Part shown: piece by piece, positions 1 to 64,000 of the stretch | Position numbering within the stretch: the first letter of the stretch is position 1 | Layout: every line of letters begins with the position of its first letter | Assembly: GCA_964036195.1 (NCBI GenBank) | Contig: OZ038458.1 | Span: 15,947,832-16,011,831 of the forward strand | DNA: 64,000 nt | Direction: 5' to 3' | Source of the DNA: Sphaerolaimus hirsutus | Lineage: Eukaryota > Nematoda > Chromadorea > Monhysterida > Sphaerolaimidae | Program-made: the position numbers and the translations under genes | The notes under the pieces: generated by a model | Told to the model about the DNA's origin: nothing | Database searches by the model: none | Seen by the model: only the letters and a program-made list of their open reading frames with translations

Positions 1-21
1 GGAGTCGCTTACACACATATA

Positions 22-1282
22 CACTACCGTGCAGAATAGTTGAGACTTATTGTGCTGCGTGATTAATGTTGCCAGAATTTCGAAATAGTTGATATGCAAA
101 ACATTTGGATACTGTACATGGGTACCCTGGGGGCTGACTACACATGCCCAGGATGACCGCCCCTCAAGTTCAAATCTGTGCATATTCCTAGTGTACAAAC
201 ATATTAACTCAGTTTGTTCATGTTTCAGAATAGTTGAGACTTTTCTTGTTTTGGGCAGTAGCCACCCAGTATCTCACTTTTAAGTCTATATCCACCTCCT
301 ATGTTCATTTTTCAACAAAATTTTCACCATGGCAACTGATTGCCTGCATCGCTGAGCTCTGTGTGCAGCAAGAAATATTCTAAGCATGAACAGCATATGG
401 TGATGCATATATGGAAATGTGGCATTTATTAATTTTTGCTGCAGTTTTGCATCCATTGCCAGCAACTCTGAAATGGGGGTAGGCATACTACTGGGTGGGG
501 CTATTTGGTGTGTAAATTTGAGGTTTTGGCCTTGCTCTATTAGGGAGAAAAGTTGGCCCAACTGTGAATGAGTAATGTGCAATTATTTTGGATGGAATGA
601 AGATGGAAGTTTGTAAGTGCTATAACTTTTGATTGGAAAGAGATATTGAAAAAACGTTGTTGTCATATTAATTCTCTCTGTCTAAAGTATGTTATTGACT
701 GTTCAATAACAAAATTTTCATGCTGCAAACCCCAGTAAAATAAGCATAAAATATTTAGACACCATTGAAAACTTTGAAGTGCCATAACTTTTGATTGGAA
801 AATGATATTGAACTCATTTCTTTTTTAAATGAATCCTCGTTGTCTAAAGTATATGATAGCATGTTCAAAAAAATTATTTTTTCATGTTCAAAAACTGGGT
901 CAAATTGACATATGGAATTTAGACATCACTAAACCGACCACAAAAAAAGAATCTGCAGGTTGTCCCGATCATTTGAAGTGTTGAATGATTCAAATCAGCC
1001 CAGAAATGGTTCTGTTATTAAGCTTCAAAGACACTCATAAAGATTGCCCATTTTTTGTATATTTATTGACCATCTTTTTATAGACCCCCCTTATCTTGGG
1101 CCTGGGGGTTTATTTGAGCAAACAAATTTTTTTCATTGTAGCCCCAGCATCAAACCCCAACATACTCAAACGGCATCAAAATTGGGCAAGGGACAAGAAA
1201 TTGGGAAGCAAAAAAGTGCAGTGGACCCCCAGCCTACTGTTTCTCTATGTGTGAAAAGTCTCAACTATTCTGCACGGTAGTG
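22..1282. mobile_element. Tc1/mariner-like non-autonomous element, 1261 bp
   Basis: Terminal inverted repeats of about 27 bp match perfectly: the left end starts CACTACCGTGCAGAATAG at 22 and the right end is its reverse complement finishing at 1282. Both are flanked by TA (20-21 and 1283-1284), the duplication typical of Tc1/mariner. The CACTACC... start resembles known Tc1-type ends. The tail of the end motif (CAGAATAGTTGAGACTTTTC) recurs inside at about 226-245. I see no transposase reading frame, so it is a deletion derivative or MITE. It lies upstream of the first visible SDR exon, probably in an intron of that gene. Confidence 0.85.
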
Positions 1283-1387
1283 TATAATAGTTCACTGAAG
1301 TGAGACTTTTCAAGAATAAAACGAATAGGTATATTTACCTAGTCTAAATCCATCTACGGGCACTCTGACCTGACCACCCACTCGCAG

Positions 1388-3016
1388 AGGACATACGAAG
1401 TGACGTTGATGTAACGTTCATCGAATTCGACTTATCCAGGCCCGACATCGACGAGGCATTTCCATTTTCACGACTCCAGGAACTTGATATCGGCATATTT
1501 GGTATGAGAAAACTCGTTGAAATATTCCCCATTACCGAAAATCCTGTATTTATTTTTCACGCGCTCAGTAAACTGCGCCGGTATAGCAGTGGACAAGTTG
1601 GCAGACTGGATGGACCACCCGAGCGGCCTGGCCAAGCGCATACTGCAAGTGAACACGGTCGCGCCGATCACTGTGGGTTTTCATTCGACAACATTCTATG
1701 GCTCACGTTTTCAATTAAACGGCAGTTTACAGATTAATGAAAAATAAAAGGTGAAACGGCAAATTCAGCCTCGACAAATTACAAATACACAAAGCTTTGA
1801 GATACCAATCCAAAAATCGACATGTTAATTTGACAAGCATTAACTAAAAGGTATCTACATTGTGTCCAAAAATTATTCAAAATGCTCCAGTAGTTCTCGA
1901 GAAATGAATTTTACATCCATAATTCACAATGCGTCGACAACATTTTTCATTTTAATTGTCTACAAATTGTTAAATCTTGATGTAAAATTCATATTTCGAG
2001 AACTACGGGAACTTTTTTGACACCATATAGATATCGGTTGATGCTTCAAACGATTGTGTTGATTTAGGGATTGCTATCTCTAATCGTTCGTATTGTACAT
2101 ATTTGTGATTTGCCGAGACTGAATTTGTTATTTCACCTGTCATTTTTTTATGCAGTAAATGCTTCAATGAAAACTCACATGAAACATCATCTCTCGCAGC
2201 TGGCCGACGCGGCGATGCGCAGCATGGAGCAGCGGGGCACGCGCGGCCTGGTCGTCAACGTGGCGTCGGTGCTCGCGTGGCGGCCGCAGCTGCACACCAG
2301 CGCCTACAGCGCGTCCAAGGCCGCGCTCACGTTCGCCACGCACGCCATGCACTACGGCGCCAAGAAGAGAGATATACGGGTGCAGTGCCTCATGCCCATT
2401 GTGGTTGGTGTTTGATATTTTACATTCGGTGTTATTTGCTTGGTGCATCTTTTTATGGTTGGCTGTGTGCCAGTGGTGTTCAAGTTTTCGTTTGGGCATC
2501 AATTACACAAAAGTATTTTAGATCTCTATCTTATATGGGGGATCGCGTGATTGCTTACTGACCAAATTTCATCGAGATGGTCAGCTATGAAAATAGAGTG
2601 ATCAGGATAAGTATAACTTTCAATCAGACTCACTGTTTACTGCATGCAATGGAACGTTCTACGATCAAATTTGCGGATTAAGTCCGGCGCGCATGCAGAA
2701 AATCTCGATCACTACAAAGTCATTCCATCGCACCAAAAATACAACCCAAAATTCATCCAACTCTATCCCCACAACCCAGGTGGCCACCAAGATGACAAAG
2801 TACGACTCGAGCGCCGCGGACGGGTTCACCGTGGTGAGCTCCGACGCGTACGCGCGCGCCGCCGTCAACATTTTGGGCATGTGCATGTTCTCGTGCGGCA
2901 CGCCCTTCATGGACGTTGCCATCGAGCTGTTAATCGCCCTGCCAGACGCTATCAGGAGTAGGTTGATAAATATGATATTTTGGAATCAGAAAAGTCGGTT
3001 TAATAAGAGTGATTGA
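1388..3016 (+). CDS. 17-beta-HSD / 3-ketoacyl-CoA reductase-like short-chain dehydrogenase, 3' part
   Basis: Four exons fit in frame: 1388-1501, 1569-1676, 2156-2403 and 2780-3016 (stop). They encode the second half of a classical SDR of the HSD17B12/HSD17B3/HSDL1 group, membrane-associated enzymes that reduce 3-keto groups on steroids or very-long-chain acyl-CoA with NADPH. Visible motifs are DIGIFVNCAG (a variant of the NNAG motif), the catalytic serine in VVNVASV, and the YSASK form of YxxxK, so both active-site Tyr and Lys are present, unlike vertebrate HSDL1 where the Tyr is replaced. The C-terminal part (MPIVVATKMTKY..., then ...WNQKSRFNKSD) follows family layout. The N-terminal TGxxxGIG cofactor loop is not visible in the window and must lie left of the edge, since positions 22-1282 are a transposon. 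Family assignment is firm; the substrate is not known. Confidence 0.88.
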
Positions 3017-4136
3017 TGTGATGTGAGAAATTGTTTGTGAATTGTTTTGTGTACCGCTCCGGTGTGTCATACTTATTTAGGTATTTATTTACGTGTCTGT
3101 GTGCAGTAGTGTTTTCTGTGACTGTAAACATTTTTTTTGGAAGTCATTTTGGAACTTGTGAAGACATTCGAATCCCAGTCAATATACTTACCCTGAATTC
3201 TGTCAAAAGTAAAACTCCAAGACAGTAGAACGAGTAGCACTGGTGGAGAAAAACGGTCAGTGGATTCTCCGGATCAGATTTGTGCGTCTCCCGGAGCTGT
3301 GGAACAGCTGCGTTCGAAGTATTTATGCACACACAATGCATACAGTGCTTGTAATGTTATTTGGCTGGCCTGAAGTTACTCTGGAGTCTCTTCCACTCGC
3401 GGTCGAATGCCAAGTGAAGTATAATAATAAATATAGAAATTTGTACTTGATAAGTATACAATATTGCAACCGATCGATCGCCTGCGATATGACCTCGGGC
3501 AGGCATAAGTAGAGATTGCTCTCAGCTATATAAATAAATATAGGTAGATAGGTATGTACCTAGTAAATTAAATCGACCATTGGGATCGCACGATGATCAA
3601 TACCTGCAGTAGGCAACTGAAAATACAAGTGAAATAAAAAAATTATATTCGAATTTTTTACCTTCGACAAAGCGATAGTTATTTATACTACGTCGTTTTT
3701 ATGTTGTGTCACTTGACCAAAACACTTGTTATTTAGGTGCGGGCGGCATATGTGCCATTTCAGTTGTGTCTAGCCACTGCGTCCACATACGATTCTTCGT
3801 GGCTACATAGTTAGAGTTTGTGCAGTCGATGTGTGTAGTTTGCTGCCCCGACTGCAGTTTGCAGTGCACAGCGGTTGCACGTCGTACGCACGTGCGCCTC
3901 TCCCGCTGCCCTTTTTACTTCTGTGTAACCTCAATGATGAGTTAGGTATTTAATTGTACCTAATATTGCAATCGATTCACCCTTTAATTGAGCTTCAAAA
4001 TTGCAGTTTTACATTCACAATCTGCTGCAGAGCACCGTGTGCAATGAGATTTTGGGCGAAAATCCGGTCTCGCGGCTTGTAGCGTCTTATTGTTTATTTA
4101 CCTAGTTACAAATAGATTATCGTCTCAACTGGCAGT
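3017..4136. other. Spacer between SDR gene and thioredoxin-like gene
   Basis: No coding exon recognised. It holds the 3' flank of the SDR gene, with AATAAA at 3426-3431 as a possible polyadenylation signal, and the 5' flank of the next gene. The downstream gene starts at ATG 4137. Confidence 0.5.
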
Positions 4137-7100
4137 ATGCACTTTGGCAGTTATTTGTTCTTGTTTGCGTTGGCAGTGGGCCAAGTGCACCAAACTATAG
4201 GTGCGGCAAAGAAGCCAAAGAAGGCGGAGTCAGAGGAACGGGACACTATTGAGGATGTGGACGAGGACAAGATTGACGAGTTTATAGAGGATGATGATGG
4301 ATTTTTGGTTGTATTTTTCTGTGAGTTTCGGGTGGTGCATAACTTTTTTAGCTTCGGTGCGAATGTTATCGTATTATTTACCACATTGAGTTTTGAGGGC
4401 ATACTACCTTTGAAATGCATCAATTAATTTAATCATACCAATTCCGCGCCGGGTAAAGTACGCCGTGAAGTGACATATTGACAGAACCTTTCGGACAGAT
4501 GCGGTAACACGTTCGCCGATCATCTAAACACTTCATCAACTTGTCAGTTCATGACCAAATTTTTCCACGGTGAAAAAGTGTCAGGGGAAAACGAGCAACC
4601 CATTTCTACCTGCCAAGGTTTTAAATAATGACAATGACCCTAAATAAACAGACATTGGACTCGAATCATTTAGAACAGCATCAAAAATTATTTGTCTACA
4701 ATCGTAGACGAACCGCAAAGTACGCGCAGAATCCTCCATAATTTAATGAATAAAATCTTGTGATAAATTTCATATACCTAAAATAATTCCATAGTAAAAA
4801 CGAAATAGTATGATGAAAAAACTGTATAAATAATTTCTGTTCATTATTCAGATGGGTTATAGTAGGTTTCCATACTAAGCGTGATGTCCGATGAGTATAC
4901 CAAAAAATCTGGACTCAAATGACACGGACCCGAAACATTACAACCGAACGAACACAAGCCATAATTTGCGCAGACGACAAGAGCAACCGGTGTCCGGCCT
5001 GCAGCCGGGCGCTCGACGTGATGGAGCAGATCGACGACGACCTGGAGATGGACGGGCTCATCGAGGTGGTCAAGACCGACGACAAGAACGTGGCCGAGGA
5101 GCTGGGCGTGCACACCTTCCCCGCCATGGTCTACTTCCGCAGAGACCAACCCATTTTATATGATGGTGCGCTTTGTGCAATGGTGTAGTCGGTAACGATG
5201 GCCACATTTAGGGAGGAAGTGTTTTTGCTTTTCAATTTACCTCAGTATTAATTTTGACGAAAGATCAGAAAGTATTTTTGCTTTTTACAACAATCAGTTT
5301 TCTATCTGTCATCCCTAGTATAATATCAAGTGGCTTAAAAATGTGTAAAAACTCAGGTGAGTTTGAATCATCCGAGAGCGTGCTGCGATGGCTGCGAGCA
5401 CACGACGAAGTCGCCTGTTCTGAGCTGGACGATGACGATTTTGAGGAACGGACCGATGTTTACGATCCCGAAGAGCATGACCTGGATTGGTACATCATGT
5501 TGTGAGTCTTTTTGCGTCAGTCCCGATTTCACTTTGCTCTCACTTTGTGAGAGGATAACAAATTTTTTATAGAAATTACTTTGATAGTTGACGCGTCTAC
5601 TTCTAAAAGTTGGTAGATCCGAAAAATCGATTTCAACAAAAAAAGCATTTCAAGCTTTGTTCCCGAAATTTTCCATCTCTGCTCCGACAATGGGAGCAGT
5701 GGCCTTTCCACAAAATGCATTTCTGACGGGAACGAAAAAGCATCTAGGAAAGAGTTCAGTAAACACGTGGACTTATCGACTTCTTGTCCACAAACAAAAA
5801 TTTTATTTCTGAACTTTTTGATGGAAAATTTATGGACAATGGAGATATCAACTTTTTATGTAAAATTTATGGACAATGGACATATAAAATTTCTTACTAT
5901 TTTCCACCACAAAAAAAGTAGACTTTTGACCTTTTGCTAGATTCAGCATGAAGTTACTGACAAAAATTTGGAAAATGGTGGAAAACATGCGGGATAACTT
6001 CTAAACGCCTATTCCATGCTAAACTCAATTTGCGAACTTTTTGGACTTAAGCTTTAGAAGTGGATAGTCACCAAATAGGTAGACTTACCTAGTGATGGAA
6101 TGGCGCCATGGCGCTGGCGCCATTTGAGGGCGCCAAAGGGCGCCGCGCCATGGCGCCATTGGCGCTTGGCGCCCTTTTTCTGTGGCGCCCTTGGCGCCTG
6201 GCGCCCACATTCTGAAAGGCGCCATGGCGCCCCTGGCGCTTGACGCCCTTTTTCGGTGGCGCCCTTGGCGCCTGGCGCCCTGCTTTAAAAGGGCGCCAAA
6301 AAGGCGCCACCAGCTTTTCAAGGTGAGTGCCTTGTAAATAAAAAACGCATCCATGGATGATATAAATTCGCCAGAAAACTGGACGAAGTGGTGTGAGTGG
6401 GTGCAAATCGTTCATCCAACGGTTTATCAGATGTGTCTGATGGATGAGAATACAAGAATGATGGACTGTCGAACTTGCAAAATCATAAATAAACACATTC
6501 AAATCATTGCAATTCTGTTTTTGTCCATTTCAAGGAAACATTTATTGGAAAACTCTATTTGAAGTGAATGGATGACAAATGACAATTTCCATTGTGCGTG
6601 AATTCGTCATGTAGATTTTATTTAAAACATTTTGTTGCTAGTGTTGTTGTTGTTCATTATCTCCTGGTGAACATGACATAAGAAGTAAATGCGTGTCCAC
6701 GGTACTGTAGCAACATTTTTAGCACATGCAGGGTGTTGTAGGCGCTTACTTATCCTGGCGCCCTTGGCGCCCTATTTTCCAAATGGCGCCATGGCGCCCT
6801 TTTTCCGTGGCGCCCCTGGCGCCTGGCGCCCACTTTCCGAATGGCGCCATGGCGCCCTTGGCGCCTGGCGCCCTTTTTCTGTGGCGCCCTTGGCGCTTGG
6901 CGCCCACTTTCCAAATGGCGCCATGGCGCCCTTGGCGCCTGGCGCCTTTTTTTCTGGCGCTTTTCCATCACTAGACTTACCTCTAGGCTAGAAGGTAGAC
7001 TAGGAGGTAGCTAGACCTATCTAGGATAGGTAGACTTAGAAATGCTACCTTTTGCACACAGCAAAATTTTTGTTCCTGTCCCGATAAGATTTCCTCATTG

Positions 7101-9684
7101 GCAATGTTTTGACTTATCAACTTTGTTAATATTTGTTCCAAAAATGTGGCAAGAGTGAAATTACCGTATTACCTCGAAATACCCCCATGGGGGTTTATTA
7201 TTTCGCCAGCAAAATTTGAGGGGGGGTTAATTCGAGGGGGGGGGGGGGGTTTATTCGAGGGGGGGTTTATTGTTTCGTCAGAAATTTTCATAAGAATCGT
7301 AGTAAAAAGTAGGCATTTACATACCCAAAACAGGTAATAAATGTGTCCAAACAGGATATATTTGGACATAAAAACGTAGATAGCTACACAAAATGAGGCT
7401 GCAATGCAAATTAACAGTAATATACATCATGTACATTGCATACATGACGTATTTATTATGTACATGACGTACATCATTCCGAAGGGGGGGGGGTATTTCG
7501 AGGGGGGGTTAATTATTTCCCCAGCCCATTTTGAGGGGGGGTTAATTCGAGGGGGGGTTAATTCAAGGGGGGGATAATTCGAGGTAATACGGTATCGACT
7601 TTGATTTTGATTGGAATTATTGACTTCTTGCTAAAATGTTTTTGCTAATTTCTTGCAAAATGCGATACTTGGACAAGTGACATGAAAAATAGGAAAATTG
7701 TGAAAAATGGACACGAGCAACACTATTATGCCATTTATGTGCTTAACGCAATTATCGAAACCTGGATTTATCAACCTTTAGCAGTGAACTCTAGACTTTT
7801 CATAACAGCTACGACGAAACGGACGAGGAGTGTGCATCATACGAGGCACTGTGGGAGTCCGTAGCACACAAGTTAGTCACCCCTAGATTTTGCCTCCGTT
7901 TGATTTTCAGGCAGCACCTGCATCACAGCGCTAAGACAACCTCCCTGCGGCACTGTCGTTTTACACGACATTTTAAACCTCAGATGACATATTACATGAC
8001 ATTTTACAGAATCTGTGAGTGTCTTTATTTCTCAGAATATACCAATTTTCAGACTTCGTGGTTTGGTAAATGTGGGCAAGGTGGACATCAATGAGAACGA
8101 TGATGTCGCTGACAGGTTCAACATCGATGATGATGATGATGACTGCCCCACTGTGATTCTGTGAGTATCGGCTTTCTACTGGAGTGTACTTGATAGCAAC
8201 CCTTTCATTGATCTTTCCTGGCTCGGAATTTCATTTAGCCAGTCAGTTGTGTTAGGCAGCCAACTGGATGTTGTTCTGGTGTCAATCCCAGACCCTGTAA
8301 AGTGTAAATAAAAGTGTCAAATGTCATGCAAAGTATCAATTGTCATGGCAAATGTAAAGACAAAGTGTCAATTGTCATGCAAAGTTCAGTAATAAAGTCA
8401 TTTCTTTTTGTTTTGATTGACATTTTATTGGACATTGGACACTTTACTTTACACTTTAGAGGGTCTGGGATTGCCCCATGGGAGCAGTCTCAACCCAAGG
8501 CATTTAAAGTGTAAAGTCAAGTATGAAATGTCACGTAAAATGCTCGTGACTGGCACCTGATTGTGAGCCAAACGTATCGCCTATCGGGCTAATCAAGTGA
8601 AGCCCCGGCGCCGAAAAACGGTGCTTGTCGACAGCTGAAAAACATTTACCAAAACAACTGTCGCTGTCCCGCGCTATTGACACTTTACCGTGACTGATCA
8701 TGAACACTATTAGTCCTAAATGAAAACATTCATTTCGAACAGATTCCGCGATGGCAAAATGTACCGATACAGAGACGATGCAGCAGATCTGAAAAGCTTC
8801 GTCGCTTTTGCACTCCACAGGTTCAAGGAACAACGCGGTCAGAAAATTCCAGAGCCGCCCACCCTCTTGTTAGTGTGGATTGTTTGATTAAGTAATATAT
8901 TTTGATCTTAAATGATATTTATTTGTTGACATATTTATGTGCATTTGTACAAATGTTGACATATAAATACTATTATTGTACACTGCGCACAAATTTTCCC
9001 ATTTTTTGCAGAGAGGAGTTGCTAGAAGAATGGAAGGAGGACATATTTGATGTAGTAGTGAGTTACGATGAGCAGTTCTGAATCATTGTGTAGTTGGAAT
9101 GAAAAAACGTACAATAGTTTCTGAGGGGGGTTATACAAGAGGGGAGTTATTGTTCTACGGAATTATGTATCTGTTGTCACTGCCGTAGGCTAATATTGAT
9201 TTGTATTTTTCATTATCACAGCACTGTACTGCATTTGCAGCCCAGGCGTAGCATTATTTGGTGTGTCTGACTTCATTGTTTGTTTTTTTTTGGACCCAAA
9301 GTCTTTTCCACCTATCACAAGGGGGGAGTTATTCAAGTGGGGGACTTATCAAGCGGGGGGTATTCAAGCGGGGGAGTTTTTCAAGGGGGTATTTTTTCCT
9401 CACTCGGCCAACAGGGCCCTTTTTCATCAAAGGGATAACATTTGAGAATATACGGTATTTTGTACCAGGCGCTTTTACTTCAGCACCAGAGGCCAGCACC
9501 ATGGTGCTTTTTACCTCACCACACAACACACAACACCACTTAACTCACTTGTTGCACCCATCTTCAGGAGGAGCACCCACTGGTGTTGGCACCACTACTA
9601 CTAATTGCCTTGGTCACACTTATTTTTGGCACCTATCGATACGGCCCGCAGTTGTACACTGCTATCAAGCAGAAGAGTGCTTGA
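4137..9684 (+). CDS. ER transmembrane protein with two thioredoxin-like domains (PDI/TMX-like)
   Basis: Eight exons join in phase: 4137-4320, 4974-5165, 5357-5501, 7809-7871, 8053-8160, 8743-8868, 9012-9057 and 9568-9684, giving 326 aa. It starts with a signal peptide (MHFGSYLFLFALAVGQVHQ), then an acidic linker. The first thioredoxin-like unit reads LVVFFYDKSNRCPACSRAL, with a CPAC redox-type pair and a VHTFPAMVYF segment holding the usual cis-proline. The second unit (YIMLFYDETDEECASYEALW ... DDDCPTVILF) has no CxxC, so it is probably structural. A hydrophobic segment near the C-terminus (LVLAPLLLIALVTLIFG) is a single membrane span, followed by a short cytosolic tail ending KQKSA, which fits a KxKxx ER-retrieval signal. 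I infer a type I ER membrane protein of the PDI superfamily; I do not recognise the exact orthologue. Its introns are rich in transposons. Confidence 0.85.
4703..4902. repeat. About 200-bp dispersed repeat, family with GTATACTCGGCGGACATCAC-like end
   Basis: This block (a stretch like GATGGGTTATAGTAGGTTTC near the right side and GATGTCCGATGAGTATACC at its end) recurs at about 15215-15395, 25553-25761 and 28818-29010, in both orientations, with AT-rich middles. Partial copies lie near 34850 and 37125. It fills most of intron 1 of the thioredoxin-like gene and fits a MITE, but I could not define a target-site duplication. Confidence 0.6.
6090..6973. mobile_element. hAT-type MITE with GCGCCATGGCGC arrays, 884 bp
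   Basis: The ends are inverted copies of TAGTGATGGAA and are flanked by an exact 8-bp duplication GACTTACC (6082-6089 and 6974-6981), as expected for hAT elements. Both arms are clusters of the palindromic word GGCGCCATGGCGCC and variants; the roughly 400-bp centre is ordinary AT-rich DNA. It sits in intron 3 of the thioredoxin-like gene. Related smaller copies lie at 13159-13311 and 18685-18949, and fragments near 33500 and 42380-42455. Confidence 0.85.
7164..7592. mobile_element. TA-flanked MITE, CCGTATTACCTCGAA ends
   Basis: Inverted ends CCGTATTACCTCGAA... flanked by TA on both sides (162-163 and 593-594 of the 7 kb block) suggest a Tc1/mariner-type non-autonomous element. The inside alternates G-runs with TTATT/TTAATTCGAGG words. 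Sister copies are at 30238-30663, 57316-57617 and 46580-46790. A related subtype with CCGTATATCATCG ends is at 55388-55769, and an eroded copy ends at 9455. Confidence 0.75.
8279..8479. mobile_element. GTGCCAATCCC-type element (introner family copy) inside an intron
   Basis: Left end GGTGTCAATCCCAGACCCTG, right end inverted (GGGTCTGGGATTGCCCC), with inner words such as AAAGTGTCAATTGTCATG repeated in both orientations. It lies in intron 5 of the thioredoxin-like gene (8161-8742) but does not fill it. It is the same family as the elements that exactly form introns at 29205-29394 and 62567-62758. Confidence 0.75.
9121..9455. repeat. Eroded TA-type MITE copy
   Basis: G-run/TTATTCAAG words and a right end TTTGAGAATATACGG followed by TA match the 55388-55769 subtype. 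The left inverted end cannot be recognised. It lies in intron 7 of the thioredoxin-like gene. Confidence 0.5.
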
Positions 9685-12600
9685 TCTATATTTATGTATG
9701 TATTGTACCTATTTATTTATTTTTCAATTCTATTCTACTCTAGTCATTAAAAAACACAGTCTCATTGATGATAATACTCACGGTTATTTATTTCATCAAT
9801 AGATATTTATTATATTTATCTTGTCTGACGAAGAATGATAACTTTACCTCCATCGACAAAATATCTTGCATTCTGCTGTGGAAACGATCGAAGACATCAG
9901 CGGAATCCGTTTAAAATATGAACAAATTTTTGAGACACTGCCTTCGCAACACACGTGTATCGGATGTTTTATATTGAAATATGTCGATCGGTTACATGAA
10001 CAGTCGGTTGACACATATTTCCGTGCCAACACACATGTGGGGATAGAAACTAAATTTCTCCCAATTACTTTTTTTCTAAAGTGCAGCTCTAAAGCCGATC
10101 TCCCATGGTTAATTATCACATGTTCATCTAACCGCATCATAATTATCCAATTCAAATGGATAGTAATAATGTGTATTTGTGAATAGTGAGATTTTTTTGT
10201 GCATTTGTATCCAATTATTCAAGTTAAACATTGTTATGTATGGGTGCAGCACTTCATAAGAAGACGCAGCTTTTCCCTAGATGCACATGAAGCGATTCCG
10301 AATGAAAGTGCCCAGTTTCTGATCATGTGAGGAAATCCATTCGAAACTGAAGTAAATAGATAACAGAGTCGCAAAGGTTCTGGTAACGTAGCCAAAAATA
10401 CCGTTAGAATGACGTTATTTTTGCTAAATAAAATATTGTGAAAACCTAAGTAAAATGTAAGATATAAACATAATGGAGAACAGATGCAAGAAAAATATAA
10501 TGGAAACCTAAGTAAAATTTTTGTGTGGTTATCGATGTCCTGATTCATCCATCAACATCTGCTTTTACATTAATAAAAGTTCTGCACTTATTCTGTCAAA
10601 TATGGCAATCAAATGCTCTGATAGAATGAAAACCTTCTATAATTGCAACAGTATACCATCAAACACTAAAAATACAAATGTCTCAGTCTCAAATGTTATC
10701 AGCACTAATTACAGTAAAAAAGAATCATTCATAAAAATCGCCAAGATTATATACAAAAACCCATACATTTATGAATGACTAAACAAGAAACTAACTACAA
10801 TACATCAACTAATTATAGATTTTCCAATATGACAAAACAATGAAATTTCATTACTTTTTAATTATCTATCACCTAAAAATAAGAACATATCATGATAAAA
10901 CTAAACAAAAAAACTTTATGTCAAACTTTTATTGGTAATCTTAAAGAAAATTAACTCACAAACTGCGGTAAATACTTGACAGAACGTCACCAATGGCACA
11001 CAGCCTAAAAATCCGAATACACACGATGTCAATCAGCACCTCATGTGAGAAAAAACGTTCACCCACACAACATCACTCACACAATTTCACTATAACTTGA
11101 GCAGTGTCTGTAAAATCCCAGAAAAGAATAAAAATAAAATAAAAACAAAATGGAAAATTTAAGAATAAAATAAAATAAAATGGAAAATTCCAAAATAAAA
11201 ATAAAAATAGTATAAAAATTCGAATTTTTGTAAAAATTTTAGTAAAACTGTAGAAAAATCGTATTTTTGTAAAATTGTATAAAAATGCATATTTTTTGTA
11301 AATGTTTTTACCTTCATGCTTGAGTTTCTGCCTGTTTATTCACGGAGCTGGGGGCAGCCCCAAGCTTTGTTAAGTGTCAAATACCATGTCATGCAAAGTG
11401 TCAATTGCCATGACAAGTGTACAGTTAAGTTTCAATTGACATGACACATGTCAGTGTTAAACCAAATTGTGTCCAAATATGATGTGCTGTACCCAGATCT
11501 TATGTGTTGGATCCAAATCTTTTGTGAACATTTGGATACAAAAAACATAAGATTTGGATACAAAACACAAGGTTTAGATACAAAAAAAAAATTGGATACA
11601 CAATTTACACTTTGCATGACATTTGTCACGATAACTATCACTTTGCTTGACATTTGACATGATACTTGACATTTTTGCATTACAATTGACACTTTACTTT
11701 ACATTTGTCATGACAATTGACATCTGGCATGACATTTTACAAATGCACTCAGCACACTCCAGTAGTCCTTCTATTGAAAATGAAAACCATTGTTATCAAC
11801 AATTGTAAGTTTACTGTTGTGTGGACATGTTTAAGTGTTTTTCCACCAATGCAGTAGATTTTCCCTAATGCCAAAAAATGTATTTACACTGGAATGCTTT
11901 ATGCAAACGTTTACAGACATTTCCTGTTATGTAAATTTCACCTAATTTGAATAGGGCTGATTCATCAGCATTTTCTGTGTCTGCCCCGTTTTCTTAGGTT
12001 TCTTCACTTGTTGATTTTAGTGGAAAATTTGGCTAGTTTTCTTGAGCCAATAGGAAATCTAATTTTGATAGTTCTAATCAATTTGAATTATTCCTGCTCG
12101 TTAACTATTGCCTAAACTAATTGATTGCCACAATAAAAGCTGAAATATATAATTGTGGGCCATAATTAATTGGCTTCTACTAATCATTTAGTTACCACTA
12201 ATCCAAGTCACCCCTGAAATAAATATGTGTACCAATACACATAATATTACACTTGCAGCTAGCTCACAATACTTACTGCATGCAACTTTTGTAAAGTAAT
12301 GGCAAAAATTTGTCACAGGTTTTTCATGTATAGGTCTAATGGTAACATTTTTCTGGACTTGCATGCATGATTTTTATTTTTTTGTAAAACATTTGTAAAA
12401 TTTTTGTAAAATGGTGTCATTTTATTTTAATTATGACTTTTGGGAGTAAAATAAAATAAAATGAAACAAGAATAAAATTACAATAAAATACAATTTTTAT
12501 ACAATTTGTATACAAATAATTTTTATAAAACCAACGCTGTTCTTGAGATATCAATGAAAAACGAAAATTTCGCTATTTGTCAGCAGCATTTCTCGTTGAG

Positions 12601-12893
12601 ATTGTTAAATTTGTTCCATTTTTTAGACCAATTTTTTGAGTCTGATATCTAGATATCCTGCTAAATATTAGGGATGGCTCAACCAAATAGGTACCACAGC
12701 ATTTCAAAATCAATAAAATTCATGTTTTGCTACAGTAAAACACATAATTAGGTACACTAAAAACGGGGACTACGAACATTGCGTTTACATTGTGTTGTAG
12801 TTTTAGCAAGAAATCATACTTTGCAGATGTTCCTGGAACTAATTTGTTTGAATGTGTTTGAAATGTTTGAAAAATGGAATTTCAGTACCTACT

Positions 12894-13086
12894 GGGGGCA
12901 GTCCCAAGCCCTGTAAAGTGTAAAGTAAAGTGTCAAATGTAAAGTCAAATGTAAAGTAAAGTGTCAATCAAAACAAAAAAGAAAATGTTTTATTACTGAA
13001 ATTTGCATGACAATTGGCAGTTTACTTTGCATTTGACTTTACATTTGATACTTTACTTTACACTTTACAGGGCTTGGGATTGCCAC
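12894..13086. mobile_element. Introner-family element, intergenic copy
   Basis: About 193 bp with inverted ends GGGGCAGTCCCAAGCCCTGT / ACAGGGCTTGGGATTGCC and inner AAAGTGTCAAATGTAAAG words. It is flanked by CTG on both sides. Its length is close to that of the two introns of the same family (190 and 192 bp), but here it is outside any gene I can see. Confidence 0.75.
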
Positions 13087-13158
13087 CTGATTCACTGTTT
13101 TTTTTATACAATTTTAGTTTAAACGTAGCGAACCTGTGGTGAGAATCGTACTCGTAAA

Positions 13159-13311
13159 TAGTGATGTAAAAGCGCCATGGCGATTTTGGCGCTTGGCGCT
13201 ATTTTTTGGTGACGTCAGGATAAAAAGCGTTTGGCGCTGGCGCTTGGCGTTAGCGCCAACGTAAACGCCATGGCGCTTGGCGCCAATGTGTTGACGCTTT
13301 TTAAATCACTA
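13159..13311. mobile_element. Small hAT-type MITE, TAGTGATG ends, GCGCCATGGCG core
   Basis: Ends TAGTGATGTAAAAGCGCC and a mutated inverse (GCTTTTTAAATCACTA). The flanks CTCGTAAA and CTCGAAAC look like a decayed 8-bp duplication. It is a short relative of 6090-6973 just upstream of the hexosaminidase gene. Confidence 0.65.
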
Positions 13312-13523
13312 CTCGAAACGACGCATATATAGACTGATAAGAACAACTTAAAGGGTAGCAAGCAAATGTTCGCCAGATTCATTATCAATTAATGACAACA
13401 ATTTCTTACGTACAATTTACGATAAGGACAAAAAATCAAACATAAACAAAATCATCAGCTAGGTTGTCTACCTTTATAATTACCCTAATTAGATAAGTGT
13501 TTCACATTCATTACTCTGGCGCC

Positions 13524-16500
13524 ATGGGTCTATCCACACTGATGAGAAATGCTTCACTGCTTCTGTGCTGCGTAACACTCCTCAAAGCGGCCACACTACC
13601 AGTTCAACCCACTGAAGGAGAACCGTGGCCCAAGCCGCAGAAAATGGTCTGCCAGAAAACCAACTTCACAGTGTCGGGCACGAGCTTCAAATTCGTGATC
13701 GACCCGCTCGGCGAGGACAACGACAACAGCAACGGCAGCTGTGAGATCCTCACCAAGGCGGTTGCTCGATATAAAAAGTATCTGTTTGGGCAAAGTGCTG
13801 AGGGGCACAGCAGTGTGGATCTCGATGATGTTGATGGAAACTCTGTTGGTTCAGCTTTTATGGCAACTTACTTTAATCGTTGTATTTAGTTGCTGAGAAG
13901 ACATTTTGCGCTTACTAAACCAAGAACTTAGATCTTTCGGAACTGTAGAGGGGGAGAAATAACATAAGAATTTATTTCTTTTTTAAAATAAGAAACTAGA
14001 TAAGATACTCCACCGCGTGGAACATGTCTGAGTGACAGTGAAATATCAATCATTCACAACCTTACAGACAATCCTGAAGGGCCTGGAAATTTCTGTGGTG
14101 GGCAGCTGTGAGAAATGGCCGTATTTCGGCATGAATGAGCAATGTGAGTTCATAGCACATGAAAAAAACTTAAACATAACACAACAAACAATGAATGAAT
14201 GATTATATTGCATAGTCAAAAAAATTTCAGTGCCACTGCCAGGCATCTTCAATTTTTTTGCGAAATTTTAGATTAACGTGCGATTACCTACGTCAATGCC
14301 TAGAAAATACATCAGTACATAGCAAATATTTACATAAATAAGTGACTCAATGATTGAAACTTTTTGGCTTATCCGTGAAGAAAACACCATGACATTTGAA
14401 AAACTCCGATTGAACCGAGTAAGTAAATTTGTTCACAGTGCTCAAGCGTGTTATAATATGCATGTAAAACCTTCATATACTCTACCCTGCCAGACACGTT
14501 GTCCACGAGCGACAGTTCGGGCATGGCGAAGCTAAGTGCCGCCAGCGTGTGGGGGGCCCTGCGCGGCTTGGAAACCTTCAGCCACCTCTTCATGCACAGA
14601 GACAACAACGTGGTGGGTGATGCAATGATTCTTTTGCTCTTTTTATTTACCTACTTGCAATATTATACGCAAATCACCTCACAGCTGGAAGTGCGCCAAT
14701 GTCAAATCAGCGACTGGCCGCGCTTCCTTCATCGGGGCATACTGCTTGACACATCGCGGCACTATTTGTCAGAGAAAAAGATAATCGAGAATTTGGTTGT
14801 GGAATCGCTTTCATTATAAAAAATAAAAAATGTTTCATTGGATAAAGGAAAAATAATGACAAAATTCTTGCACGCAGGAGCTGCTGGCACAGAACAAATA
14901 CAACGTTTTCCATTGGCACATCGTTGATGATCAGTCATTCCCTTTCGTCAGCGAAACCTATCCGGAACTCAGCGGGAAGGTGCATTTCACAGTTGTAACC
15001 CAGTTGTAGTGTTTTTGCCTTGGCTACGATATGTGTTGAATGTGCAATTTGCAGGGTGCTTATTCCCCGCTGCACGTGTACTCCCCGGCTGCAGTGCAAC
15101 GCATATTGAACACGGCGCGGGAGCTGGGCATCCGGGTCGTGCCCGAATTCGATACACCCGGTTTGCCATACCGCGTTTAATCGCGTAATCGCTATTTGCA
15201 GCGATTTGCCTATATACTCGGCATCAACAAAGTATGCGCAGAATCCTACCATAATTTAATGAATAAAATATTGTGACAAATGTCGTAATTAATTGTAGAA
15301 ACAAACGATTGTTATGAAAAAACGGTATAATATTTGGTCCATCATTCAGATGGGTTATGGTAGGTTTCCATACTAAGTCTAACGTCCACCGAGTACACAC
15401 ACACACATGGTCACCTTACAGGCCACACCACTTCCTGGGGCGCGGGCATCGAGGGGCTGATCACCGACTGCTACAACAGCTCGGGCATGAAGACAGGCCG
15501 GCGGGCGCTACTCGACCCCACCAAGATGAACACCTACGACGTGGTGCTCGCCCTGTTCACGGAGGTGCTCAGGGTGTTTCCGGATAAATTTGTGCACTTG
15601 GGCGGTGATGAAGTGCGCTTTGACTTCAAGTGCTGGTTTGTTTGGTTTACTACAATTTTTAAAAACAACAGGACAATAGAGGCGAAAAACGGGCGGTCTT
15701 TTTAAAAATTTGAAAAGACATGAACAAACAACATTGGCACTCTGACAATACACTATTTTGTTGAAAAAAATTGTGAGAACGGTAAAAAATTAAAGCAACG
15801 CTCCTCCAGTTAGAAAAAAAAAGATAAACACCAGATATTGTCAGAGTAGATCAAGGAGGGGCGGATGAAGTTAGGTAACAGCCATGTAAATACAAACATC
15901 ATCAAAAACTTCGAAAATAAAATTTCGTCAGCCAATCATGAGCGCAGTGGACTTCTCAGACACAGACAAACACACGATGACACACGCAGGACATACAATC
16001 CAAGGGTGAAGGAGTTCATGGATCAGCAGGGATTCCAGACACCCGAGCAGCTGGAGAACTTTTATTTCAAACAGTGAATTGTCTACACATGAGAAAATAT
16101 AGATATAATGAAAAACACACACACATACGAAACATTCAAAAACAACACAGACTACTTCCACTGATCGAGCGAGCGCGCGCTGGCACCGATTACATCGTTT
16201 GGCAGGAAGTGCTCGACAACGAAATCCACGTGAGATCTTTTTTAAATTACACAAGTAAATATTGTATTTATCAACATTCAGGGGGTGCGGAATTAGGTTA
16301 AATAGCAGAGCCTGTCTTTTTGGGTGGCGCGCTTAATTGTTTCTGAAATGATAAATAAATCGACACAACGTCTGAGCGCACACGAGTAGGGGGCACTCCC
16401 AGATCCTGTAAAAGACCCTGTCAAATGGCATGTGTCATGTAAAAGACCCTGTGAAGTGACAAATGCCATGTTACAGGCAGGGACGTACGCAGGATTTTTG

Positions 16501-19500
16501 AGCGGGAGGAGCGGATTGTATACGGAGCCTGGCGAACGGGGGGGGGCGGCGCCCCCCCCCCCCAAAATTTGGCCCTATAGTAAAGGAATGGAGCCATGGC
16601 GCTGGCGCCATTTGTAGGCGCCAGCGCCATGGCAGTATCGGCGTTGGCGTTGGCGCCAACGTCTACCATATAGGTATCTATTGATACCTATGTATGGTAC
16701 TAGGTCCGCTTACTGCACTGTTAGACGCTTTTCTAATGCAATTTGACACCTGAAAATGCATATTAAAGAATGGGGTGGGGATTTGCGCGCTCGCGCGCAA
16801 GAAAATTTTTAAAGTGCCCACAAGTTCGCCTAAGAAAAGTGCCATTTCTGGCAAATTTTTCTGTCCGGCCCGGGAACGGGGGGGGGGGGGCGGCCGCCCC
16901 CCCCGCCCCCCCCGCCCCCCCTGCGTACGTCCTTGGTTACAGGGTCTTTTACATGACACCTGACATTTTACAGTTTTTTTAATACTTTACAGGGTCTTTT
17001 ACGGGTCTGGGAGTGGCAGCAGTTGACAACTTGCATTCACATGTGCACTTTTGGAAGTTTTTGTTGACAACAGAGAGATAACAAATTTGATTTTTTACCT
17101 ACTCATCTAAATGTAAATGAGGCGTCTACTTCTAAAAGTTGACGAGTCCAAAATATGAAAATTTTGAGTTAGGCCCGGAAACGTCATTTGGGGCTACTTC
17201 CGCACATTTTTTATAATTTTCCATAAAAACTTTGACCTCACATCCCATATGGCAAACTGCCAACATTGACATTTTTTGGGAAAAATGCAAAAATTTGGGG
17301 CAGAAGTCGACAAGTCCACCTAGTTTAGTGCAAGAAGTCGACAAGTCCATTCCTCCGCTTCCTTTTTATGGGGAAAAAATAGCAAGAAATGTGATATGTC
17401 CACTATGGACAGCTTCTTCTAAAAGTCGACAAGTGCATAAAATGCCCATAAGGCAGCCTCGGCTTCCCCGGGAACAAAAATGTTTGTTAGTGCAAGAAGT
17501 CGACAAGTCCAATTCCCTCCCAAAAACAGTTTTGCTCTGACCAAATGGAAATTTATGGACACCCAATTTTTCACATAAAAGTTGAGAGCAGGGGCTGAAA
17601 ATTTGACACTTTATTGTCAACATATGGAACTTAATGAAAAGCATGAGAGAGCCAAATTAAACACGCATCACGGGCCTGGAATTGGATCCGAAACTTAAAA
17701 TGCGATTTACTCAAAATCACATTTTGTGGACTTGTCGACTTTTAGAAGTAGAGGCCTCAAATGTATTGTGTAACTTTTATGTAGTGTGTGTAGGACAATA
17801 CGGTGTGGCCTAGTTTGTTAGCCAAGCCGGACTGCCCAAAAAACCCACCAAGGTCACAAAAAACATCCTTGCAGGTGCGCGGGTCCACAATTGCGCACGT
17901 CTGGAAAGGGAATAACCAGGCGGAACGAGCCAAGGAGCTGAGTAGCGTGACGGGTCAGGGCTACCGCGCGCTGCTATCTAGTTGTTGGTACCTCAACTAC
18001 ATACACTATGGTGACGATTGGAGTCCGTACTATTCCTGTGACCCCCAGGATTTTAATGGTGGGTCGGGTGCGAGTGGATAAACTCAGTCTGTGATGGGTG
18101 TGAGTAACCATGGAATAGTTGACAGTGAAGGGAAAACGTCACCAATGCCAAAAGCTCGCAGACTAGCTGCCAGTGACAAATATGGCAGCAACCGCCGGGA
18201 CGAGTAGCGCCAATCACGTGCACCACAGTTGTTTATGCGTATTTGCTTTTACTCGTAAAGTACGCATACTCGAGTAAATAAAAACAGAATACTTTACGCA
18301 TACTTTGGATAAAGTTTGGTACTTTTCACAACTCTGGTGGATATGCAATTAATTTCAAACAGTTACAGACTGGCATAAAACCAACATCTCAACTAAGACC
18401 CGTCGCCCTGCTGAAACACAGTCACACAACAGCAGCGACACAAACGCACCCACACAGGCACGGCGTCGCAGAAGGCGCTCGTGATGGGCGGCGAGGCGTG
18501 CATGTGGGGCGAGTTCGTCGACGACACCAACGTCACGCCCAGACTGTGGCCGCGCGCGTCCATCGTCGCCGAGCGCCTGTGGAGCGCGCAGACGGTCACC
18601 GACACTGCAGACGCGCAGCACCGCGTCGCAGAGCACCGGTGCAGACTCGTTAGGTGCGCGCCACTAAATATTATTGCACTTGAGAAGTGATGGAAAAGCG
18701 CCATGGCGCTTGGTGCTCTTTTACTGTGGCGCTATTGGCGCCATACCCATAAAAACATGGTGCTTCTGGCGCTTGGCGCTATTTCTGCATGGCGCTAGGA
18801 ACAAACTGCGCCGAACAAACAGACTGGCGCTGGCGCTCGGCGCTTTCGTCAAAGCATAAAGCGCCATGGCGCTTCTGGCGCTTGGCGCCATTTTGCTCTG
18901 GCGTCATTGGCGCTTGGCGCCAAAGTCCTGGCGCTTTTTCCATCACTTCATGAGTGAGACTAAATACTCCTCAATGCTATGCAAAGTTTGTCAAAGTAAA
19001 TACCGAGCCTGTAGCTGTACGCACAGAAACTCGGCACGCACAGAAGCCCGTTACGCACAGAAGTTAACTCGGTACGCACAGAAACTCGGCCCGCACATAG
19101 CTGATGCCATGTGCGTGCCGAGGTTCTGTGCGTACCGAGTTTCTGTGCGTACAAAGTTTGTGTGATTTTTCACATTCTCTTCTATTCTATTCCCTATGTA
19201 GCAGTAGTCGACACCCGAAATTTTGCCAACCGTTACATCTGTTTTCTACATATTTGACTTTCGCGATTGCGAATGTAAAATATGTAGAAAACAGCTGTAA
19301 CAGTTGATGAAATTTCAGGTGTCAACTACTGCAACACACCTGAACTCAGATGGCTGACTGGGGACCCACCGCACAGAAGTCCGCCACGCACAGGGCCCAG
19401 TTGTGTGCGTAACGGGCGTCTGTGCGTGGCGGGTTTTGATTCTGTGCGTTACGGGCGCGTGTGCGTAACGGGTTTCTGTGCGTAATGAGCCTGGCCCGTA

Positions 19501-19967
19501 AATACCAAGTATCAAAGTTAGGAGCGTATGTATAGTGTATACATTTTGAGTAAAACGTTTTTGCAACCGTGATTGTAACGGGTGCAGGTCTGTGTTGGGA
19601 GACGAAACCTGCATGTAACTTCTACAAAAGTATAAAATCTACTATACTCCAGTCACTTAACACCTTGCACACGTGGTTCCAGCTGGAACCGTGCCAACTA
19701 TATATAAAGCATGCAATTTTCATAAAAATGTTTTTAAAAATTCGTTGGTGTTACAACATTGTACATTAACGTATTCACGACGATGAATTTTTTAATCTTT
19801 TTACAAAAATCGCTGCTTTAATTATCATTGGCACGCTCCCAACGTGAGACATAACTCAGTGTGAGTGCAGAGTATCAAGTCTGCTGAGTATATGCAGGCG
19901 CGGCTACCCCGTGGAGCCACCCACCGGACCCAGCTTCTGTCCCATTGAATGGCCCGGTGATCAGTGA
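13524..19967 (+). CDS. Beta-N-acetylhexosaminidase (glycosyl hydrolase family 20), lysosomal
   Basis: Twelve exons: 13524-13844, 14068-14143, 14494-14612, 14685-14795, 14878-14979, 15055-15160, 15422-15635, 15990-16073, 16151-16229, 17875-18058, 18458-18653 and 19898-19967. They give 553 aa, the usual size of HEXA/HEXB-type enzymes, which remove terminal N-acetylhexosamine from glycans and glycolipids in lysosomes. A signal peptide covers about residues 1-26 ([20 protein letters not shown]...). Landmarks: [25 protein letters not shown] (about 221-231), PEFDTPGHT, the catalytic pair D341-E342 in [32 protein letters not shown] and [14 protein letters not shown]. Sequons include NFT, NGS, NSS and NVT. 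The ATG at 13524 has a good Kozak context (GCGCCATGG). No broken frame. AATAAA at 20046-20051 is a possible polyA signal. Confidence 0.96.
15215..15395. repeat. Dispersed 200-bp repeat copy in hexosaminidase intron 6
   Basis: This matches the block at 4703-4902 in the same orientation (AGTATGCGCAGAATCCTACC... to ...ACGTCCACCGAGTAC). It occupies most of the 261-bp intron between exons 6 and 7. Confidence 0.6.
16388..17018. mobile_element. Introner-family element interrupted by a hAT MITE
   Basis: Ends GGGGCACTCCCAGATCCTG and the inverse CGGGTCTGGGAGTGGC, with GTAAAAGACCCTGT words inside, mark an element of the GTGCCAATCCC family. It is split by the hAT MITE at 16478-16935, whose 8-bp duplication GTTACAGG lies in the host element, so the MITE came later. 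It sits in intron 9 of the hexosaminidase gene. Confidence 0.7.
16478..16935. mobile_element. hAT-type MITE, CAGGGACGTACGCAGG ends, 458 bp
   Basis: Inverted ends CAGGGACGTACGCAGG / CCTGCGTACGTCCTTG and an exact 8-bp duplication GTTACAGG (16470-16477 and 16936-16943). The inside has C/G-runs, a GCGCTGGCGCCA palindrome cluster and GCGCGCTCGCGCGC. Other full copies are at 23342-23752, 35417-35901, 48660-49111, 58343-58782 and 61185-61615, each with its own 8-bp duplication. Half copies are at 27097-27400 and about 49430-49705. Confidence 0.9.
17118..17760. mobile_element. MITE with ACTTCTAAAAGT inverted ends
   Basis: The left end GAGGCGTCTACTTCTAAAAG and right end CTTTTAGAAGTAGAGGCCTC are inverted. 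Inside, AAGTCGACAAGTCCA words are repeated. It is in intron 9 of the hexosaminidase gene. Similar end words occur near 5585, 51630, 52905 and 63560. Confidence 0.6.
18685..18949. mobile_element. TAGTGATGG-family MITE with GCGCCATGGCGC words
   Basis: Inverted ends AAGTGATGGAAAAGCGCC / GCGCTTTTTCCATCACTT enclose arrays of GGCGCTTGGCGC-type words. The duplication is not clear. It lies 31 bp after exon 11 of the hexosaminidase gene. Confidence 0.65.
19010..19490. repeat. Cluster of inverted CGCACAGAA words
   Basis: About ten copies of TACGCACAGAA or its complement TTCTGTGCGTA lie in the last hexosaminidase intron, grouped in two inverted blocks (19020-19160 and 19365-19490) around a nearly palindromic centre at 19200-19330 whose two sides repeat the word TTCTACATATTTGAC in inverted form. 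It looks like a foldback element with repeat-array arms. Confidence 0.55.
19642..19890. repeat. Dispersed repeat, CACGTGGTTCCAGCTGGAAC family
   Basis: This copy ends 8 bp before exon 12 of the hexosaminidase gene. The left half recurs at 36417-36560 and the right half (GGCACGCTTCCAAC...GAGTGCAGAGTATCAAGTC) at 37785-37930, apparently one copy split by a later insertion of about 1.2 kb. Confidence 0.6.
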
Positions 19968-21273
19968 TGAACATTCCATCTGTCTGATGCAGTATTAATA
20001 ATAGGGGATGAAAACAATTACTTTTTTCTAGTTGATTTTCAAAAAAATAAAGTGTTGAAAATAGCGATCAGTAAACAAGTTTGAATCAGATGAAAAGTAG
20101 GTGAAAAAGAATATGGTATTATATCACAACTTATGGTATTATATGACGTGGCAGTTCAGTATTTCGTTGATTGAACTAGCATGTAGAAATTGCAAATGAA
20201 AAAAACTTCTTTACTTGGACTAAGCGCAAAAGAAATGTAAAACTACAATACCTTTAAGAAGAAATACAGTATTTCCACGAAAACATAAATTTCCTACTTC
20301 ACTTGTACACGGCTCGGGCACTTAAGTGGAGTTGGCTTATTTCCAAGTTTATATTTGGATACGGTTAAGTATTGAAAAACGAGAGTAAAAGACGCAGGCT
20401 AGCCGTCGGAGTCACCGATAATGGCCGCGGAATGCGATCAAACGAACGGAAATGGTCGCTAGTGGCGGCCGACACACAAGCATGCCGCGCTGGTTAGCGA
20501 TCTTAAACGGCGGTATACAAACGAGTTCATCCAAAAATTGTTATGGACAGCTGCCAAATTCGCAACAGGGCTTTCCCTGACATATGTACCATGCCGCTGG
20601 ATTCATGTCAATATTTTAGGCGGTAACTTCAGAACTGCATTTTTACCGACATAATTAAGAAAAACACAGATCGATTTTCACAATGATACAAATAACAAAT
20701 GCAGATGTCTTGAAATTGTTCACGTCAATGCTATTTCGGGAAACATTGTGTTACAATGTTTCGAGATAGAGAACGACTGGGTCATGACCTACAAAACGAA
20801 AAAGGATCGCGGACTTTTTATTAACTTGGCACGCTTCCAATTCTGTATTGTATACGGTGGAGTAATGTACGAAAGAGAGTTAAAGGTGCATGATTTCCAG
20901 TCGCGTCACCGATAATGGCCGCGGAATGCGATTAAGCGAGCAGAAATGGTCGCTAAAGGCGGCCGACACACTAGTTGACACATATATGTCAACTGATCTC
21001 TGAACGGTATACAAACAGGCGTATAAAAAACTTTTTTGGGAAGCTGCCAAGTTTATATACGGAACATCCCCCACGGACAGAAATAGCTTGCGCTCAGCGT
21101 TGCATTATAGTTTTGTCATGTTTCAACTTCCGCTTTTAGCTAATTCGACTGCTTCACGCCAACGTTTATGTTCATCACACCCACATTTTTAACCGACTTT
21201 CGTGCGAGGTGGACAGAACTTTTCCGTAATTTTATTATTGGTGCAGGTAAAACGCCCAAGTTGAAGATTTATC
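19968..21273. promoter_or_regulatory. Spacer between hexosaminidase and Acinus with a duplicated block
   Basis: No coding exon. A block of about 160 bp at 20400-20560 (GTCACCGATAATGGCCGCGG ... AAATGGTCGCTAGTGGCGGCC) is repeated in the same orientation at 20890-21065 with divergence. The second copy lies about 200 bp before the Acinus start codon. A GTGCAG at 21241-21246 might be the acceptor of a 5' UTR intron. A promoter function is inference. Confidence 0.45.
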
Positions 21274-24200
21274 ATGGACGATCCGCTAGTGGATGGGCGA
21301 CCCTTGTCGTCTTTAAAAGTTACTGATTTGAAGGAAGTTCTGGGTCGCTATAATCTGTCCAGATCGGGAAATAAAGGCGCTTTGGCCGACCGACTGCGCG
21401 AGGTTTGTTCAACCCTTCGTCTTATTGCATTACTTATGGAATTTATGTACTTACTCACTCCAGGAAAGGTGACGCTTTCAAGTGGCTTGGGTGACTCTTT
21501 TTGCAGCTGTTGTAACAGACGCCATGCGAGCCTGTGCGTCATCACCGCGTCTGTGTGCTCACATTACAAATCACTCAGTCCCCGAATGTCTACGTTTACT
21601 TGAGTGAACACTTTCAATTTCGGGCAGGCCGCGCAGCCTTTGCGTTTTTCATGTGGTCACTACAGCATCTATAATCCCCTTCTGCTGTAACTTTTGACTA
21701 CATCTATTACAATTTTATGATGTATTTATGTATTCACGGTAAAGTGGCAGTGTAAATATACACAAGTCGGGAAGAAATAAAAAACACATTTTGAAATTTA
21801 TGTACACATGTAAACTGGAAACGCGGCATGTGGTCTTGACATAAAAGATGGCATAACCACAGTAGGGCCTTTGATCTGCGCCGATCCAACCCCTCAGATA
21901 CAAATGTTAAGACGAGGCCGTATAAACCATTCCAAGTGAACAGTGGTACATTACAGTTTTAAAACAAACAAAAAAAGAGTCTCCCAAGCCACTGGCGGTA
22001 GGCGGAGTTTCCAGGGTGAGTAAGTAGCCACAACGTACTTATGAAACATTTTCATGGCACCTTGCCAAAATGGATGTTTTCTTGCAGTATTTACTGACGT
22101 CGGCTGAAGGCGATGATGACCGGCACTCTCCCGTGGCTGCGGTAGGAAATGGCAGCATGAACACCACCAAGGACTCTGTTAGTTGAGAGTTTGTTGTCCT
22201 TTGAGTGAGCCATCTTCTTGACACGTTTAGACAAGGGGGGTTGTGAATAGGAATGGATAAAAAGCGCTTTAAAAAAACGCGCTTTTTTAAAAAAACGCGC
22301 TTTTTTCGCTCTTTTCAAAAAATGTCAAGACATTTCCTAGAAAGCTCCCAAATATGGTGCGAAATCAATATATACAGGTATATCTTACAAGTGGCAGTAC
22401 TTGTGATGATATATAGCCATAGAATGGCTGTGGAGCCATGGGATAGCGTTATAGGTGGGTTTTATGCCAAAAAATCCACTTTATGTTGACTCGTTAGTTA
22501 AATTACTATTTGTCAAATGGTCATGAGTTCAAGTGAAGTTAGGGATGAAATAATGCTTAAATAAGGTTATAAGAGAAGGCTAATACCTTGAGACTGATGT
22601 TTCCCACTGTAGAAGTATGTGGAAGCACATTGGCTGGATATTTTATATTACACTAACTAGGGTTGGAAAAAAAACGTTTTTTTTTTAACTCGATGTTTTT
22701 AAAAAAAAAACGTTTTTTTTAAAAAAAACGTTTTTTTTTAAAAGCTCCCAGATATGACCTAGTGTCAACATATATAGGTATATCAGACACTGGCAATACT
22801 CTGTGATGTTAAATATGACCATATAATGGCTGTGGAGCCATGGGATAGCATTATAAGTGGTGATTTGTGTCAAAAATATCCATTTTTCGTCGACATATCG
22901 TTCGTATATCGCCTTATAGTCGAATGTTCGTGACTTCAGGTAAAGTTTGGCACGGAATGGTGATCAAACAAGGTTATAAAAGGAGGTTGTTACTTTGGGA
23001 GTGAAGTTACACACTGTGGAGGTACATGGAAGCACATTACCTCAATATTATATATTACAGCAACATATGTCAGCTTATTCACCCATGGTAGCACATAGAA
23101 ATGGATGTTTTGATACTAAAAATGCAACAAAACCAATGAAAACAACCACCAATGTCAATTTGTGTGTGAAATTGCGCGCTTGCGCGCAAAAATTTTGCAA
23201 AATACCTAGTGCTTAGTACTAAAAATTTTGGCCGATGTTTTTTTTTAAAAAAACATTTCGGACGTCATGTTTAAAAAAAAACAAACGTTTTTTAAAAAAA
23301 AAAACGTTTAAAAAAAACATCGGCCAACCCTAACACTAACTCAGGGCCGTATCCAGCGGGGGGGCTGCAGCCCCCCCTCCCGGGGCGAGACCAAAAAGTG
23401 ACCGGAAAATGCGACTTTTTCAACGTCAGCGTAAAAAATTTTGCGCGCGAGCGCGCATTCTTCACCAGACATAAGGTATTATCATCGGATTTGCTCCATG
23501 TGGTCACAAATCGTTGTAAATACACTCAATGTTGTGCTTTTTGCTGTTTTGTATGTATATTTACATACATATACAGCGTTCCATGGCGCTGACGCCAACG
23601 CCAATAGCGCCATGGCGTGGCGCCTACTAATGGCGCCGGCGCCATTCCGCCACTTTTTAGCTCAAATTTTAGGGGGGGGGCTGAGCCCCCCCCCCTCGCC
23701 GGCCTCCGTAAACAAGCAGCCCCCCCGCTCAAAAATCCTGGATACGTCCCTGCACTAACTCATCACGGCTTTTTATCACGCATACAGGAATAGAAGCAAT
23801 GAGACTAAAAATACACAAAACCAATGAAAACAACCACCAGTGGTAATGTGCACGTGAAATTGCGCGCTTGCGCAAAAAAATAACAAAATACCTAGTGCAT
23901 AGGTAAAAAAATTTTTGCCAGCGCTTTTTTTTTAAAAAAAGCGGCGTTTTAAAAAAAAAGCGCTTGCCATCCCTAGTTGTGAAGCACTTTTCAATTGACT
24001 TTTTACACCGACGATGGTAAATAATTCAAAAATACGTTTTCAGTTGACGTTTAGATTTCAACACTAAATTGTGATTCATTTCGCCGAGGTTACCTTATTG
24101 GCTCATTGCCAACTCAGGACGCGTGTGAGAACAGCTTTGCCGAGTCCGAACCACAACATCGGGGCGAACAGCAGCAAGCGCAAAGCGCGCTTTGTGAGTA

Positions 24201-27200
24201 CGCCGTTTTCTGTCCCCTTTGTGTGATCAACCACAAAATGTTTGCTCTGCAATATTTAACTTTCCATCTCGCAGCTGAGGTTCCCCCTGATGTTGTACCG
24301 CAGCCAGAACCACGTGAGACATCTGATGACGTTGAGACCAATCCACAGCGCAACGAAAAGCAAATCGTACAGGACCAAAACACCCGTGTACTCGACACTT
24401 CGGCACCGTCAGTTGTAGGGTTCAAACGGGATCGACTTTTCGGGATTGTGTTTTTTGAGTTTTCGTGATCGGGATGGGTTTTTTGAGATTTTGGGATCGG
24501 AATTGGGATCTCGGGACCGGGATTGGCTTTTTTAGAAATCGTGATTTTGGAATTTCTTTCTTGTTTTAAAGATTTTTCATTATATTGCCATAAAATGGTG
24601 TTAAAACACATCTGGATGCCAGAAAAGTGGTATAAAGTTGAAACTTTATTGGTTTCCGTTCACATTTATTAGTGCAAAAAAGCCATTTGATAAAGTTGGC
24701 AATTTTTCCGGGGTCGGGATGGGAAATGTATAGTTTTTTTGGACCGGGAATGGGATTTGAAAATGTTCGTGACCGGGTTTCGGGATCGGGCTGGGGCAGG
24801 GGTATGAAAGGAGGTTGGGGAGAGGATTACCCCCCAAACCGCTCAGCTATCTATATATCTATCCAGGAGGCCTCTCAGCTATCTATCTATCCCGGAGGCC
24901 GCTGATGCGGCTATCTATCGAAACCGGAGGCAAAATTTTGGCTACTATCCCCTAACCCCCACCAAATCTATATCGGAGGTCGCTCAGCTAAGTAATCAAG
25001 CCCCCGGAGGGTCAAAATCTAGAATACCCCTGGGCCCGGGCCGCAAAATTCCTTCGGGATCGATATCCCGAATGTACTTGATTAAGTTATATGGTATGAG
25101 TCAGGTGTTCCAAACGTTCCAGCTACCTTTCCTTCCATATCTACAAAAACACTGATATTTATGAGCAAGCATTCGTGTAAACATGATGCAATGTCTACCT
25201 TGATCCCCCGTAGTGCGGCGGGCGGCGGCGGCGGCGACGATGGGGGCGAGCACGCGGCGCAGCTGCAACACGACAAACAAGATGATCACGTGAAGAAAAC
25301 GGTTTGATAAAAAATTCATTCAATACATTGTGTAAAATGGCGCCCGCAGGGGTCTCAAATTGGGTCTGCCCCCAAACACTCCAGTTACCTATCTATTCCG
25401 GACCCCGCTCCAACTATCGTATCTATTCTAGGGAAAAATCGTGGGCTAGTATCCCTCGAGCCCCCCCCCCCCCCAATCGCCCATCTATGTGCAGCAAATT
25501 TTGGGCGATTTCCCACCAAATTTCACCCAGAGAATCACTGAATTTTGTACCTTGAGTATACGCGGCGGACATCACACTTAGTATGAAAACGTACCATAAC
25601 CCATCTGAATAATTAACCAAAAATTATACAGTTTTTCCATCATAATATTTCGTGTTAACTATGAAATAATAAATTACGAAAATTTATCACAAGATTTTAT
25701 TCATTCAATTATGATAGGTTTTCATGCTAGGTGTGCTGTCCGCCGAGTATACCTATCCTGGAGACCACTGGGCGCGGTTTATTTAATTTTACTGTATTTT
25801 TTTGGTGGGGGTAGGTAGCAAGAAATTTTTCCCGGCGTGATAGATATAAGCCTCAGAATGGGGCACGTATCCTGTATCCAGTTTTCATTTCCAGATTTTC
25901 ATCATCCCCCCCCCCCATTTACACAGGAACGCGAGCGCTCGGCCAGCCCGCCGACGGTGAGCTCTGTGCCCGACACGAGTCAGGACACCAAGTCGGACAT
26001 CGACAAACCACCGCAGCAGCGGGAAAATGAAAGCGATTCAAGATCAGAGTCGGCGGCCAGTGGACCGAGCGAGGGCACTGATAAGTCGGCTGAAATTGGA
26101 CCGGACGAGAAGAACGATGAGGAGGATGAACTGAATGTCAGCGCCGAACCTGATGTTGACAATGATGAGCGGTGGGACTTTTTTATATTTATGTTTTCAG
26201 TGGAAAAGCGCTATACCCACTGATCTCTTTGCGCAGGGAGACAACGGGGGAAGAGCCAGCTGATAAAGTAAAGCAAACTGATGGAGCGCCTGGTAAGCGG
26301 GGATTTTTGCAAGTTTGAATCTGCTTGTACCATTATGTAGTTTTAATGCAAGAAATTGCAATGCCAGCAATTTAAGTTTAAAATAAATGTATCATTAGTT
26401 AAAATGAAAAGGTATCAAATAAAAAATGTATCATTAGTTAAAATCTAACAGCGTCACAAAAGCGCCGCTAGGGATTGAAATGCACGCTTGACTGACAAAT
26501 CGCAGTTGCGACGGCCGAGGTGGCCGATGAGCAGCGGGGCGAGCGCAAACGTCGTTGGGGTCGCAGCAGACGCGTCCAGGCGCCTGTAATTTCAACAGAT
26601 TCACTCAAGGTCTTCTATTATTTCACAATTTCACAGTTTTGAACCTATGCTAAGCCCCGGTGTTCTGCGTCAGACGTAGTGTGAGAGTCACTCATGGTGA
26701 AATATTGCATCTTTATCGGACTTGATCTCTTGTCATCGAGTTGGCTTATTTGAGTTCATCATTCTAATTACCCGACACGTTTTTATCGTACTCCTCTTAA
26801 AAAATGGGCAGAATTTGTGACCTGTGAATTTGAGAATTTTGTCCTCCCTACAATAGGAGACCGCTGCTTTCATGTCTCGACAATATTTTGAGTGAACAGC
26901 AGTTCGATCTAACCTCACTCAGTAGTGTAAAAAGTGCATACGCGCAGGATATAATCAAGGATGTGGGCGACGTGAAAGTGGAGGAGCCGGCACTCGAGTT
27001 GGATTACGATGAGGATGCGCCCAGCAAACCGTCGCCACCAAAACGCATCGTTGTTGCTCAGGTTGGCTACTAGCCCGTGGATCGCATTGCCACCTGCAGG
27101 GACGTACGCAGGATTTTTGAGCGGGGGGGGCGGATTGTATACGGAGCCCGGCGAACGGGGGGGGGCGGCGCCCCCCCCCCTAAAATTTTGCCCTATAGTA

Positions 27201-30200
27201 AAGGAATAGAGCCATGGCGCTGGCGCCATTTGTAGACGCCAGCGCCATGGCAGTATTGGCGTTGGCGTTGGCGCCAACGTCTACCATATAGGTATCTATT
27301 TATACCTATATATGGTACTAGGTCCGCTTTTGGCACTGTTGGACACTTTTCTAGTGCAATTTGACGCCTGAAAAGACATATTAAAGAATGGGGTGGGAAA
27401 ATGATTTTTGTGTTTTGAGTGTTTATGAGATTAATGCGAATATCAACTTCAGCAGCTGTTCAGGGAATATTGGCGACTCGCACACTAGTTGAAAAGTTGT
27501 GTGTTTACTGCGTTCAGTTGCGTACTAAAAATTAAAAATTTGGTGTTGACACCAAAGCAAAGATGCCACAAAAAAGTGGCACCAAGGTCCAAGTGCTATC
27601 CATCTAGCGATGAACAACTACATTGCCATCTAATCCACTTTTGGACTCTGCCAGGTCAGCCATCGAATTGGGTGAGAGGTAAAAGTCTCCCAGCGGAGTC
27701 GTTAGGTCCCTGAAAAGGTTTTGTATATGGTATTTTTTTCCTTTGGCGCTAGCACCAAATTCGTAATTTTTAGTATACAGCTGTACGCAGTGCTCAACTT
27801 GTCAACTGGTGTGCGGTTGTGTGGGTCAATGATGTCAATAGCTGCTGGCGGTTCAGGTTTACCTGGACAACTATTATTCTGTAACTTCCTTTCGAATGCC
27901 TGCATGTGTGTTTCAACGTGGCTCGGTGCTAAATATGTAGTGTGGGTTCGATTCTAGTCACCTATGATGATTAGGAATTACCGTCCGATTTTTCTGACGA
28001 CACTCCTTTGGCTGCAAACGATAACACTGTCTGAGGTGGCTTTTTAGTGAAAAACCGCAACTACTTTGACGCTTTGAGATGACTTCGGATAATTTATTTT
28101 GAGCCCCCAAAAATAACAAATCCAAAAAGTGGCATTGTTCACACCGGATCGACTCTTCGAATCGTGAACTTTTTCGAAAATTAGTGGGTTTCGGGATCGC
28201 GCTTGAACCCTAAAACTAAAGCCTGCAAAGAAATGCTGCGGCCAAACATGTGGATCCTTCCCTCACTGTGCTGGTGAAGAAATATATCATTTACTGTGCT
28301 GCATTCGAATAAAGTGGACATAGAAAATCCCAAAGAACATGAACGTATAGAAATCCCATGGGATCCAATTAGAAATCCTAAGCTGGTCACATGTTGTCAA
28401 ACTGAGGCGTCAAAGTCTCGCTTAATTCAGATGTAGCACAGTAATTGATATATTTATTTTGTGCATTCGAAGAGATTACATGCCAATCATGATTGGCTGC
28501 AGCGTCCTCTTTTAGCCGGCCTTAGCCTCTTAGCGTCCTCTTTTGATCGGCCTCAGCCATTTTATGGGATAGCCTAACCCTAACTTTACCCTAACCACCT
28601 TCCTGTGCCACCATGTCATCACGGCCATTTTGTGCAGGACGACGAGCAGGGGGATGAGAACGCGCAGCAGCAAGTCGAGCAGGAGAAGCGCGTCTCCATG
28701 GACGACCGCATTCGGCGCGCCGTCGTGCAGCGCCGCACCAGTTCCGACTTCGACACGGACGCAAAACGTTTGCACTTTTCTATTTTACATATTTAGCTTG
28801 ACCGTAGTCTTGCATACGTATACTCGGCGGACATCACACTCAGTGTGGACTTGGACACCTACTTACTATAACCCATCTGTGTAATGAACCAAAATTATAG
28901 TGTTTTTTCATCATAATATTCATCATAATACCATGGAATAAATAATTACAACCTTTATCACAAGATTTTATTCAGTAAATTATGGTAGTATTCTATGCAA
29001 AGTATGCGCTCCACTCCATAGATCACACTCACATAGATCCTTTATTTCTGCATTTCAGGTTTCAAGCCGCGCGACGACGGCCTGCTGTGTTCGCGCAGCC
29101 CGTCTCCAGCCAGGCACCCGGTATCCAACGTGATCCACATTCGATGCCTGCAGCGACCGCTGGCCATATTCGCACTGCACAAATTACTGGCCACTTACGG
29201 CCAGGTGCCAGTCCCAGACCGTGTAAAATGCCCTGTAGAATGTGAAATGTCATGCAAAGTGTCAAAAGTCATGTAAAATGCCCTGCGAAATGGCGACCGA
29301 GTCGCCATTTTGCAGGGCATTTTACATGACTTTTGACACAACATGACATTTTACATTTTACATGGTATTTCACAGGGTCTGGGACTGCCCCCAGTACGAC
29401 CGCACGGAAGGTTTCTGGATCGACAAAATCCGGAGCAATTGCATCGTGTGTTACGAGAGCGACGAGGCGGCCGCGCTGGCCAGGGAGAAGCTGCACAACG
29501 TGCACTGGCCCGACAAGAGCCACAAGGCGCTCAGGGTGGACTTTTCTGATAGGGAGCAGGTGAGACCTTCGTTTTTTTATTTGTGTAGTGAATTATGGTC
29601 ATTGTTTTTCTAATCTGTCTGTGTTTCAGTTGCGACGACATCGCGATGAGGAGAAAGAGGTGGTTACGCGTCCGCTGCCGCCTGGACCGAACTTTGAGGT
29701 TTGTTTGGTGCTTTTTGGATCACTTGTGACAAAGAGTAACAAGGTCTAGTTTCATTTTGATGTCGCTACCAGGGGACAATCCCAGACCATGTAAAGTAAA
29801 AGTAAAGTCAAATTTCGTGTAAAATGTCAATCAAAACAAAAAGAAAAGATTTTATTACTGAACTTTGTCATGACAATTGACACATTGCATGACGTTTTAC
29901 ATGACATTAGATTTTACTTTTCACTTTACAGGGTCTGGGATTGGCATCAGATAACGGTGGTAAACTTTCTGACACAGCTAACTAGGGTGGCCGATGTTTT
30001 TTTTTCAACGTTTTATTTTAAAAACGTTTTTTAAAAAACACGAGGTCCGAAACGTTTTTTTTTTGTTTAAACATCGGCCAAAATTTTTAGTACTAAGCAC
30101 TAGGTATTTTGTAAAATTTTTGCGCAATTTCACACACAAATTGGACCGAACATGTCGTATGAACATGTCGACATAAAAGGGACATTTTTGACACAGATCA

Positions 30201-32056
30201 CCACTTATAATGCTATTCCATGGCTCCACATCCATTACTGTATTACCTCGAAATACCCCCAGGGGGTTTATTAATTCGCCAGCAAAATTTGAGGGGGGGA
30301 TAATTCGAGGGGGGTTTATTCGAGGGGGGTCTATTATTTCGCCAGAAATTTTCAGAAATTCCGCATACCCAGACGTAGAAAAATCAAGCGTTTACATGAA
30401 CGTATATGAGTTTTTAGGCATATATAACTGTATATACACATAAACCCTTCCCTAACATCACTCAATCATCAGTCTTAACGTGTGTTCTGACTTGGACAGA
30501 TCACAAACTGCGGTATTTGTCATGTACGTTCTCTTTACACTCAATTTTAGGGGGGGGGGTATTTCGAGGGGGGGGGTTTATTATTTCCTCAGCCGAAATT
30601 TAGGGGGGTATTTCGAGGGGGGGGGGTTTAATTCAAGGGGTGGGATAATTCGAGGTAATACGGTATATGGTCATGTATAACATCACAGAGTATTGTCACT
30701 TGTCTGATATACCTATATATATGTTGACCCAGGAACATATATGGGAGCTTTTAAAAAAACCTTTAAAAAAACGTTTTAAATTTAAAAAAACGTTTTTTTA
30801 TTAAAAAAACGTTTTTTTATTAAAAAAACATGGCGTTAAAGAAAAACGTTTTTTTTTCAACCCTACACCTATTTACACTGTCTGGCCAGGTATTATACGG
30901 CACGGTATATTCTTAGAGTTTTAGAATCACTCCTTTTGTAATACCCAACCATACTGGTTTTGCAGCCGGCGCAACCAATCCGTGAGTGGGACCGCAACAA
31001 GGGCTTTAATCGCGGCGAGTCGCCGCCCGCTGAAGACCGGTATGCTGGCCGGCAGAGTAGGGACACTGGTTACAACGAACCTGGGTTTGGAAATCTGCCA
31101 AGAAAGACTATTCACCGTGCGTCAATATTTTATTTTTTGTGAGATGTTTTGATTGACACCATCGTGGCACTACGTGTTCTATTCTAAAGTATTAGGTAGG
31201 CATGGAAAGGCCTTTTTTACCGACCCGTTTTAAAACGTTTTTATGAACATCTTGGATATTAAAAACGGTTAAAAACGCCGCCTCACTCGGCTTCACTGAA
31301 TTTTCCGCTTTTGGTGCTTACGCAAAACGTTTGTTTGCGGTTTTTGCAGAAGAAGTACCGCCGGCGGCGCCGGCCAAAACCCTGGACGAGCTGTTCAACA
31401 AGACCAAGACACTGCCGGCGTTGTACTGGCAGCCGGCCGACGCTGCACAGGCGGCTAACCGCGCGGAAGCGCGCCGCGCAGCCAAGGTAGCGCTACCGCC
31501 GCCTGTTCCGGCCCCAGTTCCAGCAGAGCGACCGGAACGGCCGCGCCGCAGCCACGACCACTTTGAAGTGGAGAACAAGCCGGCGGGCGGGCGCAGGGTG
31601 CCCTTCGTGCCGCCGCCGCAGCCGGCCAACCCGAAGCATTCCGGCAGCTCGTCCAGACGCAGGTCGCCGCCGCCGCCGAGAAAGTGAGTTGACGGCTGAG
31701 TTGAAGTTTGCGGCGATGTGTTTTTTGCATAGACCACCGGTGAGCGGTTGATCAGCGGTCAACTGAAAAATGTTTTAGACTTGCTTTAACTTGGGCAAAG
31801 GCCAAAACTTGAACTAGAACAAGTTTGTTTTATCTGTCCAGCAAAAAGTTTTGCTTTCGAGTTGATACAGCCAGTAAATTGTAATTTCAGTTGACCGATG
31901 ACTGAGTGTCAACTATTGTGCGGCGTCATTAAGTTGTCATTTCCATCAAACTTTTCATGGGAAAAGTGGTTATTTTGATCAATTTATGCTGTTCTCAGGC
32001 GTTCTCGATCGCGCTCCCGCAGCCGCGAGCGCGACCGCGACCGCCGCCGTCGTTGA
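21274..32056 (+). CDS. Acn: Acinus (apoptotic chromatin condensation inducer), SAP + RRM + RSB
   Basis: Sixteen exons: 21274-21402, 22088-22141, 24118-24193, 24275-24419, 25214-25301, 25927-26171, 26237-26292, 26506-26609, 26948-27061, 28638-28767, 29059-29204, 29395-29559, 29630-29698, 30966-31116, 31350-31683 and 31999-32056, giving 687 aa. Acinus is a nuclear RNA-binding scaffold of the ASAP complex with RNPS1 and SAP18, linked to the exon junction complex and splicing. An N-terminal SAP motif (SLKVTDLKEVLGRYNLSRSG, about residues 13-32) is followed by an acidic low-complexity region and the family signature ERKRRWG. The RRM (about 400-470) reads NVIHIRCLQRPLAIF ... GFWIDKIRSNCIVCY. The RNPS1-SAP18 binding segment has KTLDELFNKTKTLPALYW, and the C-terminus is RS/RD-rich. 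The exon 9 start (26948) is the least certain junction. AATAAA at 32867 is a candidate polyA signal. Confidence 0.94.
22658..23332. mobile_element. hAT-type MITE, TAGGGTTGG ends with AAAAAACGTTTTTT blocks
   Basis: Ends TAGGGTTGGAAAAAAAACG and GGCCAACCCTA, 8-bp duplication ACACTAAC (22650-22657 and 23333-23340). The arms are A/T-tract blocks around ACGTTTTT. Sister copies are at 60748-61858 and 29983-30865; all share an inner stretch with ATGGCTGTGGAGCCATGGGA. Confidence 0.85.
23342..23752. mobile_element. hAT-type MITE, CAGGGCCGTATCCAG ends, 411 bp
   Basis: Ends CAGGGCCGTATCCAG / CTGGATACGTCCCTG and 8-bp duplication CACTAACT (23334-23341 and 23753-23760). The left duplication overlaps the duplication of the neighbouring element, so it landed on the edge of that insertion. 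Confidence 0.9.
24416..25060. mobile_element. Degraded TAGGGTTCAAACG element with GGGATCGGG words and CTATCTAT array
   Basis: The left end TAGGGTTCAAACGGGATCG starts inside Acinus exon 4. GGGATCGGG-type repeats run to about 24800, then CTATCTATCTATCC words of the CAGGGGTCTCC family to about 25040. No matching right end is seen. The Acinus 5' splice site (GTTCAA at 24420) lies within the terminal repeat. Confidence 0.65.
25553..25761. repeat. Dispersed 200-bp repeat copy
   Basis: Reverse-orientation relative of 4703-4902, with both edges showing GGCGGACATCACACTTAGTA / GTGTGCTGTCCGCCGAGTAT type inverted ends. It lies in Acinus intron 5. Confidence 0.6.
27097..27400. mobile_element. Truncated CAGGGACGTACG hAT MITE
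   Basis: The left two thirds are nearly identical to 16478-16800, including the GGCGCCA palindromes. The right end is missing. It starts 35 bp after Acinus exon 9. Confidence 0.75.
28818..29010. repeat. Dispersed 200-bp repeat copy
   Basis: Same family as 25553-25761 (TACTCGGCGGACATCACACT at the left, AAGTATGCGC at the right). It lies in Acinus intron 10. Confidence 0.6.
29205..29394 (+). mobile_element. Introner-like element forming the whole of Acinus intron 11
   Basis: The 190-bp intron between RRM exons 11 and 12 is one near-palindromic element. It begins GTGCCAGTCCCAGACC at the donor and ends GGTCTGGGACTGCCCCCAG at the acceptor, with arms of ATGTCATGCAAAGTGTCAAA / TTTGACACAACATGACAT type and a hairpin centre CGACCGAGTCG. 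CAG lies on both sides (29202-29204 and 29392-29394). The left end of the element supplies GT; the right CAG supplies AG. Confidence 0.88.
29773..29945. mobile_element. Introner-family element inside Acinus intron 13
   Basis: Ends GGGACAATCCCAGACC and GGTCTGGGATTGGCA, with inner GTCAAT/ATTGACA words. It is flanked by CAG-containing short repeats. It lies 74 bp into a long intron and so does not coincide with its boundaries. Confidence 0.7.
29983..30865. mobile_element. TAGGGTTGG-family element with TA-type MITE inside
   Basis: Left end TAGGGTGGCCGATG and right end TTTTTCAACCCTA match the 22658-23332 family in reverse. It is interrupted by the MITE 30238-30663 (TA on both sides). The flanks CAGCTAAC and CACCTATT may be a decayed duplication. 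It is in Acinus intron 13. Confidence 0.7.
30238..30663. mobile_element. TA-flanked MITE, CTGTATTACCTCGAA ends
   Basis: Copy of 7164-7592 with TA at 30236-30237 and 30664-30665. It is nested in the 29983-30865 element. Confidence 0.75.
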
Positions 32057-34227
32057 AAAGGGGAAACGAAACTACGGCAAAGTGTTCCAGTCTGTTGCAC
32101 GTCCTTTCGCGTTGTGTTTGTATTATGTACTCAGAGCCAGTTATCCCATATTTTGCGCTGGTTTTGTCGCGTAAGTTCACCCGTTAACCCTTTTTCAGTC
32201 GAGAGCAGATTCGGCGTGACATATTGATCTATTTATAGTCTGATTTGGGCAAATTTACCGATTTTGGGGCCGCCTAGGGTCCAATCTCAGAGCTGCCGGC
32301 GGCTGTCCAGAAATTACATTCCCTCCCCCCGCGAGAACTGGCTGTCCAACACGCGCGCCACACTTTGACCATCAAAAAGCGACAATTTCTGACCAGCGAC
32401 AAAAAATGACAGTTGACTTTTATGTTTCAAGTTGCCGCTTGAATTGACGGGTGGAAATTTTCGCTTTTTGGGTCGGGTGTTGGTGCCGTCGCGCCGCGGG
32501 GCGGGAGGGAGGAGACTCGTCTGGCTGTGGACTGCGCTGTATCTTATTGGTTTATTCAACGCCGACTGCACACTTCGCACGAGGCTACGTCATATTTCGG
32601 CTAAAAGGCGACATAGTTGTCGGCGCCTTAAAAACGATCCTCTTGTGAACGCTTTCTATTTTGAGGATTTTTTTGTTGCTAAAATATGATTAACGCCGGT
32701 GAGAAGTGTGCAGCCGGCCATCTTTTTACCATTGACGCGTGTGGAGGAGTCTATTTTAATCAGTGGTGTCTGGAGGAGTTGTTCTATTCCATTGGAGGGA
32801 CGATATACGTTGTTTTTTGCGAACAGTGAACGTTTTTTAGTGCCGTACTGTTTGTATGCGATGAGGAATAAATATAATTTTGGTTTTGTACATTTTTCCA
32901 AAACAAAAAGAAACCCTACACACACGCTACATAGCTGACAACTACGCTAGAAATCAACTGGTTCCCATCCCGAGTGATAGCTTGCCGACAGGTCGCACTA
33001 CGCATTATCGTATTTAGGTATACACGTACTTCACGCTGCCATTCTACATTGCGCATACCGCAATTTTTCCATTCATTTACGACATAATTAGACACTTGTA
33101 TTTGAACGTCGTTCATCAGCAAGCTTTGAATTGGGCCATTTGCATCTTCGCGCATCTAGTCACTTTCCCGCGACATTACATAGTTGGCTCCTGTTTGTTT
33201 GACCGACCCCGACTGCCTGTTGTGTGCAGCAGTAATACCCGCCTCCAAGCATAGTACATGTTTAACGGCTGAGTACCTACATGGCCTATTCCCGCCATTG
33301 CCACGGCCAAGCGAATGGCATAGGTTCCCGCTTATAAGTCATCAGGTGGTCGCTCAGGGGGGGGGGGTGATGCGGTTTTGTTATGCACTTTTTCAGTTGC
33401 CAATTATGAACTACATTTTACAATACTTGATTCAGTCACCTTTCAGTTGAAATTTGTATTTGACGATGCGTATTTACGGTTTTAATTGCCGTATAAATAG
33501 TGATGGAATGGCGCTGGCCCCATTTGAGGGATTTCTGAAAGGCGCCATGGCGCTCTTGGCTCCAGAGTTCGCTGACATTGATTCACCGCTTGGATTGTGG
33601 ATTCTGTATTCCTTCAAAAGATTCATGTTACCAAATTTACCCATTTGCGCTGTAACCTAATAATATTTTTTCTCTCCATAGGGAACTTATTCGAGATACA
33701 CGGTATTTGTCAAAGTAAGTGCGGCCATTCTCGCATCAAAACTCCGCTTAGTGTTCATTCATCACCGAAATTCAACCCATAGCCGGAAATCGTAAATATG
33801 TATACCCGGCACTATCACCAGTAGCTGTGCACATGTAAAACGAACTGACAAATGAAAAACTGCAAGCTTAGCTGATACATTTGGGGGCACCGAGAGTTTA
33901 CAATTACGTTACAAGTGAAGAGCGCATTTCAAACACAATAAATAACGGTGGTAATTGATGTGAGAACAGATGAGCCACGACGGGGAAATGCACGCGATCA
34001 GATACTTTTGTACTAATTCTAAACCGAACCAGTGAATTTCGGCCGCGCTAGTAGGCACGCCAGCCAACACGATTTTGTGGTAAAACCTGTGGAGCTCGAC
34101 CAAACATGTTCAAAATACTTATGTAAAGTTACTATGCAGGCACCACCCATATATATACTGACGCGAACGCAATTCTAAGGAAAATGTACAAATAACCTTA
34201 ACAAGGCAACTGGCATCTGATACAAGG

Positions 34228-34478
34228 TGGCAATCCCAAGCCCGGTAAAGTAAAGTCAAATGTAAAGTAAAGTGTCAAATGCAAAGTAAAGTGTCAATGG
34301 TGTATCCAAATCTTATGTCGAAAATTAAGATTTGGATACGAAAAAAAAAGATTTGGATACACAATTGACACTTTACATTTGACGGTGCATTTGACTTTCA
34401 CTTTACTTTACATTTGACTTTGCATTTCACTTTACATTTGACACTTTACTTTACACTTTACAGGGCTTGGGACTGCCC
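34228..34478. mobile_element. Introner-family element with 5-bp duplication
   Basis: Ends TGGCAATCCCAAGCC and GGCTTGGGACTGCCC are flanked by CAAGG on both sides (34223-34227 and 34479-34483). Inner words are AAAGTGTCAAATG and AGATTTGGATAC. This is the clearest target-site duplication for the family. Confidence 0.75.
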
Positions 34479-35416
34479 CAAGGTGTGGTAAACTGCTCCC
34501 CATTTCGGCAGCCACCGTGGCATTAGATGCTGACTGCAAAAGTGCCAAAGTTGGTTGAAATGCCGGTCAATTTTTTCCTGGCCAATTTGCATGTCATTGG
34601 TGACATTTTGCATTGACCCCCCTTCAAATGCCTTAGGGGTGCATTTTGGGGTATGTTTTTTTATGCGAATACCATCGTTCTTAATCTAAAAATTGTTCCA
34701 GCAAAAAAAAAGAAAAAAACATTTCAGGAAAAAACATTTGACACTTGTACATGACTCCGCCTTTTTCTTTTTGAAATGTTTTACTTTTTTGTGAAAGTGA
34801 ATACATAAGTATCCTGCTCGCGCGTTATCGACCAAGACATAAATAATTTTGGGCGCATACTTTGCGGTCCGACGAGTATACCAATAAAATGCCAGTAAAT
34901 ACCAGTTCTTTTAGAAAGTACGCGAGCACAGAAAACGTATTTCAAACAGGTTTTTTATAGGCTTTTTCAATGCATAAAGGAAACAAAGGGAGAGAAAAGC
35001 TAAAAACAGGGTAGAAATATCCAAAATAGCATAAAAATAGGCAAAAACACAGTAACTAGTGAATCTGATGGTGAAAAAGTTTGAAAATATCTGATTTTGA
35101 GCGAAAATTGGGGCAAAGTTTCTCAAAAATACCCACTTTTACGTTTTCTGGGGATAAAAGTGATTTACTCACGTTTACTCTTTAGTTAAAGTAAAAAATA
35201 AATACTTAACGTTTTCTGTACTCACCTGTGAGTAAAAAATAAATACTTTACATTTACGTTTACTTTCGAAAGAGTACAGTACTTTTAACAACTCTGCTTT
35301 AAACCCACGGGGGCAGTGTCTAACTTGGGTGGAACAGCAAAAATGACACAAACATAGTCATGTATTTATATGGCGGCCGCACTCGGTGGGTTGCCATGCC
35401 AGTCATCGCTTCCTGG

Positions 35417-35901
35417 CAGGGACGTAGCCAGGATTTTTGAGCGGGGGGGGCGGATTGTATACGGAGCCCGGCGAACGGGGGGGGGGGGCGGATTGTATAC
35501 GGAGCCCGGCGAACGGGGGGGGCGGCGCCCCCCCCCCTAAAATTTGACCCCTGTAGTAGGGGAATGGCGCTATGGCGCTGGCGCCATTCGTAGGCGCCAC
35601 GCCATGGCGCAAATGGCGTTGGCATTGGCACCAAAACAGCAGTATACGTCTGTATTTTACAGCGTATACAGCGACATGCACAGGAATTGAGTCCATTTTC
35701 ACCGGCGTTGAGGCCGCGGAAACGGGCCAGCTGAAAATATATGTTGCGAAGGGAAAATGCGCGCTTGCGCGCAAAATTTTTTCAAACTGTCGACAAAATG
35801 GTGTTCTGAAAGTACTATTTCTGGCACATTTTTTGGTCCGGCCCGGGAAGGGGGGGGGGCGGCCGCCCCCCCCCGCCCCCCCCCCCCTGGCTACGTCCTT
35901 G
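35417..35901. mobile_element. hAT-type MITE, CAGGGACGTAGCCAGG ends
   Basis: Ends CAGGGACGTAGCCAGG / CCTGGCTACGTCCTTG, 8-bp duplication CTTCCTGG (35409-35416 and 35902-35909). The left part carries an internal tandem copy of about 36 bp (GGCGGATTGTATACGGAGCC). Confidence 0.9.
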
Positions 35902-36102
35902 CTTCCTGGTGTATAGTGATGGGAAGGGGGTTGTTCAGTACCCCCTCCAATAGCTGGAGTTATAGTAGTGAATGTCTAATGACAGTGACTGGCGGGCTCG
36001 GGGGTAGTTTACACAACTATTCTACTTTTTTACATGAGACATTTCCACGAATAATACGCGCCCACCGGCCGCGGCTGTCCTCGGGAGTGGGCTTTTACCA
36101 TA

Positions 36103-39100
36103 TCACGTTCTCCACCAGTAAACCAGGATGCCTATGGCGGCGGCGGCGAACGCACCGAGCCCGACGGCGCGCCACAACAGGCGGTCACTTGCGGCGCGGC
36201 GGTCTGACTGGCGCAGGTGCTGCCGCAGCTGTTCCACTTGCTTGCGTCTGGCAGCCAGCTGTGCCGCTCGCTTGCTCTGCTGCGGCGGCGGCGGCGGTGA
36301 TTGTGGGGTTGATGTTGTCGCTGTCGCTGCACTGGATGTCGCCGTCGCTTGAGCATCGCCGGCGGGGTTTGCGTCCAGCCTGGCAGTCGCATGGGTATGA
36401 TTGTGAATTTTTCTTGTACTCCAGTGACTTCACACTTTGCACGCGTGGTTCCAGCTGGAAGCGTGCCAACGATATTTAACGCATGCGATTTTCAAAAAAA
36501 AGTTGGAAAAATCATTGCTGTTTTAATATTGTACATTAACGTGTTGACGGTTAGGTATACTTATAGTCCTAGATAGCAGTGCGTCTGTTTGCAGCACGCG
36601 CGCAGCGGTCATCAGATCCTGCCCGAGAAACGGGAATAACTCGGCCCCTCTCTCGCGCAGCTAAATTGAGTATGCGTAACTGTATTTAGATATTTTTTAG
36701 GCGTGTGCCGAATTACGTGCGTATTGTGCGGTCACTCTGACACAGCAAAAAATCGGTTCGTGAAGTGTGTGGAAGTGCGCTCTGTGAAGACACTTCCACT
36801 CACTTCCACACACTTCACGAAGTTTTCGGTGAAGTGTCTTCCACTCACTTCACCTAGCTTCACGAATACCGAAATTCGTGAAGTGCACTTCACGAACCTT
36901 TGCAGCATACTTTGCATGGTTCGTGAAGTGCCGTGAAGCGTCTGAAATGCGGTGAAGTGTCTTCACGCTGACATTGCGCGTCTGCGTGAAGTCACTTCAG
37001 GACACTTCACCGCGCATCACACACCCATTTTTTGCTGTGTGATGTAACCAGCGTGCTAATCTGGGGGATTATGTCGGGGGAATTATGATGTCCGCCGATA
37101 ATGAATATTGCGCACTCACTTTCACTGTCATACTAAGTGTGATGTCCGCCGATATATGTACTGTATTGAAAAAAACGGGTGATTTGAGAAAATATAATTA
37201 AACCATCAGCATTAATTGACAGACTCCTCGCTGCGGTAAACTCAAATGTGTTCAAAACAGATGGGTTCAATTGTGTTTCCCTATAAATTTTTACCAAATT
37301 ATAAATATTTTTCCAATTTTTCAAGATTTTGCCAATACTGACCCCGCGCACACTAGTTGACATCGACAACAGATGTCAACTGGTTCCCATCCCAATTCAA
37401 AGCTTGCTAGCGAATAACAATACGCATCGTATACATATTACTTCATGCCGGCCGTATACATTGCACATACCGCAATAATTTTTCTGCGTTTTGCACAGAC
37501 CACAACACTTTCACTTGAACGTCGCTCGTCGGCTCGTGAGCAAGCTTTTAATTGGGGTGAGAACCAGTTGACATCTGCTGTCGATGTCAACTAGTGTGTG
37601 TGGCAATTCATTAGTGCACTCTGTCACACTCGCCACACACTAGTCGGAGTCGGATCTAGTCGCAAATCGGCACCTTTGATGCTTACCGCTCTGACCCCTC
37701 AAACGTGCAAATGTAAATGACGCGCGGCGTGTCGAAAAAATACGAAAAACAATCGATACTGAGCCAAGCGACGCCAGGACTATAAGTATACTTTGCCGTG
37801 TTGACAGCAATGATTTTTTTATCTTTTTGTACAAATATCGCATATCATTAGCACTTTAATTGGATTGGCACGCTTCCAACATGAGACATCAATAAGTGCG
37901 AGTGCAGAGTATCAAGTCCGCCGAGGTTACCGTATAAGGCTGGCTGTTATTTCTACCACAGGAGGCAATATACAATTGGCCTACAGATTGGTTTGGTAGT
38001 AAACTAAGCCCAATAAATCCAAATTGTGACAGATAAAACAGTCATCGCAGCGAGTGAAACCAAATATGAAAAACTGTACATAATTATGTAGAAAGGTATA
38101 CGCGTTGAATCATCGATATTGTGTTGTAAAAACTTTTACACTAAATAAAAACCAGAAGCAACGTTTTGATATTCCTCGGCAATAGTACAAGTCATTCTTT
38201 TCAATGCACCCATTGTAATTTTCTACTTTTCCTTTTTTTCCAGCTATCTAATATTTACAGTACCGAAACATGTGATTTTTTTTGTATTTTAGCTGACAAA
38301 CACACATTTTTAACAACCATACATCGGAAACACATTGGCCCCTCAAAATGACGACCGATAACGGTAGTGTATATTGGTTATCCCTTGGGCAGCGAATGAC
38401 GTTGGTACGAATCATTAGTAGAAGCAAGCGCGTGACACTTAGGTAAGTAATAAATACGCTGAGTAAGTAAGTGTAAAGGATTAATACATTTTGAAAACGA
38501 CGCTGAGTACACCGAAAGTCATCTACACTATTCGTGATGCAAAAGCACGCTGGCAGGTGTGCACGCTGGCAGGTGTGCACGGCTGACTACGGGTGAAAAA
38601 CATTGCTTTACTCTATCTACAGTGCTTCCAGGGGTCTCCAAGATTTTGGCCCTCGCGGGGGCTGGATAGCGCTCCTCCGCTCCTCCGGATAGCGGGGGCA
38701 AATCGCTCCACCGGAAGGATAGATAGCTGTAAATTTTTCTGGGGGGGGGCTGTTGGGGGCACAATATATAGGCTTTTTCAAGGTTAAGAAGGCAGAAAGG
38801 GGTAAAACTCGCTAATAATCTGTTAACAGTAGCCAAAAGTAGGTTTAAAATGGCTAAAAATAGGTATATAACCATGTATATAGCCGGAAAGCGAGATTTT
38901 GAAGGTGAAAAACTATAAAAAGGTGCGAAAATTAGTGATTTTGAGCGAAAGTTGGGGCAAAATTTCTCAAAAACCACTCCAGATAGATAGATAGATAGCT
39001 GAGCGATTTGGGGGAAGGGGTCTTTGGGGGTAGTAGCCAAAATTTTTTGCCTCGGGATGGATAGATAGCTGAGCGGCCTCCGGGATAGATAGATAGCTGG

Positions 39101-42100
39101 CCGATTTGGGGGGGGGGGCAGCCCCCCCAGGAGACCCCTGAGTGCTTCTCAAAATAAAAGTGTAAAACTCCAACGACCCAAGGGAGTGAAATACAGCGAG
39201 TGGGGTGAGTAGGCGGAGGCACGGACCTGGTCGTACCTGCTGCGCGTCGTCTGGGCGGCTGCGGCGCGCAGCTGCTCGTCGAGCGGCGAGTCGCTGCTAT
39301 GGCACGACAGGGTCCGCACCACGCCCGCCGTGATGCTGGTGGCGTCGCCCGCCCCCTCGTCGTCGGACACCCGGTCCGCCAGGTACACGTGCGCCGAGAT
39401 TGACTCCACCTCTGCGATTGTTCGGATACGAGCGTTTTTAGTAAGTGGCCCAGACGAAATAGGTAGGGTAGTTGGCTGCAGAGAATTGCCGTTACATGGG
39501 AATTGGAAGGTGACAAATGTAACTTTAAATCATCGGTATTGGCTTTCCCTCAGTAGCCTATGGAAATATTTCATGTAGTTATCATCCAGCAGGTGAGTAA
39601 ATGTCAAAAATTAGGTAAGTTGTCATTCTGCACATGAATCACAAGTTTTATTTGTGCACCTTCCATTCGCAAATGCACTAAATATCTAATTACAACGCGT
39701 CACAAAAACCAGGAACTTAGCACACCCGGGTGAGGATCCAACGCGCAGATCGAGTGCTTCTTGCGCTTGAGCACGTCTCGCTCGTCGAAGGAGATGTGTC
39801 GCATGTGGTCGGGCAGCATGTTGCCGCCCGTCCGGTCGATGCCCCTGCGCCGCACCGGCGACTGGCCCACCGAGTGCGACGGCGAGCTGGTCGTGGCCAG
39901 TAGTTCCGCCTGAGCGGGGGTGTCCTAGATTTTTACCCTCCGGGAGGGGGGGGGGGGGTTGGAGAGGCGGCAAATCGCTCCTCCAGAGGGATAGATAGGT
40001 GAAAAAGAATTTCTATTTTTTTAGGGGGGTTTGAGGGGTTCCGGGGGTTCAGTGTATACGTGTAGAACGATGAAAAATGAAATTCTCTACAAAATAGCTG
40101 AAAATATGTAAACAAGAGCATATACAGCCAAAAAAGCTGAAAATAGGCAAAAAGGTGAAAATGGGTAAAAATGATGGAAATTAGCGATTTTGAGTGAAAA
40201 TTAGGGCAATTTCTCAAAAATCGCTCCCAGGTAAGTAGACAGCTTGCCGATTATTGGGTACCATTGTATTGTAGACCATTGTAGACCCCCGCGCCAAGGA
40301 TCTCCAGAACACGTAAACATGTGAAAGTGCAAGCCCACGACCACCGCACCAACCCATTTATCATCGTCTAGCGCATCGTGTATCGCGTGCCAGCTGAAGT
40401 AAAGCTGCTCGGGTGTCTGGATCAAGCCCATGCGGGATCGACGCAAATCTAGCACCAGGTTTAAGAGGTCCACTTTGCTGCTCTCGGTGGTCGGGTTGTG
40501 GTGAAGCTGAAAGGCACAAGTTCTTCAAACACAAGTGCGTTATGATGGAGATGTGTGATTTCAATGGAAAATTGACCAACCATAACTAATACAGAGTCTA
40601 CAACTACGAAGGTACCGGAACGTCCGATGCCTGCGGTGCATTTTGTAAATCATTCTTATCGACCAAATTGTAAATCGAAAAAAATGTGCAAAATTAAGAA
40701 ATACCAAGTCACCAGCAGAGCAATGGACAACTGCGGCGCCATAGCGATCGGCGTCAAGCAAACCAGATTTACGAATCTGCACACGATGGGTAATGGGTGT
40801 CAAACCATGGGCAGATGCATATAACGACCTAAAAAGGTCAATCTACCTCAAAAAGAAATTCCAAGAAGACATCGGTAGAATCAGGCACACCAAAATCAGG
40901 CCAATTCGTGTAGTGAAAATGCTTGACTGTTCTCCGTCGCGACACTGAATCAAGTCTCGCCACTGGCTCGCGTGTCTGCGGTCCAATTTTTTTACATTTG
41001 TGCAAATCACGGTCACTAATAATCACGGAAAATAATAAATAAATAAAATACTGTCATGAAAAAAATACAAGTTTGGCCATACACGCACACGCCGAAATTT
41101 CTTAACTTTTGGAAAACTGATAAATCAGCTTAAAACGCGTTTGAATTTACTGGAATGAGGTGTCTGACATATGCTGTTGACATGAATTTAAAACGACTCA
41201 TTCCAATGAACTCGAGACTTTTCCCACACTCAAATTTTTCCCCGAAGTTAAAGATTTCAGCTTCCTCCAGAGCGATTGAACCTCCGCAAGGTTCAAAACC
41301 CTGGAAACACCTGATAATGACCGTGATGATCGGAGAACACCTTTGCAAGGAGCAAACACTACAAACATTCACACCTGATCACTGCTCGAACTATGGCACC
41401 GTTTTGCCTCCGGTTCAGACTCCCCATTAGCGGCGTGGTCACGCGCGCAATCGGCTTCACCGTCGCTGTGCCGTTCGCGGACGCCATTCACATGCTCATC
41501 GGCAACGACGACGCCCTCGGGTTCGGGCAGCTCTTGTTGCAAACTGAGCGTGCGCACGGTGAAGTGTTCGCCGGCCTCGACAGATTCCAGGCGCACGACC
41601 AGCTCACCGAATCTGAGTAGTCGAAAACAGAGTTGTTAAAAGTACCGAGCTTTTTTCAAAGTAAATGTAAAGTATTTTATTTTTCCTCATCCATAAGTAT
41701 TTTATTTTTTCCTCATCCCTTTACTTTTACACTGCGTAAAACGTGAGTAAATGTACAATTCAATATTTTACTCATGGAAAACGTGAAAGTGAGTATTTTT
41801 TTGATTTTGTACCCAAGAAAACATAAAGGTGAGTAAAACGTGAGTTGTCGCTTTCCCCGCTCGTGGCAATTTCGATCGTTTCCTCTGGCATTTTCACAGT
41901 CATTTATACTTTTAATGCACCCCGTTCACTTTTCTGAAATACGTTTTCTGTACTCGCGTACTTTTAAAAAGTAGGCGTAAAGGTGAGTACCGGTGTTTTT
42001 CCAGAGGTGGCGTAACCGTATATACTCAGAACAAGGGTATACGTATTTTTCGAGTAAACGCAGATACGTTTGAACAGCTATGGTCGAAAAATCCATAGCT

Positions 42101-43456
42101 TATTTTCTTGAGTGGGGAATGATGAAAAAGCTAAAAATATAATAACAGACCTCAATTCGGACTTCTCCTCACTGGAAGGAAAGTATGGGGCGCATTTTTG
42201 ACAGTTATTCTCGATTAGTTTATTCAACATGACAATACAGTGAGAATCCTGTTCCCATACCATGCGCCAAAAGTCTCCGCAAGTATGTTGCAGTGGGCCC
42301 TGAGAACGCAGCGTTAATGGTTTTGTTTCACGGCACAAACGACACACGGCCCTGTACCGGTGCATATGTTTACCCGGTGCACAAGTAGCAAAAGCAGCAA
42401 AATGGCACCATGGTGCGGCATACATCGGTGCCCTCAAATGACGCCATTCCATCACTAATCAAGTGTATGCTTGTTGGGGGTTTTTTTTTTTGGGGGGGGG
42501 GGGTGTTCGCAGGAGTTCAATATATAGGAATTTTCAAGGTTGAGAACGAAAAAAGGGTGAAAAATCGCTAGATAGATATGAAGTTAGCTGGAGCTATTGG
42601 GTGTGTCCCCCCTCCAACCCCCCATACTGAAAACATGCAGTGTCCATGACGACCCAGTGCTCAAGTACAGGGGCCGTACCTAAGCACCGGGACTACATTG
42701 GCACCGGTATCGCTACTTGTGCACCGGGTAAACTTGTGCATGGGGTTCTAGCCCAACAAACGTAACTCACCTGCGAGAGTATATACCGCCTGCGGGCCAT
42801 GGGCACGTGCAGCAAACTGGCGTTGACGTAATCGGACGCGTTGGCGCCGGGCTCGAGCAAGCGGACGCGCGAGTGATCGTACGGCAGCACGTCGCGGTAG
42901 CGGTTGCGCAGCACGGACGCCGGCCGCAGCGCCGCGCCGCACTCCAGCCCCAGGGCGTCCTCCTGCTGTCGGGCCGCCTCGCGCAGCCGCTGTTAGGTGG
43001 GGTGATTGAAAAGACGTTGTTTTGTCAATGGCCCCGTTTTAAAGAGATCTGTTTTTTTTCTTCAAAAGTCCCAAATATGGTTATGGTTATGTATGTATTT
43101 CGAATGTGTGTTATGAATGGGACAAGCAGCCGGTCTTCAATAATCTGTGCAAGTGTTCTGAGCGGAATAAAAACGTTATAAATAGATGAAAATGCGACAA
43201 ACAAAACCATGAAAACAATCACGTATGTGAAATTGCGTTCTACATTCGCTGACTTGACACAGACTCAAACCTACAAAACCCCCACAGCTCAAAGGGACCT
43301 AACCAATCCTAAAACTGTGCCCAAAAACCACAAACGAACCGAATACAACTTCACCCACGCCACGGGGCCAGCCGCGTCAATTTCATTGAATCTGTTTATC
43401 ATGTACTTTGTGCCAGCCATGCCGCACGACGGCGTGTCCGCCTCACTGTCAACCAT
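36103..43456 (-). CDS. PTPN1/Ptp61F-like non-receptor tyrosine phosphatase with C-terminal membrane anchor
   Basis: Eleven exons on the minus strand: 43456-43340, 42989-42771, 42299-42151, 41612-41375, 40975-40847, 40776-40713, 40630-40581, 40506-40345, 39909-39726, 39411-39237 and 36379-36103, about 587 aa. It should remove phosphate from tyrosines, by family analogy on receptor and JAK-type substrates, at the ER face. Visible: the NRYRDVLPYDHSRVRL phosphotyrosine loop, the WPDFGVP loop with general acid D268, the P-loop VVHCSAGIGRSGTF with Cys303 and Arg309 (split by an intron after the second G codon base), and the Q-loop GLIQTPEQ. A low-complexity tail ends in a hydrophobic segment GLGAFAAAAIGILVYWWRT, as in tail-anchored PTPN1. 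Exon 4 adds an acidic insertion of about 45 residues before the WPD region. The 3' end of exon 8 is a choice among nearby donors; 40345 keeps frame. Confidence 0.92.
36740..37039. mobile_element. MITE of GTGAAGTG/CACTTCAC words
   Basis: Inverted ends CACAGCAAAAAAT (from about 36740) and ATTTTTTGCTGTG (to 37039) enclose dozens of GTGAAGTG or CACTTCAC words in both orientations. It lies in intron 10 of the phosphatase. Confidence 0.6.
37351..37620. mobile_element. Inverted-repeat element, CACACTAGTTGACATCGAC ends
   Basis: The left side CACACTAGTTGACATCGACA... and right side TGTCGATGTCAACTAGTGTG are inverted over roughly 70 bp (including AACTGGTTCCCATCCCAATT and AATTGGGGTGAGAACCAGTT). A diverged relative is at 32930-33160. 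It lies in the last phosphatase intron. Confidence 0.65.
38629..39140. mobile_element. hAT-type MITE, CAGGGGTCTCC ends with CTATCTAT words, 512 bp
   Basis: Ends CAGGGGTCTCCAAGATTTTG and CCAGGAGACCCCTG, 8-bp duplication AGTGCTTC (38621-38628 and 39141-39148). The arms carry GATAGATAGATAGCTG arrays. Sister copies: 44642-45136, 46812-47176, outer element 60568-61920; partial copies near 39913-40240, 42470-42620 and 48010-48290. Confidence 0.88.
39913..40240. repeat. Partial CAGGGGTCTCC-family element in phosphatase intron 8
   Basis: GTGTCCTAGATTTTTACCCTCC at the left and TTCTCAAAAATCGCTCCCAGG at the right match the family inside. The left edge is only about 3 bp from exon 9, so the polypyrimidine tract of this acceptor comes from the element. 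I see no intact duplication. Confidence 0.6.
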
Positions 43457-43820
43457 CTGATGTTATTTGGACGGCTTTTTATGTGTTTTTTTTGGCTGTT
43501 TTAATTAATACACAAAATATCCTGATAATTTCAGTGTACTGCGATTTTTTACAAGCTCGCTCAGAATAGTAGGTAATATACTGGCAACTGCGCCGAGCCA
43601 AAACCAGTGGTGTCAAAGAGACAATGCTATCAAAGTTCCATAAATGTTGCAACTGACAAAAGTTTCATTTCCACTCCGCGAAGGTAAGAACATGAGTATA
43701 GTAAAATATTTACTATACCGTTTTACTATTCATCAATGAGTATAAATAATAATTATGAAAACAACCACCGAAGTATTTTTTTGTAACAGTGCAGAAACAA
43801 TGGCTCACTAAACCTATACA

Positions 43821-45517
43821 TACACCCGTGTTCATTTGGGTTCGGACACATGCACATTTTTTATAAAAAGCTTTATTCTGCCAGAACTATATTACTTTGA
43901 AAATTTTGGCTGGTACCCAAACAAAGCCCTAACATTTGTCTACAAAACCCATGGGACACCCACCAGTATAACGCCATGTGGGCTGCGTAAGCAGCCCACA
44001 CATTTTTATATGCAAAATTTCATTGCTTACTTGGGTTCAGACGCGTTGTTTGTACAGCTAATATTCTGTCTTTCAAAGCCGGATTTTGGCTTTGAAGACA
44101 GAAATAAACTCTGGCTAGTTGCCAGAGCCCAATTCCTTTAAAAATCAGATTAAGATAGACTTTTATTGCTTCATGGTTCTTGATACTGATTGGGTGAGTT
44201 GACAATAATTTTCCCCAGTTCCCTACAAATGTGCATCACTCAAGCACAGTTGGCATGCGATTTTGGGCATTCAGCAGTGTGTAGGGCACTGGAAACAACC
44301 AGGCCAGTTAGAGAAAGTTGTGGGGAATCTTTTATACACACCCCCATTCAAGGAAACCTCCCAAACTCGAGACGCTTAGGTGCAAAAAAAATATTGTGTG
44401 TATCTTACCTTTTTACTAGTCAATTTTCTATTTTTTGAATTTAGCATTTTTGCTCTTAAGCGACTTGAGTTTGAGAGGTTTCCTCGAATGGGGGTGTGTA
44501 TAAAAGATTCCCCACAACCTTCTCAAGCTGGCCTGGTTGTTTCCAGTGCCCTACACACTGCTGAATGCCCAAAATCGCATGCCAACGTTGCTTGAGTGAT
44601 GCACATTTGTGGGGAACTGGGGAAAATGATTGTCTACTCACCAGGGGTCTCCTAGGGGGGGGGGGCTGGGGGGGGGCTGCCCCCCCCCCCAAATCGGCCA
44701 GCTATCTATCTATCCCGGAGGCCGCTCAGCTATCTATCTATCCCAAGGCAAAATTTTTGGCTACTACCCCCAAAGACCCCCCCCAAATCGCTCAGCTATC
44801 TATCTATCTGGAGTGGTTTTTGAGAAATTTTGCCCCAATTTTCGCCGAAAATCACCAATTTTCGCACCTTTTTATAGTTTTTCACCTTCAAAATCGTGCT
44901 TTCCGGCTATATACATGTTTATATACCTATTTTTAGCCATTTTATACCTACTTTTGGCTACTTTTAACTGATTCTTAGCGATTTTTCTCCTTTCTGCCTT
45001 CTTGACCTTGAAAAAGCCTATATATTGTGCCCCCGCCAGCCCCCCCCCAGAAAAATTTTTCAGCTATCTATCCCTCCGGAGGAGCGATTTGCTATCTATC
45101 CAGCCCCCGCGAGGGCCAAAATCCTGGAGACCCCTGCTACTCACCCAATCAGTATCAAAAGGCATGAAGTGATAAAAGTCTATCCTAATCTGATTTTTAA
45201 AGGCATTGGACTCTGGCAACTAGCCAGAGTTTATTTATGGCTTCAAAGCCAAAATTCAGCCTTGAAAGACAGAATATAAGCTGTATAACCAACGCGTCCA
45301 AACCCAAGTAAGCAATGAAATTTTGTCTAAAAAAATGTGTGGGCCACTTTCGCGGCCCACATGGCGTTATACTGGGGGGTGTCCTATGGGTTTTGTAGAC
45401 AAATGTTTGGGCTTTTTGGGGGTACCAGCAAAAAATTTCAAAGTGATATATTTCCGGCAGAATAAAGCTTTTTATAAAAAATGTGTGTGTGTCCGAACCC
45501 AAATGAACATGGGTGTA
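43821..45517. mobile_element. Large foldback element with arms of about 560 bp
   Basis: The left arm starts TACACCCGTGTTCATTTGGG and the right arm ends as its near complement CCCAAATGAACATGGGTGTA. The arms stay complementary to about 44371 and from about 44460 onward, leaving a loop of 80-90 bp. The right arm is interrupted by the hAT MITE 44642-45136. No protein frame is conserved in the arms. Confidence 0.8.
44642..45136. mobile_element. hAT-type MITE, CAGGGGTCTCC ends, nested in the foldback element
   Basis: Ends CAGGGGTCTCCTAGG and CCTGGAGACCCCTG, 8-bp duplication CTACTCAC (44634-44641 and 45137-45144). Removing it restores the palindrome of the host element. Confidence 0.9.
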
Positions 45518-46379
45518 AATACACGTTGCCCCCGGATTACGGATTAACGGTAAAAAATGCAACACACGCCGCAAACAAAGTAACAGCGAGATTGTGTTTT
45601 TTTGTTTACAAGGCGAATACCCCCTGGACATCTGCGCTTAAAGTACATCTAGGTGAAGCGCAGTGGGCTGCAAACACTCTGGACATCCGTCACCACACGG
45701 CACGCCAAACAGCGCTGCGCACACCAGGTTTCTGCCAGTAAACATTGGTTTCAGTAAAATCAGAAATCGGTTTTGAACCAATTTGAGTTTACAGAATGCG
45801 CTTACAGATTACTAGTGTGCACAGCAACAATGGCGCTGCACAAATTAGTGTACCACCAAAATTTGGGAAACTTGTAAATCTGTTTAGCACACATTTGAGT
45901 TTACCACAATAAAAATCTGTCAATTATTGTTGACAGAGATAAAAAATTCATTGTGGCAAACTCAAATGCATTAAAACAAAATAAGAGTTTCCCAACATTT
46001 GATGGTGCACTAGTGCGTGACTAGTGCATTATGGATGCAGAACAGGGCGTTGTGTGGACTTTGACATAAATGTATTCCAAATATCAAATAAATGTCAAAC
46101 ACCGATGACGCAATGGAATATGCAGAGGGTTGGCACGTTCTGTTCGACTGTTTTTGAAGTAAAATTGCCGCCAAGAAACGCTTCTTTCAACCCCAATGCA
46201 AGCAACGTAAAGCCTAACATATACAAAAAAGCAATGACGCCATCGTAAATATAAAGATATCGCATTGTCCAAATCAGGAATCGACAGATTCACAAATTCA
46301 CAAAACACACACACAGGTACACGAACACACGACCACAACAAAAATACAGTGAATTAAGTGGCGGCGCGGCAGGGCCAGG

Positions 46380-49300
46380 TCACCTGACCACGGGCACCTG
46401 CGGGGCGCACCGCTCCAGCCAATGAGTGTTGTTGCGCACGAGCACGGCGCGCTGCAGCCGCAGCTCGTCGTCCAGCACGCAGCCCAACGCGGACAGGTCG
46501 GCGCACGATTCCTGTAGATGGGTTGTCGTTGTTTTCATTTTTTTTTACTGATGACAAAGATGGAACGGGAAAGGGTATACCGTATTTCCTCGAAATACCC
46601 CCCGGGGGTGATTTTGAGGGGGGGGGGGGTAACCGAGGGGGGTGTTTAACGGGTGTTTTGCATTGCACGAATCACAAACCGCAGTTTTGTCATGTACGTT
46701 CTGTGTAAACTCAATTTGGGGGGGTATTTCGAGGAGGGGTCTAATAAATTCATAGTGGCCATTTTGAGGGGGTATTTCAAGGAAATACGGTAGTTCCAAA
46801 AGAATGCTGTGCAGGGGTCTCCTAGGGGGGGGGGCTGCCCCCCCCAATCGCTCAGCTATCTATCTATCTGGAGTGGTTTTTGAGAAATGTTGCCCCAATT
46901 TTCGCTCAAAATCACTAATTTTCGCACCTTTTTTAGTTTTTCACCTTCAAAATCGTGCTTTCCAGCTATATATACCTAGTTTTAGCCATTTTATACCTAC
47001 TTTTGGCTACTTTTAATGATTATTAGCGATTTTTTCCCCTTTCTGCCTTCTTAACCTTGAAAAAGCCTATATATTGTGCCCCCGCCAGCCCCCCCCAGAA
47101 AAATTTTCAGCTATCTATCCCTCCGGATTTGCTATCTATCCAGCCCCCGCGAGGGCCAAAATTCTGGAGACCCCTGATGCTGTGTATGGTTCAAACGACA
47201 TCACTCTTCGATATTGAGATTCCATATTTTTGCTGAAACTCGATATTCGACATCGAACCCTAGATATCGATACTCGATGTTAAAAATAGTCGATATTCGA
47301 TACTATATATCGTTTGAACCCTAAATCCAAACCTTATCATCGGCGGCTGCGGGTACGGCCAGCAGGTCGAGCGCCAGGTCAGACAGAGTCGGCCAAGTCG
47401 CCCGCCCCTCACTTCCCCACCACGAGAATACGTCGTCTGATGTGCGTAGCCTGGATGAATTAAATAAGCGTATATATTTAATATAATCTTGGCGATCACG
47501 ATTGTTTGCTCGATTGCGTACTGCTGAATTGTTGATTGAGGCAGGAAATAGACCCCCAAAACAGATGAATGATAAAAATTCGTCGATAAAATTGACCTAA
47601 AGCCAAGTCTGAGCCCTCAAAATGTAAGGGCTTCATAAACACCCGGGATAAAACTAAAATATTTTCTAGACATGTCAAGTGTCATTTTAAACCACACCAC
47701 GTTAAATCGACTAGAAAACACTCACCTCACATCGGCGGCCTCGTAAGTTTCCATTTCATCGGCCACGGGCGCTTCGTGCTTCGGCACGCGGTACTTCTCC
47801 AAGAGCTGATCCATTATGTGATCAGGATCGCCTTCCCCATCGGCGGCAGCGCCGCCACCAGCCGCCCCATTGGCTTCGCTGGTGTCCATGACGGCAGACG
47901 CCTGCTGCCCATTTTCTACCGGTTCAACTGGGCCGCTGTGCACGCCGTTTTGAGTTACCACCGCCGTCCACTTCTGCGATGAGCCGTGACTTGATTTGAA
48001 CCGATTTGATTTGATTCGATGCCCCCCCCCCAAATCGCCCAGCTATCTATTTTACCTGGAGCGATTTTCGAGAAATTTTTACCCATTTTTAGCACATGGT
48101 TATTTACCCATTATTCGCTATTTCGGCTACTTTTACCCATTTTTGCGATTATTTCCCCTTTCTGCCTTCTACACTTTGAAAAAGCCCATATATTTTGTCT
48201 CCGAGAGTCACCCAGAAATTTTTTTCAGCTATCTATCCCTCCAGAGGAGCGATTTCCCACGATGCCCGAAATCTCACAGACCCCTGGATTTGGTGAAGGT
48301 GTTTTGATGGGGAAAAAATTCGCCAGGAAAACAGACCCGATCCATAATCCACTTTCTGCCCGCATTGACCAAATCCTCGGACAGCATGGCGCTGACCCTG
48401 GGATCGAGCAGGGCGGCGGCGGCGGGGGCCGCGTCGAAGTCGTGCGAGCCCGGCGCGACTGCGAACGCTAGCGCCGCGCTGACGGCGCGCTCCAAACCGG
48501 CGCAGGCGGCGGCCGCCGGCGGCGACCAGTCGCTTTCGTCAACGCGCCAGTGCGTCCGCAGCACTTCGTACGTGGCCACGACCTGCACACACGCGGCGAT
48601 GATAGGATCATAGCAATGGACCTAGTGAGACAAACTAAACCAGCCGAATCAGGCACGTACAAGGACGTAGCCAGGGGGGGGGGGGGCGGGGGGGGCGGCC
48701 GCCCCCCCTCCCTTCCCGGGCCGGGCCAAAAAATGTGCCAGAAATGGCACTTCCAGAAGACGGTTTTTGCGTAGTTAGAAAAATTTTTGCGCGCAAGCGC
48801 GCATTTGAAAATCACACAACATATATTTGCAGTTGAGCCGTATCCGCGGCCTCAAAACCGGTAAAAAACTATAAATTCCAGTCCGTGTCGCTGTATATGC
48901 CTGTAAAATATAGACATGTACAGCTGTTTTGGCGCCAATGCCAGCGCCAGTGGCGCCATGGCGTCACGCCTACGAATGGCGCCAGCGCCATGGCGCTATT
49001 CCCCTACTACAGAGGCAAAATTTTAGGGGGGGGGGCGCCGCCCCCCCCCCGTTCGCCGGGCCCCGTATACAATCCGCCCCCCCCCGCTCAAAAATCCTGG
49101 CTACGTCCCTGGGCACGTACGCAGGCTTTTTGAGCGGAGGGAGGATTTTATGGTGCCACACACGTTGGATGTCAACTGGTTTTGGTGTCAACTCTATTTT
49201 ATAACACTTTAGATAGCAGGACAATTTTCAAGTGCACGTGCGGCAAAGTCGAAGAGGAATTCATATTAACATGTGCATTTGCACACGGTTTCGCAACCCA

Positions 49301-52300
49301 ACAACTAAAATATTTATGAAAAAAGGTCGGCCCAATTGACTTACGGATGTCAACTTAACCGACCGTTTTTCATAAATATTTTAGTGTAACGGCTGCGGCG
49401 TTCAATATAATTTTTCTCTGTAGGAACTGAATGGAGTCATGGCGTATGGCGCCATTTGTAGGCGTTGGCGCCAATGTATACTTCTAATATGTGGTAACTA
49501 TTCATACTTAAATATGTGGTACTAGGTAGCGTAATGAGTACATTTATAATGGTGTTTTTACTCTGGAAACATGTATAAGGAAGTGGGGAATTGTTGACAT
49601 AACCTTACAAAATCGCTTTAGAAAAGTGCCATCCTGGCACATCTTATGTCCAATTCGGGAAGGCGGGGGCGCCATCCCCCTCCCCCGCCCCCGCGTTCGT
49701 CCTTGAGCGAAACCAATCCGAACCTCAGACAAGAGCACGGGCGCGCGTCGCCTAGCCACGCCGGCGTACTTGGCCAGGGGGCCGAGCAGGCGGGCGAGCT
49801 CGTCCAGCAGCGTCCAGGTGGCCTCGTCGCACCGGCCCAGGTCGATCTCGGACGCCAGCGAGGCGATGATCGATCGTTGCCGCAGCAGGTCCACGCACAG
49901 CGTGTACGTGTCTGGCCAGCTGCAACCGATCACAATATTTACATATGGGCGGAGTCGGTGTGAAATCGAAGTAAATACATACATAAATATGCACATAAAA
50001 AACCCCCAGAGGGTTTCCACCAACAACTAGGGTTTACTGAAGAAAATCGCTAGCAAAATTTTTGGTACTGCACTGGGTTAAATTTTTGGTACTTATGCAT
50101 TCACATTCGCCTCCAAAATGAATTAGCAAGTGTTCTCAGCAAGAAAATGCAATTTCTGCAAAAAAAAATGAAACTGTTGATGAGATGTGATTCACCAGCA
50201 ATATGACAAATCAATTACCTTTATAATTGAAAATAATGACCTTTCATGCTTTGTAAAATGTTTTAATAATACTCTTTCCTGCTTTAAATGTCAGAAGTAC
50301 AAATTAGTACTTCAATGAAAAGCTCTACAGTAATTATAAAACCAAAGAAAACATAGCAGTACACTTTCTGTCATTTTATATAGCTTTTAGTTTCATCCAA
50401 ATATATTCATCTCAGAGGGTAATTTCAAAGAAAAATGAAACTCAGCTTGAATCAGCGATTTAAAAATATATATTTTTAACGAACCCTACCCAGAACTCTG
50501 CAGTATCACCAACGATACTGACAATTCAAATCCCAATGGTTGATTTTCGAAAAGGTTTTGTTTTTGCATATGCGTGTGCAAAAAAACTAAGCAAACAGGC
50601 ACTTACAATCTTTCCACGGCATCGTGTGTCTTGGGTAATGTGACGCGCTGCGACGCGGTGGCAGATTCTGCTATGCGCGCCACGAGGGAATGGGCAGCGG
50701 CCAGTGCGCTGTTCAGCTCCGTCGACGTGCTGGCCAGTTCCGACTCGGTCATAGCTCTCTGCGCATTGTACACATTGCCTCAGAGCTCATTCGCCAGACA
50801 ACCAAAACTAGGGCGTCAAAAAAATTTCACGGAAAACGGAAATTTTCTTGAAACTTCATATGTATGTATCGTAAATGTGTTAATTGTGGTAGCATATCTA
50901 TGCTATGTTGAAAAGTAACGGAAAAATACCGGAAAACGGAAAAAATGGGCCATAAAAATGGAAACGGAAAGCTAACAATTTTTCAGCTGCCAGAAAACGA
51001 ATAAGTAACAAAAATTCGGCTGCCGGAGAACGGAAAGGTAAAAAATTCTCAGTTGCCGGAAAACGGAAAGCGAAAAGGTAAAACATTTTCCTGCGGAAAA
51101 ACAGGAACGGAAAACGGGAATTTGACACCCTAACCAAAACCAAAGCCACAAACCTTCAATACAGCACTATAGCACGGCAGAACCCTGCCCTCAAACCCTG
51201 GATGTTGGCGCCAGGCGTCAGCCAGCTGCTGTCCGGGGTCCTCCAAGCCGCACACGACCCTTATCACGGCCGTGGTGCTCACGTTGAAGTTGACCAACGT
51301 TGTGGTCAACGCCGACAGCAAAGCGTCCGGCGTGAAATCATCGTGGAAACGCGACACGGATAGAAAAGCGTGCTCAGGTCCGCAATTTGTTTGATCGAAC
51401 CAATGAGCCGTGATGTTTAGAATTTGCGCCTCGTCGGTGGATGTGCTGGAAAATCGTGATTGCTGTGGGCAACGATGTGGCGGGCATAAATAGTTATGAT
51501 GTTCAGTACGTTAGGGTTGACTGATAAGGCTGGCTGGTGAGCAGTTAGTCGGTTGATCCAATTGACAATTTTTCACTTAATCATCAGAATGTGACTACTA
51601 TATGCATGACAACACACACCCCATATGAAGGGTGTGCTTCTAAAAGTACTGATCTACAAAAAATCGATTTTGAGATAATCGCAATTGAAAGTTTGGAGTA
51701 TGCAATACCCATACATGGGTATTGGGTATGGGAATTTTGGGTATGGGTATTTCAGCCATATTGTTGGGTATCCACATGCATGGGTATAATCATTGATTAT
51801 ACACATAACACTAGCTATATAAAATTTAGTGAATTATATTTTTGTAGTACAGTACATTTTAAACGGACAAATTGGTAATAGCATGTAGATCGGTATTTTT
51901 TAAAGCACAAAATCAGAAAGCTGTAGATCGGTACTTTAACCCATAATAAAAAAGCACAAAATGAGTTTTTGCTCAATCGGACGCCGATCTGACATCGGTA
52001 CTTTCAGAAGCACAAAAAAAAAAGTGCAGATCGGTACATTTAAAAGAACAATTTTGAAAAAAGTGTGTAGATCGGTACTTTTAAAGACACAAAAGCTGAA
52101 AAAGCTTGTAGATCGGTACTTTTAAAATTTCAAAAACTGTATTTTGCGATTTTTTCGCTTTTTTCGACCCCCCATATATAGGGTTCAAACGGGATTGACT
52201 TTACGGGATCGGGATCGGGATCGGGATTCACTTTTTGAGATTTCGGGATCGGGATCGGGATCGGGATTGGGGTTTCGGGATCGAGATCGGGATTGGTATT

Positions 52301-54675
52301 TTGAGATTTCGGGATCGGGATCGGGATCGGGATTGGCCGGGATTGGGGTCACGGGATCGGGATCGGGATCGGGATTGGCATTTTTTCGGGATCGGGATTG
52401 GGATCTAGGGATAGCGATTTTCGTCACTGTTCTGGCATTCACAGTTGTTCATAAAGGTCTCAAAACACTGTTGGATGCCAGAAAAGTGACATAAAATGGA
52501 CGCTGGGGGTTTGCGTTAACATTTTTGCACGCAAAAATGTCATTTTTTCACTTTTTATAATTTCCACCATTTTTTCCGGGATCGGGATCCCGGACTTGGG
52601 AGATTCTCGGGATCGGGATCGGGATTCGAAAGTTTTCGGGATCGGGATCGGGATTGGTATTTTTGGATTTCGGGATCGGGATCGGGATCGGGATTGGGGT
52701 TTCGGGATCGGGATCGGGACTGCTAAATCCCGGAATTTCACGGGATCCGGGATCGGGATCGGGATCCCGTTTGAACCCTACCCATATATCAAAATTAAAT
52801 TTCGCACCCCCCACATATTATATATTTTTTGAAGCGCATTTTTATGGGGACCCCAAAAATGGTCCTAACTCAAATTTGAAAAATTTGTAGATCGGTACTT
52901 TTAGAAGCACACCCTTCATATACTGGGGATGCACAGCTTTGTGCGTGTTTGCTCGCATAGTTTTTTGCGCACGCAAACATTCGACGAGGGCGCATCTATG
53001 CGTACCAAATGACATAAAGCAACAGTTGCGAGGATTGTATACATTTTTAAGTCAACTGAAAAAGTAAGTTTGCAAAATCCACATTGACAGTCAACTGATC
53101 ATGAAAAAACGTGCCGATAGCGCGCTAAGGCGTTTCGAGAAAAAACAACGTGTTCACAAAGCAAAAATGTGAAAACCATTTTCCAACCCAGGTAAGTATT
53201 TTTAAATAGTCTCAAAAATGACAATTGTGCATCAGTCGTTGCATTGTAGAAATATTTTCTCAACTCATAACTCCCGTGAAAGTATCCGAACCTGGCGTTA
53301 ACAACCAATGATATGCGCTGAGCGGCGGCGGCGCTCGTGGAAATGGCCTGTTTAATTCGCGCCTCGAGGCGGTCCTGCAAGCGCACAGCCGCCGACGCTG
53401 TGGGCGGCGTCCATGAAGCGTTCAGCGAGCGAGTAAAGCCGACCAGGTATTCGTCAGTGCCTGTGAACACAAGTTATAGCACCACATTGGTTGAGCACAA
53501 TAAATTTAGGGGGCGCCAGTTATCAAAATTATGTTTCTGTTGTTTTACAAAAACTTTTTCTGAAAATAATTTCGCAATCCTTCTGAGGATATATAGATAT
53601 CCCATCTAGGCGCCCAGAGATCAAAAATCTACTCAAACGCAACACACGACATTCGCGTTTTAAACCGACCGAAGGTGTGAGATAAATACGGGTTAGCGGC
53701 AAGCATAGCGGCAAATTTATAGTTAGCTCTGGCTGCCCGAGCAGCGGTCATATTGCTGTGAGCCATGGAATTTTTCATGGCCAAGCGGTTCGCCAAGCCA
53801 GCGGGAATTTTCCCAGTTCCGGCCGGGCGCTTACGTGCGTCCATTGAGCGCGCGATTCTGTGAGGGTTCGACATTATCAGCTCAAAATTCATTTATTGAA
53901 AAATATCGTTAAACTTGAAAATTCTTCAATATTCTTTTACCGCTCTCGTATTTCAGCTTTTCTTTTCATCTTCAAAGCTTTGGCTTTTTCTTCGTTCACT
54001 TGACGCATCTTTTTCGCTTCGTCGGCAACCGCGCGCCGGGCTTTTTTGATTGCAGCCACACGGGCGAAAACTGTCGGATGCCTGGAAAAAATTATAACAG
54101 CGTTGACCCCCATTATTTCAATCCAGCAAAGCATAACACGTGATCACGAGCAAAAATTTCACAAACCTAAATAGGACGTAGCGTAGCATGGACATTTTTG
54201 CGCACCATGGAAATGACATGTTTGTAAAATCACCTTTTTGCCTATTTTCACCTTCAAAATAACTTGCTCATGTGCCTTGTCTATTTTTGACTATGTGCGC
54301 TTGCATTTCAAATTTTTAGCCTGTTTTCCCCTTTTCTGCATCTACACCTCGAAAAGAAATCTTTTTAATAAAGAAAAACCAGCGAACCCGACACAAATTT
54401 TTTTTAGCGAACTGAGGGGCAACTTGCTTCCCATCCAACTACCGGAAGGATCAACGTCCGGAGACCCCTATCCAAAACAGCATAAAAACGACATAACAAC
54501 GACTTCACAACCTAGACGCAATGTGCTGCTCGACATTGTGCAGCGAGGAGCTGATGAAGCGCAGGTTCATGCCGCACACGCCGCCCGCGTCGAGCGGCGC
54601 CTTGCACAGCAGCTTCTTCTCGTCCACCTTCTCCACGTACTCCCACAGCACGTCGGGGTAGCCCACGGTCGCCAT
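46380..54675 (-). CDS. hAT transposase-derived protein with BED finger, copy A (complete)
   Basis: Eleven minus-strand exons: 54675-54512, 54081-53941, 53857-53670, 53460-53292, 51445-51154, 50758-50607, 49919-49724, 48582-48337, 47973-47726, 47450-47333 and 46511-46380, giving 681 aa. Residues 1-55 resemble a BED zinc finger (VLWEYVEKVDEKKLLCK ... HNVEQHIASRH), with the first Cys pair spread to CxxxxxxxxxC instead of CxxC. Next come a basic helical region, the RSLNASWTPPT segment (the conserved N-terminal hAT block), a core with ITAHWFDQT and VLPCYSAVLK, the LLDPRVSAML block, and the C-terminal hAT dimerisation block (FSWWGSEGRATWPTLSDLAL ... RLQRAVLVRNNTHW). The catalytic first Asp position reads NASTS and the TTDNA-type second Asp is absent, so transposition activity is unlikely. 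I infer a domesticated ZBED-like gene. Copy B lies 2.2 kb upstream in the same orientation. Confidence 0.87.
46580..46790. mobile_element. Small TA-flanked MITE, CCGTATTTCCTCGAA ends
   Basis: A 211-bp member of the 7164-7592 family with inverted ends and TA on both sides (46578-46579 and 46791-46792). It lies in the last intron of copy A. Confidence 0.75.
46812..47176. mobile_element. hAT-type MITE, CAGGGGTCTCC ends, 365 bp
   Basis: 8-bp duplication ATGCTGTG (46804-46811 and 47177-47184), ends CAGGGGTCTCCTAGG / CTGGAGACCCCTG. It is in the last intron of copy A. A TAGGGTTCAAACGATAT-type fragment follows at about 47185-47323. Confidence 0.88.
48660..49111. mobile_element. hAT-type MITE, CAAGGACGTAGCCAGG ends
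   Basis: 8-bp duplication GGCACGTA (48652-48659 and 49112-49119). It is in intron 7 of copy A. A half copy whose right end (GCGTTCGTCCTTG) stops at 49705 lies in the same intron, 18 bp from exon 7. Confidence 0.88.
51623..52922. mobile_element. MITE with ATATGAAGGGTGTGCTTC ends, carrying a nested element
   Basis: Inverted ends ATATGAAGGGTGTGCTTC and GAAGCACACCCTTCATAT. The interior has tandem GTAGATCGGTACTTTTAAA units (51880-52130) and the complete TAGGGTTCAAACG element 52179-52780. It lies in intron 4 of copy A. Confidence 0.7.
52179..52780. mobile_element. hAT-type element, TAGGGTTCAAACG ends, filled with GGGATC repeats
   Basis: Ends TAGGGTTCAAACGGGAT / ATCCCGTTTGAACCCTA, 8-bp duplication CCCATATA (52171-52178 and 52781-52788). 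Two blocks of direct GGGATC hexamers flank a unique centre at about 52430-52570. The hexamers make long artefact frames coding for Asp-Arg or Gly-Ser repeats. Confidence 0.88.
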
Positions 54676-56842
54676 GCTGCCCGCTGCGCTGAGATACAGT
54701 TGGACGGGTGCCAATGTGTGTGGGGGTGAGGGGAATCACAAGGTACAGCCGGAGAGATGGCTTCCGAGTTTAATGATATCGGCAAAAAATAACGATATTT
54801 TCAGCAAAAGAACGTTTTCTATTTCATTTCATATAAATACACGTAGAACGAGACAATTATTTCATTTCACTCTACAGTACAAAAACGGCACGAAAAATAC
54901 AAGATGCACGTTGACGCTAGAGTTGAAGAAATCACGTTTTTAACTTAACGTGGAAAATTAAAATCATATTTATAAAAATGGGCCAAAATTGGGTATAGAG
55001 CATAAATGAACATATAAATATGAAGTGGCACATACCGAATTGTTATGTCTGGACATGTGTATAAAATGGACTGTGGACACAAAATTGCGGGAGCCATGGT
55101 GGTGATTTTTAATGGGTGATTTCTGCCAAAATTACAACTTTTATACCAACTCGTTACATATCACCTTTCGTTACACTGCACTCACATATCACGGCTTATT
55201 ATAAAAATACATGTTAGCATGCAAAAATTGAAGATTTGCCACTAAAAATATAACAAAACTAATGAACAATCTACCCCCTAGTGAAATTCTATCAAAAATT
55301 GAGTTAAAAAAATAAAATTGACCCGCCATTAAAAAATTATATTTAAAAAATTAGGTAGTATGAAAAATCAGGTGTCACTTTTAGTTACCGTATATCATCG
55401 AATAAGTCCCCGGGGAGTTTTTTTTTGTCAGAGTTTTTGAGGGGGGAGTTATTCAAGGGGGGGGCAGTTATTTTTTCCTCTTAACTTTTAGGAAAACTTG
55501 CAGGTAGGTATGTGTGTATACACTGCGTAAAATACACACTGTTATGTGCTTTCGCTGCTGTAGGCTAACATTCTTTTGTATTTTTTGTCTCACACACTAC
55601 ACTGGATTTGCATTTCGTTTTTTTCACTTGTTGCAGTATCTTCTCCACTAATCAGAGAAGGGGAGTTATTCAAGGGTGGGGAGTTCTTCAAGGGTGGGGA
55701 GTTCTTCAAGGGTGGGGAGTTATTCAAGGGTGGAGAGTTATTCAAGGGGGGTTATTCGAGGATATACGGTAGTTCGAAAAGAAAGAAAATCGTACTTGAA
55801 CTACTTATTTACTTATGATTATGCATGCCCTGCAAAACAATTTATGTGCAAAACGAGCAACGATTCGTGACATCTAGATGAATAATTTACAATAATCAAC
55901 TGATGCATATTCCTGGAAACTATGTAGGTCAAAATATACCAATACGAAAATCAAAATGTGTGTGAATGCAATTTTTTGGGTGCAGCTTCAAGAGCGGGAC
56001 CGTACGCACTTCTCAAGAAAATAGTTGGAAAAGCAAACGATACTCACTACTGGACGTGATCGCCAACGTTCTATTCAATTTCCGCATCCACAGTCAATCT
56101 TGTGACACATTCATCCAATGATGTTTTTGTGATTCTTATGCGTGTAAACGAATAGGGTTAACATGGAAAGCAAAAAAAAAGCTAAAGCCACAAACGTCAC
56201 GCTCTGAACGCTCTAAAGCGCTCGGCGTTAAACGAGCTAAACACAAAAAGCGTGGTTCATATGAAACAACAAGTAAAAAATGCTTAACATAACTCCAAAT
56301 ACGAAACAATTGTCCGGCCAGGTGCCAGTTCCGCCAATTGAGAAGTCAAATGGCAACAGAGAAGTAAAATGGCAAAAGTGAAGTGAAATGGCAAGTAGGT
56401 AAATTGGAAAATAAGAAGTACAAAAAATAATAATAAGTAATTTCTTTGCTTTTGCCATTTTTTTTCTCAATTCACTTCGCTTTTGTCATTTCACTTCGCA
56501 TTTGCCATTTTACTTATCACTTCTCAATTTGCGGAACTGGTCGCTGGGTAATACCGATGGCGTGTTGATTGACACAGTTGAACTTAATACAATTCGTTAA
56601 GTAATGTACCACTAGACTCAAAGGTGTCTACGGCAGCAAACATGTTTTTTTCAGAGACATGGAATGAATACAGAACAAATAAATAAGGTTAATACTCGGC
56701 TGACTCGGAAAGTCAAGTAAAAAATGTGATCTGTTGAAGAAGTTAACCAGTGTTCGAACTTTCCGAGTAACCCAAATAATTGAACGAATAAATACAACTG
56801 AAATGGTCCGCTTGCGCGACCACACAATTCGACACCACACAG
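54676..56842. other. Spacer between the two hAT-derived genes
   Basis: Holds the presumed promoter of copy A and the 3' flank of copy B. It also holds the TA-type MITE 55388-55769 (CCGTATATCATCGAATAAG ends) and an inverted-repeat element at about 56330-56545 (ends GTGCCAGTTCCGCCAATTGA / TCTCAATTTGCGGAACTGG, inner AAGTGAAATGGC words) whose ends resemble the introner family. No coding exon recognised. Confidence 0.55.
55388..55769. mobile_element. TA-flanked MITE, CCGTATATCATCGAATAAG ends
   Basis: Inverted ends with TA at 55386-55387 and 55770-55771. The right half contains five tandem copies of a unit around GTTATTCAAGGGTGGGGA. Confidence 0.75.
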
Positions 56843-59800
56843 TCAAATGCAATGCAACAACAAGTCCTTATTAAACCTAAGCATAGCCATCCTGACCAAC
56901 TGATCATCGTCCATGCCGCCCATAGTCTCCTCCAATTTCTGCTGCCGCTGCGTCGCTTGACTCTCAGTTTGCGGCGCGGCGGCGGCAGTCTGCTGCAGCG
57001 GCGACTGTATGGACGCGGGCATGGTGAGCAGGTCGAGCGCCACGGCGGACAGGTTCGGCCAGCGGGTGCACCCGTCGCCGGCGAACCACCACGCTAGGGC
57101 GTCGTCGCTGGTGCGCAGTCTGGAAAACAAATGGGGGGTTTTCTTTGGACTGGGGTATTATTATTCACTCCAGCACGTTAACCTACTATATATTCCGAGG
57201 CGAAAATATCAGTTATATACCACATTTTTTGGAGATTTTATTTAAATGTCTAACACATATTTTCTTATCTTAGCCCAAAACCACAAAACCCCGCTGAAAG
57301 CCCAACCCCCAGTTACCGTATTACCTCGAAATACCCCCAGGGGGTTTATTATATCGCCAGCAAAATTTGAGGGGGGGGATACTTCGAGGGGGGGTTTATT
57401 CGAGGGGGGGTCTATTATTTCGCCAGAAATTTTCGGAGATTACCCATACTGTACAGATGACAAACTGCGGTATCTGTCATGAACGTTCTCTTTACACTCA
57501 ATTTTAGGGGGGGGGGGTATTTCGAGGGGGGGGGTTATTATTTCCTCAGCCGAATTTTAGGGGGGTATTTCGAGGGGGGGGGCTAATTCAAAGGGGGGTT
57601 AATTCGAGGTAATACGGTATGTCAATTTGAGATATGAGACTGCGTACTCGACAAAACTCACCTTGCGTCAGATGCAACAAAGCTGTCCAACTCGTCAGCG
57701 AGAGTTTTCTGCGGCTTTTTGCTGTACGACCGCTCCAGCAGTCGTTCCATGATCGCATCGGGATCATCGCTGAACTTTTTGTCCACTGTCGGTTTCACGC
57801 TGCCCCCATGGTGGCCGTTTTGGTTGGGGCTCGGCACGCCGCTGCTTGGCGCTGTCAGCTGCGAATATTTTGAGTAAGTAATATTTACTTGCACATATAA
57901 TTCTTAAAATATTGTCTTTTTTCACGTTTTTATCTATATATTTTTATTTATTTGTTTACATATTGATAAACTCATTTTTAGCAAACAAAAAGCCACACGA
58001 AAGTAACATGCCAAGGCCCTGCATAGGGATAAAAAAGACGATTTTTAGCGACCGTTTTTTTATTAAACAAAAACGCTTCTTAAACCTATTTTTCAAAAGC
58101 TTTTGGTGCTTGCGTTTAAAGCAAACGTTGTTTTAATTTTTTTGAACACCCAACCATCCTTAAATTCCGGTCGAGTCGGACGCTTTACTTTTTGAATGAT
58201 GTCATGCAGAAATGGTTTCTTTATAAATGTTGTAACATGCATGTTTATAATGACTAAATTCAAACAATTCACTTTTATGTCAAGTTACTTTTCATGTAAA
58301 AAAATACCTTTTCAAGTACCTTTTGTAAACATACCTTTTGTTCAGGGCCGTATCCAGGGGGGCGGGGGGGGGGGGCTGCAGCCCCACCCCCTTCCCGGGG
58401 TGAGACCAGAAAGTGGCCGGAAAATGGCAATTTTTCAACGTCACCGTAACAAATTTTCGCGCGCAAGCGCGCATTTTTCACCAGGCGTGATGTATTTTCA
58501 GCAGATTTGCTCCCTGTGGCCGAAATAGTTTCAAATATACTCAATTTTGTGCTGTTTGCTGTATTTATATGTATATTTACATACATATACAGCGTTGAAT
58601 GGCGCTGGCGCTAACGCCAATGGCGCCATGGCGTTGCGCCTACTAGTGGCGCCAGCGCCATGGCGCCATTCCCCCACTCTGTACGTAAAATTTTAGGGGG
58701 GGGGGGGGGCTGAGCCCCCCCCCCGCTCGCCGGCCTCCGTAAAGAAGCAGCCCCCCGCTCAAAAATCCTGGATACGTCCCTGCTTTTGTTACACATGTCA
58801 CCTCTCCTTGATGTTACAATTTTTGTTGCACAAATGAAACCAGCCACAAAAATTTGAAAACAAACTAATCAAACCACGAGCCCCCCCTCCCAGTCACCTT
58901 GGTCAAAATGCACTGTTTGGCAATGTCGACCATGTCCTGCTTGAGCATGGCCCTGACGCGCGGGTCGAGCAGCGTGGCCGCCGCCGGCGTCGCGTCGAAA
59001 TGCTGCGAGCCCGGCGCGACCGCGTACGCGAGCGCCTTGGCCACCGAACCGGAAAGCGCGCCGCACAGCCGCGCGCCAGCTGGCGACCAGTCTGCGTCGC
59101 CCGTCTGCGCCCAGTGCGCCTGCAGCACCTGTATGAAAAGAACAGTGTTTATTTTGAAAAATGAGATGTGATATGCGGAGCTGTGAAAAGTGCTGTACTT
59201 TTAAGTAAACGTAAAGTACTTTATTTTTACTCACCGTTGAGTAGAGAAAACGTAAAGTAAAACATTTTTAACTGCGTAAAAGGTGAGTAAACGTAAATAC
59301 AAAACCAAAATGAGAGTATGAGGTACGGAAATACGCTGTACCGGGCATACCGTACATAGTACAGCACCTACATGGGCCTACATGAGCACCGGGTTTACAT
59401 GAGCACTGGTAAAGTACATGGCAACCCACATGTTTCGCCCGCGACAGGAAAATTTGTGCAAAACCGAAAAAAATTCCGGCGCACGAACTTTTTGACAGGG
59501 GTTTGTAGGGTTCAAACGATATATCGTATCGAATATCGGATATCGACCATTTTTTAATATCGAATATCGATATCGAAAATTTTGAAAAAATATCGAATAT
59601 CGAATATCGATATCGAAAATGTTGAAAAAATATCGAATATCGATATCGAATATCGATATCGAATATCGATATCGAATATCGACCATTTTTTCGATATATC
59701 GAACCTGTATTGTGTCCCCAAATTTACTTTTCATTTTCATTTTGAGATGTTTATGGTTGATCTGATGTGCTTATAGTATTGTATTTGATGAGTAAAAGTA

Positions 59801-62800
59801 CAGTATTTATAATGTCATTGTTGTTGGAGTGCTAAATTTGAACCGAGAAAACGCTGATATACTTTTTTTGCAACATGCCCTCAAGCAATTAGGTTATAAC
59901 GATGAACTGTAATATCTACCAATTGTTATTTGTCTGATACACTTTGATTCATCATGTTTTTCTTCTATTTTCTACCATTGAGTGATGTAAAGCTTGTAAA
60001 AATCACTTGTACCATTCACATTTCAGTAAAGAGATGATTAAACATGTGTGCAACCACATGAAAATACAATATGCCACTTGAAATATGCCTTGCTATACCA
60101 AAAGCATATCGCAATATCGAATATCGAAAATATCGAAATATCGAATATCGACCATTTTTCAATATCGAATATCGAATATCGATATCGAGGTTCCATATCG
60201 TATCGATATCGAATATCGAGTTTCAGAAAAAAATATCGAATATCGAATATCGATATCAAAAATTTTGAAAAAATATCGAATATCGAATATCGATATCGAA
60301 AAGTCATATAGTTTGAACCCTAGGGGTTTGTGTTGATATGAAGTTGATTCTACAATCTTTTCAAGTGAATTCAAATTCCTTCTCTACAAACCTCGTGGGT
60401 GGCGATAACCTCCGATAGCAAGACGGGCGCACGCCGGGCACTGAGGCCGACGTATTTCGCGAGCGGGCGGAAGGCGCGCTCAGTCTCGGCTATCACGGCC
60501 CACGTGCCGTCATCCAGCGGCGTCAAACCGAGTTCGTTCTACGAAGCGTTGTTAGATCAAATCGATGAAGGGGTTTCCAATGGGGGAGGTTGGGGGGGGG
60601 TTAGTACTATACGCTCTCATACCAATTTTGAGCTGTTACACCTACTTTTAGCGATTTTTCTTCATTTTCTTCCCTCTACACCCTGAAAAAGCCTTTATAT
60701 GTTCACCCGCAACCCCCCCCCATTTTTTCCAGCTATCTATCCCGGAGTAGGGTTGGAAAAAAAACGTTTTTTTTGAACTCGATGTTTTTAAAAAAAAAAC
60801 AACGTTTTTTTTAATAAAAAACGTTTTTTTTCAAAAGCTCCCAGATATGACCTTGTGTCAACATATATAGGTATATCAGACAGAAGCAATACTCTGTGAT
60901 GTTATATATGACCAAATAATGTCTGTGGAGCCATGGGATAGCATTATAAGTGGTGATTTGTGTCAAAAATATCCATTTTTCGTCGACATATCGTTTGTAT
61001 ATCGCCTTATAGTCGAATGTTCATGACCTAAGGTAAAGTTTGGCACGGAATAGTGATGAAACAAGGTTATAAAAGGAGGTTGTTACTTTGGGAGTGAAGT
61101 TACACACTGTGGAGGTACATGGAAGCACATTACTTCAATATTATATACTACACCGACATATGACAGCTTATTAACCCATGGTAGCAAGGACGTATCCAGG
61201 GGGGGGGGCGGGGGGGCTGCAGCCCCCCCCCCTTCCCGGGTGAGACCGAAAAAGTCCCGGAAACTGCAAGTTTTTATCTATATTTTTCGATTATTCTTAA
61301 AAAATTTGTGCGCAAGCGCGCAATTTCTCCCCCATACATTGTATTTTCAGCGGATCGGCCCCTGTAAACCAATATCTTTGGAAATGAACACATTTTTGCG
61401 AATTTCGCCGTATATGTATGCATAATTACATACATATCAAGCGGTTCCTGGCGTTGGCGCCAACGCCAATAGCGCCATGGCGTGGCGCCTTTCCGTGGCG
61501 CTAGCGCCAAAACGCGTTTCCGTCCCTATAAAGGGAAAATTTTAGGGGGGGGGGGCGTTCGCCGGCCCCCGTAAACAAGCAGCCCCCCCGCTCGAAAATC
61601 CTGGATACGTCCCTGCATGGTAGCATATATAAATGGATACTTTGATACTAAAAATGCCACAAAACCAATGAAAACAACCACCAAGGTCAATTTGTGTGTG
61701 AAATTGCGCGCTTGCGCGCAAAAATTTTGCAAAATACCTAGTGCTTAGTACTAAAAATTTCGGTCGTTTTAAAAAAAAACAACATTTCGGACGTCATGTT
61801 TTTTTAAAAAAACAACGTTTTTTTAATAAAAAACGTTTAAAAACATCGGCCAACCCTATCCCGGAGGCCGCTCAACTATCTATCCAACCCCGCGGAGGGT
61901 CAAAATCTAGGAGATCTCGGAATCGATGATAATTTTAACTGGCCGCAAAGTGAACTACTCACCGAAATTTCATCAACCACTTTCCTGGACTTTGAAAGTT
62001 GTTCGCACAGTCTGTAGGGCGCGATCCAGGTGTCCTGCTCTTCTGGAGTCCCCTCCAATGTCTCCAGCTTGAATGGCAGCCTCTCAACACCTGAGGGCGA
62101 CTGGGCGACGCGCGTGGCCAGCACTCGAGCGCCAGCTAGCGCCATTTGCAGTTCAGACGAACTGCGCGACACCGACGCCGACGAGATGCAGTTCTGAGCG
62201 CGAAGCAAGCTATTCCAAAGTTTGCTGTCGATCTATCTGTCCGTGCATTTAATTGACGGCGGAAATTTCGAAGACTGATAAATTCAGTAATCAGTTTACC
62301 AGAAAAAATTATTTTCATCAACATCAACAGCAGTTGACGGGTTCCTCATTCTGGTCAACTCAAATGCGTTCAAAGCTGATTTATCAGTTTCCAAAATCTC
62401 GGCCGCAAACTAGTGTGCTTCAAGCAATGGTATTCTCACCTTGAGTGCAGCATGATAACAGGGCAGCGCCCTCTCACCGAACGCGTCTCGCCAGTCAAAC
62501 GTGCGGATGGGCCGGCCGCCCACGAGCACTCTGAGCACCTGTGACAGGCTCAAGTCGTACTGCTCCCTGTGGGCAGTCCCATACCCTGTAAAAAGCCCTG
62601 TAAAATGTCAAATGTCATGCAAAGTGTCAAAAGTCATGTAAAATGCCCTGGAAAATGGCAACCGTGTTATCATTTTGCAGGGCATTTTACATGACTTTTG
62701 ACACTTTGCATGACATTTGACATTTTACAGAGCCTTTTACAGTGTCAGGGATTGGCACCAGGTGTCTGCGAAGAACGCGGCCACGGACTCGCTGTTGACG

Positions 62801-64000
62801 GGCATGCGCCTCACGCCCATGCATGCGTACTTTGGCTCGCCGTCGCCCGTGTCGTACCAGTGACCGGTCAGCGTGCACAAGGCTCTGCGGCCGTCGTTCG
62901 CCGATGCGGAGTGTGACGACCAGCTGCGGTGGGGCGATGGAATGAATTGGGGGGTTGAATTTTAGGGAGGGGTACACCAGATTTCATGTCGTTCCAATTT
63001 TGTTGTGCAAGTATGGTTCAAACGTTACGTGATTGCATTTTCGGGATCGGGATTACTTTATTTGAGTTTCGGGATCGGGATTAGTTTTTTTGAGTTTCGG
63101 GATTTGGGTTTAGGGATCGAGGATTTTAGACAAAGTTCTGATATGAAAGGGCTTTCATTAATTTGCCATAAAAATGGTCTTAAAACACACCCACAAATAA
63201 CAAACATACAACAACATGGGAAGACACGAAAGTCAGGTGAACCCCACTCGAAATACCCCCCCCCCCAATACGTCCTGATCGCACACAGAAGGCAACCAAC
63301 TCAGAGTGGAAGCAAACGGCGATCCTGGACCGGTAGCGCAGTTGTTCGGCTACATACGTTCTCAGTTTCGAAGTGAGCTTGTCCTGGAGGCGGAGCGTGG
63401 CCGCAAAAGTGGGCGGAGTCCAGCGCGGATTTAGTTCGCGCACCAACTCCACGAAGAGATCGTCCTCGCCTGCGAGTAGATCGCTATTAGTAGTTCTTTA
63501 CGACCAATCTACTACAGTTTTTAACTCTACAATGAATTTCACAAAAAAATGTTTTTGGGATTATCGACTTTTAGAAGTAGACTGTTCAATTACAGCCTGT
63601 TCTGTCGATTAGAAAACTCAAAAGTCCAAGATTCGCCACCAGTTGTAATACCCACTGCGCGGCAAAATGCTGTAAAGTGTAACCGCAGCCTACAATGGAT
63701 AACAAAAAAAACAACAGGACTGAACTAGACAGACATATTTTCGAACTGGTGTCAGGATCTAGGCTAGCCAGCATGAGCGCATAGCGCTCATCAGCTTTGT
63801 GTGGGGCCGCGTTGCTCTGGCGATAGCTGCTGGAAAGCGACTTTTTCGGTGTGCGAGAGTCCAATCCCATTCTCTTAATTGCCGTCGCCGGCGCGGGCAC
63901 GCATTTATAATCTCCAGTCTGCAGCACGGGCCCCGTAAACTCGTAGTGCTTGCGCAGCAGGTGCAGCGCCATGTTGTTGCTGTTGGGCAACATGACGCTG
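56843..64000 (-). CDS. hAT transposase-derived protein, copy B (5' end beyond the window)
   Basis: Nine minus-strand exons: 64000-63747 (runs off the edge), 63469-63301, 62923-62759, 62566-62440, 62193-61963, 60538-60392, 59128-58898, 57858-57662 and 57119-56843 (stop). The edge exon shows the end of a BED finger (LPNSNNMALHLLRKHYEF, Hx4H). Then come ELNPRWTPPT, a core with FHSDWSSHS where the first catalytic Asp is kept, LPCYHAALK, LLDPRVRAML, and ALAWWFAGDGCTRWPNLSAV of the hAT dimerisation domain with a divergent Gln-rich C-terminus. The second DDE Asp motif is not seen. It is clearly paralogous to copy A along its whole length, with several shared introns in the same phase and several that differ. 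One intron (62567-62758) is an introner-family element. Function unknown; likely a domesticated DNA-binding protein. Confidence 0.87.
57316..57617. mobile_element. TA-flanked MITE, CCGTATTACCTCGAA ends
   Basis: A 302-bp copy of the 7164-7592 family, TA at 57314-57315 and 57618-57619. It is in the last intron of copy B, 44 bp from exon 8. Confidence 0.75.
58343..58782. mobile_element. hAT-type MITE, CAGGGCCGTATCCAGG ends
   Basis: 8-bp duplication CTTTTGTT (58335-58342 and 58783-58790). The inside is close to 23342-23752, including the ATATTTACATACATATACAG stretch. It is in intron 7 of copy B (as numbered from the edge exon). Confidence 0.9.
59506..60322. mobile_element. hAT-type element, TAGGGTTCAAACG ends, filled with ATATCG repeats
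   Basis: Ends TAGGGTTCAAACGATAT and ATAGTTTGAACCCTA, 8-bp duplication GGGGTTTG (59498-59505 and 60323-60330). Both arms are arrays of ATATCGAATATCG; the centre (59710-60100) is unique. It has the same ends as 52179-52780 but a different hexamer inside. Confidence 0.88.
60748..61858. mobile_element. hAT-type element, TAGGGTTGG ends
   Basis: Ends TAGGGTTGGAAAAAAAACG / GGCCAACCCTA, 8-bp duplication TCCCGGAG (60740-60747 and 61859-61866). It is close to 22658-23332 in sequence and interrupted by the MITE 61185-61615. Confidence 0.88.
61185..61615. mobile_element. hAT-type MITE, CAAGGACGTATCCAGG ends
   Basis: 8-bp duplication CATGGTAG (61177-61184 and 61616-61623). It is the innermost of three nested insertions. 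Confidence 0.9.
62567..62758 (-). mobile_element. Introner-like element forming a whole intron of copy B
   Basis: On the coding strand the 192-bp intron starts GTGCCAATCCCTGACACTG and ends TATGGGACTGCCCACAG. The arms are inverted repeats of GTCAAATGTCATGCAAAGTG and the centre carries ATGCCCTG...CAGGGCAT, nearly the same as the Acinus intron 29205-29394. Splicing within codon TG|G (Trp) keeps the frame. Paralogue A has no intron here. Confidence 0.9.
63010..63130. repeat. Fragment of the TAGGGTTCAAACG / GGGATCGGG family
   Basis: TATGGTTCAAACG followed by TTTTCGGGATCGGGATTA words. No right end is seen. It lies in the copy B intron between 62924 and 63300. Confidence 0.55.

Follow-up and report, generated by a model that had tools for sequence, protein, structure and literature searches.

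The origin of introns is a long-standing question, and one locus in the window, as we call the whole 64-kb stretch of DNA analysed here, raises it directly: is the sequence that parts two coding stretches of gene B, a hAT transposase-like gene, a transposon that has become an intron? The features concerned, together with the related gene A, are as follows.

62759..62923, minus strand: gene B coding exon, part 5' of the element
62440..62566, minus strand: gene B coding exon, part 3' of the element
62567..62758, minus strand: putative intron of gene B, the 189-bp element plus the 3' target copy CAG, GT...AG
62570..62758, minus strand: palindromic MITE in gene B, 189 bp, GT end 5' in the coding sense
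62759..62761, minus strand: 5' target-site copy CTG, exonic
62567..62569, minus strand: 3' target-site copy CAG, intronic, probable source of the acceptor AG
51154..51445, minus strand: homologous exon of gene A, uninterrupted

The putative intron (62758-62567, minus strand) begins with GTGCCAATCCC and ends with GGGACTGCCCACAG, and its 192 bp are made up of the 189-bp near-palindrome and one 3-bp target copy, in agreement with the original prediction that a near-palindromic element separates the B exons with nothing left over. The inverted arms (62666-62762 and 62566-62662) are 88% complementary with a 3-nt spacer, and the predicted RNA fold of the intron (-135.5 kcal/mol, z -18.7) was equalled by none of 200 shuffles. 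We estimate a probability of roughly 0.86 that the gene B intron is an introner, that is, a non-autonomous palindromic MITE that inserted into a coding exon and is exactly spliced out.

With the element taken out, gene B reads ...FFADT-W-EQYDLS... over the junction, and this joined form aligned with gene A over residues 15-97 of 97 (blastp E 1e-10, single pair). The gapless alignment of about 31 residues that had been proposed across the insertion point was recovered by blastp as a 31-residue ungapped block spanning the junction, and further exons of A and B match each other. The absence of the element from A is consistent with an insertion into B after the gene duplication. The exon of B, once joined, is as long as that of A (292 nt each), but this was discarded as evidence, since the alignment shows it to be coincidental: B has a start 7 residues ahead, for which insertions in A compensate. 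The element might instead have overwritten an old intron, with copy A having lost its own, but this history is highly improbable, because the gene B intron consists of the element and a target copy alone, as it does at unrelated positions in other genes.

A genomic search for the element, which the original prediction had named as a check, revealed a large family. Exact right-end 22-mers numbered 1,372 in the 348-Mb genome (557 with CTG and 815 with CAG), and reversed controls gave 0; the exact left-end pattern, counted with CTG only, occurred 587 times. Four queries, the first three including the 3' CAG and the fourth lacking it, returned 2029, 2535, 4333, and 2654 first-look candidates, of which 40 were scored per query. 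Queries 1-3 gave 88 loci and, after removal of duplicates and with one locus (L061) skipped by the end-finding script, 80 unique copies, to which query 4 added 20 copies taken from about 33 new places. Among these 100 unique copies, oriented with the GT end on the left, the target copies were CAG/CAG in 33, CTG/CTG in 24, CTG/CAG in 13, CAG/CTG in 1, and other triplets in 29; CAG or CTG flanked both sides in 71, and triplets of any kind were identical on both sides in 57. The query-4 copies by themselves (CAG/CAG 7, CTG/CTG 4, CTG/CAG 1, CAG/CTG 0, other 8) are too few for a test of the asymmetry.

The family consensus is self-complementary at 182 of 189 positions and ends in GTG on the left and GGG on the right, the right-end GG being present in 63 of 81 copies, and the mean divergence from the consensus is alike across the target classes (5.7-6.2%). 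The elements are thus short and non-coding, with inverted repeats, a target duplication, and a high copy number, as is characteristic of MITEs. Outside this genome, viral contigs, in a search that may pass over the genome of the window itself, had no exact pattern match for the element; Rfam gave no hit at the gathering threshold. By eye, no hAT-type 8-bp target duplications were seen beside either of the two main window copies. As described in the available part of PMC4482050, NuwaI transposons of the PHIS superfamily, which are reported in animals, have 5'-CWG-3' target copies and terminal inverted repeats that usually begin with GGG, as does the right terminus here, GGGGCAGTCCC; they differ from the present family in that the left end here is GTG, forming the donor, and that the family is known here from palindromic derivatives of about 190 bp only. 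The element family is consistent with a NuwaI/PHIS relationship in its target site (CWG) and in one of two terminal features.

Homology across the removed element was evaluated for 30 sense empty-site proteins, which had been selected as coding-looking. A Pfam match spanning the junction at E <= 0.01 was obtained for 16 of the 30, whereas 10 antisense controls, drawn from copies in which no sense gene had been recognised and including one (L043) with GT at both ends, gave none (best E 0.049). One of the 30 sense proteins, which had no match (L089), included a stretch of another locus, L091. A seventeenth case lies within the window, in the acinus (ACIN1) gene, for which a PDB match crosses the junction with E 1.7e-15:

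29059..29204, plus strand: acinus RRM exon, part 5' of the element, start inferred from an AG
29205..29394, plus strand: second candidate introner, a 187-bp element plus 3' CAG in the RRM exon of acinus, target copies CAG/CAG
29395..29559, plus strand: acinus RRM exon, part 3' of the element, end inferred from a GT

The acinus copy is 85% identical to the gene B element. A search outside this genome with the acinus piece for protein homologues at E <= 0.001 found none, and ten large ORFs of the window had no Pfam matches below 0.05.

The 17 matches include an AMPA-type receptor, Kir, BCKDHA, a GPCR, Patched, and an EF-hand, among others. Six of them are CTG/CTG copies, and the alignments across the junction in three of these are ungapped over 79 aa (iGluR, 2.2e-36), 65 aa (Kir, 1.1e-19), and 52 aa (BCKDHA, 9.8e-12), the other three being 7tm_1, Patched, and Amidase_2. 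Among the 16 Pfam matches, four (L012, L028, L061, and L069) extend only 3-4 residues beyond the junction on one side, and three (L093, L099, and L069) score under Pfam's own cut-off. Since the 3' target copy of L036 is rearranged, a neighbouring AG served as the joining point for its protein; L061, a sense LRR gene with CAG/CAG, is counted in the 17 cases and stands outside the 100 copies. By homology, the same sequence lies at unrelated positions in different genes (17 cases), and the similarity reaches both putative splice boundaries with no remainder, as in introners.

These matches also bear on the possibility that nothing is removed, and that the copies are plain MITE insertions breaking their host genes, as pseudogenes or as segregating or decaying copies. 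The unspliced reading frame of gene B does run into stop codons inside the element, and a hAT transposase-like gene might, taken alone, be a decaying gene with an unspliced insertion. The insertions in the family, however, lie within conserved domains with open flanks, and at the three loci examined further (L054, iGluR; L079, Kir; and L039, BCKDHA) more exons of each gene are also open; in addition, the orientation bias described below is strong, the GT is conserved, and the mean divergence does not differ between target classes. We therefore regard the absence of removal as very unlikely.

A codon score placed the GT end 5' in the coding sense in 36 of the 100 copies and in reverse in 2, with 26 undecided and 36 not coding, the training set having consisted of recognised copies, all of them sense. 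One of the two reverse copies is a mis-scored sense SDR gene, and the other is doubtful. The GT end is likewise on the 5' side in every one of the 17 junction-spanning cases, most of which had been chosen from sense frames; some of these, such as L012, L027, L036, L103, and L107, stand outside the 36 coding-sense copies. The 36 coding-sense copies have 1 change among the 216 letters of their donor ends (GTGCCA), versus 23 among 384 for the remaining 64 copies (p 3e-4). The usual donor consensus is GTRAGT, which GTGCCA fits poorly beyond position 3.

The orientation is informative with respect to SOS-type removal, in which the palindrome in the mRNA would be read as a transposon hairpin, cut by a nuclease, and closed by RTCB ligation without regard to splice sites. 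SOS splicing recognises paired inverted repeats, and removal is independent of orientation and splice sites. Such splicing of transposons from animal mRNAs has been described (review PMC13247085, in the part available). The base-paired inverted repeats of an SOS substrate are present in the predicted folds of the two window introns (gene B and acinus), each of which is one long hairpin, and the CTG/CTG copies, which lack a terminal AG, would also fit. A system reading the hairpin alone, however, should ignore orientation, whereas the scored coding copies are oriented 36:2 and the GT end is better preserved in coding copies, and changes of T to A in the 3' target copy, described below, are favoured. 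Orientation and splice-site independence are thus not what the family displays, and SOS-type removal appears improbable, though less so than the absence of removal.

A CTG target provides no AG at the end, and because 6 of the 17 cases are nevertheless CTG/CTG, either GT-TG introns or an AG-independent removal is implied. The suggestion that the acceptor AG of gene B arose by one substitution in a duplicated CTG fits the family as a whole, in which CTG/CAG exceeds CAG/CTG by 13 to 1. In the 3' copy following a 5' CTG, T>A changes numbered 13 and T>C changes 4, compared to 54 and 131 within the elements (p 2e-4). For the gene B copy, the reverse order, CAG/CAG first with a later 5' change to CTG, is possible. 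A 5' CAG and a 5' CTG are about equally frequent among the coding-sense copies (16 and 19); hence insertions with TG show no sign of having been lost early on, contrary to what poor splicing at TG would lead one to expect.

An internal AG, TTTTACAG, lies 19 nt upstream of the end and looks the better acceptor, but its use would shift the frame. It is present in 13 of 14 coding-sense copies without a terminal AG, and also in 20 of 22 with one and in 62 of the 64 remaining copies, and it is therefore no special mark of the TG class. Other internal combinations were rejected by hand, because internal AGs break the frame when paired with the strong donors located 18 and 30 nt into the element. One combination does keep the frame: the CTG/CTG copies might be removed as GC-AG introns that begin at a GC lying two bases within the element and end at the internal TTTTACAG, which would lengthen the protein by seven residues. 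This removal is scarcely probable, since the seven residues would be inserted into the iGluR (SYTANL/AAF) and Kir, in which the exact join aligns gaplessly to relatives, and into a 7tm_1 domain.

The preferred reading is thus the one originally proposed, in which an element entered a coding exon of B and is exactly removed as an intron, and it gains support from the independent coding insertions with the same ends, orientation, and 3-bp target duplications. The sequence itself shows the ends, the target copies, the orientation, the open frames, and the homology over the junction; splicing and its chemistry are inferred. On this reading, a MITE with NuwaI/PHIS-like target choice would insert into a coding exon at C(C)WG(G) and duplicate 3 bp, the left end of the element supplying the donor GT and the 3' target copy the acceptor, which would be AG if the target is CAG in the coding sense. 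With a CTG target, the newborn intron would be GT...TG, with removal efficient enough to let the gene persist, and a later T-to-A change in the 3' copy would give a normal AG, the state at which gene B (CTG/CAG) may now stand. Much less certain than the rest is how the TG class would be handled: the spliceosome may take the internal TTTTACAG for early AG recognition, while the hairpin hides it and keeps the donor and the terminal triplet together, so that ligation occurs at the terminal CWG.

A broader proposal, to which we give slightly less than an even chance, is that this palindromic MITE has made hundreds of introns in an animal genome, of which about half arose lacking an AG acceptor (GT...TG). 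Even so, these would be exactly removed from core genes, glutamate receptor and Kir channel genes among them, since the hairpin and the internal AG would permit ligation at a non-AG triplet, and they would later be normalised by one T-to-A change; GT-TG, GT-CG, and GT-AG would then form a birth series in one genome. Splicing of the CTG class, if real, would contradict the rule of an AG 3' splice site for U2 introns and would offer a many-site natural experiment on what makes a non-AG acceptor work.

In human genes, according to the available part of PMC2374985, TG acceptors occur only where an AG lies within 28 nt, TG never serves as the only acceptor, and AG>TG mutants shift to neighbouring AGs. 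The TG class here likewise has an AG nearby (19 nt), but TG is there only an alternative to an AG product, whereas the AG product here would be out of frame. The introner survey PMC9860276, in the portion available, places introners in only two animal groups; the present family would be an abundant animal one, with a recognisable target choice and an apparent trace of change after birth. It resembles the survey's introners with terminal inverted repeats and target duplications in being a non-autonomous DNA element with short target copies, one splice site coming from the element and the other from the target copy, with mRNA length unchanged. It differs in being almost completely palindromic and in its many exon insertions without a terminal AG, a class not described in the abstract, Results, or Discussion of the survey.

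The introner elements of Amoebophrya (PMC7789003, in part) similarly have inverted repeats forming a hairpin, direct repeats of 3-5 nt at exon borders, and many non-canonical borders; unlike the single sequence family here, with its defined target and GT donor, they were reported, in the text available, to show no family-specific inverted repeats. In euglenid nonconventional introns (PMC4770533 and PMC6221363, in part), RNA structure also draws the intron ends together and non-canonical borders are possible, whereas the conserved GT end and biased orientation here point to U1-dependent splicing.

The window contains five further family copies, which, like the acinus copy, go unmentioned in the original prediction.

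8279..8477, plus strand: diverged copy, flanking triplets CTG/ATG
12895..13086, minus strand: diverged copy, CTG/CTG on the plus strand and GT...CAG on the minus; empty site not spanned by an open frame
34227..34479, plus strand: diverged copy with AAG/AAG target copies; empty site not spanned by an open frame
29773..29947, plus strand: diverged copy 3' of the acinus exons, target copies CAG/CAG, terminal GT absent
16390..17019, plus strand: copy with another repeat nested within it

When the 192-bp interval was removed, the coding sequence of gene B, a minus-strand gene, aligned across the insertion point with that of gene A, the homologue in which the same region is uninterrupted (31-residue ungapped block, blastp E 1e-10), and stop codons were present in the gene B frame when the element was retained. 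The original reading, in which the element lies in a coding exon and would be exactly removed as an intron, has good support from sequence. The interval has no remainder beyond palindrome and target copy, as first noted, and the observation in gene B is judged to be real. The two genes have additional exons in common, and at their ends both resemble a hAT dimerisation region, although the matches do not reach the Pfam cut-off (E 6e-4 and 0.009); we therefore regard them as hAT transposase-like genes, which could have been domesticated or could be in decay. Short repeats of GATCCC type form long arrays upstream of the gene A exon (52200-52800).

Features in the window
62758-62567, minus strand: GT...AG interval of 192 bp, 189-bp palindrome plus 3-bp target copy
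47345-49852 and 57002-60538, minus strand: genes A and B, several exons each, hAT transposase-like
29205-29394: closest copy to the gene B element (85%), inside another coding exon

The exon joined across the 29205-29394 copy matched the acinus RRM (PDB 6g6s, E 1.7e-15), with a one-residue gap close to the junction, and this copy has CAG as the target copy on both sides. The other, diverged copies in the window also had paired ends (14 end matches versus 0.57 expected), and their flanking triplets include CTG/CTG, CAG/CAG, and AAG/AAG.

The 348-Mb assembly (762 contigs, window included) was searched with four different copies, each search scoring 40 places out of 2029 to 4333 candidates. We analysed 100 unique copies, 80 from searches 1-3 and 20 of the about 33 new places from search 4. 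The consensus is 189 bp long and self-complementary at 182 of 189 positions, and the mean divergence from it was 5.6% for the coding-sense copies and 6.0% for the rest. By codon score, the flanks were clearly coding with the GT end on the 5' side in 36 copies (coding sense), coding in the reverse orientation in 2, undecided in 26, and not coding in 36, in a sample of the copies closest to exonic queries that may not be representative of the family.

A Pfam or PDB match ran across the point of element removal in 17 cases, whereas none of 10 antisense control proteins gave such a match. The receptor and channel genes among the hits suggest an animal genome.

Matches spanning the junction (L numbers, genomic loci)
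First set, 9/10 proteins: L054 Lig_chan; L079 IRK; L012 Patched; L027 7tm_1; L093 kinase; L091 EF-hand; L085 filament; L099 TOG; L028 Na_Ca_ex
Second set, 2/10 proteins: L039 E1_dh; L069 kinase
Third set, 5/10 proteins: L107 Amidase_2; L103 Patched; L036 adh_short; L057 DUF2452; L061 LRR
Window: acinus RRM exon (PDB match), the 17th case

The matches for L012, L028, L061, and L069 extend only 3-4 residues past the junction on one side, and the scores of L093, L099, and L069 do not reach the Pfam cut-off. In the second set, the L074 and L077 matches were confined to one side of the junction, and in the third the L034 Ion_trans match stopped there. L054 aligned with GluA4 over 79 residues, ungapped through SYTANLAAFLTVE, L079 with Kir2.2 over 65 residues, and L039 with BCKDHA over 52 residues; more exons of each of these genes are open in the surrounding DNA. 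Three loci carry two family copies each, within about 1 kb: L039 (BCKDHA; 724, minus, and 1501), L027 (GPCR; 492 and 1501), and L033 (unnamed gene; 665 and 1501).

On the donor side, the consensus termini are GTGCC and GGGGC, and internal GTAAAA and ACAG are present identically in both arms, so that the two orientations differ mainly in their outermost letters. The bias in orientation is therefore a sign that the terminal GT is the one used. GTGCCA was also better kept in the coding sense (1/216 changes, versus 23/384 in the other copies; p 3e-4). Against the introner reading, the donor is weak beyond +3.

The 3' triplet of the 36 coding-sense copies was always CNG (CAG 22, CTG 9, CCG 4, CGG 1). 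Among all 100 copies, a 5' CTG was paired with a 3' CTG in 24, CAG in 13, CCG in 4, and five others, and a 5' CAG with CAG in 33, CGG in 2, CTG in 1, and single others. T>A changes in the 3' triplet were enriched over the change spectrum inside the elements (p 2e-4), and the sample had CAG 52 and CTG 27 on the right, compared to CAG 43 and CTG 46 on the left (p 0.03), three of the four queries having ended in CAG. These results suggest that an acceptor AG is preferred but seems not to be required. Coding-sense insertions with a 5' CTG are as common as those with a 5' CAG, which counts against the introner reading. Genome-wide exact-pattern counts gave 815 right ends with CAG and 557 with CTG; left ends carrying CTG numbered 587, and the reversed-pattern controls gave zero. 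The base following the 3' triplet was G in 31/36 coding-sense copies versus 40/64 others (p 0.013).

CTG/CTG copies make up 6 of the 17 homology cases, and their exact removal would mean a GT...TG intron. The family is larger and stranger than first described, an introner family whose members seem to be born in some cases in a GT-TG state. In human genes, a TG acceptor needs an AG no more than 28 nt away (PMC2374985, in part). An AG lies 19 nt upstream of the end in 13/14 coding-sense copies without a terminal AG, but also in 20/22 with one and 62/64 of the rest. The two window introns are predicted to fold as hairpins (z -18.7 and -20.5), and such a hairpin would bury this AG.

Introners are known, and in some of them the element supplies a single splice site while the target copy provides the second, as would be the case in this family (PMC9860276, in part). 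CWG target copies and GGG termini, the latter present here at one end, characterise NuwaI (PMC4482050, in part). The literature sampled on introners (with Harbinger, MITE, and animals) and TG acceptors held no description of the family; Sphaerolaimus hirsutus could be among the animals surveyed in PMC9860276.

Copies at 12895-13086, 34227-34479, and 8279-8477, perhaps a sister subfamily, have similar terminal ends and other arms (TGTAAAGTGTAAAGTAAAG). The family copy at 16390-17019 is split in two by another kind of repeat, at about 16.48-16.93 kb, the start of which resembles, by eye, stretches at 27.1, 58.8, and 61.6 kb. Another palindromic element, a large inverted repeat, occupies 44193-44642 (arms of 196 nt, 93% complementary, 58 nt apart).
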